From assembly GCA_905221615.1 (NCBI GenBank), contig CAJNDT010000946.1:715865-779864 (forward strand): DNA of 64,000 nucleotides, read 5' to 3'. Source of the DNA: Symbiodinium sp. CCMP2592 (taxonomy: Eukaryota > Sar > Dinophyceae > Suessiales > Symbiodiniaceae). Of this stretch, positions 1 through 64,000 are shown one piece after another; position 1 is the first letter of the stretch; the number at the start of each line of letters is the position of its first letter. A program made the translations under genes and the position numbers. The notes below the pieces were generated by a model, which worked only from the letters and a program-made list of their open reading frames with translations, ran no database searches and was not told the origin of the DNA.

Positions 1-2615
1 CTTCCAAAGTGCTCTCCCCCAGCCAGTACGACTCCTGGTCCGATTTTAAGCATGCCGTGTCGGAGCAGTCTTGGTGGGAACAGCAGCACGCGACACACCG
101 CTTCTTGGTGATGAGGGAAACCAGCCCTAACTTAGCTAAGAATTGGATTTCGCGTTGTATTTCTTCAAATACGGACAGTTCTATCATGTTGGTTTCTCCT
201 GATACTGGGCAGCCTCTCCGGCCCCATGAAATGGCTACACTCGTGATGTCCGACCTGCAGGATAAAGTATCCCAATGCTCTGTTGCTGCGGAATCATCAG
301 GAACCAGCAAGCTGGTTTCACGCATTCGGGCTAATGGCGGATTTCATGATGGTGCTGATGCTGAGGGGCATGCGGCCGTTTCGGCACATGTTTCTGACGT
401 GTGCATTGCTGAGATTTTGGATTCTTTTCCCTCTTCGAAGCGATGGTTGCATGGGACAGCGGCGTCATTGAAAGCTGCCTGTCAAGAGGGCAGACGCCTC
501 ACTGGCCTTCTGGTAAATCTGGCGTTGTGGGTCGGCGTGACATCATCTTTCTGGTCGTTGCGAATGATATGCCCCATACGCAAATCTGGTCCTAAGATGG
601 TTCGGCGCTTAGGTAATTTAAGACCTGTTTCTTTTGGTTCCGACATTGCACAAGTTTTAGATGCTGTGTGGGTTCAACAGAACAAGCCTGCGATTGAATC
701 TTTTTGCGGGCCCGGGCAACTTGGCGGTCGCAGCGACCCTGCGTCAGCTGTTTTGGCTATTGTGCTCTTGTGCCAACTCCGTCGGGCGCAGGGAGCACCG
801 ACGTACCTTGCTATTGCCGATCTCCAGGCGGCTTTTGATTTGGCCGATATTCCCACCATGTTGCAGAACATTTTTCGGGCAGGTGTTAAGGGTTGTTGGT
901 GGCTACTGATGGACGACATTCTGGCCAGCGACGCCCAAGTAGTGTCCTTGCACGGGTTTATCTCTGCAGTTTTTTCATTGGGACAAGGAACTGCCCAAGG
1001 TCGCCGTTTTTCATCTTTTCTGTTCAATGCTTTCGCGGTTGATTTACACGATGCCTTGGAGGGCGCAGTTCCGCAGGGTACATGTGCTATCTGGCCCCCT
1101 TTCGGACACCAAGCATTGCTTGAAGCTGATCATGCCAGTCCAGCGAGTGACTTGGATAACGTGCCTTCAGACCCACAAGTCTTGCACAATGCAATCTGCA
1201 GCATTCAGGATGCTGTGGCTGCAGACTCGTCACCTTGGTTTGAAAGTTGTAAGCTCACGGTTTCGTGGTTGTCCTTGTTGCCTAAGCTGTCAGATCGCAT
1301 CTTGCTTTTGGAACGCCTTGGTCGTTTTTCAGTTGGCCCTATCCAGTATATCGACGATACGAGTATGCCTTGCCCAAGCGTAGGGTCCCTCAAAGCAGTC
1401 ATTGCAACGAGTCCCCAGTCTGCGTGTGAACGTTTTGCTGCTTCGACCGGTAGTAAGATTAATCGCAAGCCTGGGAAGACGACGGTGATGGCTATGTGTG
1501 ATAGCCCACCTCCGTGTCCGGGTGCAGTGGGGTGTGAAGTTGCTTCCACCCATACGTGTCTTGGATTCCTGCTGGATGACCAAGTGAGTATGGAACCTAT
1601 GCTCTCTTCTGTTGTTGCCCATGCTAACAATGCTCTTTCAGGGTTTTGCAATGCTGCTATTTGTGCTGGAATTCCCCTCACCGCAATCGCAGCCGAGATA
1701 CCGTCTCGCATTGATGCAATTGTTAAGTATAGGGCCCCTTTTTTGGTTTTAGCCCCCGGTTTCGAGTCGGTGTTGAATAATGCTCAGTACAAGTGGGCTT
1801 TGGAGATCCTTGGTTGCAACCCTGGCATCAATGTTAAGCGCGCATTGCCGCCATCCCAGCTGGGATGGAAAGCGCGGTTGGGTTCGGTTGTGATGGAGGC
1901 AGCCATCACAATGTTGGCAAGACTCCAGTGCCTACCAGATGATCACCCTGCCTCGGTGATGGTACAGGCTGCTACGCTCACTGGCTTGCCGACATGGATA
2001 ACACATGTGTGCCAGTGCATGACGCGACTTTCTTCTCATGGCTGGACTCTGCAAATCACCGAGCATACTGCCTTTGCTCCTGGGGTGGCCATGGCGAAGA
2101 GCGACCCGGCTTACAGAAAGCTTCTCATCAAGCAGTACAGAAAGCATGTCGTTGCTCCAGTTATTCATGCATACGATGACGCGTGGAGACGCGGGCATTT
2201 GCAACAAGTCTGCGAGGGTTTTGGGCTTCGCTATGACCAGATTCCGGTTACAGGCACTGCGTTGCCTTGGTCATTGGCAAGGTTGGATCTCGGGCCAAGT
2301 ACCTTATCTTCTCTAAGGACTTGGTTGTTTGTTCGTTGTTCTGGCCGATGGCCGTCAGCTGGCCAGCACTCAGAGGCTCCCACCCTTCGGGACTGTTGTC
2401 CTTGGTGTGCGGCCTGTCTGGTGACTGTCAGGCATGCTCTCTGTGAGTGCCCTGGTACCGCGCGAAGCCGTGCTTCATTGTTGGGTGACTGGTGGCAGCT
2501 TATGTCTGGCCAGGCATTTCTGGAGTATCTGTTTCGCCTTGATGAAGATGTGGAGCGAATGCAGGCTTGTATATATTTCGTCAATCGAGCTTTGGCCCCA
2601 AGTGTTCTCACATAG
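1..2615 (+). CDS. LINE-type (non-LTR) reverse transcriptase, 5' end outside window
   Basis: The frame is open at the left edge. The first in-window start-like codon is GTG at base 9, so the true start and any endonuclease domain lie upstream. RT landmarks in order: fingers region with RKSGPK and LRPVS (about 570-635), motif A with ADLQAAFD (catalytic Asp about 819-821), motif B GQGTAQG (about 980-1003), and motif C YIDD at 1347-1358. A Cys/His cluster near the C-terminus (CCPWCAAC followed by HALCEC, about 2393-2450) resembles the zinc-knuckle-like tail of many LINE ORF2 proteins. In such elements the protein copies its own RNA at nicked target DNA (target-primed reverse transcription). The frame has no stops and no introns, unlike the split genes that follow, so it may be a recently active copy. 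No RNase H or integrase is seen. The LINE class is well supported; the clade is not determined. Confidence 0.88.
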   Translation, partial: SKVLSPSQYDSWSDFKHAVSEQSWWEQQHATHRFLVMRETSPNLAKNWISRCISSNTDSSIMLVSPDTGQPLRPHEMATLVMSDLQDKVSQCSVAAESSGTSKLVSRIRANGGFHDGADAEGHAAVSAHVSDVCIAEILDSFPSSKRWLHGTAASLKAACQEGRRLTGLLVNLALWVGVTSSFWSLRMICPIRKSGPKMVRRLGNLRPVSFGSDIAQVLDAVWVQQNKPAIESFCGPGQLGGRSDPASAVLAIVLLCQLRRAQGAPTYLAIADLQAAFDLADIPTMLQNIFRAGVKGCWWLLMDDILASDAQVVSLHGFISAVFSLGQGTAQGRRFSSFLFNAFAVDLHDALEGAVPQGTCAIWPPFGHQALLEADHASPASDLDNVPSDPQVLHNAICSIQDAVAADSSPWFESCKLTVSWLSLLPKLSDRILLLERLGRFSVGPIQYIDDTSMPCPSVGSLKAVIATSPQSACERFAASTGSKINRKPGKTTVMAMCDSPPPCPGAVGCEVASTHTCLGFLLDDQVSMEPMLSSVVAHANNALSGFCNAAICAGIPLTAIAAEIPSRIDAIVKYRAPFLVLAPGFESVLNNAQYKWALEILGCNPGINVKRALPPSQLGWKARLGSVVMEAAITMLARLQCLPDDHPASVMVQAATLTGLPTWITHVCQCMTRLSSHGWTLQITEHTAFAPGVAMAKSDPAYRKLLIKQYRKHVVAPVIHAYDDAWRRGHLQQVCEGFGLRYDQIPVTGTALPWSLARLDLGPSTLSSLRTWLFVRCSGRWPSAGQHSEAPTLRDCCPWCAACLVTVRHALCECPGTARSRASLLGDWWQLMSGQAFLEYLFRLDEDVERMQACIYFVNRALAPSVLT

Positions 2616-2730
2616 ATCGGGAGCCGAAGGCTTGTGAAAGACCAAGTCCTTCCGGCTCGCTCCGGTCTTTGCTCCCTCAGTGGTCGTCGTTGCGGGAGCA
2701 TATCAGTCCGAAATGTGAAATGTGAAATGT
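2616..2730 (+). repeat. LINE 3' UTR with stem-loops and (GAAATGT)3 tail
   Basis: Directly after the RT stop there are two foldbacks: AGCCGAAGG (about 2622) against CCTTCCGGCT (about 2648, one bulge), and TGCTCCC (2670-2676) against GGGAGCA (2694-2700). Three perfect copies of GAAATGT follow at 2710-2730. A 3' hairpin plus a short tandem repeat is the known 3' recognition arrangement of stringent LINEs such as UnaL2. It marks the likely 3' end of this element at about 2730. Confidence 0.7.
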
Positions 2731-2999
2731 AACCTCCCCCACCCCCCGTACAGGATTCGAAGCCTAGAGGCCTAACGCCAGTGATCCTCCCCAGTCCTCT
2801 CTGTTATGATTTCGGCTGTTCTACTTAGATAGTGAACGGGGGAACTTTTATTTTTTTTGCGTTATATATTTTCTCTATCTTAGAAAGTTTGAACTTTCGG
2901 GGCCCGGTGGCTGAAGAAGAGAGTCTACGTTGAGGATGAAGGTTGTGTTCATTGGGACTCGATGGCTTACCCTCGGGCTCTAAGGACTCATGTTTGAAG

Positions 3000-3106
3000 T
3001 CTTCTCTTAGGGGTACTTAGAAGTAGTTTTTATTTTTGGTTATTATAATCCCTAAGAGACAGCTAAAATTATAATTTTTGCTAGGGTTCTAAGTTCAGTA
3101 TAGTTT
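3000..3106. repeat. Foldback element, ACTTAGAA family, copy 1
   Basis: Terminal ACTTAGAA (about 3016) pairs with TTCTAAGT (about 3088). The interior, including TTGGTTATTATAATCCCTAA, recurs nearly unchanged at about 24407-24504. Two similar copies 21 kb apart with inverted ends fit a small non-autonomous DNA transposon (MITE). Confidence 0.65.
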
Positions 3107-3282
3107 TGGGCTCAAAGAACATACTAGATGAGGCCTTTGGGGCTATTTTGTTCCCCAGGGTTGTAAGGCTCAGGGTTCACAAACGTATGATCTCGGTGGT
3201 TGTGGTTTGTGGCTTTTGATGTTTTAGAGTCTACTGCATCGTCCTCACTCTTGAGTTGAAGGTTAGCTGCATACATACATAC

Positions 3283-3459
3283 ATAGAGCCCGTGTAGCAG
3301 AACCTTTATGGTGACCCCTTTGAGAATCCGTCTGGCAACCCTTATCATGGAATCCCAGTTAATGTTCACTGCATCAATCAGTTGCTGTTGTCGCGGTTGC
3401 ATCCTGCCATCAAATGCAGGAAGCCGGATATCGGAATTTCGCGGCGCGGGTAGTTCCAA
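3283..3459 (-). other. Reverse-strand coding-like fragment, unrecognised
   Basis: On the minus strand about 55 codons read with protein-like composition (NSDIRLPAFDGRMQPRQQQ, then ARRILKGVTIKVLL) before degenerating into repeats. It could be an exon of an opposite-strand gene or a decayed mobile-element piece. No family was recognised. Confidence 0.3.
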
Positions 3460-3540
3460 CGCTGTACAAAGGCTGGTTGCCGGGTTCAGAAATCCGACTT
3501 CCCCCCGACGTCGTCAAGAGTCCGGGTGAATAGAGTTGTT

Positions 3541-3652
3541 ACCCTAAGGGTCCATGTACTTAAATAGTATATACATTGGCCTTAAAGTACTCCCTATATG
3601 GGTACATTGGGCCTAAAGTATATACTATTTGGGTACATGGACCCTCAGGGTT
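3541..3652. repeat. Foldback MITE-like element, GGTCCATGTACC family, copy 1
   Basis: Left arm CCCTAAGGGTCCATGTAC pairs with right arm GTACATGGACCCTCAGGG, and inner arms AATAGTATATAC / GTATATACTATT also pair. TTA flanks both ends like a short target duplication. Copies at 8890-9002 and 49128-49235 differ by only a few bases. There is no coding capacity, so any mobility would need a transposase elsewhere. Confidence 0.85.
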
Positions 3653-3948
3653 ATCATACAGCACAATATACCCCAGAAGCCCCCCCTAACCCCACGAAGG
3701 AGAAGGACCCACCCGGCCCGAAGCCTCAGGCCATGAACGGGCCTGTGCACTGAAAGCCTAGCCGTTAACCTTATCCCCTACCCTGAAAAGCCTAAACTCT
3801 TCATCTATAAAACCTTATAACCTAAAAAAAATTTTATCCCTGAAAAGCCTAAACTCTTCATCTATAAATCTTATAACCTCCCCTGAACGCTACCCTCTGG
3901 AAATGCTAGACTAGAGGCCCTCTACATACAGTCAGGTCCCTGCCCCGA

Positions 3949-4042
3949 AGGGTCCATGTATCCACATAAGTAGATACTTCGGTCTCAAAGTACCTACATA
4001 GCAACTAAGACCAAAGCATATACTATGTGGGACATGGAATGG
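3949..4042. repeat. Diverged GGTCCATGTACC-family foldback
   Basis: GGGTCCATGTATCCACATAA at the left pairs loosely with ATACTATGTGGGACATGG at the right. It is an older member of the family at 3541. Confidence 0.55.
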
Positions 4043-4453
4043 AGCCTTACGGTGCTGTCGTCGGATAAAATCCACAGTCCCATTCCAATCAGCGCCCAAG
4101 GAGTCTTTTTGTCGAAGACCTTGTGTGTGGGCCAGACCTAAACTGCAATAAGCACTACCCTAAGAGTCCATGTAACATAGAAGCCATAATGATTAGACCA
4201 TTATGCTACAGTTATAATAAGGAACGTCCAAATAGTATTGGCATTTATTTAGGCCGCTATAGTACTATCCTTTACCTAGACAGTATGTCCTGTGCAGGTG
4301 TCTCAGGATCAACGTATATGCTATATAGGTACATGGGTCCTGAAGGCTAAACCCTCAACCTTAGCAAGTCCCGCGTTCTAGATGCTTAACAAACCGCCAG
4401 CCTCTGGTGCTAAGCCCTAGACCCTAAATCCCTTAACCTTCGACTGGTATCAG

Positions 4454-4518
4454 ATCCGTCTGTACGGCGCGTACTGGACCACGTGGAGAAGTACGCGAAG
4501 CTGAAGGAGGACACCTCT
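4454..4518 (+). CDS. Candidate exon, unrecognised helical peptide
   Basis: After a CAG acceptor (4451-4453) the sequence reads PSVRRVLDHVEKYAKLKEDT with C/G-rich third positions, then a GTAACT donor at 4519. It stands out sharply from the repeat-like DNA around it. It may be a 5' exon of the AAA+ ATPase gene downstream or of a separate gene; no domain assigned. Confidence 0.5.
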
Positions 4519-7054
4519 GTAACTCAGTCACCGGGCTTTTAGAGCTGAGGGCTCTGAGCTTCTGGTGTTCAGGGTTGACATTTCAGGTTCTGGGGTCGGG
4601 GCTTAAGATTTTAGTACCAAGTGTCGAGAGTTATTAACTTGTTTAAAGACTTTGATATTTTAAACTTTCGGAGAAGATTCGGTGAGTAGGACTAAATCGC
4701 ACAGGGCTGTGCCGAGTCGTCGTCATTCGAAGCAAGTTAGCTCTCTCGCAAGTGATTTGACTCTCACAGTGAAACCTCTCAAGCCTTATGGGAGCACACT
4801 GGGCAGTGGACCGGAGCCGAAATTCTATGCCTTCGCAAGTGTTCGAAAAGAGTCCCCGAGCTCCCTAACCCATCCTGGACCGCAAATAGCCTACCTTTTG
4901 CAGGGTTCCATGATTACTAAGGTAGGTTCTTGGGGATTTGGTAACCCCCAAACTGGCCTGAACCCCCAATGACCGGTCGGCATGTGTTTCCCCAAAGGAT
5001 CCAAGTGCCAGTATACAGTAGGTATTTGGACCCAAAAAGTACTTTTTATAGGGGCCTTTTTTAATTACCCATACTATTTCAGGGGCTCCTTATTAAAATT
5101 ATGGTATACTACTTGGGCCCTCAGGGTTCGGATCGACCTTGCAATGTAATGTTTGTGTTCAGGCTGTACCACAGGCATTTGAAGAAAAATGCAGGAGTTT
5201 CGGGTTCAGGGATTCACGGTGTTTAGGGTTTAGGGTTTTTTTAGAGCTTGCCTAAAGCTTGAATAACCTACCTTTTTAGGGTTCCCTATTATGATTCTTT
5301 ATGTAAGTCCGCAAAAAGGTATATAGGTTCTTTAGGGTCTGGGTAGGTAGGGTTCAGGAAGTCTGAGAGAGATTAGGATTCAGGGGGTTTCGGTGTTTCC
5401 TTTGGGTTCCTTCACCCAGAGAATAGTAAGGTTTTAGGTTCCAACATCCATACTCTGAATGGGTTCCATACTGTGAGGACCTTGAAACCCTATCATTTAG
5501 GTACTCGGACCCTTAGGGCTAAAATTTAACCCCCCCTCCAAATAGCGGACGTGTTCATTTGCAAGTGTGTGCTTATTCTCATTACAAAGGCCCCTGATGA
5601 GGAACGTCATCCCGTCTTTCCTGAGGACTGAACCCAGCAGTCTTATCCATCGTTCCGTACAGATCGGGCTTGCTTAAAACGGTGAGGAAAGTGAAGGTTG
5701 TTCCGAGCAGACGGGCCCTAAATATTGAGCCCTAAAGGCTTTGCACTTTAAACCCTGTAGAACCCGTATAGAGTCCTTGAGGGAAGCTTCAAAGGAACTC
5801 CCATAGTACATCCAACCTCTGCGGGTTTGGGCCCAACCCTAAACCCTAAACCCTTCCTAAATCCCGAAACCAGAGTTTCCAGATCTTCGGCCTTCGGCGG
5901 CGCAGCGTTTGGGATTTAGGCTTAGTTTTTTATGTATACATGTATATGAATATTTGTGTCTAAACCTAGCGTTTGTTTGTATTTGGTGTACTATACGATT
6001 TTCGAGAAACACATAAAAATCCTACACTAGATGCTTATATCAACCCCAAGCTCTAAGCTCTACAGCCTAAGCCCTAAGCCAGAGCCGTCCAGGAGAAGAC
6101 AGGCGGGAATCCGGGACTAAGGGTTTGGGTGTGAGGGCCGCAAAATCCCAAACCCTAAGGGGCCGAACGTACTATAACCGGTTGGCCCAGTACTAACAAA
6201 AAACATGCTCATACCATGCTAATACTACAATCCCTATGGGTCCATGTACCCAAATTAGTATAAGGTACTTTGGCCTCTCAGTACCCAAAAAAGGGACTGC
6301 TTTACGGCCAAAGTATATACTATTTGGGCGCATGGACCCTTGTTTTCAAGCTATATAGATTGTCCCAAGAGCTGTATCGCGCAATCATGTTGCTTGTGGT
6401 GGCGATGACACATCGTGGTCCTATATTGGGATCATATTACCCCAAACCTGAAGTAAACCCTAAAGCGAATGCTGATTGATGTAGTGTAGGTGGTTTGAAT
6501 GGTTATGTGGGAGGGGGAAGCGTGACCTATATCGACATGACAATTACCCTAAGGGTCCAAGTACCTAAATAAATAATGGGGTTTCAAGGTCCAAAAACCA
6601 TTCGGAGTATGGACGGATGTTGGGACCTAAACCCTTGCTATTGGGTATTCGGACCCTCTGGGTGGAAAAGATGAACGAGGCGACCGTGGCGCTGTTCATG
6701 AATGGTGGTGCTGCCAGCAAACAGGATGGTCATGGTTCCGGAGATTGCGATGGCGATGATGCCTGCTGCCTTTCTCTGGGTTCTTGTTCGTTGAGGAGTT
6801 TAATTCACAGGGATCTGTAGTAAATAATCTGGCTTTCTTATGCTGGCAACTTAAAACAAATCCCTTATCAAGAACCCAGTTCTTGGTCTCGTCATACTGG
6901 CATTGCTAACAGGTGTGAAGTCAGCACATTGGAAAGATCGCAGTTCTGGTTCCTGCAACAAGCATTCTAGACAAATGCACAACTCAATACTGCCACTACA
7001 CAGTACAGTCTTCTCGCGCTTGCTATTCTCGGCGTTCGGGACTGTCCTGCTGAA
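4519..7054. other. Intron/intergenic DNA with foldbacks
   Basis: Contains foldbacks at about 4985-5125, 5252-5342 (CCTACCTTTTTAGGGTTCC family), 5405-5520, 6228-6345 and 6540-6660 (AAGGTCCAAAAACCATTC family, also at 19040-19160), and CCCTAAA-like scraps. The stretch 6655-6795 reads as KMNEATVALFMNGGAASKQ in one frame and could hold an exon, but no clear splice sites were seen. Confidence 0.45.
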
Positions 7055-7120
7055 GGCGTTATCAACAAAAAGTACGTTGAGGAGAACTACGGTCCTGATG
7101 CTCGGCTTCAAGCAGCCCGA
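7055..7120 (+). CDS. Candidate exon, unrecognised
   Basis: Reads KKYVEENYGPDARLQAAR in one frame and ends at a GTATGC donor (7121). The acceptor is uncertain: AAG at 7053-7055, or AAAAAG ending at 7072. The next candidate exon (7369) continues in compatible phase. Confidence 0.5.
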
Positions 7121-7368
7121 GTATGCGAAGCCGTCCACGTTTTATTCCTCAGGTCCTGAAGTGTGTTGGCTGCGAGTTTTAGCGGTGGCCGAAAATGACA
7201 GCCATAATCAGTAAAGTTTCTTCATAGGAGCACTTCTGGGCGAACCTAGTGCAGAATGAGTGGGGCATGGTTGTTGGTTGGAGGCGTTCTTCATCGTTTC
7301 TGTGTGGCTTAGGTCTTGTTTGATGCAAGGCCTTTTTGGTTTTTAGTTGCGGATCAAGCCTGATCAAG

Positions 7369-7413
7369 CAAAAAGCCGTGCTGGCTGAGGCAGCTGCTTG
7401 CGCCGAGCACAAG
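7369..7413 (+). CDS. Candidate exon, alanine-rich helix
   Basis: After an AAG acceptor it reads QKAVLAEAAACAEHK. The donor would be GA (GACCCC), a class known in dinoflagellates. Phase 0 at both ends matches the exon ending at 7120. Confidence 0.45.
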
Positions 7414-7887
7414 GACCCCCAAAAGAACTGGAAACCGAGCTGTTCGCAACTCAGTGTCTATGCCCGGAAGCCTTCTAGGTAGGGCCTGACTTTGGGACAT
7501 TTTATATTTTCCCTTATTGGGCTTAAGAGGATCTTATCTACTAATATTTTTCGAAAGCTTTAAAAGCCCCACCTAGCCTTGGCCGAAGCTTTGGCCGGAA
7601 CCCTAAACTGAAGTCATGGAAGTCATTGGAACCATTCCTAGGATGCCCAGTAGTACCCTTATTCCCTTTTTGTAGTCCTAGGTTCCTTATAAAGTTACCC
7701 AATACCCAAAAGAGATGCCTTCTTATTCTTAGGTTGCTGGGTATCCTAGATTCCAAAGAGCCATACATACGTCAGCGCCCCAGAAGTTAGTGGTGCCTTT
7801 CCAAAATTGAAGCCATCGCCAGTCTGTGTGAGAGGCGATTGTTTATGAGACCCATATGGTTTTGGTTGCGACATGACAAAGGCCTAC

Positions 7888-8040
7888 TCCCTGATCCCCT
7901 AAACCCTCAACCCCTAAACCCCTAAACCCTAGACCCATAAACCCTAAACCCCTAAACCCTAGACCCATAAACCCTAAACCCCTAAACCCTAAACCCCCAA
8001 ACCCCTAAACCCCTAAACCCTAAACCCCTAAACCCTATCA
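7888..8040. repeat. Telomere-like CCCTAAA tract
   Basis: Imperfect tandem array of CCCTAAACC / CCCTAAA with 7-9 base spacing. It is interstitial, because unique-looking DNA lies on both sides. Confidence 0.85.
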
Positions 8041-8696
8041 TGTTTCGACCGCCCCAGAGTCCGAGTCAAAAGCCCTGGACACAAACCTGAAAGTCTCAGT
8101 CCTACCAGGACCCCCGGATTTGACGTTTAGGGTTTTAGGGTGGTAGGGTTTAGGTGTACCAGGACCCCCAAAGGCCCCTTCATGGAGCCCTTCTGGTCCT
8201 GTGAAGTGTGCATTTAGGGCATATTAAAGGGTCCAAGTACATCGCAACCTCCAAGAGTTTAATTACCTTAAGGCTCCTGGACCCTTGTAGTGAGATCCTG
8301 GACCCTAGCCCCCAAAGCCGAAACCCTCCCCCAGAAAGCCGAAGACCCTCTCAGGAGCCTTAGGGTAGGGCTCAGGATGAGGGTTTGGGGTTTAGGGGGT
8401 TTCGGCTTTAGGTCGGGAATTGGTGCTCGATGTAAAATCGAAACTTGCCCTAAAGCACGAACCACCCCCCCCCCCGCCCCCTCTAGCTTTTTCCATGGCC
8501 GTGCGGTAACACCCATATATCTAACAGAATATGATTGCAAGAAGCTTCCCCAAAGGCTCAGACCTTTCGGGGATGTGGACTTCTGCTTTAAGATCAGTAC
8601 ATGTACTTCCGTTCTGTGTGATGTTGTTGTGACTCCTCCAGGCGATAAAAAGCCCGAATACAAGCTCAACTTTCGATTCAAGGTGTAGGATTACGT

Positions 8697-8797
8697 AGAG
8701 GCTCCATGGTAGTTCCTTTTTGCGGTTCATAAATAGAATCCTATAAGGTAACCCCAAACAGAAACTACTATGGGGCCTATGGGTAGTCTGCATTCTC
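8697..8797. repeat. Foldback element, TAGTTCCTTTTTG family
   Basis: GGCTCCATGGTAGTTCCTTT at the left pairs imperfectly with AACTACTATGGGGCC at the right. A relative lies at 9285-9385, and a partial one at about 43945. Confidence 0.6.
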
Positions 8798-8889
8798 AAA
8801 GCCGTATGGCCGTATCGGCCCTGAAACCCCGAAGGGCCGGTCTTGAACGCTTTTCATCACAGACCTGAAACAGCACTTGATGTTCCATT

Positions 8890-9002
8890 ACCCTAAGGGT
8901 CCATGTACCTAAATAGTATATACATTGGCCTTAAAGTACTCCCTATATGGGTACATTGGGCCTAAAGTATATACTATTTGGGTACATGGACCCTCAGGGT
9001 TA
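8890..9002. repeat. Foldback MITE-like element, GGTCCATGTACC family, copy 2
   Basis: Nearly identical to 3541-3652, with the same CCCTAAGGGTCCATG / CATGGACCCTCAGGG ends and TTA on both sides. Confidence 0.85.
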
Positions 9003-9284
9003 CCCTAACCGTAAGGCTCAAAATGCCCCCATAAGACTGATGTAGTTTGGTCTTTGGGCCCAGAAGCCTTCAAATCTGAGTCCTTAGAGCCTAAGGGTAA
9101 GGATCCATGTGCCCAAATAGTGTATGCTTTGGCCGTAAAGTCGTCCCTTTGCAGGTACTTTGGAAAATGCTGTAGTGCCCGAGGCGCTACGCAGCTACAT
9201 CCCAATACGTCGAATGCACAGCCTCAGGACGACTAGACTCCTTCGATTGAATATGCCAAATCTTAAAGTCTTAGAGGTCATCCA

Positions 9285-9386
9285 GCCTACCCAGAGGCCC
9301 CAAAGTAGTTCTTTTTTGGGATTACCCTATAGGATTCTATATACGAGCCCCCAAAAGGAACTACTTTGGGGCCTTTGGGTAAACCC
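9285..9386. repeat. Foldback element, TAGTTCCTTTTTG family, copy 2
   Basis: Left arm ACCCAGAGGCCCCAAAGTAG pairs with right arm CTACTTTGGGGCCTTTGGGT with two or three mismatches. Confidence 0.7.
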
Positions 9387-9748
9387 TAAGTATTCTTTCA
9401 AGCCCCAAACCCACCATGCAATCGCTAGATTCCCGAACCCGGGGCTCCAATTCCATGTCAAGGCCTCTTACCCACTGATCCACCATAATGTAGGGGCCGT
9501 AATAATAATAATAATAATAATAGGGTTTCGGTGCCTAGTATGCTGTAATTGTAGCAAGGAACCCCGCAATATAGTATTGGATATTATTTAGGCCTCTATA
9601 TCATCTGCTTGCAAAGGCTCCTCAGCACAAGCTCAACCCTGAATCCTGCTTGAAGGTGCAAGGTAGCTATCGTTACTTCACTCCACGAGCCTTGAATTCC
9701 AAACCCTAACCCCAAACCGTAAACCCTGAACCCTAAACCCCCAACAAG

Positions 9749-9831
9749 CCGCCCAAGCGCTACACAAAGGTGAGTGGACGAAAGGCAAGTTACAGCAACT
9801 GGTGGGCGACTGGGCTCATTTGTTGAGTCAG
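9749..9831 (+). CDS. Candidate exon, unrecognised
   Basis: Reads AAQALHKGEWTKGKLQQLVG and then DWAHLLSQ before a GC donor (GCGGTT). An internal GTGAGT at 9770 could be an alternative donor. Composition is clearly protein-like against the flanking repeats. Confidence 0.5.
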
Positions 9832-9894
9832 GCGGTTCAGGGTTGCAGGGTTCACTTAGGGCTCAGGACTTATATACGTCAATACAAATGCAAG

Positions 9895-9985
9895 TATGTG
9901 TGTATATATGAATAGATAAATATATATCTATATATATATATATATATTTCTATATATCTCTCTCTCTCTCTCTCTCTCTTTCTTT
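9895..9985. repeat. TA and CT microsatellite
   Basis: A TATATC/TATATA run is followed by (CT)n from about 9957 to 9983. Confidence 0.9.
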
Positions 9986-10059
9986 CTTCATGTTTGAATA
10001 TGGTCACACCCGCTGTCAGGTTTGAGGACCTCAGAGACCCTCCACCCCAAAATCCAAGT

Positions 10060-10225
10060 TTCTAAGGTTTAGGGATGTAGGGCTTTAGGGTTTGGGTTTT
10101 TGGGTTTAGGATTTAGGATTTAGGGTTTAGGATTTAGGGTTTAGGGTTTGGGGTTTTTGGGTTTAGGACTTTTAGGGTTTAGGGTTTAGAACAGTTTTGG
10201 GTATTGAGGGTTTAGGGTTTAGGAT
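10060..10225. repeat. Telomere-like TTTAGGG tract
   Basis: Degenerate TTTAGGG, TTTAGGA and TTTGGGG units in the orientation opposite to the tract at 7888. Confidence 0.85.
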
Positions 10226-11037
10226 GCAAGTTTCATGCAGTGCTTGGACTTGAAAGTTTCAGCTTAAGTGCTCTTAGGAACCATCTTCCTTTTTATGTTA
10301 TAACTCCAAGGGGTTATAGAAAAAAGCCAGCAGATGTATAATCGTCCTAAAGGCGCTTAATTCAGGATGTAGCACTGCCGAGTGAGGTGCTTACTTGTTT
10401 ACCTTGCAGAAGTCTTAGGTGTTGTCTGAAGGTTCGTAGGATGCGGGTTTAATGCTGAGGCATCAATAATTAGAATAGGGTTTGGGGCTATATTTTACTA
10501 CAGTACTAATTCTAATCCAAATCCCTACTATTCGAATTATCAAAGCCTCTACAGTAGACAGCTGCACTCAGACTGAACAAATTTGGGTTGCGGAATGTTG
10601 GGTTTCAGGATTGACCCAGCGAAGATTCTCAGCCAGACAGCCCATGAAATCGTCCAACACTTGCTCTACCTCCCGTTTTGAAGCAAAACCCTAAACCCTA
10701 AACCCTAAAACTTCGCTTCATCACCCGAAGCCAGAAGTCCTAAATCCCAGCCAGGCATTGCTGAAAGTCTGATCCAGAAACACGATACCGACAACCCTAT
10801 AAAGCCTTTGGCGTAAACCGTAAAAAAGATGGGGGCCGTCATATGATAACTACAAACCCTAAACCCTAAACCCGGAACCTACAAAATAGTATAGGTAATT
10901 ATGCAGGCGCCTCATATTAAACCCTTCGCCCTTGTAGGGCCTGGTCAGTCACCTACCCTAGTGGTTTGGGGTTTAGGGGTTTGGGGTGTAGGGGGTTCTA
11001 GGGTTTCGGGTTTAGGGGTTTAGGGTTGAGGTACCCC

Positions 11038-11130
11038 ATACTACGGGTCCATGTACCCAAGTACTAGAGATATTTTTGTCCCAAAGTACCTACATAGGAC
11101 TACTTGAATGCCAAAGCGGATACATGGACC
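11038..11130. repeat. GGTCCATGTACC-family foldback
   Basis: CTACGGGTCCATGTACCCAA at the left pairs with ATACATGGACCCTTGG at the right. Confidence 0.6.
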
Positions 11131-11324
11131 CTTGGGGGTATACAGGTGTCTATCATCGTTCAGAGGTTGCTTTTTTCGAAGCCGGAGGGAAGACCAAGGT
11201 TCGGCAGGCGTTGATGGTTTATAGTATACTTGTAGTGTAATACACCCCAATTTTCCTGAAAGTTAGTGTTATAATTATAGTGTTTGTATAAAATACCCCA
11301 AAAGGCACCCAAAACTCCTTAAGG

Positions 11325-11445
11325 TTTCTAGTAATACCTATAGTCTCTATTGTAGTTCCCTTTTTTGGTTTAACCAATTATATATTGAGGATCCTAAAGG
11401 GTAACCCCAAAAAGGAACTACAGTGGAGACTGACTAGAGGTAATG
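11325..11445. repeat. Foldback element, TAGTCTCTATTGTAGTTCC family
   Basis: TAGTCTCTATTGTAGTTCC pairs with GGAACTACAGTGGAGACT. A second copy lies at 29877-29982. Confidence 0.7.
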
Positions 11446-11517
11446 ACAGTGTTTGTATAAGATACCCCAACAGGCACTTATATCAGGGCCGCAAACTATC
11501 TGGTGAGGCTTCTGGGG

Positions 11518-11576
11518 CTGAGCATGAAGCCTAGGGAAGTCGCTGTAGAGATCAGCACTCTGGGAGATGTACGCAG
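11518..11576 (+). CDS. Weak candidate exon
   Basis: Reads LSMKPREVAVEISTLGDVRR in one frame; splice edges unclear. It is kept because it contrasts with the TTTAGGG-like DNA that follows. Confidence 0.3.
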
Positions 11577-11970
11577 GACTTTTGCTTAGGGTTTCGGATA
11601 GCTTAGGGTTGAGGGTTTAGGGTTTAGGGTTTAGGATAGTGTTTTGGGGTTTGGGGTTTGGGGACGAGGGTTTAGGACTTAGACGTAAGGGTTTAGGCTG
11701 ATTCACGGTTCAGAGATTAGGGGCGCCTAGCAAGTTACTTTAGGACTGTACTGTTGGCGAAGCATGGAAGATTGCAGGCTCTGCATGTTTTACTGTTGGA
11801 GACCTGGGGATCGATCAAGGCTGGAGAGCTTCCTGTACCCAAATACTACATTCCGTGGCCTTAAAGTAGTCCCGATATATGTACTTTGGGGCCTGAGTAT
11901 ACTTTTTCCCCACCCTCGGTGTGGGGTTGTTAGACTTTAGTCAGCTATTACTCCTCGCGCTGAGATTACG

Positions 11971-12325
11971 TCCTGGAGTACCCAACCCCACAGACTACCG
12001 TGAGAATCCCTGGAGTGCCCAAGCCCACAGACTACCGTGAGAATCCCTGGAGTGCCCAAGCCCACAGACTACCGTGAGAATCCCTGGAGTGCCCAACTCC
12101 ACAGACTACCGTGAGAATCCCTGGAGTGCCCAAGCCCACAGACTACCGTGAGAATCCCTGGAGTGCCCAAGTGCACAGACTACCGTGAGAATCCCTGGAG
12201 TGCCCAAGTGCACAGACTACCGTGAGAATCCCTGGAGTGCCCAAGTGCACAGACTACCGTGAGAATCCTTGGAGTGCCCAACCCCACAGACTACCGTGAG
12301 ATTCCCTGGAGTGCCCAACCCCAAC
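11971..12325. repeat. 37-bp minisatellite, about 9 copies
   Basis: The core GACTACCGTGAGAATCCCTG recurs at an exact 37-base spacing (ACTACCG at 11994, 12031, 12068, 12105, 12142, 12179, 12216, 12253, 12290). Copies differ mainly in three bases after GTGCCCAA. Confidence 0.95.
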
Positions 12326-12599
12326 TTTGGAATCTGCCGGGGCCTCGCAGCCTCGAGGCTTAATTCATAATGCATCGGACTCGTTTGTCACAAGCAGATT
12401 CCACACGTACTCTTCTGTCATATTTTGTACAACATCTTCTGCTATGCACACACACACACACACACTTGCTCCACACCTAAACCCCCATCACAACGCGTGT
12501 GAAACATCAGCCCTACTCTTGCCGTGTTGGCCGCAGCATGGCGGCCCGCGGGTGGTACTTTAAAGCCTTTTCATATACTACATGGGCACACGGAGCCTT

Positions 12600-12800
12600 C
12601 GGCCCTAAACCCTCAAGCCCTAAACCCAAGAGCCCTAAAACCTTATACCCTAAAGCCCTAAAACCCTAAAGCCTAAAGCCCTGAACCCTAAACCGACCCA
12701 AACCTTATAGTATCCCTTATAGAACCCTTAAAGGACCCTTTAAAGGAACCCTATTCTAATTATTAAGGCCCTAAAGCCCTAAAGCCTAAACCTCTCTGTC
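12600..12800. repeat. CCCTAAA-derived tract with one CTTATAGTATCCCTTATAG unit
   Basis: Degenerate CCCTAAAGCC repeats enclose one copy (about 12697-12795) of the unit that is tandemly triplicated at 15178-15485. Confidence 0.7.
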
Positions 12801-12834
12801 AATGGTATTTTAAACTCTAATGACTTCGCCGCAT

Positions 12835-12925
12835 AAGGCCAGCCCTTCGTCGTATATGGCCAACCCTTCGTCGTATAAGGCCAACCCTTCGTAGTTTAAG
12901 GCCACGCCTTCGTCGGCCAAGGAGA
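12835..12925. repeat. 21-bp minisatellite, 4 copies
   Basis: AAGGCCAACCCTTCGTCGTAT repeats with GGCC at 12837, 12858, 12879 and 12900. Confidence 0.85.
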
Positions 12926-12954
12926 AACAAGTCCGCGTAACAAAATGGCGCTTC

Positions 12955-13170
12955 TGAGCCCCCATGTCCGCGACAATCGGCTAACAAATCCATTCCTAAG
13001 TGTAAGCGCAACAACGCAAACATCGGTTAACAAATCCATTCCCAAGAAAGTTTTACCAACAATCGGTTAACAAATCCATTCCTAAGTGTAGGTGCAACAA
13101 CGCAAGCATCGGCTAAAACATCCACTCCCAAGTAAGTGCCACCAACGATAGGTTAACAAATCCATTCCTC
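12955..13170. repeat. Degenerate tandem repeat, GGTTAACAAATCCATTCC core
   Basis: The core appears five or six times with alternating spacers such as TAAGTGTAAGCGCAACAACG. Confidence 0.8.
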
Positions 13171-13660
13171 GTACCCCAAACGCTGCCGTAACAGATCGGC
13201 TTTAGGCGGTTTAAGGTTTCGGCTTTAGGGTTGGTGCGCAGCCACCCATGGTTGAACCGCAAACTTGTGAAATCTTTCGCTTAGTGGTAATGCAGAACAT
13301 GTGTCTGTTGTGCCTATTTAGCCACTTGGACAACTTTAAACTTATTGGCTTTATGTAATTGGTCTATCTTACAAAGTCTGAACTTTTTGGGGGCCTGGTT
13401 ATTGGAAAAGAGAGTGTGTAGTTCCTGTATGATTTTGATGTATATTCATACAACGAACGATTACGTTAACGGCTTTTTCTCCGTGAAAAATCGACAGCGA
13501 CATTTCGAAGCTATAGTTTAGTTTAAATTAGCGATGTTAATGTTGTGCTAACGTTCGGTGATAGTAGTTTTAAGATGTGAACGAATGTACAACTGTGTAT
13601 TTTCTGAATGTTATGCTATGCCGTAAACACAACTCTACTTTAGAACTGCTCGATCCGGAG
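13171..13660. other. AT-rich unassigned DNA
   Basis: No exon recognised. About 13365-13425 is a diverged relative of 2865-2935 downstream of the LINE, possibly another decayed element flank. Confidence 0.4.
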
Positions 13661-13895
13661 CTGCTGAACCCTAAACCCTAAACCCCTAAACCCTAAAGAC
13701 TTAAACCCTAAAGACCTAAAACCCTAAAGCCCTAAAGCCTGAAACCTTAGACCCTCAAGCGTTAAACCCTGGAGCCCTGAAACCCTAAAGCCTAAAACCT
13801 TAAATCCTCAAGCCTTAAAGCCCCTTAAACCCTAAAACCCTAAGCCCTGAATTCTAAGACCCTGAAGCCCTAAAGCCCTAAACCTTAAAGCTCAC
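13661..13895. repeat. Telomere-like CCCTAAA-derived tract
   Basis: Strongly degenerate CCCTAAA, CCCTAAAGC and CCTTAAAGCC units. Confidence 0.75.
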
Positions 13896-14129
13896 CGGCA
13901 CGTCTCTCTAACGCCTTGATGCCTTAGAGGAGTGACCCCGGCTGGTATACAATTTTGTACGGGGTCATGTTGAACATTCGTCACAAGTGTGCTATACTAC
14001 ATCCCGTATGGTTTCCAGTGCGTGCCATCACCAGTACTTGGTGGCCGAGGACGACAGGACGTTTAATCCGAATTCGTCCGAGAGAATGTCGGTCATATAT
14101 GACCTACATTCTATATGCGGTACTTCGTG

Positions 14130-15177
14130 TCGAAACTTGTTTTTAGCATTTGGGATTCTAGTCGTAATTAAAAGGGCGGAAATCCAAACCAAATTTTTGC
14201 ATGCCGGAACAGGCTTTCATGTCGAAGCCCGTGTTTTTAGGATTTGGGATTATAGTCGTAATTGAAATGCGGAAATCCAAACCAAATTTGTTCATGCCCG
14301 AGCAAATTTTCGATTTCGAAATTGCCGCTATTTGGATTTGTGAGTCTGGTCCAAATTAAAGTAACTGCCCGAACCGGATTCGCAACCCCCCCTCCTGCTT
14401 TCAGGGTCGAAACTTGGAAGTGTGGGTATGAACTTCTGGTCTTGCATTTCGGGTCGAAGCTTTCGGATCCGGGTTTGGGTGTCTGATCTAAACTTTAGGA
14501 TCTGGGTTGTGTCGGTTTTCAGCTCGAATTTGGTGCGTTAGAGCAGGCACACACAAAGAAAGAGGGGTGCCTCGACCTGGGCACCCGGCCCTGGTTAAAA
14601 TGCATTTTTTATCAGCAGAACTTAGTAAACCAAATCTGCCCACTCCGGATCGCAGGAAGGTTTCCAGACCCGGATTTTGGTTTCCGGATCGAGACTTTCG
14701 GAGTTAGCCCCGTGCTGAAACCTGTACTAGTTTCCAAATCTAAACTTTCGGATTCGAGTACCGGTTTCGGGTCGAAACTATCGGACCAATATCGGATCCA
14801 AAAATCTGTACTGGTTTCAGGTCGAAACTTTCGGTTTTGGATTCGGGCTCTGGTATGCAACTTTCGGGTTTGGGTTCCGGTGCTTTAGAGCGGGGACACA
14901 CAAAGAAAGGGGGGGAGACCTCGACTTGGGCACCCGGCGCTAATTAGAATGCTTCTCTTTTCCAGATCGCAGGAAGGCAGGGGCCATCCAAAGCCTGATT
15001 GTCGGGGCCGAAAAAACTGTACTGGTTTCCAGGTCGAAATCTAAGCCAAAACAGCCCTCTCCAACACTCGTTTTCCATGTCGAAACTTTCAGATTTGGGT
15101 ACCGAGCCGAAACACTGCTTCGAGTTGAACTTTCGATTCCGGGTGTTGGTTTCGGATCGAAACTTTGGGAATCCTAA
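14130..15177. repeat. Degenerate satellite-like array with TCGAAACTTTCGG core
   Basis: More than ten variants of GGGTCGAAACTTTCGGA occur at irregular spacing. A segment with ACACACAAAGAAAGAGGGG at about 14545 recurs about 365 bases later (14900), suggesting a higher-order duplication. TTCG-rich composition gives short ORFs in many frames, none believable as genes. Confidence 0.7.
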
Positions 15178-15485
15178 ACCAACCTAAACCTTATAGTATC
15201 CCTTTTTGAACCCTTAAAGGACCCTTTAAAGGAACCCCATGCTAATTATTAAAACCCTAAAGCCTAAAGCCCTAAACCCTAAACCAATTCAAACCTTGCA
15301 GTATCCCTTATAAAACCCTTAAAGGACCCCTTTAAAGGAACCCGATTCTGATTATTAAGGCCCTAAAGCCTAAAGCCCTAAACCCTAAGCCAACTCAAAC
15401 CTTACAGTATCCCTTATAAAACCCTTAAAGGACCCCTTTAAAGGAACCCGATTCTGATTATTAAGGCCCTAAAGCCTAAACCCCC
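15178..15485. repeat. Three tandem units of about 106 bp
   Basis: The anchor CAGTATCCCTT or TAGTATCCCTT occurs near 15192, 15298 and 15404. Each unit holds CCCTTAAAGGACC foldback-type sequence and a CCCTAAAGCC spacer. A single unit lies at about 12697. Confidence 0.85.
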
Positions 15486-15490
15486 ATAAG

Positions 15491-15544
15491 GCGAAGACTT
15501 CATTTTGGTCCACGCATCTCGGGCGACCGACGCGCTGCCACGCG
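15491..15544 (+). CDS. Candidate exon, unrecognised
   Basis: After an AAG acceptor it reads EDFILVHASRATDALPR and can leave by a GC donor (GCCTGC) in phase 1, compatible with the exon at 15919. Confidence 0.45.
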
Positions 15545-15674
15545 GCCTGCGCTGAGCATCAAAGCCTATTCGGGTCTATACGCCCTAAACCGCTATAGTA
15601 CACCTCTAGATCCCTTTGCACATCCTTTAGAGGAGCCTTGAAGGTCAAGAAAGGTAAACCCTTAAACCGTTACC

Positions 15675-15770
15675 TTAACCTTGAATAACCTATATACCCT
15701 TTTGGGTCTCCTTATTATGATTTCCTTATGTAAATCCTGAAAAAGGTAGGTCATTTGAGGTTAAGGTAAC
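15675..15770. repeat. Foldback element, AATAACCTAC...AAAAAGGTAGG family
   Basis: CCTTAACCTTGAATAACC at the left pairs imperfectly with GGTCATTTGAGGTTAAGG at the right. Relatives lie at 5252-5342, 31375-31455, 39470-39555 and 41455-41555. Confidence 0.7.
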
Positions 15771-15918
15771 CACAAGTAGCAAGTATGCCTTAAAAGGATA
15801 TGGGAACATTTCCGTTTTTTAAAGGTAATTACCTTGGTTACTCTGGGCATAAGGGACTTCGGGTGAAATGAGGCTTAGGAATTTGAGGGACTTAGTTCTC
15901 GGCTCTGTAAGGGTACAG

Positions 15919-15969
15919 GGACTCAACTGAAAGAGCATGTGCGTTTTGTCCAAGAGGACTTCGCGTGTG
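15919..15969 (+). CDS. Candidate exon with good splice sites
   Basis: Preceded by GGTACAG acceptor and followed by GTACAG donor. Reads TQLKEHVRFVQEDFAC. It joins in phase with the candidate ending at 15544. Confidence 0.5.
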
Positions 15970-16109
15970 GTACAGTTATATTTTTAGGATCACGATGACT
16001 ACTATATGATTACTAGTTTCAGCAGTTTTTCTATTGTCTGCATATTTGGGCCCGTCTTCGGGCTGTGAAGCAACATGGCCAAACTCTTATTGAATGTAAT
16101 CAAACCCTT

Positions 16110-16290
16110 AGCCCCGCAAGGTCCTTGGTATTGTTATTGGGTATACTTTCCCAAATCATAATCCCAAACGGTCCAAAATACCATTATAGTAGAATGTAGG
16201 GTTTCTATAGTAGCAGTTACTATTATGATTTGGGGAAGTATCCCCCATAACAGTACCTAGGACCGTTTGGGAATAGTAATTCCTAGTATA
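16110..16290. repeat. Foldback element, GGGGAAGTATTCCCCATAACA family
   Basis: Arms around TATTGGGTATACTTTCCCCAAA-type sequence and TTTGGGGAAGTATCCCCCAT pair across about 150 bases. Relatives lie at 22285-22500, 45004-45100, 46127-46237 and 48623-48735. Confidence 0.65.
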
Positions 16291-17036
16291 GAAGCCCCAC
16301 CCGCTACTACATAGGACTTTGGACCCTTTCTTTTGCAGCCGAAGGGCTGAGGAGCGCCCGACGGGACTTCGTCCGCTTGCTTGCTTGCCTAACCCCTAAA
16401 CCCCATATGAAGTAGGGCTTATATTACCATTTTGGTGAGTGTAGATAGGGCTCCTTTTGAATTTTGGTGAGTGTACGTATTGGGTTTTATTATGGGGATA
16501 CTAGTAGTATAAACCATACTCTATATGAAGCATCAACATTAACTCCTGAACCCAAATTCCATAAAATCCCTAAGCTCCTACTCCACTTGACTCCTCGCCC
16601 AAACCCACTGAGAAACCTAGGCTTGCTCCCTGCCGGAATGCAAAGATGGCCTGGCTCCCAGAGCTTCTGAAATTCATGTGTTCAGGGTTAAGGGCTTAGG
16701 CTCTAAGGACTCGGCTTTTTACGATATTTTGAGGCGTTTGGACCTTGCCATGTGAGGCTTTCAGGTTTTTTTGAGCCTTCCATTTAATAATTTAAGAGCC
16801 TCGAGCTATGGGTCTCTTGCTTTTTATGCTTGTTTGTTTGAAGGGGGAGCCTTACAAGGAGGATCCTACTGCTGTTCGGGGAGTAGTTGGGTCGCAGGCC
16901 CGGCAGCAAGAAACATGCTCAGAGACTCCTTGGACCCTCACCCCCAAACCCGGTTTAGTGTTTAGGGTTTAGGGATCCCGAAATCCTGAACCAAAAGCCC
17001 AAAGCCCTAAACGGTATTATGCCTAAGTCTTTAAAG

Positions 17037-17105
17037 ACCAGGCACCCGGATCATGTTGGATTGATGGTAGAAAACCTGTGCAGACGCTTTGAGGGCACTG
17101 GCCCA
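17037..17105 (+). CDS. Weak candidate exon
   Basis: Reads DHVGLMVENLCRRFEGTG after an AAAG acceptor; donor unclear. Confidence 0.35.
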
Positions 17106-17159
17106 GACCGACTCCGGCCTTTAACCCTCAAGTCGTTAACTCTGACCCTAAATCCCGAA

Positions 17160-17340
17160 CCCGAACCCTTGAGCCTCTGGCCCGTCAAAAAGCCGTAACC
17201 AACCCTAAACCCCTAAACCCTTAAACCCCTAAGCCCTAAACCCTTAAGCCCTAGACCCTAAACCCCTAAAACAAAAACCTTAAGCCCCAGACCCTAAACC
17301 CTTAAATCCCTAAACCCTATACCCCTGAACCCTAAACCCG
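17160..17340. repeat. Telomere-like CCCTAAA tract
   Basis: CCCTAAACCCCTAAACC-type units with interruptions. Confidence 0.85.
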
Positions 17341-17343
17341 AAG

Positions 17344-17392
17344 AGAGAAGGACTTGAACAAGTTCTCCGACTTGGCAGAGTCAGCCTTACAG
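17344..17392 (+). CDS. Candidate exon, unrecognised
   Basis: After CGAAG acceptor it reads EKDLNKFSDLAESALQ, then a GC donor (GCTGAA). Protein-like and abruptly bordered by telomere-like sequence upstream. Confidence 0.45.
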
Positions 17393-17768
17393 GCTGAATA
17401 TCGGTTACATGAGTTTACATGGGATGGTTTCGGGCTTTGGAAGTATGAACTATGTTCAGCCGGTTCAGGGCTGCTTTCTGCAGCTGGAGAGTTGTCAGCA
17501 AGGTGAGTGCTGAGCAAGCCTGGATGAGCAGGATTGTTGCCGGGGATTTGCTTTCAGTATTTAAGTCTTCCTCTTGGAGTTAAGGCAGTACTGGTAGGAA
17601 TTGGGACAGGTTTTCTAGCCAAGTATCCGAAACTCCCTAGCCGATGGTGTGGGGCTTTGTATTCGGGCTCCCGCATACTCTGAAGCTCTGACATGGTTCC
17701 GTAACCTCAGTTTGAAGTTTAGGGCCGTTTAGGGCCTTGAAGGATTTAAATTCGCGCCGTCTTGTTGC

Positions 17769-17978
<210 letters not shown>

Positions 17979-18278
17979 CAGGTGGCATACATGTGTGTTG
18001 AGATGTCATCAAGTATTATCAACCTCGCTATTGTGACATGGTCTTAACATTGGTAATCTTTGGGTCTATGTATATATACAATACTTATGTACACGGGTAC
18101 ACGTACATGCCACAGTACATAAGGCAGGCGGCATCCATGCGTTAGTGCCGTTAGTGATGCCGTTAAGTCCAGACATTCGCCTTTGGGTGGCGCTGTGTGG
18201 TCTCGGCCTTTGGTGGCCAGTCTTGTCTGGTTTGGCTCCCCTAAAGGCTCCATGTACCCATATAATATGGAAGCCTGA

Positions 18279-18372
18279 ACTATAATTACAATAAGGAACC
18301 CTAACAATTAATATTGGTTGTTATTAATAACAACCAATATTAATTGTTAGGGTTCCTTATTGTAATTATAGT
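18279..18372. repeat. 94-bp perfect palindrome
   Basis: Both 47-base arms match with no spacer around TTATTAATAA; ends are ACTATAATTACAATAAGG and CCTTATTGTAATTATAGT. The outer arm is the interior of the GGGGCC(T)TAAT foldback family, so the palindrome looks like two half-elements joined head to head. Confidence 0.95.
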
Positions 18373-18641
18373 AGAAGATGCCCCAGAACCCCGGTCTGAT
18401 AATTAAGGCCCCTATATTGGTGTATTTGCATTGGCCCCCAAAGAACCCTAAGCCCTATAAACCCCAAAGTATCTACATAAGGACCCCTGAAAGGCTTAAG
18501 TGGGCACATGGAGGTTTAGGCTCCAGAAAAAAGGATTCACACGGGGTTGATGATTAACATAGGGGCCTTGATGATTAGAATAGGGTTCCTTTAACTTTAA
18601 GGGGTTCCTTGAAGGGCTACTATAAGGCGTACTATAAGGGT

Positions 18642-18757
18642 ACTACAGTATAGGGGCCTTGGTCTTGGGGGTATATTATACTGAAACTATAACAAGGACC
18701 CCCCCAAAAAATAGTATAGGTAGTCATTAAGGCCCCTGTATTACTAGTAGAGCTAGG
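18642..18757. repeat. Foldback element, GGGGCCTTAATAATTA family
   Basis: GTATAGGGGCCTTGG at the left pairs with TTAAGGCCCCTGTAT at the right; interior CTATAACAAGGACCC is the family's GGTTCCTTATTATAATTATA motif reversed. A further telomere-interrupted copy runs to about 18955. Confidence 0.7.
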
Positions 18758-19039
18758 GTCGACAAGTTAGTGGTAGTTGCAGAGTGAGGCTCCTGGGGTC
18801 TCTAGCATGATACTGCTGTATTAAAATAGGGGCCTAAATAAGTAACCCTAAACCCTAAACCCTAAACCACCTTTACTCTTGTAGCGGTTCCTGTTTTGGA
18901 GTTATAGTATACTGGGCCCCAAAACCTTGGTCTAACTATCAAGGCCCCTATATTAAATCCTGAACACGAGTCTGCTGCATACCCAGCCTAAGCCCGAAAT
19001 GCCAGAAGCCCTCAGCCTCAACACTAAAGTAAACCTAGC

Positions 19040-19160
19040 CAACCCTAAAGGGTCCAAGTACCTCAATAATAGGGTTTCAAGGTCCAAAAACCATTCAGAG
19101 AATGGATTTGGGGATCTGGGGGCTTAAAACCTTACTATTTGGGTACTCGGACCCTCTGGG
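19040..19160. repeat. Foldback element, GGGTCCAAGTACCTAAATAA family
   Basis: AAAGGGTCCAAGTACC pairs with GGGTACTCGGACCCTCT. Shares CAAGGTCCAAAAACCATTC with 6540-6660. Confidence 0.7.
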
Positions 19161-19169
19161 CTAGCTAAC

Positions 19170-19250
19170 CCTCGATGCATCGTACGTGCGGCGCGCCAGG
19201 CAATCTCGGAGAGGCGCGGGGTGTTCTGCGTGGCTGACTTGATGATGCTT
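19170..19250 (+). CDS. Candidate exon, GC-rich
   Basis: Reads VRAARQAISERRGVFCVADL in one frame. Another frame is also open, and splice edges are unresolved. Confidence 0.35.
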
Positions 19251-19711
19251 AGGGTTCAGGGTTTAGGGTCCTGTGTTATGCTAGGTACCCGTAAGTACTG
19301 GACTTCGCAGCATATACCTGGCTGCGTGTAATGCAGCATGTTGTCCAGCTGATGCTGATGACTCGTGTCATTTGAGAGTTGCATTAGTCAAAGCTGCAGC
19401 AATAGCAGTCACTGGTGCGTGCCACCGGCACTGCCATGGCAACAGCACGAGTCCTCCCGCAGATAGGCACAATCCTGCACTGCCTGAAGTACACAAAAGT
19501 ACGAAAGGCACCTGGAATCATTGTGGCTGTAAGGCTGCACATATTTTCAGGCTTTTGCCCAAAGACCTTATTATGTAAGGCTTTTGGGCTATTCTGAGCC
19601 CTAGGGTCCGTATTGTATTGTGCATGGTTCTGCCCATCACTTGTGCGAAGGCTGTCTGCCTGGACCTTGAAGTCGCAAGGTTCTGATACGACATCGCAGG
19701 ATTTACCGAAA

Positions 19712-19816
19712 TAATGTAGGGGCCTTAATAATTACCTATACTATTCTGGGGGGTTCCTGATTATAATTATAGTATCATGGGCTCCAACACCCCATTCTAC
19801 TTTTTAGGGCCCCTAC
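19712..19816. repeat. Foldback element, GGGGCCTTAATAATTA family
   Basis: TAATGTAGGGGCCTTAATAA at the left and TAGGGCCCCTACATTA at the right, with the interior GGTTCCTGATTATAATTATA. The ends read ATGTAGGGGCC...GGCCCCTACAT with TA flanks. Confidence 0.8.
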
Positions 19817-20200
19817 ATTAGACAGTTCATAGAAATCGGGGACCCTAAACCCTAAACCCCTAAACCCTAAACCAGGCAGCTGAGCCTTGGGTTTAGATGC
19901 AAGCCCCTCCCGGGCTGCACATGCTGAAAGGTATTCTGAGGCCTAGCCTGAGGCCCCACAGCCGGTACACTGCAATTTTTCTCAAAACTCTTCAATCCTT
20001 ACAAGCCTCTGAATCCTGGTAGGGAAAAACATAAGCATAAGCATGTTACAGCAAAAAAACCTACCCTGTTGGGTTTCATCACAAGGTGGTTTATGTGGCA
20101 TATATCCCTATCCTGACTTCTGCTTACGTGCCTTTGGGGGCCCAGCTATTGCAACTCTTGTAGAAAGGCCTTACAGAACCCTCACCCTACACTTGCCCAG

Positions 20201-20256
20201 TGGCTGGGAAGAATTGGTGGACGCCGTCGCCTACGGCGATTGCGCCCGCAGCTTCC
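20201..20256 (+). CDS. Candidate exon, unrecognised
   Basis: After GCCCAG acceptor it reads GWEELVDAVAYGDCARSFQ with C/G third bases. Several GC donors are possible at the end. Confidence 0.45.
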
Positions 20257-20602
20257 AGCTCCAGCCCCAGCCTACAGAAAGTGGTGGGGATCTAGGGGGT
20301 TTAGATATATTGTTCTGTAAGGGGCCGGTGAGGGTTCTCTATAGGGTTGAGGGGCAGGGGGTCAGGGTGCTGGGGTTTGGGGGTTTAGGGTTCTGGTCTC
20401 GAGGGTTTCGGGTTTGGAACACCCATGGAGCCCAATGCAGCTTAACCTCACTGCTTAGACTAGAAAACGGCCTAGGTTTGATAATTGTCTGCAAAGAGCA
20501 TCCTAGCTGTAGAAGTCTTGTGGGGAAAGGGGTCGAGCGATCCCTTGCCGGGTTGCATCGTGCCTAAAGCGCTGAAATCGATCATCCGATGTTTCAAAAC
20601 AG

Positions 20603-20650
20603 CCGCTGCAGCAATTCTTCGAGTTGGCGTTCCTGCACAACCGCAGAGAA
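20603..20650 (+). CDS. Candidate exon, unrecognised
   Basis: After AAACAG acceptor it reads PLQQFFELAFLHNRRE, then GTCGAA donor. Phase 0, matching the next candidate at 21269. Confidence 0.5.
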
Positions 20651-21268
20651 GTCGAATAAGCCAAAATCGTCACAACTCTGCTCCGGTCATGACGGTTCCC
20701 ACATCAGTGTAGTTGATGTGCCCTTATATGCCAAGCCTTGCTTGCAGTAAAAGTGACTACTTAGCAAGTTTATCGCTTAGGCTTAGGTCGTATGTAGACT
20801 GGGAAGTTGCATGACACATACACAATACGGTACTTGCTCATCTTCTCGTAGCCTGCTTACTCAAGTCGCCACCTCCCTAACCGCAAACCCTTATCTAGAA
20901 CACTGCGCACTCTGAACCCTTTAAATCCTTTGCGGTGCACCTCTGAGGACTCTCCAGGCTGTGCCGCACCTTGGCTTGGCTGTATAGGGAGCTGCAGATT
21001 GAACAGGGGGTAGGTTTAGGGGTTAGGGTCTAGGGTTCAAGGTTTAGGGTTTAATTAAGGTTAAGGGTTCAGGGTTCCGGGTGTCAACATCATGCGAAGG
21101 GGTGCTTCGGGGGTGACCCGCAGAGCACGATTTCGGGGTTTAGTCGGGACTTGTTTACAGGAGCACCAAATCGGGATCGGGTGCCTTCAATAGTAGCTGC
21201 TCATGGCTATTGTCTTGCGTTTGTGAAACCCCGTTCACTTTGTGTAGCCAGCACCTGCATTTGCCCAG

Positions 21269-21326
21269 GAATCCACCGCCGGCTCCGAAATATGCGACTC
21301 GGACAGAGCAGAAGCGTTGCTCTCAC
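21269..21326 (+). CDS. Candidate exon, unrecognised
   Basis: After TTGCCCAG acceptor it reads ESTAGSEICDSDRAEALLS and leaves at a GTAGTG donor in phase 1. Confidence 0.5.
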
Positions 21327-21499
21327 GTAGTGGAAACATATCCCGTTTGTCTCTCGGCTTCTGTGCAATTCCCATAAAACACACACACACACACACCAGA
21401 TCTCATTCTTCGTATCTCTATTCCTGTGCCTTTGTACGAGTCCTACACTCCTTAACTGTAGCCCCAAACGAAAACAAAAGCAACCCTGGATCCCGATGC

Positions 21500-21509
21500 C
21501 CCTCTCTCT

Positions 21510-21565
<56 letters not shown>

Positions 21566-21566
21566 C

Positions 21567-21627
<61 letters not shown>
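21500..21627. repeat. (CT)n microsatellite
   Basis: Nearly pure CT interrupted once by CCCTCCCTCCCTCG. Confidence 0.97.
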
Positions 21628-21630
<3 letters not shown>

Positions 21631-21969
21631 CGCTTTATGGCTTTCGCGACACGTCCGTATTCCGGGGTCTTTGCAGCCTGCAGTCAAGGTGTTTTGGCCC
21701 CTGAGCTCGTCAACCTGAATCAGAGAAGCTAGCTGTATACGAAGACCATAGATGCAAAACCCAAAATCGCTGCACCCTACACCATAGAACCCTAAACCCT
21801 AAAAACTAAACCCTAAACCAGGCCCTACACCATAGAACCCTAAACGTGCATTCCGAGGACAGCTTGCCGCTCATGGAAGATTCGGAGGCCGTTGGACGGC
21901 ATAGAACTTCTCAGCCCTGAGGCTTCTAGGGGATGTGTTTGTTGTTAGGGTTTAGGGTTTAGGGTTTAG

Positions 21970-22076
21970 GGAAGGCCTCAAGAATTACCAATATTATTTT
22001 GGTGGTTCCTTATAATCTACAGTATAACGAGCCCCAAGACCCTATTCTAATTATTAAGGCCCCTATATAGGGTTTA
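21970..22076. repeat. Foldback element, GGGGCCTTAATAATTA family
   Basis: Left end degraded (AAGGCCTCAAGAATTACC); right end ATTATTAAGGCCCCTATAT intact. Embedded between TTTAGGG tracts. Confidence 0.65.
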
Positions 22077-22284
22077 GGGTTTATAGGGTTTAGGTTGAGG
22101 GCCTTGGTACCGGATCCTGGCATGTTTTTTTTGAAAACTTGAGGCAAATGACACAGGGTGTAGGGGCCGGGGTTTAGGGCTTTTCGGGCTTTAGGGTCCG
22201 CCTTGCAGATCCGCCCCCCCCCAGACTCTCGGCCCCCAGACTCTGCCCTGCAGATCTTTGCTTCCAGCTTTGTTACGGCTTACA

Positions 22285-22500
22285 TACCCAAAGGATCCCA
22301 TGTACTGTTATGGGGAATACTTCCCCAAGTCATAATAGTAATTCTGAATATCGAAGCCCTACATTCTACTATAAAGGTACTTACAGTAATTCCTAGTATA
22401 GAAACCCTACATTCTACTATAAAGGTACTTAATTCCTAATATAGAAACCCTATATACATTCTACTCTATCGGTACTTTGGGGGACCCTTTGGGGTAGAAG
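22285..22500. repeat. Foldback cluster, GGGGAATACTTCCCC family
   Basis: CCCAAAGGATCCCATGTACT at the left pairs with GTACTTTGGGGGACCCTTTG at the right. An internal TAGAAACCCTACATTCTACT segment is repeated three times. Confidence 0.7.
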
Positions 22501-22597
22501 TCCTGCCCTGATCCATCCTGGGAACCTTACCGGGTGCAAAGCCTAAACTACCACCTGAACCATTGGACCATTGCTTTCTTTTTTTTTGGGGGGGGGT

Positions 22598-22685
22598 TAA
22601 GGTTTATAGGGCTTATAGGGTTTATAGGGTTTATAGGGTTTCTAGGGTTTATAGGGCTTATAGGGTTTATAGGGTTTAGGGTTGA
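22598..22685. repeat. TTTATAGGG tandem tract
   Basis: Nine-base TTTATAGGG (or CTTATAGGG) repeated about nine times; a telomere-like variant. Confidence 0.9.
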
Positions 22686-22994
22686 ACCATTGCTTCTTTT
22701 TATGGGTGGGCTTGGAGCGTCCAAGGTTGGGTTTCGAGTACGGGGTTCCCACTTAGAGTCTGAGAGCAGACAGAGGTCCTTGTTTCGGGTATACATGGAC
22801 CCCAAAAGTAGGTAGAATAATCGCCTTTTATATGCTTTGGGCCATTATTTTACCTAGTTTTGAGGGTCTAGGTAAGGGTTTTGGGGCCGTTCTAGGGCCG
22901 TTCAGGGTTTGGGGATGTTTTGGGATTTAGGGTTTCGGATTGCGGGTTTAGGCTCGGAGGCGAAGACCCAAATCTTTTCTTTGCATTCTTCAAG

Positions 22995-23108
22995 CGAAAT
23001 ACTATAGGGGCCTAAATCATTACCTGTAGTATTCTGGGGTTCCTTATTATACTTATAGGATCATGGGCCCCAAAACCCTATTCTAATTATTAAGGCCCCT
23101 GCATTAGA
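22995..23108. repeat. Foldback element, GGGGCCTTAATAATTA family
   Basis: ACTATAGGGGCCTAAATCAT and ATTATTAAGGCCCCTGCAT ends, with GGTTCCTTATTATACTTATA between. Confidence 0.8.
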
Positions 23109-23676
23109 TTCGGAGTTTGAGGTCTCTGGGTGCGGAGCTCCAAACTGAAGCTTTGATCGATCCTGAAGCTTGCTTAAGCATTTAGGTCCTGTTGTAGCTC
23201 GGAGTTTAGGATTTTCAGACGGAGTTGAAGATGGTAGAGTAGCTGTATGGGTGTTTCCGAACATAAGGACCCTAATATAGTACGCTAAATAGTAGGATCC
23301 TCATTATAAGGACCCCAAAATAAGTTTTCGCGAAACTCCCATATAGGCTTGCAAACGACGGCCGAACTCACGCATCTCACAAGCCTCACAGCAACTAGAC
23401 CCTGTGCAAATCCAAAGCCTGTGCAAGCTTTAGATTAGAAGACCTGCAGCCAGGGTAAAGCCGTACACCTTATACTCAAAACCTTAAGCCTGAACTGATT
23501 GACCAAAGTTCTAGTGTCCGGCATAACAACAATGGAACTTTCCTATATAAAGCCCTACCTTACATGTCTGAATAATTACGCAAGTTAATCACGACGGGTC
23601 CTTAGAATGTTTATACTATGCTGTAATCGTATCCTAACTTTGCATTCGCTTGTATCATCACGGTCCTTATCATCAG

Positions 23677-23752
23677 ATGTCCCAGCGCTTCCAAGGAGCT
23701 CAAGCCCCTGTTGGTCAAGCTTCGGAAACTCGTGGGACTCAGTACCGTCAAG
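23677..23752 (+). CDS. AAA+ ATPase exon 1 (first recognisable)
   Basis: Reads [18 protein letters not shown] then STVK, matching the leader helix before the nucleotide-binding core. Acceptor is CATCAG (23676) or CCCAG (23685). The end is ambiguous: GA donor at 23753, GC donor at 23756, or GTACCG at 23742. Confidence 0.75.
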
Positions 23753-26700
23753 GAGGCCACCCTAAGAATTTCCTAGTGTTGAGGATTTCAAACCCTATAG
23801 ACCTAATGCAATAAGGCCTTATAGACTGTAGGAAGTCGACGGTTCAGGGTTGTAAGAAGAAGCCGTCAATGCATGAATAGATCTGGCTGCCTGTTTCGGA
23901 GAGGCCTTGCTGCATGTACTCGTATATGCTGCGATGGTGTCAGGGTCGAAAGCTACAGTGGAGCCAGAAGCACCCCCCGTTTAGGTTTGTGTGCTTACAA
24001 GGCTTACAACTCTGACAAAAAGCCCACAATACTTGCTTACTAGCCTGGGCCTGCAAGTACTGTGATTACTGTGAGGGTCGAAGTCCTTACTTGGTTGTTG
24101 GTTCGAGGGGTTGAGGGGCTGGGGGCTAAGGTCCAGAGTTCAGGTGTTTGTACTGTGTCGGCATTTTAAATTGAGGATTTAGACAGCTGCGTTTGGTTTC
24201 GACAGTTCAGGGTGGATCGAAATAGTTATGCTGTCCCTGTTTCAAGGTTGAGGTGAAGGGTGTAAAGATTGCTCATGGATTTCAGAGATGAGGTGTTGAG
24301 GTTCTTGGCTAGCTCCGCGCATAGAATCTGTACACGTCGCCAAAAGCCCTGAATCGAAAGTTCTAAGTCCTGGGCTGCAACCCCAAAGAAGCGATCCCTA
24401 AACTTAGGGTTACTTAGAAATAATTTTAAAATGTTGGTTATTATAATCCCTAAGAAACAGCTAAAATTACAATTTTTGCTAGGGTTCTAAGTTCAGTATA
24501 GTAAGCTCCAGACGGTTTCGTAGCCCTTGCGCCACAGAAGCTCTACTCTCTCGATGCCCGATGCCCGATCAGCCAGCGTCAAGCCTCGAGCCCGACTTTG
24601 AAAGATCCTAATGTAGGGGCCTAAATGATTACCTATACTATTCTGGGGGCTCCTTATTATAATTACAGTATAAAGGGCCCCAAGACCTTATTCTAATTAT
24701 TAAGACCCCTACAGATTCCTAGACTACGGTCATAGGTTTCAGGGCTTAGGTTTTAGGGTTTGATCCTAGACAGATCACAGAGATGAAAGCAACAAGCCCC
24801 TGGGGTCTATGTAGCCAAATAGTACATACCTTGGCCGTAAGTAAGACCTATAGGTAATTCAGGGCCAAAGTAACCAGGGTCTATGGAGATGATCAGCTCT
24901 ACCCCTTTAACCAATGGTTTCAGCATTTCAGGAGTTCGGATTTCAGGGATTGAGGCGAGGTCATTGTGCGCTTCAAGGGCAGGGGCTTGAGGGTTCGCTC
25001 TCGATGTTTGGCAGGATGGGTTTGGGACTAGCCTTGGCCCTAAATCAATTCTCAAACCCTACCTCAACCCCCAGTAGCCTTCCTTTTTGACCTCCCTCGT
25101 GTTTCTTTATATAATGGACTCAGTTAAAGGTCCCTAAAAACGCTAGAGGTCCCTAGCCTAAAAGGCCATGGGGAAGCTGTTCGGTCTCGTGAAGCTCAGC
25201 ACTTGGCGGACGAATCTCGGGATGTCTTCTTTGGAAGGCACGGGGCCTGTAGGCGCATAACCTACCCCTTTTTTAGGGTATGTACTTTTCTATATAACAG
25301 ATCCTTACCATAAAACGAATACATTATCTTCGACTTGGACATGTTGCAGACTTGTGGCGGGAGTTCAGGCTGATTTTGGAATACACATGCGATATGTGAT
25401 AAGGGCGGTTGAAGTGATGCGAAGCATATTCGGACGAGTGTTTGTGGGTCAGTCGTACCACACCTGTGTAAGAGCTACAGGCGAATTTGCTGTGCCTTCA
25501 AGAAGTGGTTTAAGGAACTTTGAAGGTATCGACCGGCTGTGGCTTCTACGGTGAGGTTTGTGAGTTTAGCATTAAAGGTTTCGTGACTCCCGTGCAAATT
25601 GGGGTTTACATTTTTGGACGAAGGTGGATGCAAAGCCAAAGTTCTGGTTCTTCAGTTGGGATCATGCGGGACCCTGATTCAGAACTCGTGTTCCAAAGCC
25701 CCAGACTAGGTGGATCCATATGGGTGGCTGGTTGTCAAAATTAGGTACAGGTAGTGTTCCTTCTGGGTCCTTGATATAACACGCCACCTATTATTTACGG
25801 TATATTCCCAAAAAGGGACCCCTATTTGGACAACTACCCATATGCCTACGGCCTACTAGAATCAGGGGCTTCATAATCAGGATCTTACTTGAAGCTCTCT
25901 AAACCCTGACCCAGTCCCAAATTTGAATAAGATGGGAGCCTCAATATTTAGAATAGGGTTTTGGGGTCCATTGTATTGTTATAATAAGGAACCACCCAAA
26001 TAGTATTGGTAAGTACTTGGGTCCCTATATTATGAGACAACAGGAAGGTCTTGTGGAGACCTGCACCTGAGAATAGTGTGGGACTTGACGGGTCCCAGCC
26101 CTAAACCCTAAACCGGCTCAACCCCATGGACCCTAAGCCCCAAAGTTTAGGACCAACCCAAGTCCATAGTGTTTCGGGTTTAGGGTGCCAGTCGCGATTG
26201 GATCTTTGACGCCAGGTCAGTCCTTTCACATGCGCAGCTTGGTGGAAAGATGGTTCAGGGTATAGGGCTTGGGGTTTAGGTGGTGAGATGCAGAGAGGTC
26301 GCAACGACATATATACTTATGTAGCATAGTCAAACATGGCTGTTGTTTCTACTTTTGCTTACTGCTACTGCTACGGCGCTAACCTACCACTCTACCACTA
26401 CTGCTTCATCGACGACGACTACTACTACTACTACTACCACTACCACTACCACTACCACTACCACTACTACTACGACTACTACGACTACTACTACTACTAC
26501 AACAACTACTACGACGACTACTACGACGACGACTACTACTACTACTACTACTTCTACTACTCTCCTACTGCTATTGCTACTGCCCGTGAAGTGCACCCTA
26601 TATCCCGAAGGGTCCATGTGGGGGTTCTTTTAAGGGTTCCATAAGGGTAAGTTCCACAGGGATTTGAGGCTTAGGGTACCATATAGTAGATGCTTTACAT

Positions 26701-27121
26701 TAATTAAGGCCAAACCATTTTCCACTCGGATACATGGACCTTTGAGGCTATATGCTAGGAACCAGAGTAAGCCCTTATTCCCTTTCTGGGGGCTCAGGTT
26801 CCTTTACAACACCCTTTAAGCCAAAAAGGGCACCCTCTTCTTCCGAGGTTACTCCCTAAACCCTAGGCCCTAAACTCTCTTAGGTCTAATATGTCTTGGC
26901 CTCAGCCGAAGGTCCCATGCAGAACATGTGCGAAGTATCGTTCCGTTTTGCAAGATTTGCAAGAGGACCATGTTCCCCTGCATCCAGGTACTTGTGTATG
27001 TATATGTTTTTTATGCAGGTATGTTTGATATTTCGAAGAGTGTATGTCCGCTTCGTCTATAACATTTTTGCTTACATATGCATGCAGTGCTCATGTATGC
27101 AGACTTGATTAACTATAATAC

Positions 27122-27197
<76 letters not shown>

Positions 27198-30100
27198 GCA
27201 CGCATGTGTATGTATATGTACATGTATGTGTATATATATGTATATGTATATGTATATGTGTATGTCTATGTATATGTATATACATATTCGGAGATTCAAC
27301 TGTACCTATTTGTTTATTTGTTCACAAAATTGCAACCCTAGTGCTTGCACTCTGAAACGGAGGCCCTCAGAACCACTGGTGTCCGCAGCCTGTGAGGTTT
27401 CTTGGGCAATCCTGGCACCGGGAAGACTGTGGTTGCCCGCATCGTGGGAGAGATGATGGTCAGCTGACTGAGATCAGGAATAAGAACTTTTTGTTTATGA
27501 TAGCAATGATAGCAATGATAGTATTGGTTGTAATAATGATAATGGGTGTGGGGCACATACACCGAGTCAAAAGTCTAGGCCAGGCAACCGTATTCGTTTC
27601 GAAAAGCAAGGAGGACATGCATTGTGACTGTTGTGTCCATTTCTAACTTGACCCTGTGCAGCTTGTGCTGTTAACCGGAAAAGGCATCTTTGCACCCGTG
27701 TATGCCTAGCTGTGTTTAGGCCTCGTCATGCCATTTGCGGCTGGTGTACACTGTAAGTCGTTCGCGCGCGTCTCTGTGTGTTTCTCTGTGTGTCTGTCTG
27801 TGTGTCTCTCTGGGTGCCTCTGTGTGTCTCTGTGTGTCTCTCTGTGTGTCTCTCTGTGTGTCTGCCTGTGTGTCTCTCTGGGTGTCTCTGTGTGTCTCTG
27901 TGTGTCTCTCTGCGTGGCTCTCTGTGTCTCTCTGTGTCTCTTTGTGTCTCTCTGTGTCGCTCTGTGTCTTTTTGTGTCTCTTTGTGTGTCTCTCTGTGTC
28001 TCTGCGTCTGTCCGTCTGTCCGACAGTCCGACCGTCTGTCTGCCGGTCGACTGGCCGTCTGGTCCCTCGGTCCGTCGGTCGTCCGTCGGTCTGTCGGTCT
28101 TGCCAGGCGAAGCGTATAAATTGTCTGCACATCTCAATCGTCAGGTGAAGATGGGTGTGGTGGCCATGCCAAAGGATCAGAAGAAAAAGCTGGAGGCAGA
28201 GGTGACCCCTCTGCAACCATGACTTCAGAGTCTAGGATTCCAAGTGACAGCGATTAAACAGTGATCTGAGAGTCATGCATCTATTATAGGGGCCTTAATA
28301 ATTCGATCAGGGTATTGGTGCCCATTACTACACCTAGAACCGGGTATTAGTAGTTCTTTCGGCCCCCATATTAAGGGAATGGTAAGGGCCTGTTTGGTGT
28401 CTCACCAGAGAAGCCCTAAACCTGACTTTGCAGAGGAAGTGCTTGGTGCTTCCGACACAAGTCGCTGGATGTCGCAAATCTCTGACCCTTTTGGGTTTAG
28501 GGTTTAGGGTTTATACCCTCTTTGAACCCAAAGCCCCAGACCCAGTGCGATGTTTCTCACAGCCAAAATCATTCTGAGCAACCGCTATGCAATATCATTC
28601 CTTACGGTTCCTCATTAGGTTTTTCCACCATGTAATTACTACTCAAAACCTTTTTCGAACCATGAAGGCACCAAAACCTTAAGCAACGGTTGATGATATT
28701 AATCCTGCATGATCTTAAGGGCCCTAAACTATGGGAATTATGGTATATTCCGTATTATCGGTAATGCAGGATTTATATCATCAGCCGAACCCTAACCCCT
28801 AACCACCAAGCCTCAAACCCCAAACTCTTCAGCCCGCATCTCTACTCCAAAGCCTAGGCTACACATTGAGCCTTAAACCCTGTACCCCAAGCCCTTTGGC
28901 AGTTTCCGATAGTTAGGGGGACCTTGTTTTGGGGTCCTTGTATTTAGGATTCTACTATTTAGGGTGCGATTTTACGGTCCCCTACTTTCGGAAACTCCCA
29001 TATGTTGCTCGGCGGGGCAGGCGAGGAACCGAAGCAAGGAAGCGGGCCACGAAGTTCCCACTGAGCTGGTCTTCCGTGAGGCATCGAGTATGGCTCAGGG
29101 TTTGGGGTCTGGGGGTTGGGGGTTTAGGGTGGGGCTTAGGGCTTAGGGTTTAGGGTTTTAGGTTTCACGCTCTAGGGTTTAGGTTTTAGGGGAGCAGTAT
29201 TACAGTAAAGGTGTCTTTGCGGTTTTGATATAACACTCACCCACCCAAGCATCCCATAACAGTAAGAAAATACACTTAAACCATATAGGTCGGCTCAACA
29301 GCTTCTATTCAACAATAACCTTTCTACTTTGGTTCGCATTGCTATTCGCGAACTAGACTACTGTTTTGGGGTTTGGACTATTACTTTGAACTTCCGAAAG
29401 TTGGTTTAGGGTTCGAACTACCGGAGCCTTAAACGGACCCTGAACGAACCCTAAACGGGAACCCTAAACAGATCCCTAGACGGAGGGAATCCGAAAAAGG
29501 AGCACTAAAAGGAACCCTAAACGGAAACTTTAACGGAGGGAATCCTAAACGGAACCTTAAAAGGAACCCTAAACGGAAAGAATCCCAAGCGGAGACCTCA
29601 AAGGAACCTTAAACGGAACCCTAAGCGGAGGGAATCCTAAACGGGACCCGAAATAGAACCCTAAACGGAACCCCATACGGAGGGAATCCTAAACAGAACC
29701 CTAAATGGAGGCAATCCTAAACGGAACCTTGGAGTCTCGGCCTTGGTCTACCTTTGGTTAGTAGGGAATGGAAGAATGGTAGTAATAGTAGTTATAATTG
29801 TACCCCATTCCTCCATTCCCTACTAACCAAAGGTAAGGTTTCGGCCTTGGTCGACGAAATCATCAGGGTTTGAATTCTACCTATAGTCTCCATTGTGGTT
29901 CCTCTTTGTGGTTTAACCAATTTTATAGTAAAGGTCTTACTAGGTAACGACAAAGAAGATCTGCCATGGAGACTATAGGCATCGCTGGTATAATATGAAA
30001 GAGAGGTTTAGGGTAGGGATGGGTAGGGCTTAGGGTGTAAAGAGATTGGGTTGAGGGGTTTGGGGTTTAGGGCTAGGGGTTTGAGGTTTCGGGGTGTTGA

Positions 30101-33100
30101 GGGTTGAGGGCTCAGTGGGTTTTCCAGATTTTAGGATTAGGGGTCCCAGGGTCGGGGTGCATGGGGGCAACTGGCAAAAAAAGGGGTCAGTTGTTGGGCT
30201 CGGGGTTCGCAAGTGGAGGACTCTTGGTCGGCAGGCACGCGATATTTTGTGTCTTCAGTGTATTCGGATCCTTGGAGATCTTTGGCCGATGTTCCCGGCG
30301 CTGCCTCTCGGAGATCTTTGTGGTCTCGTTGTGTTGTGTTGAGTTCGGCAAAGCAAGACGAGGAATGAAGACAAAGGCGAAGTCTTGAGAAGCCCTGATG
30401 CTTGATGCCGGTTCTGCAGAGAATACATACATGCAGGCAGGATCGCCTCAGGGGCATGCGTGCCTGCTGATGGTACAATCCTGCTTGCCTGTCAGCAACA
30501 AGGGCTCCTGATTCAGATCAACCCGTTTTGCCCAAAGAACAGCACCTACAGGGAACTCCAGAAAGTTGGAATATGGATTAATGGTAGGATCCCCTATTTA
30601 CCATAAAGGGATTATGATAATGATATTCCAACTTTCTGGCTTCTACTGTAAATCCCAAAAATGCCACACTCAAAACCCAAAGTCAAACTCCTAGCCCAAA
30701 ACCCTAAAGCCGAGGCCGTAAACCCTCCTAATTAAACCCTAGACCCCAAGTCCTAGAAGCAATACTTCCCCAAGTTTACCCTAAACCCCAAACTCTAAAC
30801 CCCAAGCCAAACAGTATTTCCCCAACTTTGTGTCGAGGCCAGTCGCGCCGACTTGGTCGCCCAATATCTGGGGCAGACTGCTCCCAAGGCCCATGACGTA
30901 GACGTGAGGGTTCGTTTGCAGGGTTATGTCAGGGGTTCCTTCAAAGGGCTCCATAAGTTGTTGCTTCGAAGGCTTCTATAAGGGGATCCCTTAATGGGTT
31001 CTGTAAGGTGTTCTTTGTCATCACGGGGTTCCTTTAATCGATTGCCTTGGAGACTTCATGGTTTGTGGCTTACAGGTTCCGCATAGGATTAAGGTTTTGG
31101 GATGTGGGGGCCCTGGAAGACAGTCCTGGGGGCGCATGTACCTGTATGATATATACATTTTACCTACCATCCACATATGGCAACCCCGGTATGACCAAAG
31201 TATACTAGATATGTACACGGTAAAGATCTGGTGAAAGGTTTGGCGTCGAGCTTCGGGCCCAGTGCTGGAACCCTGATCGAGAAACTACATGGGTCTTTGT
31301 GAAGGTTCTTAACATGAATCCGAAGATCTTGAGGTTATAGGGCCAGGTTCCTCCATAAGTGACTTAAGACCCCCTTAAGCCCCAATAACATTCCTTTTTT
31401 GGCTTCCTTAATATGATTTCCTTCTATACGTCCTTAAAAAGGCAGGGTATCCCGGGTTCAGGTAAAGCCTAAATCCTAAACCCTAAAGCCTAAATCCTAA
31501 CCCTAAATCCTAAACCCTAAATCCTAAACTCAAGGCCTAGGCCGCCCACCTTCGATGGTGGGCGGCGCTTAAGCCCCTCGACATCGACGATGGCGCAGGT
31601 CGATCCAGGACGCTCGCCCGCCGTCCCACAGCCAGTACTGTAGCACCCACGTTAGGCCCGGTATCGGTCCCCGGACCAGTACTGGTCCCTATTAAAGTCA
31701 TTACCCTAAACCTGCTACCCGAAATCCTGGCTTGGAAGCTCCAGCGAGCAGAGCCCCCCCTTTCCTGGCACCCTGGCCTCCCTGACCCGCCCTGGCCCCC
31801 CCTTTCGTCTGGCCCCGCCTGGCCCCCCCTGGCTCCCTCTGGCCCACCTCCTGCCGTACTCTCCCCTCCTCTGCCCTGCTTTTTTTGAGCTTGGCTGCAG
31901 AATTGTGTGGTTGTTGTTAACCAATATGGACCTAACAGAGTTTAGGTCCTAAACCCTAAAAGGTATAGGTTTGGGTGGTTTGCCGCCTCAGACGGCGTGG
32001 GGTGGGTGAGTTATGTGATGGCCTGCCACAGTCGGGCCATGTCTGCGATTCGCAGGCAACAAAACCGCTAATAAATCCTACAATCCCTGTTACACTACCG
32101 CTACGCAATCTTGCAGCAAACCCTACCCTAAACTCTAAACCCTAAACCCTAAACCCTAAACCCCAAACCCTAAACCCTAAATCCTAAACCCAAACCCTCA
32201 GCTTTGGCAGTTCCCAATCGCAAGCTCAGAGGCGCTGGAGAGCCTAAGCCGAGCGCGGGACTCCCGAAGAGCTAGAAATCTCGGTTTAGGGTTAGGGTTC
32301 AGGATTTAGGGTTTAGGATTTAGGGTTTAGGGTTTAGGGTTTAAGCCCTAGAAGCAAAGGGGACAAGGAGGGACCTCTACCCTACAATGGGCTATAGAAT
32401 AGGTATATAATGGCTATAGTTAGGGTATAATATACCTAGAGGTCCTTATCAAGGGTCCCTCCTCTGACCCTTGGATAGAAATCTTTGTCATACTGTGGAT
32501 GGACAATATCCTGCATGACCCAGTATAAGGAATTTACCATGATGCTAATCCTATCCCAACAATGAACTAGAAATCCTAAGTGTCCAACGGCTGACAGAAT
32601 AATATAATAGGGGCCTGAATAAGTACCAATACAATTTTGGGGGGTGCCTTATTATAGTTATAGTATAATGGACCCAAAGCCTATTCTAATTATTAAGGCC
32701 CCTACATTATACACATTGGCCCTTGACCCTGAAATAGCAATATAGGGACTACTTGAAGGCCACAGTATTGCACAGTATGAGCACATGGACCCTTATGCTC
32801 TGAACTCCTAACCCCTGAACCCTTGTGTCGGCTACCTTTATGGAACCCCTAAAGCCTTAAGGGTCCATGTCCCCAAACAGTATATTACACTTAGGCCCCA
32901 AAGTACCGATATAGGGACTACTTTAAGGCCAAAGTACATACTATTTGGGTACATGGACCCTTAGGGTAAGGCCTTGAGGTACATGGACCCTTACTCACAA
33001 GGCTTGCCCTTGAGAAGATGCCTTGCAACTCAAATCCAAAGCCGTGAGACCTCCACTCTGTACAAGGAAGGCCTGGATAGTATAAGGGCCTTAATTACCT

Positions 33101-34061
33101 AGATTTTTTTGGGGAGGGAGGGGGTCCTTCTTATAGCTATAGTATAAGGGCCCCCAAGCCCTATTCTACCTATTAAGGCCCCTATAGTACTTAGCAATAC
33201 TCTTCTCAGGGCTTGTGAAAGAGATACAATGCTCTACCAGAAGATTCTACATGTACTGATACGATTCCTTGGATTGTTCAAGAAAAGCATTGTGGATGAA
33301 AAGTAAAAGTTTGTGTTTCGGTGTAGGACTTAGCAACAACCAATCCTACTCCAACAACTCTGCGCATATGTCGCTTTGCGGTTTCTAGCTTTTGGGCGAC
33401 AATCCTGCCCCAATAACTTTACACCTACGCTGTTAAGGGCTTTAAGATACGATTTGGCAAAACCCCATCCTGCCCCAAAGGTACGCCCTAAACGCTTAAC
33501 CCTACACCTGCGCAGGTCGAGAAGGCCGTGGAAAATGCACTGGGTGGTGTTCTCTTCATCGACGAAGCATATGCTCTGGTGCGCAATGGCAAGGACACCC
33601 TCTCAGCTCCTGACTCTTGGGGCTCGTGGGTTTGTAGTGTCTGCTGCTGACCCAAGCGCTGGGGGTGCATGTACTTGCCGAAACAAAACAAGTTATGAAC
33701 ATTGGTCCGAATGTTGCTTGTCAGGCACCCTATCCAGCCGAGTCTGTAATATAATGTAGGGGCCTAAACAATTACATGCCAATACTATTGTGGGGGTTCC
33801 TTATTGTAATTATAGTATAATTGGTCCCAAAACCCTATTCTAATTATGAAGGCCCCTATGTTACCCATAGATACCTGGACCCCTGGGGAATGGTTCGCCC
33901 ATCCTCAGCTTTCTCTGACTGGATTGCATATTTGGTTCCAGTTCGAACAGCCCTAAACCCCTAAACCCTACACCCTTAGCCCCTTAACCCTATATGGACC
34001 CGATTGAAGGAACTTTGTCAAGGACCCCTGCCCCGCCCCCAAATATATGTATATATACAGT

Positions 34062-34092
<31 letters not shown>

Positions 34093-36976
34093 GTTCCTAC
34101 CCTAAGGCTCCTAAGAGGGTCTTGGGCTTTCTGGGGGAGGTTTTCGGCTTTTGGGGCTGGGGTCCGGGATCTCACTACAAGGGTCCAGGAGCCTTAAGGT
34201 AGCGTTTGGGATGCAATAGAGGGGCCTTATTTATTAGTGTAGGGTTTTGAGGCCATTGTAGTATAGTTATAATAAGGAGCCCCTAGGAATGCAGTTGAGG
34301 GGCAAAAACAGGCGCACACCCTATAGTAAACTCCATAAAGTTGGAAACCGGATTAAGGCCAAATAGTGCTGGCATTCCCTATACATTACTCTTAAAGGTT
34401 GAGGCTATGAGGTTTCCAAGTTTTGGGCGTTTACTGTAAACCCTAATTGATAACAGCCCAAAGCCTCGACACCAAACATCGCGAACTCCGGCAAGTTCGG
34501 CAGCCCTCCGCTCTCGAAATGATCAAGAAGCCTATGCTTTAGGGGCTTAAATGATTACCTATACTATTTTGGGGGGGTCCTTATTCTAACTATCGTGTAG
34601 TATACCCCCCCCCCCCCAACAATAGTCGAAGTACTAAGGCCCCCATATGATGCTTTAGGTGAGGGCGCTACAGACGAATGGTAACAACAGGGACTATGGT
34701 GAATAGATCCTTTCTCTATTCCCACTATACCGCTATTATGGCCCTGAACCCTAAACCCTGACCCCCAAGACATGAGGGGCCTAACACCGCCTATCCTCTG
34801 AATGTTGTCTGGCAGGACACCTTTGGCCAGGAGGCAGTGGACACGCTGATCAAGGATTGACATGGGCGGGGTTTAGAGACCCACGACCCAATGTATCTAT
34901 GCCTGTACAGTATACCTTATGCCTTACAGCTCGTGACTTACATAGTATGTGCTATACCTGTACCTTGTGTCTGGCATCTTGTATCTTACAGGTTATAACT
35001 GTAAATCATATCTACCTCCTGGCATCTTGCTGTATCCACCTATCTGTGTAATATATATATATATATATATATATATTATGTACGATCACGTCACATAGTT
35101 TATTGCACTTTGCCTACCCAGATCTTCCAAAATACCGAAACGAAGGTATGTAACCGAGATCATGCTATGGTTCCTACTGTAGTGTACGGTATATTCCTTA
35201 AGTAAGTGCTTTGGAAGATCCGTGCAACTACGGAGCTTTTCAGGCCGGGCGAGAGGGGAGAGGGCGCGGGTCGGGCCTCAAAGCCGAAACAAGGAGGGAG
35301 CGTCAGGGGATGAAGGCACCTTCGTCGATTGGGGTTTAGGGTTTAGGATCTAGGGTTTAGGGTTTCGGGTTTAGGCTTAGGATCTAGCCAGGTCTTCTTA
35401 AATCCCTGAATTAAGGTCTTCTTAAATCCCTGAATTAAGGTCTGTGGGCGGTTCCCTGAATTATGACCCGGCAAGGGTCTCTAGTCTAGAAAACTTAGTG
35501 TGATTTTAGGTATGTTCCTTCATCAAGGAATTTTGGAAGATCTGGCTAGGCCCCCGTCTAGGCTAGGGTTTCTGGTCTGGGTTTAGGGTTTGGGGTTTCA
35601 AGAATCAGGGTGTAGGGTGTTGGGATTTAAGGTTTATGCAGGTTCAGCGTTTAGGCTTCACCTTGAGTCCTGGTGCAGGAGATGGAAGACAAGCGGAAGA
35701 ACGTCATTGTCATCCTTGCCGGCTATGAGCCTGTACTTGCAATACCCTAAGGGTCCAGAGGATCCAATAACTAGGTACTTGGGTTTAGGATAGTAGTTAT
35801 GTAGCTCAACATTTAGGAGAGTCTATGATTTTTGGGTACTTGGACCCTTATGGATAGGGGGGTGGTCTTCCGTCTTGGCTTCTCAAGGGTGCCTTCTCAG
35901 CCAGGAAAACCAAACCACGAAACCCTGAACCCTAAACGTCCAAATCGCTCTAAGCCAGAGCTTGTGGGCTCTTGGGCCTGCACTCTAAACCCTCAACCCT
36001 GAAGCCCAAAATCACTTGATTGTGTTTAACGTTGTATTCTGGTGTTTCAGCACTTCGCTCTTGGCATATCGTGTTTCAGCCGCTGGGGCTCTTCTGATGA
36101 TACAGCGGCAGCGAGATCTACGACTCTTACTCAACTAAGCATAGCCCAAACCCTAAACCCTGGGTGAAGGGGCACCCTGTAAAGAACCCTCAGAGGAACC
36201 CTAGCAATAACCATGGCCCATACCCTAAACCCCTAAACCCTAAACCTTAAACCCTAAACCCGAAACCCTAAACCCGAAACCCTTATATAACTATATAACC
36301 CCTAAACCCTACACCTTAAACCTTAAACCCTAAACCCGAAACCCTAAACCCCTAAACCCTACACCTTAAACCTTAAACCCTAAGCCCTAAACCCGAAACC
36401 CTAAACCCTAAACCCCTAAACCCTACACCTTAAACCTTAAACCCTAAACCCGAAACCCTAAACCCCCCAAGGAGTCGGAGATGGACACATTCTTCGATTC
36501 GAATCCGGGCTTCAAGTCCCGCGTTCCCTTCAGCTTCCGCTTCGAGGTGGGGTCTTAGATTAATAAGGTAGAAGCCAGAAAGTTGGAATATGATTATCCT
36601 ATAAACCCTTCATGGTAAATTATAGGGGATCCTACCATTACTCCATATTCCAACTTTCTGGAGTTCCTTCTTATTATAGGGTCCTGAACAAGTACCAATA
36701 CTGTTGTGGGGGTGTTCCTTATGAAAATTATAGTATAATGGGCCCCAAAACCCTATTCTAATTATTAAGGCCCCTATAGTAGGGTTTAGGGTCCTTTTGC
36801 CTTGAAATCCGTTTTTTAGTGCTTGGTATAGGGCTCTGAACTGTGGGAGTTTCCGAAAATTAGGGGTACCTTATTTGGGGTCCTTATAATAAGGATCCTA
36901 CTATTTAGGGTACTATATTAGAGCCAACCTATTTTCGGAAAGCCCCATGTACAGGCCATTGAACAACTTTTGTCTG

Positions 36977-37014
<38 letters not shown>

Positions 37015-40000
37015 GGTGGATCCGTCTTATTGAGTTCCGATGTTGGGTCATTACGTGGCTAGTCAAAGCCAAGTATGGGGGTGTCTTTCGAAGGAACGGT
37101 CAAGTGCTGGGGCTTTGAGATTTCGGCCTTTGCTCTTTTACTTCTATAGTTCACAATCTATCTCAAGAAGGCGCCCCGGAACGACTTGCCGAATCAATCC
37201 GGACCCCCAAACCCTGAACCGGGGAAGAGGCTTTGGCAAGCACCCGACGTCGGAGCCTAGGAACCACACCCCGGCCGCTGCCCCTAAACCCCAAACCCCA
37301 ATCCCTATATAAACTCGAACTCCTCAAGCTTAAAACTTAAACGCTAAGCCTGTAAAGCCTCAACCCCGAAATCCTAAGCCCGAAATCCTGAACCCCCAAG
37401 CCCCAAACCCTTATCAACCCTTATGAATGATAAGACCCTATATAAACCTTTGAGACTAATCGCGGCAGGATTACAGCTGCAACGAGCTCGGCCAGATTGG
37501 CAACCTTGCCGCTTGCATCTGCAGGTTAAGGGTGTACTATAGGAGCCTAAATGATTGCCAATACTATTTTGGAGGTTCCTTATTATAAGTATAGTATAAT
37601 GGGCCTCAAAACCCTGTTCTAATTATTAAGGCCCCTGTATTCGGGTCTAGGGCTCGGTTTTCAGTGTGTTGAAGGGTTGCAAGGGTATTGGTTTCGGGTC
37701 AAAGGCAGGGTTTGGGGTTCAATTGATGGTGTTTCAGGTATATAACAAAACTAAAGGACGGGGATAAAAACAGCAATGTCCTTATGGCCCCTGATATATG
37801 CAAAGCATAGTATACCCACCAAATCCTATTCTGGGTTTTCTAAGGCCCCAACATCAGCGCTGTAAATGGGTATTGTTGAGCTCCCCGGTCGAACCCTTCA
37901 ACCGTAACCCCTAAACTTCTTAGTAGCTGAGTGGATACACTTGACACTTTTTGGGATAATATTACCCACTGTAAAGCGAAAAGTGTACACTTTTTGGGGG
38001 GCTTATGAACTCAGCAACAAAGAGTTTGAGCGCTAAGCCCCAAACCCTATACCCTGTAAAACCTAAACCCTAATTTAGGGCATCGCAGATTTAGGAGTGA
38101 GACCCTGCGTCAGAATCAGAGCCCCAGAGATGTGAAATTGACACCCTCTGACCTGCGAGAACCCCTACTCTTAAACTCCAAGGTAAAAGCCAGAAAGTTG
38201 GAATATGATTATCCTAACCCTTGTATGGTAAATTATAGGGTATCCTACCATGAAACCATATTCCAACTTTCTGGAGTTCCCTGTAATCTTAAACCCTAAG
38301 CCTTAATAGCTAACCCCTGAAACTCGAGACATGATTCGCCCGGCCCGGGATTCACCGGCAACTCCAGTGACCTGCCTGCGGCTTCAGTCTTATACAGAAG
38401 CCCATCCCAAAGGCTCCATGCACCCTTATAGTATATACTTAGGCCTTAAAGTACCTATATAGGGACCCCTTTAAGGCCAAAGTATCCACTATAAAGGTAC
38501 ATGGAGCCTTTGGGTATGTAAATACCAACAACATTATCCCGTAGGTTGAGGGTTTAGAGTTTAGGGTTTAGGGCCTTAGGCGTGCTTATTCTATGGTGAC
38601 TATACAGGAGCCCAAAACCCCAGTCTAATCATTACCCTAAACCCTGAACCCTAAACCCTATTCTAATCATTAAGGCCCATGCATTATCTGCATACATCCC
38701 GGAGCAGGTCCTGTCTTCACAGGGTCTTGCCGTGCCGCCGCAAGCTTCGCGGACTTGTTAATGGGGTAGGGTCTTTTAGGAGTGCCAAGCGCTGCCGACT
38801 GTCCAATCTAGAAACAAAAGCTGAAATGGTTGACCTGTTTTGGCGGAGTAATCTTGGAGGCGGCGCAGAATAAAGAGGAGTAGGGTTTAGGATCTAGGGT
38901 GTAGAGTTTAGGGTCTATGGGCTTATAGTGTCTAGAGAGTGCCCAGGTACTCAAAAAAAATCGGGCTCAAATACCGCGCTGCTCGATAATGTCTTTCGGC
39001 CTTTTAAGACCCGCAGGGCCAGACGTAGACAGTGGAAGCTCAGGGTCCAAAGCCTAGACACCCCAGCCAAAGGCTCCATGTACCCGTATAGTACATGCAG
39101 TGGCCCCAATGTACTTATTTAGGGGGGCCTCTTCAAGGCTTAAGTATATTATATAATGGAGTCTGATGAAAAAGACCTGGGCCTATAACTCCAAAATAGT
39201 GGGATTCATATAAGGAACCCCAATAAATGCCCAAGCTTTCTTAGTCAGGTTCCTACATTACTTAATTGGGACATGGAGCCTGAGGGCCACCAAAGGAAAG
39301 AAGCTTCTCAGTCGGAGAGTCCATGGCCCTCTCCAAGGAACTAAACCTACCAGTAGGGTTTAGGGTTTAGGGATTTAGGGGTTTAGGGTTTAAGGTTTTA
39401 GGGTTTCAGGGTTTAAAGGGTTTTAGGGTTTTAGGGTTTAGGGTTTTAGGGTTTACCTGAACCCTGGATATCCTATTTGAGGACTTATATAAGGCAATCA
39501 TAACAAGCAACCCTGGAAAGGTTGGTTCTTCAGGGCTCATGTAGGGTTTAGAGGAACTCATAACCCAGTAACCGACCATATAGAAAACTGGGCTCTTCCA
39601 GTCCCAAAGCCATAATCAAAGGGGAAAAGGAGGCACCCTTAATGGGGACCCCTACCCTATGATGGGCTATATATAATGGGTATATAAAAGCTCTACTAAG
39701 GGTATATACCTAGGGGTCCTTATTAAGGGTCCCTCCTGTTACCCTTGGACTTAAGGAAACCCTGAACCTTGTAGACACTGTAGGTACATTTACCCTAACC
39801 TACTTGGTGTAGCTATAGAAATGTTCACCCGAACTTGACGCCGCACCACATACCATCTACACATCTACAGCCACGCACTCCGGATATACCCCTTGAAGGA
39901 ACCCTGTTGAAGGAGCCCTCCTGCAAGCTCTAAGCCCCGGACCCAGCCGTTTTGACGGAACCTCCCCTAAGCCCACACACCCTCAACCACTAAGCCCTGA

Positions 40001-43000
40001 AACCCTAAACCCCTAAACCCCAGATCTGAAAGTCCGAACCCTTCATCCTTGAAGCTCTACCTAGACTCCCCAACTACCCTAAAATATACCCCAAATATCC
40101 ACAGTTTAAATGGCCATAACAGCTCTTTTTAAAGGGCCCTGGGGGGGGGTCCTGACACACCCTGAACGCTGAGGTCGGCACTCAGTTCGTGGACCTCATC
40201 TCCTTTGCCAGCGGCTGCTGCATTCCGGCAGGGATTTTAGAAGAATGACTCATTACCACGCTCATCCCCTATATAGTATGTATGATGTACCCAAAAGTCT
40301 TACTTTAGCCGCGAGGAAATGAGGGGCACTCTGGATTTAGAGCTTAGGGTTGTAGGGTTTTGATGCTCAGGTTACAGGTTACAGGCTCTGGGTTCAAGAC
40401 ACGTTCAGGTTTGGGGTTCACAATTTGGAGCTAGGATACAGGGATGAGGACCTGGCGTTTAGAGTCTAGACTCAGGCTTCAGGGAATCACAAGTTTGCCA
40501 GCGATTCCGTGTAATTCATCCACTAGGCTGTAGGCTGCGGTGTTGAGATAACTCCAGTAGATGAAAGCCACTGGGCTGCTAGGGCTGCATTGTGGTTTGA
40601 AATCATCGACGTGATGGCGTGGGCATGCAGGTACAGCTAAGGCACTCCTGCATACATCCCATAACATGCCTGAAGCTTGCCTGTGGCCACCGAAGCCCCC
40701 AGCCCTCAATACCAAGCCAAAGGCCCAACAAACCCTAACAAACAACACTCCACCCGAAGCCCCAAAACTTTTACTCCTTAGCTCCCCCACCAAGAAATCT
40801 TTGCAGCTCGATGTCCGGCATGGCACACAGGCAACAACGTCGCAGATGCCGACTGCCACCCATCCAGGGACAACGGCAACGGCCGCACTGTTCGAAACGT
40901 GGTCGAGGCAGGGCGTGTGGAGTTCAACATTGCAGCCTGAATAAGTAATGCTAAGTATCCCAAAGGACAGTATAGTTCGTATAGTCCCGTATGTACTTTT
41001 GGGACCCAAGTATCGACAAAGTACCTACTACAATACTGTTTTTTGTTGGACCCGTTGGGCTTATTATTATACTGAAGTAGAACATCGCCAAGTGCCCTAT
41101 TCTTCTGACTTATGCCGCACATTCCCGTTTCGGGCCTTTGGAGGCAAACCGTTGAGGGAGGCAGCAGCAAGATGTGAAAGCTTAAACCCTACAGCCCAAT
41201 ACTATAGCCTTAATATTAATACCCCTAAAAAAGGCCCTAAGGGTCCAAGTACCCAGTGATCCTTTACTCTCCTAAATTTTGAGCTACATAAATACTATCC
41301 TAAACCCAAGTACCTAAACTCTTGCCCTGAGCCCCAAACCCCTAAAACCCTACACAAGGAGCCTTTTGATCGAGGGCGTTTTGGTTTTAGGGTTTAGGGT
41401 TGCAAGGGTTTAGGGACACATTGTAGACCCAAATCCAACCCTAAACCCTACCTTAACCCGGAATAACCTACCTTTTTAAGGACCTATATAAGGAAATCAT
41501 AATAGTGAACCCTAAAAATAAGGTAGGTTATTCAGGGTTAAGGTAAGCCCCTGAGGATCCTCAAGCGTTGCAGCTTGAAAACCCCGACAGCTTCAAAGTC
41601 TAAACCCGAAAGCCCAAAACCTCAAATCCAAAGCCTGTAACCTAAATTCATAATCTTGCCTGCAAGATACTAGCATTGAGCTTTCGGCTTCGGGCTATGG
41701 GGTTGAAAGGTTGAGAGTTTAGGCTTTAGGATTTGTGTTTAGGGTTTCGGAAGGGGGGTCTGACAAAGAATCGAGGACGTAAGGGATCTCCTTGCAGACA
41801 CAGCACCAAGTGGATTCTAGTTGTCATAGGTAGAGTTTCGAACTACATGTACCCTAACTTTGCTTACCCAGGTATGTATGTCGACTTACAGGGATCCTCT
41901 CTGTTTCTGTCAGTTGTCGGAATTCTAGGGATTCGGAGTTTCGGGCAAATTGATTTTGCGCTGGGTGATGCAGGAGGTGTCGGGCCGTGGGGGACCGCCG
42001 TAGTGGGGCTGATGAGGTGCCGGCATCCGACTATATTGGACTCCGGTTTAGGGTTTAGGGTCAACCATTGGCCTCCGGGCCCAGCTGGCCGAAACAGTGC
42101 AGCCCCAACAGCCCCTGAACGGCATATAAGTACCTAACTATCATATACTCTCAAAGTAATAGCCTACATAGCTACTACCCTAAACTCGAGTACCTAATTA
42201 TTGGGTCTTTTGGTCCCTTATAGTACCCTTATAGTATCCCTTGTAGTAGCCCTTGAAAGGAACCCTAACTCTTGGGTCCTTTGGCCCCCCCCCTACGGTT
42301 AATGCCTCGCCTGTGCAACCCAAAACATGACCTCATCCCAGATCCGAATTCAGGGCGTGGGCTTCGGGTTTGGCGAAGAGCCTATATAATATAGGTGCTT
42401 TGGGGCCAAAGTATGTACTTTATCGGGCACGTGGACATTATGGTTAAATCAGAACAACCCCATTGAGGTGTGTGGCTTAGCATTTGGTGTTCGCAGGTTC
42501 TAGGTTTGGATCATGTTCGAGGGCTTGTAGTAGAAGCCAGAAGTTGGAACATGGCTTTGGGAGGATTACTGCTAGGATCCCTTATACTTCACCTTAAGGG
42601 CATGAGGATAATGATGTTCCAACTTTCTGGCTTCTACTATATGCAATGCAAACTGCCTACTGCCTTGAATTCCCCTGACAACTAAGCCCCTTCCCTGACC
42701 CACCAACAGGCGGAACCCCACCTAAGCTCAACAAAAACTGAAGCCCTTACTCCGAAACCCTGAACCCCTAAACCCTAAAACCCGAGACCTGGCAAAGATC
42801 TGCGTGCAGAGTTTCGGATCTGCGGCACGCCATGCTGTCATTCGCCATCCTGTTCAGGCTGGCGCAGAATCAGGTCGCCCGCAAAGCCGCCAGCCGACGA
42901 ATCCAGGCATGGTGGCGGCGCATTGTGCAGGCACGCCGGCAGGCCCAAATATCGGCGCTCGCCCTTCCGTGGCGTGGGCGCTCAGTATTTGTCGCGGCCG

Positions 43001-43041
43001 CGTCGGCTGCGGTTCGAGCACGCCCGTCGAGGAGGCGATGA
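23677..43041 (+). CDS. Split gene: CfxQ/CbbX/SpoVK-family AAA+ ATPase with C-terminal IQ-like motif
   Basis: Fifteen short exons (listed below) follow the family's motifs in order on one strand: a LVGLSTVK leader helix, [10 protein letters not shown] (Walker A), [31 protein letters not shown] (Walker B), [19 protein letters not shown] (sensor 1 region), [14 protein letters not shown] (Arg-finger/SRH region), DYSCNEL, and [12 protein letters not shown] (sensor 2). Family members are hexameric ATPase remodellers; bacterial and red-algal CbbX reactivates red-type Rubisco. Here the last exon adds a basic [11 protein letters not shown] tail resembling a calmodulin-binding IQ motif. That and the absence of a visible transit peptide suggest a non-plastid eukaryotic relative rather than CbbX itself. 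The N-terminus is unresolved and may include the candidate exons at 4.4-21.4 kb. Introns are 0.3-3.2 kb and most contain foldback elements. Family call is strong; exact exon edges, and whether the gene is intact and expressed, are inferred. Confidence 0.85.
24407..24504. repeat. Foldback element, ACTTAGAA family, copy 2
   Basis: Close copy of 3000-3106, differing at few positions, with the same inverted ACTTAGAA / TTCTAAGT ends. It lies in the first intron of the AAA+ gene. Confidence 0.75.
24610..24716. repeat. Foldback element, GGGGCCTTAATAATTA family
   Basis: TAATGTAGGGGCCTAAATGA and TAATTATTAAGACCCCTAC ends with GGCTCCTTATTATAATTACA between. Confidence 0.8.
25173..25248 (+). CDS. AAA+ ATPase exon 2 (probable)
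   Basis: Reads [17 protein letters not shown] and ends at a GTAGGC donor in phase 1, which joins exactly to exon 3. It fills the helix expected between VGLxxVK and Walker A. The acceptor edge is unresolved (AAAAG at 25164 or GGGGAAG at 25175). Confidence 0.6.
25925..26036. repeat. Foldback element, GGGGCCTTAATAATTA family, reversed
   Basis: Starts with GGGAGCCTCAATATTTAGAA and ends in TACTTGGGTCCCTATATTA. Confidence 0.65.
26400..26572. repeat. Trinucleotide repeat (ACT/ACC/ACG)n
   Basis: Uninterrupted three-base periodicity with the third base varying; gives Tyr-, Thr- or Val-rich pseudo-ORFs. Confidence 0.97.
26906..26944 (+). CDS. AAA+ ATPase exon 3
   Basis: 39 nt after a CTCAG acceptor; reads [12 protein letters not shown], with the last base completing an Arg codon across the GTTTTG donor. 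Confidence 0.8.
27119..27290. repeat. TATATG/TATATA microsatellite
   Basis: Runs of TATATA and GTATATGTATAT. It ends about 100 bases before the Walker A exon. Confidence 0.97.
27397..27458 (+). CDS. AAA+ ATPase exon 4, Walker A
   Basis: Reads [20 protein letters not shown], the P-loop with its Lys-Thr pair. Acceptor TGTGAG, donor GTCAGC. Confidence 0.92.
27770..28110. repeat. GTGTCTCTCT / TCTGTCCGTC simple-sequence array
   Basis: Degenerate repeat of TCTCTGTGTG passing into TCCGTCTGTC. ORFs of 110-166 codons on both strands reflect the periodicity and are not genes. Confidence 0.95.
28145..28201 (+). CDS. AAA+ ATPase exon 5
   Basis: Reads [19 protein letters not shown] between CGTCAG acceptor and GTGACC donor; corresponds to the variable stretch after the P-loop helix. 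Confidence 0.85.
28282..28378. repeat. Foldback element, related to the GGGGCCTTAATAATT family
   Basis: ATTATAGGGGCCTTAATAAT at the left and TCGGCCCCCATATTA at the right, with CGGTTCTAGGTG-type arms inside. Confidence 0.6.
28682..28788. repeat. Foldback element, TTGATGATATTAATCCTGCAT family
   Basis: TGATGATATTAATCCTGCAT pairs with ATGCAGGATTTATATCATCA. Related copies at 44770-44872 and 46665-46735. Confidence 0.8.
28900..29006. repeat. Foldback element, GTTTCCGAAAAT family
   Basis: GGCAGTTTCCGATAGTTAGG pairs with CCCTACTTTCGGAAACTCC. Related to 36842-36952 and 23255-23345. Confidence 0.75.
29400..29732. repeat. Degenerate tandem array AACGGAACCCTAAACGGA
   Basis: About fifteen variants of AAACGGAACCCT and AAACGGAGGGAATCCT. 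It resembles a CCCTAAA tract in which the unit gained CGGA. Confidence 0.85.
29749..29835. repeat. Near-perfect foldback, GGTTAGTAGGGAATGG family
   Basis: The 31-base arms TACCTTTGGTTAGTAGGGAA... and its complement match with a single mismatch around a loop of about 25 bases. A relative occurs at about 51130-51235. Confidence 0.92.
29877..29982. repeat. Foldback element, TATAGTCTCCATTGTGGTTCC family
   Basis: CCTATAGTCTCCATTGTGG pairs imperfectly with GCCATGGAGACTATAGG. Second copy of the family at 11325. Confidence 0.75.
30548..30651. repeat. Foldback element, CCAGAAAGTTGGAATAT family
   Basis: TACAGGGAACTCCAGAAAGT at the left and CTTTCTGGCTTCTACTGTA at the right. Other copies: 34320-34440 (diverged), 36567-36668, 38182-38284, 42525-42642, 49389-49492. 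Confidence 0.88.
30815..30888 (+). CDS. AAA+ ATPase exon 6, SRADL motif
   Basis: Contains [18 protein letters not shown], a family hallmark lining the central pore region. GC donor (GCCCAT). The start is set by the AAACAG acceptor. Confidence 0.9.
31460..31530. repeat. Telomere-like CCTAAAT(C) tract
   Basis: AAATCCTAAACCCTAAA-type units immediately after a CCTACC-family foldback (31375-31455). Confidence 0.75.
31715..31885. other. C-rich low-complexity stretch
   Basis: CCTGGCCCCCCCTT-type pyrimidine-rich repeats; no exon recognised. Confidence 0.5.
32100..32350. repeat. Facing telomere-like tracts (CCCTAAA then TTTAGGG)
   Basis: CCCTAAA units at 32105-32200 face TTTAGGG units at 32283-32342 across about 80 bases of more complex DNA, forming a large imperfect inverted repeat. 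Confidence 0.85.
32352..32478. repeat. Foldback element, GGGACCTCTACCCTA family
   Basis: AAGGAGGGACCTCTACC with ACCTAGAGGTCCTTATCA and GGGTCCCTCCTCTGACCCTT. A clear second copy is at 39615-39755. Confidence 0.8.
32605..32710. repeat. Foldback element, GGGGCCTTAATAATTA family
   Basis: ATAATAGGGGCCTGAATAAG and ATTATTAAGGCCCCTACATTA ends, with CCTTATTATAGTTATAGT inside. Confidence 0.82.
32856..32968. repeat. GGTCCATGTACC-family foldback
   Basis: CTTAAGGGTCCATGTCCCCA pairs with GGGTACATGGACCCTTAGGG; interior ACTACTTTAAGGCCAAAGTA kept. Confidence 0.8.
33070..33192. repeat. Foldback element, GGGGCCTTAATAATTA family
   Basis: ATAGTATAAGGGCCTTAATT and TATTAAGGCCCCTATAGTA ends. Confidence 0.75.
33516..33593 (+). 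CDS. AAA+ ATPase exon 7, Walker B
   Basis: Reads [20 protein letters not shown] and continues to NGK; Asp-Glu of Walker B at about 33561-33566. CGCAG acceptor, GA donor (GACACC). Confidence 0.95.
33752..33866. repeat. Foldback element, GGGGCCTTAATAATTA family
   Basis: TAATGTAGGGGCCTAAACAA and AATTATGAAGGCCCCTATGTTA ends (TA flanks). Intron 7 of the AAA+ gene. Confidence 0.82.
34320..34655. repeat. Two foldbacks in AAA+ intron 7
   Basis: 34320-34440 is a diverged CCAGAAAGTTGG-family copy; 34537-34650 is a GGGGCCTTAAT-family copy with a run of Cs at the centre. Confidence 0.65.
34816..34854 (+). CDS. AAA+ ATPase exon 8
   Basis: Reads [13 protein letters not shown] between GGCAG acceptor and GA donor (GATTGA). 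It begins with the same GACACC that follows exon 7. Confidence 0.92.
35679..35728 (+). CDS. AAA+ ATPase exon 9, sensor 1 strand
   Basis: Reads [16 protein letters not shown] after a GTGCAG acceptor. The donor may be GA (35727) or GC (35729), because GAG is present on both sides of the junction. Confidence 0.92.
35744..35856. repeat. Foldback element, GTCC(A)AGGATCCAATAACTAGG family
   Basis: CCTAAGGGTCCAGAGGATCC pairs with GGGTACTTGGACCCTTA. Shares TAGGATAGTAGTTATGTAG with 43455-43555 and 50704-50802, and its complement with 41236-41328. Confidence 0.8.
36215..36470. repeat. Longest telomere-like CCCTAAA array
   Basis: About 255 bases of CCCTAAACC, CCTTAAACC and CCCGAAACC units with a higher-order repeat of about 60-70 bases (CCTACACCTTAAACC recurs). 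It ends directly at the acceptor of AAA+ exon 10. Confidence 0.92.
36472..36546 (+). CDS. AAA+ ATPase exon 10, SRH/Arg-finger region
   Basis: Reads [20 protein letters not shown] then SFRFE. The upstream intron ends in a telomere-like CCCTAAA array that abuts the CCAAG acceptor; donor GTGGGG. Confidence 0.95.
36567..36785. repeat. Two adjacent foldbacks (AGAAAGTTGGAATAT, then GGGGCC families)
   Basis: 36567-36668 is a CCAGAAAGTTGG-family copy; 36675-36785 is a GGGGCCTTAAT-family copy. They sit end to end in AAA+ intron 10. Confidence 0.82.
36842..36952. repeat. Foldback element, GTTTCCGAAAAT family
   Basis: GGGAGTTTCCGAAAATTAGG pairs with CCTATTTTCGGAAAGCCCC. Confidence 0.8.
36978..37014. 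repeat. (TG)n microsatellite
   Basis: About 18 TG units with two GC interruptions. Confidence 0.95.
37469..37507 (+). CDS. AAA+ ATPase exon 11
   Basis: Reads [13 protein letters not shown] after GGCAG. It ends at a GC donor at 37508 or possibly at GTTAAG at 37525. Confidence 0.85.
37536..37643. repeat. Foldback element, GGGGCCTTAATAATTA family
   Basis: TATAGGAGCCTAAATGATTG and TAATTATTAAGGCCCCTGTA ends; GGTTCCTTATTATAAGTATA inside. Confidence 0.8.
38182..38284. repeat. Foldback element, CCAGAAAGTTGGAATAT family
   Basis: GTAAAAGCCAGAAAGTTGGA and CCAACTTTCTGGAGTTCCC ends. Nearly the same sequence occurs at 49389-49492, including AAATTATAGGGTATCCTACC. Confidence 0.88.
38406..38514. repeat. 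GGCTCCATGTACC-type foldback
   Basis: CCCAAAGGCTCCATGCACCC pairs with GGTACATGGAGCCTTTGGG. Confidence 0.85.
38705..38743 (+). CDS. AAA+ ATPase exon 12
   Basis: Reads [13 protein letters not shown] after CGGAG; GC donor (GCTTCG). It corresponds to the small helical lid domain. Confidence 0.8.
39066..39295. repeat. Nested foldbacks
   Basis: A GGCTCCATGTACCCGTATAG / GGGACATGGAGCCTGAG pair encloses an inner element (about 39160-39265) sharing AGGATTCATATAAGGAACCC-type sequence with 51755-51855. This suggests one element inserted into another. Confidence 0.65.
39355..39455. repeat. Telomere-like TTTAGGG tract
   Basis: TTTAGGGTTTTAGGG-type units, about 14 copies. Confidence 0.88.
39470..39755. 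repeat. Two foldbacks: CCTGGATATCC-type and GGGACCCCTACCCTATG family
   Basis: 39615-39755 matches 32352-32478 with the same TATGGGCTATATATAATGGG-like centre; 39470-39600 is less clear. Confidence 0.65.
40174..40219 (+). CDS. AAA+ ATPase exon 13
   Basis: Reads [15 protein letters not shown] after GCTGAG, with a GC donor. Matches the lid helix preceding the conserved Arg. Confidence 0.82.
40846..40912 (+). CDS. AAA+ ATPase exon 14, sensor 2
   Basis: Reads [20 protein letters not shown]; GNGRxVRN is the sensor 2 motif. CGCAG acceptor, GC donor (GCGTGT). Confidence 0.9.
41236..41555. repeat. Foldbacks and short telomere-like tracts in AAA+ intron 14
   Basis: 41236-41328 carries the complement of the AGGATAGTAGTTATGTAG family; 41455-41555 is a GAATAACCTACCTTTTTA family copy whose right arm is AAATAAGGTAGGTTATTC. 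Confidence 0.75.
42525..42642. repeat. Foldback element, CCAGAAAGTTGGAA family
   Basis: GTAGTAGAAGCCAGAAGTTGG pairs with CCAACTTTCTGGCTTCTACT. Confidence 0.85.
42810..43041 (+). CDS. AAA+ ATPase terminal exon 15, IQ-like tail and stop
   Basis: After GTGCAG it reads [20 protein letters not shown], then [20 protein letters not shown], an IQ-like Arg-rich motif, and ends at TGA 43039-43041. GC content is far above that of its surroundings. GC-rich DNA continues to about 43105, so a further exon in another frame is possible. Confidence 0.7.
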
Positions 43042-44183
43042 TCATTCGGCGATGCAGCGTCGAGCAGGATGAGCCATGCCCGCCTGGACGGACGAAGCTG
43101 GACTTAAGACAAAACGAAACTTTTAAACCCTAAACCCTAAACGGTAAACCCTCAAACCTCTAAACCCTGAATCCGAAAGCCTGAACGGCGAACCAGGCGG
43201 AACAAGGCGTTTAAAAGAAAACAAAACTGAGCGGTGAAGGCCCTGCAGCGGGCTATGGCAAAGCGAGTCGTTCGCGACGGGGGTAGGCCAGAAGTTCCAC
43301 GGGCTGCGAAACCCCATGGGTCCCAAAGGAATTTGTCGGGTTTAGGGTTTATAGGGATCAGGGTTTAGGTTTTCGGGTCCCCAGGATCCAACAATTAGGG
43401 CTCTTTTAAAGGGTTCTATAAGGGGTTTACAGGGTTTCAGAGAAATTTTAGAAATCCAAAGGACCCAATAATCAGGTATTTGGGTTTAGGATAGCAGTTA
43501 TGTAGGTTAGTGTTTGGGAGAGTATATGATAGTTTTGTACTTGGACCTTTACGGTTGCAGAGGTTAGGGCTTCGTTGGGACTTGGGGTCTGTTTTTGGTG
43601 TTTGGGTATCCCTCGGCCCTAAGGACTCATATATTAAGGCTCGTAAGGCTCAAAGGCCATACTATATAGGGCTTTTGGGTTATTTTGATCCCCTGGGTAT
43701 GTTGTGTGGTTTCAAGGTATTTTCCAGTTGTCGCGTTTAGTGAGTTGAGGCTTATTGCTTGCGAACAGTGTTTAGGATTTACGAACACGGACAAACCGTA
43801 AGGGTCCAAGTATCTCATCTCCGAAATACTAACCTTCATAATCTTTTTGCAAGCCCTCAAGCATGACGTCGAAATCCGCAGGGGCAGAAGTAGAGTTCCA
43901 CCCGGCCTGTGCTGCTCTTCAAGCTTTGCAGCTGCTAGGTCCTACCCATAGGCCCCGAAGTAGTTCCTTTTGGGGATTAACTAATAGTTAGGGTGAAGGG
44001 CCGTCAGAAAGAACACTATTGAATATTGGGTTAGGGGTTACGGAGTTAGGGTTTAAAAGCATGCAGAACAATTGCCTGTTTATTCGTGTTGGGCTATTAG
44101 TTTACCTATGTTTGGGGGTTTGGGTAACAGTCCTGGGGCCCTAACCCCTAAACCCCAAGCCCTAAACCCTATAAACCCTGGCC
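43042..44183. other. Non-coding interval after the AAA+ gene
   Basis: GC-rich to about 43105 (possible 3' UTR), then CCCTAAA scraps and a foldback at 43455-43555. About 43615-43690 shares sequence such as CATACTATATAGGGCTTTTG with 50820-50930. No AATAAA-type signal was used as evidence, since dinoflagellates generally lack it. Confidence 0.4.
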
Positions 44184-44252
44184 ATGTTCCGACCTGTTAA
44201 GAGGAGTGCAGAAGAGCTGGGCACTCTGACGGCGGCAGATGCGCCTTCGCTG
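44184..44252 (+). CDS. Candidate exon, possibly first exon of a second gene
   Basis: GGCCATG at 44181 opens a frame reading MFRPVKRSAEELGTLTAADA, followed by possible GA or GC donors. An internal exon starting after GTTAAG (44200) is equally possible. Confidence 0.4.
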
Positions 44253-44926
44253 ATATGGATACCTCACTTGCGAAGTCCCTACTTGGGTTCAGGGTTTGGG
44301 GATTTATGGCTTTAGGGTTTAGGGCTTCGGGCTCTAGGCCTTTAAGTTTGCCTTTCGAATTTAGGGTTCAGGGTTTAGGGCTTTGCGGTTTAGGGTTAGA
44401 AGCGCTACTATAGGGGCTTAAATATTATCTACCAATACTATTTGGTGGTTCCTTATGAAACCAAAATAGTATAACGGGTCCCAAAAACCTATTCTGTTTT
44501 TCAGGCCCCTTTTTTGCTTGGGTTGAAGGTTTAGAGTTAGGGACTAATTGTTGACAGTATGGCCGGATGTAATTTCCTGCTGTGGTAATGCATGGGTGCC
44601 GCTAACTGAAGACATTTTATAGATGTAGTATGACTTTGTTCTCAGGAGTACGTTCAAACACCTCAGGGTGGGGTGAACCCTAAGGCCCGGGGCCCTCCAA
44701 CACCAAATTATCGGCCCTAGACCCGCGACACCGGGTGGGAATGAAAAACGCGCCCGGAAGCCTTACATACGGTTGATGATACTGCATTACCCATAATAAG
44801 GAACAGACCGTAATTTCCATAGTTTAGGGTCCCTAAGGTAATGCAGGATTTAAATCAACTGTAGTGTGGTCTTTGGGCCCAGAAGCCTTAGTATATGAGT
44901 CCTTAGAGCCCTGGCGTACCCGACAG

Positions 44927-44968
44927 GTCGTTGCAGTGGCAGAGGAACAAGCCAAGACAAGACTGGAG
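44927..44968 (+). CDS. Candidate exon of second gene
   Basis: After CGACAG acceptor it reads VVAVAEEQAKTRLE, then a GC donor (GCCTTT); a helical, charged segment. Confidence 0.5.
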
Positions 44969-45114
44969 GCCTTTTCGGGCTCAGGTTATGGGAGCAAAGG
45001 GTCCTAGGTAATGTTTTGGGGGATGCTTCCCCAAATCATATCAGTAAATCCCTTTGTTTAGAAGCCCTATACATTCTACTATATAGTATAGGTCCTGTGG
45101 ACCCTAATTCTCGT

Positions 45115-45286
45115 GACGACAAAGCACCCATCGTATCATCACTCGAGGCTGCAGTCGCCACAGACGACAGCTGGGATATCAGCAACAACTACGTAGAGTA
45201 CAATAGTGCCCATCGAATGGTGTGGTTCGATCTTCCCTACCAGTTGAAGCGAAGTGAGGTCATGCCAAGGGGCCTTACAAGGGCAT
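45115..45286 (+). CDS. Candidate exon of second gene
   Basis: The frame reads SSLEAAVATDDSWDISNNY and later HRMVWFDLPYQLKRSEVMPR before TAA at 45286. Composition is protein-like, but exact edges are not visible. Upstream 45004-45100 is a GGGGAAGTATTCC-family foldback. Confidence 0.45.
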
Positions 45287-45389
45287 AAAGGTTTGAGGGG
45301 GGTGATTGAGGGATTGCAGCCGTCGCCCACGCCAATTACTTGGAGAAATCTGCGCCCTGAGCTCGAGGGCCGAACGGCGCCCCCCGCAG

Positions 45390-45795
45390 GGTTGGAAGGA
45401 GGCCGCAGCGCCGGGCGTGGCCGGGGACGACACTTCGCAACTGAAAGCCTTGAGCCTTGCGGGCAGCCACACCAACTCTGTGCTGAGATGCTTCTTGCAG
45501 GAAGTCCCGCACAGTGGCGACGATGCTTTGCGCCACGGAGGCCGCTTGTCGATGGAGCTCCTGGGGAAGCGAGATTCGGCCTTTCACCGTGCAGTCACAG
45601 ACGGTGTGCCTTGGGAAGTGCTGTCGAAAGACGTGGCCAGTCAGATGCCTCAGCTACTTTCTCTTGGTTCAGCGAAGGGGCAATGCGACACTGCAGCGAG
45701 CAGAGCACGAGCTCGAAGGCTTCACCAGTTGTGGATGGCCCATTCCCATGGTGACACCCAGCCGGATTTCGGGGTCGTCAAGAAGAACTGTGGAG
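45390..45795 (+). CDS. Large candidate exon of second gene, unrecognised
   Basis: About 135 codons without stop after CCGCAG, with strong C/G third-base preference. Pieces include DDTSQLKALSLAGSHTNSVL, LGKRDSAFHRAVTDGVPWEV and LHQLWMAHSHGDTQPDF. It likely leaves at GTCACC (45796). This is the longest coding-like block between the two mobile-element regions. No domain recognised; two other frames are also partly open. Confidence 0.55.
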
Positions 45796-46010
45796 GTCAC
45801 CTGCCATGTGCTTTTGTGTGCCCTATTTGGGATTTAAGGGGCTGAAAGGAACCCTTAAGGACACCCTATTATGGAACCGTACAGTAGCCTTAAAGGGAAC
45901 ACGATTGAAAACCTAATAGCACTTGTTCCAGGGTGTTGACATCCACGCTTCATGTAAAGGGTTTCTTCCGGGTGTTTATATCGACAGGTGTTGCAAGGGC
46001 TTCAGGTTTG

Positions 46011-46237
46011 GGGTAATGTAGGGGCCTCAATAATCAGAATGAGGTTTGGTGGTATGTTATAGTATAATTGTAATAAACAACCCCCAAAACCCCAGTCTAA
46101 TTATTCAGACCCCTACATTCTCAAAGGGTCCAAAGTACCTATATAGTAGAATGTAGGGTAGGGTTTCTATAGTAGGTTTACATACTATGATTTGGGAAGG
46201 TATTTCCCATAGCAGTACATAGGACCCTTTGGGATTG
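46011..46237. repeat. Two adjacent foldbacks
   Basis: 46011-46128: GTAATGTAGGGGCCTCAATA and TTCAGACCCCTACATTCT ends (GGGGCC family). 46127-46237: CAAAGGGTCCAAAGTACC and GTACATAGGACCCTTTGGG ends. Confidence 0.8.
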
Positions 46238-46257
46238 TGTGCGGCGCGTTCGGGTTA

Positions 46258-46315
46258 ACCCTAAACCCTAAACTTAAACCCTAAACCAAAACCCTAAACC
46301 CTAAACCCTAAACCG
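46258..46315. repeat. Telomere-like CCCTAAA tract
   Basis: Seven or so CCCTAAA units with small interruptions. Confidence 0.85.
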
Positions 46316-46863
46316 TGGCTTTTGGTGGGTTTGGGGCCTGGGGCTCGGGCTCGGTCCTTCAAGGAAACCGAGTACAGAACCCTTAAGAGCTCCCTGTTCG
46401 GGAGCTTGAAGGCCGTTATAGGGTTTAGGGTTTTCGGCGTTCATTGATTCATGTTTCGCGAGTTAAGGGTTTATTTCAGGGGTTAGGGTTCCGGGTTAAG
46501 GGTCTGTTTCAGCGTGTAAGGTTTATGTTAGGTGTCTGCAGGGTGTTTCGATGTGCCTGGGCTACTTCGAGTTCAGGGCTTCTGCTGGACGGCTGAGGGT
46601 TCAAGATCTGGCCCTAGGGCTCTAAGGACTCATATAGCCCAAAGAGCATACTACGGTCGAGCTTAATGACCCTAGACTATGGGAATTATGGTATATTCCT
46701 TGTTATGGTTAATGCAGGATTTATATCCCTAAACCCTGAACCCTATAGATCCCTTAAGGGAACCCCTGAAAGGGATCTATAGGGTATGTCCATCAACCGT
46801 ACTTCGTAAATAGGGCTTTGGCGATGCCAATCAGGCTAGGAGCTTTCCCGGATCCCAAAAGAG

Positions 46864-46975
46864 TATGTCATGGGGGGTAGGGGGAGGGGGGGGGGTAGGG
46901 GGCCTTAATGCCCATAACAAGGACCCAATAAAGGAAGTACCAGTCCTCTACCCCCCTCCCCCTACCCCCCTATGC
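46864..46975. repeat. G-rich foldback with quadruplex-capable arm
   Basis: GGGGGGTAGGGGGAGGGGGG (46872-46891) is exactly complementary to 46951-46970. Five or more G-runs on one arm could also form a G-quadruplex, and the other arm an i-motif. Confidence 0.9.
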
Positions 46976-47020
46976 TGGGTCCCTATGGGTATGTCACTCT
47001 CAGAAGAAGGACCCTAAGGT

Positions 47021-47153
47021 ACTCTACTTAAAGGATCATGGGACTTAGTAACCAGGGTTATAATTAGGGTAGCTATACTTATAACTACTTATAACCCCAA
47101 TTAAGGTACTTATAACCTTACTTACTAAGTCCCATGATCCTCCAAGTAGTGAG
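47021..47153. repeat. Foldback with 20-bp perfect core arms
   Basis: AGGATCATGGGACTTAGTAA pairs exactly with TTACTAAGTCCCATGATCCT; outer CTACTT / AAGTAG also pair. Confidence 0.92.
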
Positions 47154-47586
47154 CCCCTCAGACAGAGTCATGACGAAGCGGCTGGGTTCAGACTTCACGG
47201 CTTAGGGTTGCGACGACATCTATTTTTTTAGGTTTCAGTATTCCCCATGAAGCCTGAACCCAATGTCCCAACCTACTTTCCTCGAAGTATGTGACCCTCC
47301 TTCTATAAGACAGAGAGGCGTAGAAAGTTCGAACGCAGATTGTAGAACATTTATCATACCAGCATACAGCAACACTCCCACGAAGCCAAACAAGTCCTGT
47401 TGAGGTCGGTTAGGTTGTAGAATGTTCATGGTTGATGGTTGTAGTTACTGCCTGCATAACCCTCAAAAACCTGTTCTACAGTAGACTAGGTTATTGCACC
47501 CACAAGGTAATGTAGTAGTTCAACATGTAAGTTATTTTGGTCCGACAAACCCCGCGCACCCTAAAGCTTAAATCTATGCGCTACAG

Positions 47587-47643
47587 GGCCCCTGCGGTCA
47601 AGACGGTCTCTTGTACAAGCTTGCGCATGCTGCTGCTCAGGAG
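47587..47643 (+). CDS. Candidate exon of second gene
   Basis: After CTACAG it reads GPCGQDGLLYKLAHAAAQE, with GC donor (GCGTGG) in phase 0. Confidence 0.5.
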
Positions 47644-48528
47644 GCGTGGATTGGGAACACTTCTCCCCGAAAAACTACAGGTCCTAACTATAGATAGATT
47701 AAAGTAGGTTGAATGCCTGTCCTCTTGGTTACTTGGTGTCTTGAATATAAGATTCTTACCATGAAATGGGTTACCCCAAAGCGGTACTAAATGTGGCGCC
47801 CTGTAGATCGTAATGCAGGTCTTGTGTCTTGGGATGAGGGGGTTCGGGTTCAGGGTCCCAGTAGCTCCCAGTCGTATATTTGCAGAGCGACACGCACAGT
47901 GTCCCTCTGTCTTTCTCCCCTCTATGCATACGTGCACCAGACACACAGACAGACAGACAGTCAGACAGACAGAAGTAGATGCATACATATGTATGCACAT
48001 ACACGCACATACAGTGATAGAAAAAAGCTACGTGAAAGCATGGAATATAACGTCATATCCCTTTTGATGTACATGTGCACGGAGTGTGATGTAAGGTCAG
48101 GTAAAGTAAGGTACGGAAGGGTGGGGGGGAGGCACGCAGTTAGGTAGGCAGGTAGGTGGGTAGGTATGTAGGTGCTATGCAACGCCTCAGCCGGCAGTTT
48201 GTTACAAGTAGGTCATTACACGCCCACATGCATCCAACGTCATAAACCCAGGCCTACATTTTGAAGCCCTGTATCAGTTCTCATCCGTCCAACTTCAGTT
48301 CTGACAGCTCGTCAATAGGGGCCAGCAGAGACCAACAGGGGATGACCCACAAACTGAAGATGCACCTCCATTATTTCTCTATTTGAGAGTCATCTGCAGC
48401 ACTTAGAGACGTATTTGCCACCGAAGACGATCAGTCCCTTAGCTTCCAGGACCCTAAAGCCCTAAACCCTAAAACCCTGAACCTTGAACCGTACCCTAAA
48501 TATTAAAATGGTAAGCCCGACTTTCAAG

Positions 48529-48590
48529 GCTGGTCTTCGTTCATGGTTCGACGAGTACAAGCTGTCCGACCCACGCACGCAGCTGCACAG
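48529..48590 (+). CDS. Candidate exon of second gene
   Basis: After TTCAAG it reads AGLRSWFDEYKLSDPRTQLH, with GC donor (GCAAGA). The phase is compatible with the exon ending at 47643. Confidence 0.5.
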
Positions 48591-48622
48591 GCAAGATGGA
48601 TTTACTATAGTATCCATATCCA

Positions 48623-48738
48623 AAAGGGTCCAAAGTACTGATATAGTAGAATGTACGGTTTTTATATAAGGAATTACTAGTATGATTTGGGGAAGTATTC
48701 CCCATAACAGTACATTGGACCCTTTGGGATATGGGAGG
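48623..48738. repeat. Foldback element, GGGGAAGTATTCCCCATAACA family
   Basis: CAAAAGGGTCCAAAGTACTG pairs with AGTACATTGGACCCTTTGGG. Confidence 0.85.
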
Positions 48739-49127
48739 GGGTTCCAAGGGGGTAGATGACCTACTAGTCCCTCACCCTCCCTTTAGGACCCTAACAACTT
48801 AGGGTTCTGGGTTTAGGGTGCTTGCACCCTGAATCAGAAAGCCTAGAACCTTCAGGCTCAACGGTCTCCGACTGGGCCTCGCGACGTACTTGAACGCAGA
48901 AGTTTCTAGGTTTGGGGTATTAGGGTTTAGGGTTTAGGGCCCTAAAGACCTTTACCTGAACCCTCAATCATAAAATAGTGTGGTGCACCTACGATGTTTG
49001 GGTCCTGGACTCGTAGAGAAAATGAGACCGAACCCTAAATTTCATGTCATGTGTTGTTTCCAACTCCGTGACGTATAGGCGTCGGCCTACGAATTGTTGC
49101 AGCAAATATTTTTTTGTTTTCTAGTAT

Positions 49128-49235
49128 ACCCTAAGGGTCCATGTACCTAAATAGTATATACATTGGCCTTAAAGTACTCCCTATATGGGTACATTGGGCC
49201 TAAAGTATATACTATTTGGGTACATGGACCCATAT
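49128..49235. repeat. Foldback MITE-like element, GGTCCATGTACC family, copy 3
   Basis: Internally almost identical to 3541 and 8890; the right end stops at GGACCC and TATA flanks both sides. Confidence 0.88.
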
Positions 49236-49388
49236 ACCCTAAACCCTTATGGATCCCTTATAGATCCCTTTAAAGGAACCCTTATGATACCCTTAAAGGA
49301 GACCCCTGTTTGGGTACATGGACCCTCAGGGATACTTATGAAACCGTAGACTGGTCAAACACTTTTCAAGCTACTCTAGACCCCCTAA

Positions 49389-49492
49389 GGTAAAAGCCAG
49401 AAAGTTGGAATATGATTATCCTAAACCCTTTATGGTAAATTATAGGGTATCCTACCCTGAAACCATATTCCAACTTTCTGGAGTTCCCTTTA
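49389..49492. repeat. Foldback element, CCAGAAAGTTGGAATAT family
   Basis: Near-identical to 38182-38284, 11 kb away. Confidence 0.88.
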
Positions 49493-49619
49493 TATTCTCT
49501 TGAGCCTCGCGGATACTGTCTCGCGCAACGCGTTCAAGACATGTGATGCTTTAGTCATGGCCCAGGGTTCGCAGGTTTAGTTCGTGAAACATGTGTATGA
49601 CATGAAGGGGTTTATGGTT

Positions 49620-49797
49620 TATGTACATGTGTATCACATATATGTATACATACATACATATAAACAAACAAACAAACAAGTGAGTAAATACCTAAGTATA
49701 TAGCAGCAAACATACATACATGCATACATACATGCACAGCTATGTATGTACTTATATGTACTCAAGTAAACAGCCATGTACACATGTGTATATATAT

Positions 49798-49843
<46 letters not shown>

Positions 49844-49905
49844 ATATATACACATGTGTACATGGCTGTTTACTTGAGTAGCTACTTGTTTGTGTATGTA
49901 TGTAT
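49620..49905. repeat. TACA/TATG microsatellite forming an inverted repeat
   Basis: ACATACATACAT- and TATATATA-rich DNA. Around 49770-49870, AGTAAACAGCCATGTACACA pairs with TGTGTACATGGCTGTTTACT, giving arms of more than 40 bases around the TA run. Confidence 0.88.
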
Positions 49906-49964
49906 ATCCCGAACCTATTAAACATATATGTGCACGCACACTGTCTCGAAGCAGATGTACCTAT

Positions 49965-50072
49965 AGGGTCATACCCTACCCCTTTTTTTAAGGTACCTAC
50001 TTTTCTATACAAGAGAACCTAGCCATGAAACTAGGTACCCTGAAACAGGGGTAGGGTATGACCCTCTAGGTA
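49965..50072. repeat. Foldback element, GGTCATACCCTACCCCT family
   Basis: AGGGTCATACCCTACCCCTT pairs with AGGGGTAGGGTATGACCCT-type sequence. A partial relative lies at 25255-25330. Confidence 0.82.
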
Positions 50073-50137
50073 TGCAAGCATGATTCGGAAGTTCATGCGG
50101 GCCAGAGCTCTGGTTAGAGTTCGAGACTTTCGATGCA

Positions 50138-50246
50138 GCCCTGAGGATCCATGTACCCAAATAGTATATACTTTGGGCCCAATGTACCCATGTAGAGAGT
50201 ACTTTTAGGCCAATGTATATACTATTTAGGTACATGGACCCTTAGG
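50138..50246. repeat. GGTCCATGTACC-family foldback
   Basis: AGGATCCATGTACCCAAATA pairs with TTTAGGTACATGGACCCTTA. Confidence 0.82.
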
Positions 50247-50504
50247 GCAGGTGGAAGGTCTGGCAGCTGCTAGCTTTTAGGCTTGAGGGTTTAGGCATCA
50301 AGTGCCGAAAATGCTTGGCGTGTTAAACTCAAGGCAGTACATGCCTATCTGACGGTTCGCCTCGTACCGTTGCTTTTTGTCAGGGCTTAAGGAGTGGCCT
50401 CGATGAGATAAATCCTTACCCTGAGGGTCCATGTGCCCAAATAGGGATCCTCTAAGGATTCCTTTAAGAGTTGCTAACTATAAGGGTTCTATAAGGGTTT
50501 AGGG

Positions 50505-50802
50505 TATAAGGGTCCATGTGCCCAAATACTTTAGACATTGGCCTTGAAGCAGTCCCCATTTAGGTACTTCGGGCCCAAGGTATATACTTTTCGGGTACAC
50601 GGACTCTGAAAGCCTAAGCCCTTTACAGAACCCTTATAGTATAGGTACTTTGGGGCCAAAGCCTATACTATTCAGGTACACGGACCTATATGGCCTAAAC
50701 CTTAAGGGTCCAAAGGCTCCAATGTCAGGTACTTGGGTTTCGGATAGTAGTTATGTAGGTTACTATTTTGGAGAGCATATGATAACTAGATACTTGGACC
50801 CC
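50505..50802. repeat. Cluster of foldbacks and fragments
   Basis: A CATGTGCCCAAATACTTTAG element at about 50505-50595 and an AGGATAGTAGTTATGTAG-family element at 50704-50802. Confidence 0.7.
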
Positions 50803-50942
50803 TTACCCTTAGGCTCCAAGGACTCATATCTCAAAAGGCTTTTGGGCCCAAAGACCATCTAAGGACTTATGTCTTAAAATGCTTTTGGGCCCAAAGACCA
50901 TACTATATAAGGGCTTTGGGCAATTTTGAGCCCTAAAGTTAG

Positions 50943-50987
50943 GGTACGATCCCCGACGAAGGATGGTTCGAGAAGCCGGGCGCCTCA
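50943..50987 (+). CDS. Candidate exon of second gene
   Basis: Reads TIPDEGWFEKPGAS and ends at a canonical GTAAGA donor (50988). The acceptor AG is at 50941-50942. Confidence 0.5.
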
Positions 50988-52320
50988 GTAAGACGATGTC
51001 GTCCTTCCAAAGTCGGGACCCGAGCTTGGCTGCCTGGTTCTTGGTAGGGAAAAGGGTTCCTTTAAGGGTTCCGTTAACGGGTCCTACAAGGATTCTATAA
51101 GGGGTCTTCGGGGATCTACACTCCGTGTCTGGTTTCTAGTAGGGAATGGGGGAACGGGTAATTGGGGCTGCTATAGGGGACCTTCAGAGACTATCCTAGG
51201 GATCCATTCCCCCTTTCCCTACTAAGAACCAGACAGTTGGGGAAACGCAGGGAGAGTAGCGTTTTATGGTGTTGAGTTTTTGGGTTCTGTAAGACTTCCA
51301 TGAGGGTTCCATAAGGGCATTATTTTTGGGTTCTGTGTATTTAGACTTAGATAGATATGCCTGGGTTTAGGTTTTGGGGTTCGATGTTCATGGTTCCAAG
51401 CTCCAAGATGGCTTAGGGTTCCCAGGTATATATTCCCTAAGACCTAAACCATATATATATATATATACGTGGAGTCTAGCCCTACATTCCGGATCCGCCA
51501 TCCCGAAGCTTAAGCTGCACAACAAGACTCTGAATTGTTCTATCTCTGGACTTGCACATGACTGTCAGCCCTTTTGCTTGATGTACCCTGGCTGCTCTAG
51601 GTCAATGCTATACTTCGACCAGCCTTTGAGAAGGCTTCGAAGTCCCAGGCCCAAGAAAAAACGCCCCAAACCTTACTTAGGTGGAAGCCTTGAAGTCTTA
51701 ACTAAACACCTGAGCCCTAAAGTCTAATGTCCTAAACCCTAGAGCCCCTAATGTAGGAACCTGATTCAGAAACCCTTGGGGTTATAAACCCCCAAAGTAG
51801 GAGGATTCATATAAGGAACCCTAAGGTCCAAGGTTTCTTAATCAGGTTCCTATCCACCACACCCCAAAAACCCTGATGGTACCCTTACAATACCCTTATA
51901 GAACCCTAAACCCTAAACCCTAAACCGTGCACCTTTTTGGTACCCTTTGAAGGAACCCTGAGGTTCCTTAATCAGGTTCCTACATTAAAGGAGCCTTAGG
52001 GTACACCCCAAAAGCCCGGTTCCTCCATTCCCCAAATCCCTTATAGGGTAACTGTAATGATAACCCATATTAGGGGACTTATAGCTCCACTTATAGCTAA
52101 CCAGGAACCTCCAAGTACAGCCCCTACACCCCAAAAGCCCAAACCCTGAACCCTTGTGAAATTTCCCTGTCTTGAAGCGCCGTGTTGACCTGTCCTCATG
52201 CGAGCGTAGTCTTTTGAGTTAGATCTGAATGCACCCTGTACGACAGACGTCTTGGGCTCAGACCAAAAAGTGCGCTCGTAGTGTGGTTGGACACTCACTA
52301 ATCCAGTTCCTGCTTCAAAC
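50988..52320. other. Repeat-rich DNA upstream of the polyprotein
   Basis: Foldbacks at about 51130-51235 (AGTAGGGAATGGG arms), 51755-51855 and 52030-52110. The stretch 52150-52320 is less repetitive and could hold an LTR or leader, but no second copy is visible in the window. Confidence 0.4.
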
Positions 52321-52334
52321 TGGTAGCGGAGCTG
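52321..52334 (+). promoter_or_regulatory. Possible primer-binding site
   Basis: TGGTAGCGGAGCTG resembles the TGGTAGCAGAG complement of an initiator tRNA-Met 3' end with one mismatch. It is preceded by TTCA three bases upstream, as after an LTR end. It is 117 bases before the polyprotein ATG. Chance match possible. Confidence 0.3.
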
Positions 52335-52437
52335 TGAGGACAACCACTAGTGTTTCACCCCCGTAGAGCCTGTGGTCCGGGGTCCGTTGGGTAGAGTAGT
52401 GATAGTCGCGGCGCAAAGGCCCCTTCTATCTGAAGCC

Positions 52438-55400
52438 ATGAGCGTGGCAGGTTTGCGTTACCAGCCCAATCTCTGGTCACAGAACCTGAGCCCTGCAGAA
52501 ACGAAAAGCGGTTCGTACATATACGACGGTACGGCTGCTGGCTTCCACGATTGGTGCTTCCGGACACAGATCCGCGTGCTGCAACATAAGGAGAAGCAGC
52601 GGCGTGAAGCTCTTAAGGACCTGCGATTTGCCGAGTCGGCAAGGGCCAAGAGCGAGTCACCAAGGAAGTGGCGTGGCAGGGCAAGTCAGGGGACCAGTGC
52701 ATCGCCCACAGATGGTGATGGAAGCAGCGGTATACCCGCCAGTCCGTCCAGCGCAAAACGGACTAAGCCCGCGTCCGAGGCAGAAGATGAGGATGCGGAG
52801 TCGTTGCCGTCGCACCCCAGCCAAGTGGCGGGCGACGATGAGCAGGAGCCGGACACAGATCCGGCGGTGTACACCTTGCAAGACATTAAGGACGAGTCGC
52901 TTGATATGAGCGAATGCGTTAGCAAGATTTTGGAGGGTCTCCGAGGAGACGCCTTTTGCATTGCTCGCGACGTCGGCCTGGAACGTCTGCTTCGCCATGA
53001 TGGCGTCGACTACCTGATAGAAGAAATCAGGAGGCAAGCTTTCCCTCTTCAATCTGAAGAGGCGTCCGAACTTTTCCGTCAGGGACAGCTCCTGACGGGC
53101 CCACTTGCAAAGCAACCCGGCGAGCCTATGTTGTCTTACATAGCCCGCCGAAAGCGGTGGTGGTCGACCTTGCGTGAGCTGGATCCTGATATCCGCCTTT
53201 CTGAAGCAATGAGGGCTAACCTCCTTGTTGAGCTTTCAGGGTTGGAAAGGAACGAACAGCTAATGGTCAAGACCGCCGCCCGCGTACACACCGTGGATGA
53301 GTACGCACGCGTCCTTGTTCAGCATCACTCAGTGGTGCACATGAAGGAACGTCTTCTTACCCAGAAGGACCCTAGTGGCCCAGGTAAGACGTGGAGACGT
53401 TTCGACGCTAAGCCACAGTACCCTAAGTTCGGCTACATGGGGTATGATGGTAGTGCCGCAGAGTATGGTCACCAGGAACAGCAGGAATCCGCGGAAGGCT
53501 ACGGTGACGGCTACGGCGAAGAAGCATACCAGGCCACAGCGTCTGGGGGAGATGATGCGGATGAATGGATTGATGATGAAGACCTAGCATTGCAACTCAA
53601 CGCCTATACGGCAGTGGCATATGAAGCTGAGATTGACGATTTGGATGATTCCTATGCCGAGTCAGTTCAGCTTGCGTACGCGGCACAGACCGCCTTCGCC
53701 CAGGCGAAAGGAAAAGGAAAAGGGAAGAACAAGGGCAAGTCCTCCGGAAAATCCGGAGGGAAGGTCGTGCGTAGCAATTTGACTATTGCTGATCGTAAGG
53801 CCAAGTTGGCAGAGCTTAAGGCAAAGAGTAGGTGCCTGAAGTGCGGCGTGATCGGCCATTGGGCCGGAGATGCTGCCTGCAAGTTTAGCGGTAAGGGCAA
53901 CGGCCCCAAGGGCACCACAACCCCAGCACAGTCTGGGGGAACTGCCAACGCAGCCGCAAAGCCGGCGGCGCCGAAGCCCCAGGCGTACTTCGCCGCAGTG
54001 GAGGAGGATGACACAGAGTGTGTCCATCTGTCGAATGCGAGCGCTGGTAGGCTCGAGGGTTACCCAGCCAACCTTGAGCTGACTCCCTCAAGGACCAATA
54101 CCGGCAAAGGCCGCGGCAGTGAAACCCTCTTCTCACCGCAGCTTCGGCGCACAGCCGCCGCTAGGATCATGCGTGACAGCCCGCCTGAGGGTTCCGATCG
54201 CGTTTTCTCCTTTGGTCAGCATAAGGGTCTGACTTATGAGCGTGTCTTGTATACGTTTCCTGGATATGTTCTTTGGGGACGCACGCAGAAGTGCCCATCC
54301 ATAAATTTGGCCGATTTCTTGGATTGGGTCACGGAGTACTTTGATGTGCGTGATGACAACCCCATTAGCATCACGAGAAGGGACGTCCCTCTCAGCCAGG
54401 AGCCCCCGCCTGAACCCTTTCAGCCCGAGGTTCGCCTCGCTGCGTCAGCTGCTTCGTCCAGCGAAGGCCCCCGGAAATGCCGGGGAGGTTGCAAGGAGTT
54501 CAACAAGTCGGGGAGTAACGCATACATAGACATGCGGACCTGTAAGAAATGCGGCACCGTCACCAAGACGAAGAAAGAGAAGCCTGTCATAGACCAGGCC
54601 ACATGCCCCCACACCTCCACCGAGAGGTCGGGTAGCAGTAGGAAGACCTCCCGCATTAAGTGCAAGCTTTGTGGGATGCTTCTAGATGAGCAGCCGCAGA
54701 CCGAGCGAAAGGCTAGGGATGACGCAGCCACCGTGCTGCGGGAGTCCAACACCCTGGACTTCGATCTTCTGCGCAGCATAGTCGGCAGCACGGGGGATAG
54801 CCTCCCCGTAGAGGTAGTAGTTCCGGCTATTGCCCAGTTTCAAGAGACCATAGAGGGTCACTTCGTAACCGAGCCCGTGATATCTCGCGGTGACCTTCTC
54901 GCATATCTGCAAGAGGCCTTAGATGATCACTCTGCGTCATCGACCAACAACAGTTGGGAAGTGGCGTCGGCGAGATCGCGCTCCTCGAGGGCCTCCGCGA
55001 CGAGGCACGCCTTCGTGGCTTTCACTGAGGGGGTCACAGATATCCATCCGGCTTTGGTTGATTTGCCCGTAGTAAATATCTACGAGGATAAGCACGTATA
55101 CGCCGTGTTGGATGAGGGCTGTAACTCGACTGTTCATGGTAGCGATTGGATAGCAAACGCGGCGGGGAAACTTGCGAACTTCGGTTACAGCACGAGGTTT
55201 AAACCTGAGGGCAATCGGACCTTCAAGGGTCTTAGCGGTGCTACCGAAACCCTGGGTAGCAGGACCATACCTTTCTCTATAATGGGATTGGAGCAGGACT
55301 TGAGAGTTCCGGGCGTCCTTGATTCTCACGAGATTAAGGGTACAGCCCCTCTCCTTTTGTCCCTTTACGCCCAGGCCCAACTTGGTATAACCAAGGATCT

Positions 55401-58400
55401 TCGGTTTGGCGAGTGTGGTGTTCGACTTCCTTCTGAGGATAGCATCATTAGGATCAAGCTGTGTCGGACACATGACTCAGGGCTGTTATGCATAAACATA
55501 ACAGAAGGTTTGATTCAGGTGAAACAACCCCGTCTCATAAGGAGCTTCCAAATCCCCTCACCGCCAGTTCCTATATTTAGGTCTGCCGCCGCCGCCGCCT
55601 TAGCTCACTCAGAGTCTGTGAGCACCCCTCGAGATGCAACAGCGGCAGATGACGCAGTGGCAACAAGTCGCAGTCACAGTACTGTAGATGCAGGCCATGG
55701 TCATAGCACTGTAGGCGTAGGCCACGGTCACAGCTTCACAACGACAGCTGAGAATCGCAACAACACTAAGCGACGTATAAGCGTAGCGTTCCCGAATCAT
55801 TGCATGGTAGGCACGTCCGTAGGAGACACGGAGCCCGCCGCGATGGCCGCAGAGGAGGGGCAGCTGCCTAAGAAGGCGCCCCCGACGGCAAAGGCTGCAC
55901 CGAAGATTTCAGCAGCGCCGGAGCCTGGCCACAGTGCCATGGCGACCTCGCCTGCGGTCGGCCACAGTGCCGTACCGGTGATCACACCTGCCTTCCCCGC
56001 GCATGCGCCCAAGGCACCGCCTGGAGGAAGCGGCTTGCCAAAGAAGGCGCCTCCCACAGAGAAGGCAAGGCCTGGGGATAGCCCAGGGATACCGCCAGCA
56101 GCCCGTGCCACAGTGCATCCGAAGGAGATCGCACGAGGGCACCGTGAGCTGGCCGAGTTCGATGCGGTTGTGAAGAAGGACCCGCACAATAGGCCCCTGG
56201 TTATAATGGCAGGTGGTGGACCCCATGGTCCGGAGCTCGACACTCCTCTTCCAGCATCCGTGTATAATCCGGATTTGGCCTTGCTGCCGTACTATGCGGG
56301 GGACACAGCGAACCCGGACATCATCATTGATGTTTTTACCTGGGGCTATGAGCACCATGCCTGGCTGCAACGCGTCAGAGGGAAGTGGACGGCGGCCGAG
56401 CTCTTCGCACAGCACGAAGAGATGGAAACGCATGCGATCACGACGTATGCGAGTGCCACTCGCTATATGCTAGTGATGTTGGACATGGTGTGGCTTAAGG
56501 ACGATCGGAAAGACGATCTGACGCCAGCAGAAGCCCAACAGCGCAACGACGAACAGCGCGACCGCACAAAGCATGTTGGGTCGAACCCCGATATAATTCG
56601 GGAGCACGCGGATCATCCCAACCTGATCGCCCACGTCAGGCACATCGTGGCGAACGTCCTTGACGCTAAGGACGCTGGGATTCGGTCCATTGCCGTGCAT
56701 GTGGTTTGCAAAGCCAACAGACATAGATCTGTTGCGGCGGGCATCCTTGCCCATGCAACGCTTTTGGAGCTCGTGCCAGACTGCTCCGTCAGCCTCACTC
56801 ACATGAGTGCAGCGAATAGTTGGCCCTTCATGGGCAGCAAGGCGTGCAAAGGACAGTGCCCCAAGTGTTTGCACCGCGCCCCTGGCATAGCCCAGGAGGT
56901 CGAGGAGCTTACGAGGTGCTTCGTCGAGGCTGTCCGCACAGACGGACCAGAGGATAATGAGTGCATCCTTGTCGTGGAGCCGCAGTGTGCACGCCCCGAT
57001 GATCAGCCTACATATGCTGAGCGGTTTCATGCGCAGATGCTTGCAGAGGGCCGCATACCGGCACCGGTGACAGGGGTAGGCCCCCTTGATAGGCCTCCCA
57101 TGGCAGGCGAAACCGCGTATCAGGCTGCAACCCGCATGGGGCTGGTCGGCAAGACACATACATCGTATGTGGCAAAGTACGACCCGAACTCGCTCACTGC
57201 GGCGATGAACCGTGCACAGGGCACAGCCCCTGGAGGACGTCTGCCTTCGGTTACTTTTAGCTCGGGTCCTAACCCTGCTAGTTCTAGCGTAGGTGCGTCA
57301 GCCAAGGGCGGAGCGGCCCCCATAGAGAGGCCGAAGGCTACACCAGCACCGCCGCCGGCAAAGTCCGGTGGAGCACAGGACCGCGCAGCGACGCCGACAG
57401 GGTCGTCGGCTCGGATTCGCAAGCTCGAGGCTGAGGTCCACGACCTCACTGATGCGAATCGCTGCCAGGAAAGCACTATAAGTGACTTGAGAGAAGCCCT
57501 CAGCAACGTGAAGCGGCAGCGCGATAATGCGTATGATCGGCTGCAGGACATGCGTGAGAGGGCAGAAGACGCGGAGACTCGAGCCGATAGGGCCGAGGCG
57601 GAGCTCAAGAGGCTTACTCGCCGCTCCCGATCGCGTCGCAGGCGGAGGGATAGTTCCTCCTCGAGCAGGGGTCATCGCCGTGACCGTACCCGTGAGAGAC
57701 GGCGGATGGACTCCAGACCTCGGGATAGGTCCGAGGCTCCGACGCGCCAGCGCACCTCCCGTTGGGGTCGCGTCCGCGACCCAGGTGACCGTGCGGATCG
57801 GGACACAGTTCCCGAGCCAGAACGCATTCGTGCTGCAGGCCGGGACACAGCTCCCGAGCGTGATCGCACGAATCCTCGCCCCTCTGCACGGCCGGAGGTG
57901 GATGTCGAGCCCGACAAAGGCAAGGGCAAAGGCAAGGCGGCCCCGCACAGCGTGTATGATGAGGTCGAGTATGACGACGGCACAGGTGCGGGAGACTGGG
58001 ATCCACCGGGACCCAGGAGCAACCTCGGCAGCAGGCGCCCGCCTGAGCCGCCGGAGCCACCGCGCTTCCGAGGCAGTGCTGGTTACAATAGGTTTCCAGA
58101 GCGTGAGAATCCTCACCGCCCCATGACGGCCAGAGAGTCATGGTGGTATTTCCACGGCGATAGGCCGTCGGACGAGTGGAACGACGCGGAATGGGCAGAA
58201 TTCCGTCGTCAGTTTCCGAAGCCCCCAGGGCAAGGCAAGCTCGTCGAAATCGACGAGAAGATCCTGGCCATCGACGTTGGTGCCATTGCACTTAGCCCCG
58301 ACACAGGTTTCGGGTGGAACAGGCGCATCGTGTTTCAGGACTTCCCTGATGGTGTGCTGACTGACCTATATGAGGTCATGCGCGAGAAGCAGGCGCCAGC

Positions 58401-58854
58401 GTGCTGGATCGGTCCATATGCACCGAGACGTTTCTGGGCTGGTGATAAAAATCACCACGAACTCAGCGAGCGGCACAACATAAAGTGCACAGTGGTCACC
58501 CGCCACACAGGCCGTTCGTATAAACCGACGGGCAAGCTACGGGACATAGATCCCATAGGATACTTGTTTTCCCATCTGGATCCCGCCGACGGCTCCAGCT
58601 GGACGTATGAAGGCGCATGCTTTCCGCCGGGGTCAGACTCCGAGAAGCTGCCCACCGAAACCGGTGGAGCCGAGCAAGCATGCCCGACGCAAGAACCGTC
58701 GGAGGATGGGGCGTACGTCGCGCTTTGGGTGTTTCCCTTGGCGTTCGACGCGGCCACAGTGCCCCACCAGATCGAGGACACAGATGCCTTGAGTGCAGTG
58801 TATGAAAAACCGCAAACGACACTTTGGAAAGATTTCAATGGGCTTGAGGGTTGA
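52438..58854 (+). CDS. 2,138-aa Gag-protease-like polyprotein of a retroelement, with ExoX-C-like and RapZ-C-like modules
   Basis: The frame is open from about 52372, but the first ATG is 52438. Modules by residue from that Met: helical Gag/capsid-like region about 140-310; acidic and GKGKGK-rich linker; zinc knuckle CX2CX4HX6C from about 466 (CLKCGVIGHWAGDAAC); FSFGQHKGLTYERV at about 590, like the ExoX C-terminal domain; Cys-rich zinc-ribbon pairs about 681-750; VLDEGCNST at about 890, resembling a retropepsin active-site loop but with Glu after the Asp; proline/alanine linker; a RapZ-C-like module with CKANRHRSV (CX5R) at about 1424; coiled coil about 1658-1733; Arg/Ser-rich tract; conserved-looking C-terminal domain with EIDEKILAIDVGAIAL. 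No RT, RNase H or integrase motif was found, so it would depend on other proteins. One intronless 6.4-kb frame contrasts with the split genes nearby. Module names come from motif reading. Confidence 0.75.
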   Translation: MSVAGLRYQPNLWSQNLSPAETKSGSYIYDGTAAGFHDWCFRTQIRVLQHKEKQRREALKDLRFAESARAKSESPRKWRGRASQGTSASPTDGDGSSGIPASPSSAKRTKPASEAEDEDAESLPSHPSQVAGDDEQEPDTDPAVYTLQDIKDESLDMSECVSKILEGLRGDAFCIARDVGLERLLRHDGVDYLIEEIRRQAFPLQSEEASELFRQGQLLTGPLAKQPGEPMLSYIARRKRWWSTLRELDPDIRLSEAMRANLLVELSGLERNEQLMVKTAARVHTVDEYARVLVQHHSVVHMKERLLTQKDPSGPGKTWRRFDAKPQYPKFGYMGYDGSAAEYGHQEQQESAEGYGDGYGEEAYQATASGGDDADEWIDDEDLALQLNAYTAVAYEAEIDDLDDSYAESVQLAYAAQTAFAQAKGKGKGKNKGKSSGKSGGKVVRSNLTIADRKAKLAELKAKSRCLKCGVIGHWAGDAACKFSGKGNGPKGTTTPAQSGGTANAAAKPAAPKPQAYFAAVEEDDTECVHLSNASAGRLEGYPANLELTPSRTNTGKGRGSETLFSPQLRRTAAARIMRDSPPEGSDRVFSFGQHKGLTYERVLYTFPGYVLWGRTQKCPSINLADFLDWVTEYFDVRDDNPISITRRDVPLSQEPPPEPFQPEVRLAASAASSSEGPRKCRGGCKEFNKSGSNAYIDMRTCKKCGTVTKTKKEKPVIDQATCPHTSTERSGSSRKTSRIKCKLCGMLLDEQPQTERKARDDAATVLRESNTLDFDLLRSIVGSTGDSLPVEVVVPAIAQFQETIEGHFVTEPVISRGDLLAYLQEALDDHSASSTNNSWEVASARSRSSRASATRHAFVAFTEGVTDIHPALVDLPVVNIYEDKHVYAVLDEGCNSTVHGSDWIANAAGKLANFGYSTRFKPEGNRTFKGLSGATETLGSRTIPFSIMGLEQDLRVPGVLDSHEIKGTAPLLLSLYAQAQLGITKDLRFGECGVRLPSEDSIIRIKLCRTHDSGLLCINITEGLIQVKQPRLIRSFQIPSPPVPIFRSAAAAALAHSESVSTPRDATAADDAVATSRSHSTVDAGHGHSTVGVGHGHSFTTTAENRNNTKRRISVAFPNHCMVGTSVGDTEPAAMAAEEGQLPKKAPPTAKAAPKISAAPEPGHSAMATSPAVGHSAVPVITPAFPAHAPKAPPGGSGLPKKAPPTEKARPGDSPGIPPAARATVHPKEIARGHRELAEFDAVVKKDPHNRPLVIMAGGGPHGPELDTPLPASVYNPDLALLPYYAGDTANPDIIIDVFTWGYEHHAWLQRVRGKWTAAELFAQHEEMETHAITTYASATRYMLVMLDMVWLKDDRKDDLTPAEAQQRNDEQRDRTKHVGSNPDIIREHADHPNLIAHVRHIVANVLDAKDAGIRSIAVHVVCKANRHRSVAAGILAHATLLELVPDCSVSLTHMSAANSWPFMGSKACKGQCPKCLHRAPGIAQEVEELTRCFVEAVRTDGPEDNECILVVEPQCARPDDQPTYAERFHAQMLAEGRIPAPVTGVGPLDRPPMAGETAYQAATRMGLVGKTHTSYVAKYDPNSLTAAMNRAQGTAPGGRLPSVTFSSGPNPASSSVGASAKGGAAPIERPKATPAPPPAKSGGAQDRAATPTGSSARIRKLEAEVHDLTDANRCQESTISDLREALSNVKRQRDNAYDRLQDMRERAEDAETRADRAEAELKRLTRRSRSRRRRRDSSSSSRGHRRDRTRERRRMDSRPRDRSEAPTRQRTSRWGRVRDPGDRADRDTVPEPERIRAAGRDTAPERDRTNPRPSARPEVDVEPDKGKGKGKAAPHSVYDEVEYDDGTGAGDWDPPGPRSNLGSRRPPEPPEPPRFRGSAGYNRFPERENPHRPMTARESWWYFHGDRPSDEWNDAEWAEFRRQFPKPPGQGKLVEIDEKILAIDVGAIALSPDTGFGWNRRIVFQDFPDGVLTDLYEVMREKQAPACWIGPYAPRRFWAGDKNHHELSERHNIKCTVVTRHTGRSYKPTGKLRDIDPIGYLFSHLDPADGSSWTYEGACFPPGSDSEKLPTETGGAEQACPTQEPSEDGAYVALWVFPLAFDAATVPHQIEDTDALSAVYEKPQTTLWKDFNGLEG

Positions 58855-59730
58855 AACCAGCCAACCTGGCCTGCCCCAGGCCAGTGTGGTAGTAGTTGTT
58901 TGAAACACTAGACAGTCTGGGCGTAGGCTGAGAAAGCACGTGCCAGTTGTCGCTTGCTAAGCTATAATGTGAGCACTTCGTCCTTGCGATTCTTATGCAG
59001 GGGCTAGAAAATCAAGTAGTTCAGAGTTGTGCTTCGGATATTGCCATGGAACATACCAGCTAGTTGTAAGACCAACTCCAAGTTTGTTCCAAGAGGTAGA
59101 TTTGGGTCGCCGCCGGACAAAGGAAGTCCGGACATGTTTGTCCGGATAGTTGCACGTGCTTTTGGCTGCTTGCTTTGCCGAAAACTAGCAGCAGGGGGGG
59201 TGTAGCCATAACTGGTCGCTAAAGTTCAGATTATCGGCGGTAGGTGCTAGGAGCGCCACGACCGACGACGACACTGCGACTGCGACCAGAACGACCAGAC
59301 CAGACCACCATGACACTGCCAGCTGATCTGAGGTCCATCGGTTTTGATTTGTTGTTGGCCTTTTGAGTTTGGCGAAAATGATGATGATGCTTTCCGCTTG
59401 TTTGTGGCAGACTGTCGTCAATTGTCAACTTTTCGGTGTATGCAAGTTCTTGTTGTCCTGCACTTGGAACTGAACAACTTAGCCGAATCAGTCCTCGAGT
59501 CTTTGTATGTAAACGGGTAGCCTTTCTGCTCCGTGCTCAGCTTACCGGGTCTAGCTGAGAGTGCCAGTGCCTAGGCTTAGGCCCTGAACGAAGACGCATT
59601 TTCGTTTATATTTGACATGTGATCCACACATCCCAAACCTCGGCCAAGGCAGCCAGCCCAAGATTGTCGAAAGACTTGCATGTATGGGGCTACTGTAGTG
59701 TTATGATAGTGTTATGGAGATCAGCTGGCC
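58855..59730. other. 877-bp spacer with hairpins and polypurine-like run
   Basis: Begins 11 bases after the stop with CTGGCCTG/CAGGCCAG (58866-58884, 3-nt loop). A second hairpin TCCGGACA/TGTCCGGA lies at 59127-59146. GCAGGGGGGG|TGTAGCC at 59191 resembles a polypurine tract followed by an LTR start, but no matching LTR was found. No splice-like exon recognised. Confidence 0.45.
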
Positions 59731-62700
59731 ATGGCAGATGATGGCACGAGCTGGGCTTACCTTAGCTGCTTCGAAGACTGGCAAAGCCACCGCAGCAAGA
59801 GAAAGCCTGCTTTGGAAGCCGAGAGCTGTCCACCACACGTAAAGCGTTTGTGTGATGCTGCTTGTCAGCAGCACCCGGAGCTTGCCCAGGCTTTCAAAAT
59901 AGGTAGGCCAGTGAACGAAGGTGCGAGTCCGAGTGAACCGTTCCCAGTGCGTGGAATTGTCCAGATAAAAGTAGGCAGCAAGTATGCAGGTCATTTCTCT
60001 CCAGGTTGGTCGGAAAAAGCTTTCTTCATGCATGAAATTTGCCATGATGCTGCGCTAGATGCATACACGCTGGAAGTACAGAAGCGGCTTTGCTTTGCTC
60101 TGTGGGAAGACCCCGTGCATGCCAACTGCGTGACTCTCCCCAACATTCGAAAAGTGAACAAATCGGCATCGGCAGATTACTCGTGGATCGAGGATGTTCC
60201 TGTGTGTAGCGAAAACAAATCACACAAGAAGTCCTTGATATGCCTGATGACAGCCGCGAGCATAGGTTCCAGTGCTCCTGTGCAAAGCAGATCTGGTGCT
60301 GATCTGAAACAGAAATTATTGCAGCTTCATCTGTTTGAGCCTTCCAGCAATGACATACAGTTTCGCTGCCTCCGTGAGGTTCTAGGCGATGCAGTCTCTG
60401 AGAAATGCTTAGATTTTCCCGTGCTTCGTTTGCCTCGCATGATTGCCTTTTTGGTTGTCGTGGGTTTGTGGCACGAGGTTGTTATGCTGTCGCGTTGGAC
60501 GCACCCGCATTTTCCATCCCTTACTGCCTCCTTGCCCCAAGAATGGCTCACAACAGTGGCACACTCGCCTGAAGATGGATTGTCTACCCAGCTACTCACA
60601 CTGGATCACGTTGAGAACACGATGGGGTTGATGAGGCGTTTGGGCGCTCAGGTGTTGCCATCCTTGCTGGACGACGATGCAAGGGTCGGGTTGGAGATGG
60701 ATTTGGAGAGCTGTCTGAGGGCGTTGCGTGCTCACGGGCGTACCCTAGATGTTTCACATGCAGTGTATCACACAAAGCATTTCCGCGGTGGGATCCCGTC
60801 AGATGTTTTCGTGCAACAGCTTGTGGCAAGCTTGGACTTGAAAGACAAGAGTATGCTGAAGCGTCATGCAGAACGTTTTTGCGCTTGTTTGCCAAAAGTA
60901 TTCCGCCCCTTGCTCGATGCCTGGATGTCGGGACAAGTTGTTAGTGCCACATCGCTTGTGCGAGGTAGGCTGTTCCTGGACGTGGCCATGCAGCTTGTGC
61001 ATCGTCAAAATCTGTCAGATAGTGGCGGTGTATTGAAATACGCCTGGGGGGATGCATCATCTAAGTATGGGTTGGAGGTGTACAATTCTCGATACCGATG
61101 GTTCAAGAAGTCGCAGTGTGTGGAGCTTGCCCGTGCCTGGCGGTATTTGTGCAACAATCCATGGGGTCCAGAGGTAGATGATGAGATCTTACGGAAGAGA
61201 GCTGAGTGTTCCCAACTCCTCCATGACAGCATCCATCTCCACACCATGATGCCGCAACTCTTGGGCAGCAAGCGCACGACCTTGCCGGACAAAGTATCGG
61301 CGCATGTCCACGCCAGCCTCCTAGAGTGCTCCAGCCTGCAAGATCTTGACACCAGCTTTGATAATCATATCTCTTGGACATCAGATATGGGAGTAGAGGC
61401 AGGTCTGCCATCATTTGGCATACAAGGGGCTGAGAAAACCTTGCCCCCTTGGCTGCAGCCTGCAAGAGCCAATGTTGTAGAAGGAGAGGAATTTGTTGAA
61501 GACGGTCCTGTGGTGAATGAAGATGCAGCTGTGACGAAGCCTTTGATGCAACATGCTCTCCAGATGCCCGGGATTTGTCATTGCATCCACAATGCCACAG
61601 AGACTTTGGAGACAGCGTTCCATTGGTTTGAGACGTTCGTTGATCATTATAAGGTTTTAGACAAGTTCCTAAGCAGCAAGCAGCGGCGAGAGCGATTTGT
61701 GGAAGTGGTGATGTATGGTTCTCCTGCATATGAAACAGCCAAACAAGTCTTCTCAAAACAGGTGCCGGCGTTCTACACGAAGCGCTGGAATGCCTTCACA
61801 GACTGTTTGCGTGAAACGCTTCCCATGGCTTTGTTCCTGCGTTCACATTGGGATCATGTGCGGTACCTGGAGGGTTTGGAAAATGCGGCTTCAGTAGATG
61901 ATGGCTGGGCTCCAACGGACCTGAACAGCATATTGAGCAACAACTACTTTTTCGCATACTGGCGGATGCAGCTGAAGCTCCGGGGTCAGTTGAGCACATT
62001 CATGTCATGGGCAGAAGGGTGCAGCTGTCACAAAGTCCCTCGTCGACGTGCAAGTGACCATGAAGACGACTCGGAGGACCCGAAGTCAAGCATATCCTTG
62101 CAAAGCCTTCTGAATATGGAGATTACTTCTGCACGGCAGTTGCCCCGTAGGTGTCCCATGATGGGTTGTCAAGCTCCCTTTTTGGCCAGTGATCACCTCG
62201 AAACATTATCGAAGCGTTTGGCAGAGTCTTCGCACCATCTTGTTGCAGACTGCCATGAGCGGCTCAGTCAAGAAGAGTGGGGCACCTTGCTGTCTGAGTG
62301 GAAGCATGGGACTTCTGTGATTATTGAGAACCTCAAACTTCGGTTGGAGTTTTACACTTGTCTTCCTTGGGTGCTTCTCTCCGGGGCACATCCTGTGGCA
62401 AACGTAGCACGTCAGGGTCTCCAAAAAGCTTTGCGGTTGTGGGAGCAATTGCCAGATGATGCCAAAGCATCTCAGCACTTGCTTGTCCGAGGCTTGTTTC
62501 AGGATGCCGGTTTGAGTGAGCAGCTGGTGGCTTTTTTGGCATCAGACGACGACATAGAAAGTTTTCCCCAACTGGAGCAGTTTTTTGCCCCCTTGTCCTT
62601 TGTGCAAGTAGCTGAGCGGTTGATCGAGGCAGCTCACAAAGACTTAGGCCAATCTCGGCCCAAGAACTTCAGTATGAATCTACTCTCGATCAATATGCGT

Positions 62701-64000
62701 TTGCCTGAGCTTGACCGTTATCTGTGGCAGGACCCAGGCAACTTTGCAAAACTCGTAGATGCTTTCGAACAGTCCCGGCACTTGCGTTCATTCACTAGCA
62801 ATTTTCCTTGCTACCGAAACCACCCCAAAATGCTGTCAGTGGCTGGCAAAAGAAAATCTGCAAAGTTTGAAAGTTTTGTCAGGGAAGCTTTGTACCGTGA
62901 TGCGAGGCTGCAGTTTGCAGATGTCAAGGAGGCTGCAGAGACCCATAAGGCCGAAGTGAAAAAGAGAGAGGCTGCCCATAAACCCCACAAGAACAAAGTG
63001 AGACTTTCCGAAGCTGTGGTCGTAGGACGTGCCATCACAGACAGAATCCGCGAAGTAGCGCACGAGCAGCCCGGCACCATGTTTTCGATTCACGCTGGAC
63101 CAGACCAAGGCACAAGGTTTTTCACGCCAGTCCTGTTGAATCCATCTGGTCTGCGTCGCCCTGTGCATGCCCCATGTACTCTGCACGAGTATGCTCCTAC
63201 TGACATGCTTGTCACTGTTTGTGAGAATCGTGGATCTGTTGAAAGACCGCTTGTGAATGCCATGTCTGCAGGAAGCACAGAGACACTATCCATGCAGCAA
63301 TTGCTCGCAGCTTGCGATGACATGCATTCTTTCGTGAAAGAACTCCGTGTCTGGTCTCGGGGTGGTGGCTTGAAGTATTGCTTGCCGCTGTTGGGTGGAG
63401 GAGTTTCCACTTTGCTGCAAACATTGCTGGATCATGGTGCTGTGCCGGGCAAGGGGCGTGCTTTGGCAGTGCAGGATGGTGCTAGGGAAGGGTCTTTGCA
63501 GATGCTTCAAGGATCAGGGTATGTAGATCATTCCGCAGCAGGGTGGCAATTAACTCAGAAAGCTTTGCAGAGCATGGAGTTTTTTCGTGAGCTGAGCCAC
63601 CCGACATGTTTTGCAGATCCTGGAGAGAAGCCTCTGAGTGACATGTCAACACTCGAGCTTGTGTTCGTTCTGCAAAGCAAGTCATGGACTTGGTCAAAAT
63701 TGCCTGCCAAAAAGGTAGATCGGGATCAACTTGAGTTCGTTCCAGGAAAGGCCCTTGTCTGGCGCACGGTCGGAGTTACAGTGCCTGCTTCCTATATGCG
63801 TTGTTTGCTGGATGCAGACCGACTGCAGACTCAACACGGCATCAGTGCGATCCCTCATGGTTTGTCAACTGATGTGTATGAACAGATCTTCCTTGGGGTG
63901 CAGCCTGCTGAAGCTATTCGTGCCATTCAGGATCAACGTAGGAAGCGTAAGCGGGAAATCCAGGATCCGGGTCGTTTGCAGATCGATGTTGAAATAGGTG
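59731..64000 (+). CDS. Giant intronless ORF (at least 1,423 codons), 3' end outside window; possible transposase
   Basis: ATG lies in a strong context (GCCATGG), with an in-frame stop at 59707 upstream; no stop follows to the window edge. Seen by residue: YAWGDASSKYG about 438-448, which could be the first acidic residue of an RNase-H-like DDE fold; FHWFETFVDHYKVLDKFL about 630-648; FYTKRWNAFTDCLR about 681-694, resembling the TRWN motif of hAT-like transposases; EGCSCH about 762-767 and RRCPMMGCQAPFLA about 806-820, possible metal sites; a Lys-rich stretch about 1073-1094. Later residues (SIHAGPDQGTRFFTPVLLNP and following) were not recognised. It is not homologous in any visible way to the polyprotein upstream. 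The transposase idea is weak; a dinoflagellate-specific mobile-element protein or an intronless (retroposed) gene are alternatives. Confidence 0.7.
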   Translation, partial: MADDGTSWAYLSCFEDWQSHRSKRKPALEAESCPPHVKRLCDAACQQHPELAQAFKIGRPVNEGASPSEPFPVRGIVQIKVGSKYAGHFSPGWSEKAFFMHEICHDAALDAYTLEVQKRLCFALWEDPVHANCVTLPNIRKVNKSASADYSWIEDVPVCSENKSHKKSLICLMTAASIGSSAPVQSRSGADLKQKLLQLHLFEPSSNDIQFRCLREVLGDAVSEKCLDFPVLRLPRMIAFLVVVGLWHEVVMLSRWTHPHFPSLTASLPQEWLTTVAHSPEDGLSTQLLTLDHVENTMGLMRRLGAQVLPSLLDDDARVGLEMDLESCLRALRAHGRTLDVSHAVYHTKHFRGGIPSDVFVQQLVASLDLKDKSMLKRHAERFCACLPKVFRPLLDAWMSGQVVSATSLVRGRLFLDVAMQLVHRQNLSDSGGVLKYAWGDASSKYGLEVYNSRYRWFKKSQCVELARAWRYLCNNPWGPEVDDEILRKRAECSQLLHDSIHLHTMMPQLLGSKRTTLPDKVSAHVHASLLECSSLQDLDTSFDNHISWTSDMGVEAGLPSFGIQGAEKTLPPWLQPARANVVEGEEFVEDGPVVNEDAAVTKPLMQHALQMPGICHCIHNATETLETAFHWFETFVDHYKVLDKFLSSKQRRERFVEVVMYGSPAYETAKQVFSKQVPAFYTKRWNAFTDCLRETLPMALFLRSHWDHVRYLEGLENAASVDDGWAPTDLNSILSNNYFFAYWRMQLKLRGQLSTFMSWAEGCSCHKVPRRRASDHEDDSEDPKSSISLQSLLNMEITSARQLPRRCPMMGCQAPFLASDHLETLSKRLAESSHHLVADCHERLSQEEWGTLLSEWKHGTSVIIENLKLRLEFYTCLPWVLLSGAHPVANVARQGLQKALRLWEQLPDDAKASQHLLVRGLFQDAGLSEQLVAFLASDDDIESFPQLEQFFAPLSFVQVAERLIEAAHKDLGQSRPKNFSMNLLSINMRLPELDRYLWQDPGNFAKLVDAFEQSRHLRSFTSNFPCYRNHPKMLSVAGKRKSAKFESFVREALYRDARLQFADVKEAAETHKAEVKKREAAHKPHKNKVRLSEAVVVGRAITDRIREVAHEQPGTMFSIHAGPDQGTRFFTPVLLNPSGLRRPVHAPCTLHEYAPTDMLVTVCENRGSVERPLVNAMSAGSTETLSMQQLLAACDDMHSFVKELRVWSRGGGLKYCLPLLGGGVSTLLQTLLDHGAVPGKGRALAVQDGAREGSLQMLQGSGYVDHSAAGWQLTQKALQSMEFFRELSHPTCFADPGEKPLSDMSTLELVFVLQSKSWTWSKLPAKKVDRDQLEFVPGKALVWRTVGVTVPASYMRCLLDADRLQTQHGISAIPHGLSTDVYEQIFLGVQPAEAIRAIQDQRRKRKREIQDPGRLQIDVEIG

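Follow-up and report, generated by a model that had tools for sequence, protein, structure and literature searches.

Middle and 3′ part of a putative tandem AAA+ ATPase gene, split into more than thirty tiny exons, in Symbiodinium DNA

The best PDB match, by sequence and by fold, to the protein predicted from the 64-kb stretch of Symbiodinium DNA analysed here (the window) was CbbX, the red-type Rubisco activase (PDB 3syk, 3zuh), and the Walker A, Walker B and SNPGF.SR motifs were common to both in the alignment. CbbX has one AAA+ domain in chains of 289-309 aa, whereas the relative P0121 (953 aa, on a 3,003-bp contig) has two AAA+ domains and helical regions. Peridinin dinoflagellates use form II Rubisco.

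Dinoflagellate SpoVK/CfxQ-like relatives have the same second domain and surroundings, as far as each covers them. Identity to the window's protein was 91.0% over 487 positions for P0121, 96% over 322 positions for P0127 ('s865_g11.t1', a EukProt gene model), which begins at the Walker A exon, 91% over 222 positions for P0001 ('spoVK, partial', Symbiodinium pilosum), 71% over 458 positions for P0140 (Effrenium voratum), which has a different sequence in front, and 55% over 487 positions for P0161 (Prorocentrum cordatum); P0001 and P0161 are partial. None of the dinoflagellate SpoVK/CfxQ-like relatives was identical, and the gene in the window is therefore that of another species or another copy. 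The gene is a new representative of a kind already known. In the literature searched, at the level of titles and abstract openings, no description of this two-motor AAA+ protein was found.

In table 2 of PMC10666404, dinoflagellate donors are given as GC, GT or GA and acceptors as AGG, and the columns for Polarella and three Symbiodiniaceae list mean introns of 486-1,408 bp, mean exons of 99-120 bp and average genes of 8.8-16.2 kb. The corresponding values here were 1,393 bp (introns of 0.3-5.7 kb), ~48 bp and, for only a part of the gene, at least 47.6 kb.

Exon structure of the modelled gene

The window was aligned to P0121 with a custom spliced protein-to-DNA aligner, in which donors were limited to GT, GC or GA and acceptors to AG, and exon identities and scores were taken from this alignment. 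Pieces inside the ORF at 3-2,615 and at 3,115-3,126 and 5,761-5,785 were left out as noise-like before the exons were counted; small pieces placed with a single relative (e.g., 41,527-41,536 with P0009) were likewise left out, as were those past 51,016, which resembled control noise. The resulting model consists of 34 exons of 14-78 bp (mostly 18-78 bp) on the + strand, as follows (a slash marks the splice junction).

3420..3471, +, exon 1 of the window (EAGYRNFAARVVPTLYK), linker after the first AAA+ domain; 17/17 identical to P0121, score 88; AG/G acceptor, GC donor
4454..4518, +, exon 2 (DPSVRRVLDHVEKYAKLKEDTS); 13/22 identical to P0121, score 62; placed with P0122 too; edges uncertain (AG/A acceptor; end at 4506 with P0122)
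7056..7099, +, exon 3, tentative (SVINKKYVEENYGPD); 6/15 identical, score 30, in the chance range; P0121 alone
7390..7441, +, exon 4 (AAACAEHKDPQKNWKPS); score 64; same start with P0140
9770..9805, +, exon 5 (CEWTKGKLQQLV); 9/12 identical to P0121; P0140 edges agree
15491..15536, +, exon 6 (GEDFILVHASRATDA); 15/15 identical to P0121; P0122 and P0140 edges agree
16621..16648, +, exon 7 (LLAPCRNAKM); 8/10 identical to P0121; P0122 and P0140 edges agree
17351..17392, +, exon 8 (DLNKFSDLAESALQ); 14/14 identical to P0121; end +3 bp with P0122 and P0140
19200..19213, +, microexon 9, tentative, 14 bp (AISE); 4/4 identical, in phase with its neighbours; too short for a single test; P0121 only, unplaced with P0122 and P0140
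20201..20257, +, exon 10 (SGWEELVDAVAYGDCARSF); 12/19 identical to P0121, score 66; AG/T acceptor; P0122 and P0140 edges agree
20948..20965, +, exon 11, 18 bp (QTLQAV); 5/6 identical to P0121; P0122 and P0140 edges agree
21269..21293, +, exon 12 (PNPPPAPKY); 9/9 identical to P0121
21858..21887, +, exon 13 (DSLPLMEDSE); 10/10 identical to P0121
23696..23755, +, exon 14, 20 aa, N-terminal helices of the second AAA+ domain; 18/20 identical to P0121
25165..25237, +, exon 15, 24 aa; 21/24 identical to P0121
26216..26233, +, exon 16, 18 bp (GQSFHM); 6/6 identical to P0121; placed with 5/5 of P0002, P0005, P0007, P0008 and P0010
27397..27458, +, exon 17, 21 aa, Walker A; 21/21 identical to P0121; GT donor
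28145..28201, +, exon 18, 19 aa; 14/19 identical to P0121; GT donor
29021..29080, +, exon 19, 20 aa; 19/20 identical to P0121
30838..30888, +, exon 20, 17 aa, presumably the pore-loop region; 17/17 identical to P0121; GC donor
33516..33593, +, exon 21, 26 aa, Walker B; 23/26 identical to P0121; GA donor
34816..34854, +, exon 22, 13 aa; 13/13 identical to P0121; GA donor
35679..35726, +, exon 23, 16 aa, which we take to be the sensor 1 region; 16/16 identical to P0121; GA donor
36472..36546, +, exon 24, 25 aa, presumed arginine-finger region; 25/25 identical to P0121; GT donor
37469..37507, +, exon 25, 13 aa; 13/13 identical to P0121
38708..38743, +, exon 26, 12 aa; 12/12 identical to P0121; missed with P0122
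40174..40219, +, exon 27, 15 aa; 14/15 identical to P0121
40831..40907, +, exon 28, 26 aa, lid match begins; 26/26 identical to P0121
43240..43286, +, exon 29 (ALQRAMAKRVVRDGG); 12/15 identical to P0121, 15/15 to P0127
44204..44240, +, exon 30 (RSAEELGTLTAAD); 11/13 identical to P0121; P0127 and P0140 edges agree
44927..44968, +, exon 31 (VVAVAEEQAKTRLE); 14/14 identical to P0121
47587..47643, +, exon 32 (GPCGQDGLLYKLAHAAAQE), C-terminal helical region; 17/19 identical to P0121
48529..48590, +, exon 33 (AGLRSWFDEYKLSDPRTQLH); 19/20 identical to P0121
50962..51012, +, exon 34 (RMVREAGRLSKTMSSFQ); 16/19 identical to P0121 over 50962-51016; exact 3′ edge uncertain, 51,012-51,016

The exons sum to 1,624 bp, or 3.4% of the 47.6-kb gene part (3,420-51,012), and 31 of the 34 splice to 487 aa with no stop, the junctions being in phase from 7,390 onward. 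No continuous frame was obtained from 4,518 to 7,390, exon 3 being weak and the discarded piece at 5,761-5,785 only 3/8 identical; taken singly, the weak exons 3 and 9 could have arisen by chance. Within the 15 core exons, both edges agreed in 15/15 with P0140, 12/15 with P0122, 12/12 of those covered by P0127 and 11/12 with P0001. The linker, the second AAA+ domain and the C-terminal region all matched P0121. By its predicted translation, the window contains a linker, all of the second AAA+ domain and a portion of the C-terminal region.

A sequence-only reading had placed a complete AAA+ core, in 15 segments with about 0.9 kb of coding DNA, in a gene-free repeat desert at 23,677-43,041. The total was close to that of the aligner, which put the second domain in 15 exons and 819 bp at 23,696-40,907 (totals compared, not segment by segment), and the core is indeed intact, but, as judged from P0121, it represents the second AAA+ domain of a longer protein that has two, and the DNA that looked empty of genes is the inside of one very long dinoflagellate gene with more than 30 tiny exons. 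The limits given in that reading need correction: the exons start at 3,420 or earlier and extend to 51,012, position 23,677 is that of an ATG out of the frame of exon 14, and 43,041 marks the end of a stop-free stretch (42,772-43,041, terminal TGA included) absent from the model and skipped by the alignments of P0121, P0122, P0127, P0130 and P0140, which all jump from 40,907 to 43,240. That no ORF rises above background was confirmed, the longest stop-free run in the region after removal of simple repeats being 181 codons, a length equalled in 8 of 100 shuffles; that a GT-AG caller would miss the gene agrees with GT starting only 5 of the 33 modelled introns. Upstream there is an ORF that weakly matches a reverse transcriptase, and downstream there is one of 2,160 aa.

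Family of the predicted protein

Direct reading of the + strand frames gave GNPGTGKT at ~27,408, a 10-residue motif at ~33,549 and SRVPF at ~36,517, and nine pieces joined by eye matched Pfam AAA (PF00004) at 4e-18. In the spliced protein, PF00004 scored 58.0 bits (gathering score, 21.2) and AAA lid 6 (PF17866) 40.9 bits (gathering score, 24.3; residues 376-418 of the joined protein), so that the profile search proposed for the joined exons was positive, and the family, motif order and compatible phases read earlier were borne out by the spliced model. The domain is intact and of the CbxX/CfxQ-SpoVK type, with Walker A, Walker B, SRVPF motif and lid, and the predicted protein belongs to this broad group of AAA+ ATPases. 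The best NCBIfam match was TIGR02881 (stage V sporulation protein K; 221.6 bits), followed by EccA (TIGR03922; 184.8 bits). Equivalog cut-offs were not reached by the window's protein for SpoVK (422.95 bits), EccA (466.65 bits) or CbbX, the Rubisco activase (TIGR02880; 177.6 vs 459.25 bits); P0121 exceeded the SpoVK cut-off with 448.3 bits, summed from three matched stretches over two domains.

Proposed gene and alternative readings

The window almost certainly covers the middle and the 3′ portion of a Symbiodiniaceae-type nuclear gene. Its tiny exons would be spliced to one frame, and its product would combine a tandem pair of CbxX/CfxQ-SpoVK type AAA+ motor domains with a linker and a C-terminal region, both helical; the direct evidence consists of exon order, frame, splice dinucleotides, family and the two-domain relative. 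The gene would be transcribed and spliced in Symbiodinium, with spliceosomal introns that start with GC, GT or GA and end in AG before an exonic G being removed to leave a single reading frame; relatives on transcript-sized contigs served as proxies for its transcripts. To judge from motifs and fold, the product is most likely a ring-forming ATPase that would thread a protein substrate through its central pore, a pulling role modelled on CbbX, which is thought to act in this way.

It is very unlikely that the locus is a decayed or partial copy, whose exons are still recognisable while the protein is no longer made, for example after loss of the first domain or of the end. Consistent with such a copy, the first AAA+ domain (P0121 residues 1-286) was not found in the 64-kb window by spliced alignment, nor were the residues after ~837 (the last ~116), for which a search of 51,016-64,000 with P0121, P0122, P0127 and P0130 gave only noise-like pieces, and the two flanking ORFs also fit it. 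However, the absent parts can simply fall outside the window, and exons of the first domain would be expected upstream of it; the 487 codons over 31 exons are free of stops, their junctions keep phase, the identity to a gene model reaches 96%, and a processed pseudogene would be intron-less.

The probability that a permissive splice model strung together chance matches in repeat-rich DNA is negligible, and for the block at 7,390-51,012 this was refuted by ten dinucleotide-shuffled windows and the reverse strand: although each of these 11 controls was built into 50-62 'exons', the top single score per control being 33-65, and the pieces past 51,016 look like such noise, the whole-window score of 2,138 on the + strand exceeded every control more than fourfold (402-467 for the shuffles, 422 for the reverse strand), identical edges were obtained from relatives of 65-96% identity, and the AG/G acceptors recurred without having been in the first-run settings. 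Because 15 of the 34 exons singly scored no higher than the top-scoring chance piece among the controls (65), the case for the gene is made by total score, order and phases.

The tandem AAA+ gene illustrates that ORF finders and GT-AG callers can read as empty a region with a well conserved gene, most of which is recovered with relatives and permissive splice rules. It also highlights a two-motor AAA+ protein common to Symbiodiniaceae and Prorocentrum, and it is well suited to studying how spliceosomes of dinoflagellates select exons of a few dozen bases amid kilobase introns. Further points of interest are its extreme fragmentation and the clustering of repeats near splice junctions.

Introns and fold-back repeats

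The 33 modelled introns had 25 GC, 5 GT and 3 GA donors, and acceptors were AG/G at 32 of 34 sites, which is the published dinoflagellate signature. The aligner fixed the G at donor position +1 but left the share of GC donors and the exonic G free. By these donors, many of them GC, and these acceptors, the introns are classed as putative dinoflagellate-type spliceosomal introns. Across 30 introns, little was conserved beyond the (A)G/GC donor and AG/G acceptor. No clear pyrimidine tract was seen (0.545 vs 0.511 background), and pairing of each intron's start with its end, which could draw the splice sites together, was not significant (permutation p 0.20 and 0.26). No Rfam family reached its gathering score. 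It is conceivable, if rather unlikely, that the fold-back repeats are more than passive and are relics of intron-creating elements (introners) or help the spliceosome to find very weak sites. Families of these short repeats fill the introns, and repeats adjoin splice junctions more often than expected.

Exon model of the AAA+ gene

The AAA+ motifs that the sequence-only reading had claimed for fifteen short segments (23677..43041) are visible in + strand frame translations of the window. A sequence of 176 residues, assembled by eye from nine pieces, matched PF00004 at 4e-18 and, in the PDB, CbbX at about 4e-33; against the SpoVK, CbbX and EccA models the same join fell below all cut-offs. Exons were placed with a spliced aligner of our own code, in which introns of the form G[T/C/A]..AG were allowed at equal cost. 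Using the 'spoVK, partial' protein of Symbiodinium pilosum (P0001) as reference, 12 exons were placed, and the model was extended downstream with P0127 (gene model 's865_g11.t1', EukProt) and P0130 (a further relative), and upstream to 3,420 with P0121 (a relative with two AAA+ domains) and P0122 (a further relative). The resulting model (3,420-51,012, + strand) contains 34 exons totalling 1,624 bp over a span of 47,593 bp, and its 33 introns, including those flanking the tentative exons, measure 290-5,685 bp (median, 987). A second version of the aligner with a mild preference for AG|G returned the same 34 exons, with the last end at 51,013, and two extra pieces (3,115-3,126 and 5,761-5,785), which were dropped as noise.

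When 31 of the 34 exons (7,390 to 51,012) were joined, 487 codons were obtained with zero stops. The weak spots of the model are the tentative exons 3 (7056..7099) and 9 (19200..19213) and the edges of exon 2 (4454..4518); 4,518-7,390 is unjoined, and about 23 residues of P0121 lack a secure placement there. With residues 287-953 of P0121, the + strand scored 2,138, whereas the reverse strand gave 422 and 10 dinucleotide shuffles gave 402-467. The top single piece of each of these 11 controls scored 33-65; taken singly, 19 of the 34 exons scored above 65 and 15 did not. GC contents at codon positions 1, 2 and 3 were 62, 42 and 71% (introns, 46.8%), and this contrast is a coding signature that is not built in by the alignment. 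The gene is conserved and belongs to a known kind, and its structure takes a known form to an extreme; the sequence-only reading was right in substance and understated the extent.

Splice sites and relatives

Donors across the 33 modelled introns were GC (25), GT (5) and GA (3), and a G directly follows the AG at the start of 32 of the 34 exons; beyond the (A)G|GC donor and AG|G acceptor, little conservation was found in the 30 introns compared. For Polarella and three Symbiodiniaceae, table 2 of PMC10666404 gives GC donors at 43.6-58%, GT at 23.6-36.6%, GA at 17.4-19.8% and AGG acceptors at 96-97%. Since the splice sites in the window resemble these published ones, the introns are of the ordinary dinoflagellate sort. 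GC/GA-AG introns and introners in dinoflagellates are covered in a review (PMC11453091), and Effrenium introns are described as long (PMC11114475). Compared with the Polarella and Symbiodiniaceae columns of PMC10666404, exon length here is about half the average, and the model spans three to five times the length of an average gene.

In the first protein search (best 120 of 3,734 matches), the best relative was 'spoVK, partial' of S. pilosum; the names in the top 15 rows were Symbiodinium, Effrenium and Durusdinium, and bacterial SpoVK-like proteins came next. For the second search the query was padded so that longer proteins qualified (7,998 candidates scored, best 120 of 7,966 matches), and P0121 (953 aa, contig of 3,003 bp), P0127 (932 aa), P0140 (Effrenium voratum) and P0161 (Prorocentrum cordatum) were among the matches. 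The coding part of P0121 uses 2,859 of the 3,003 contig bases and thus leaves no room for introns inside it, from which we read the contig as a transcript. The public gene models P0127 and P0140 both look mis-joined. When the joined 487 aa served as the query of a third search (best 120 of 7,334 matches), two more relatives came up: a protein of Cladocopium goreaui (65% over 285 positions) and, more distantly related, an S. pilosum spoVK (44% over 405). The first exon in P0127 is the Walker A exon, and by eye its sequence diverges from that of P0121 after about residue 422. In P0140, a glutathione S-transferase domain precedes the matching part.

Repeats and neighbouring reading frames

The window is eukaryotic-looking, with numerous CCCTAAA-type arrays and simple repeats, and with few long ORFs in 23677..43041. 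Repeats of at least 50 bp recurring inside it make up about 20% of its length and form similarity groups of 21 (mostly CCCTAAA-like), 20, 16, 7, 6 and 5 intervals; many grouped intervals are near 110 bp, and 17 are self-inverted. The features outside the exons were as follows.

24606-24714, 32596-32717, 33747-33866, 36564-36667, 38165-38285 (examples): short intron elements in several families of up to 20 intervals each; many are fold-back and about 110 bp long
3-2615, + (the gene's strand): open ORF of 870 aa; weak match to reverse transcriptase (RVT_1, 8e-4, below cut-off)
52372-58854, +: ORF of 2,160 aa; zinc-knuckle-like CxxC..H..C stretch (by eye)
59731-63999, +: ORF that runs off the end of the window, at least 1,423 aa long
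42772-43041, +: stop-free stretch outside the gene model

None of the 34 exons overlaps a repeat. Exon edges lay within 20 bp of a repeat in 11 cases (3.9 expected, p 0.001) and within 40 bp in 15 (7.5 expected, p 0.0085), the expectation being taken from exons placed at random outside repeats; this excess is a lead only, because the test was picked after the repeat map had been inspected and because CCCTAAA-like arrays account for some of the 11. A tandem array (11972-12323; 37-bp unit, 9.5 copies, 95% matches) is located within the largest modelled intron (9,806-15,490).

The ORF at 3-2615 is probably a LINE-like element, upstream of the gene or within an earlier intron. The ORF at 52372-58854, for which a Pfam search returned zero families above cut-off, looks like a retroelement polyprotein; for that at 59731-63999, a Pfam search relaxed to E values as high as 1 still listed zero matches. 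The stop-free stretch ends in a TGA exactly at 43041, the end of the segments in the sequence-only reading; it carries a basic motif, which we take to be IQ-like, and may be part of something other than the gene.
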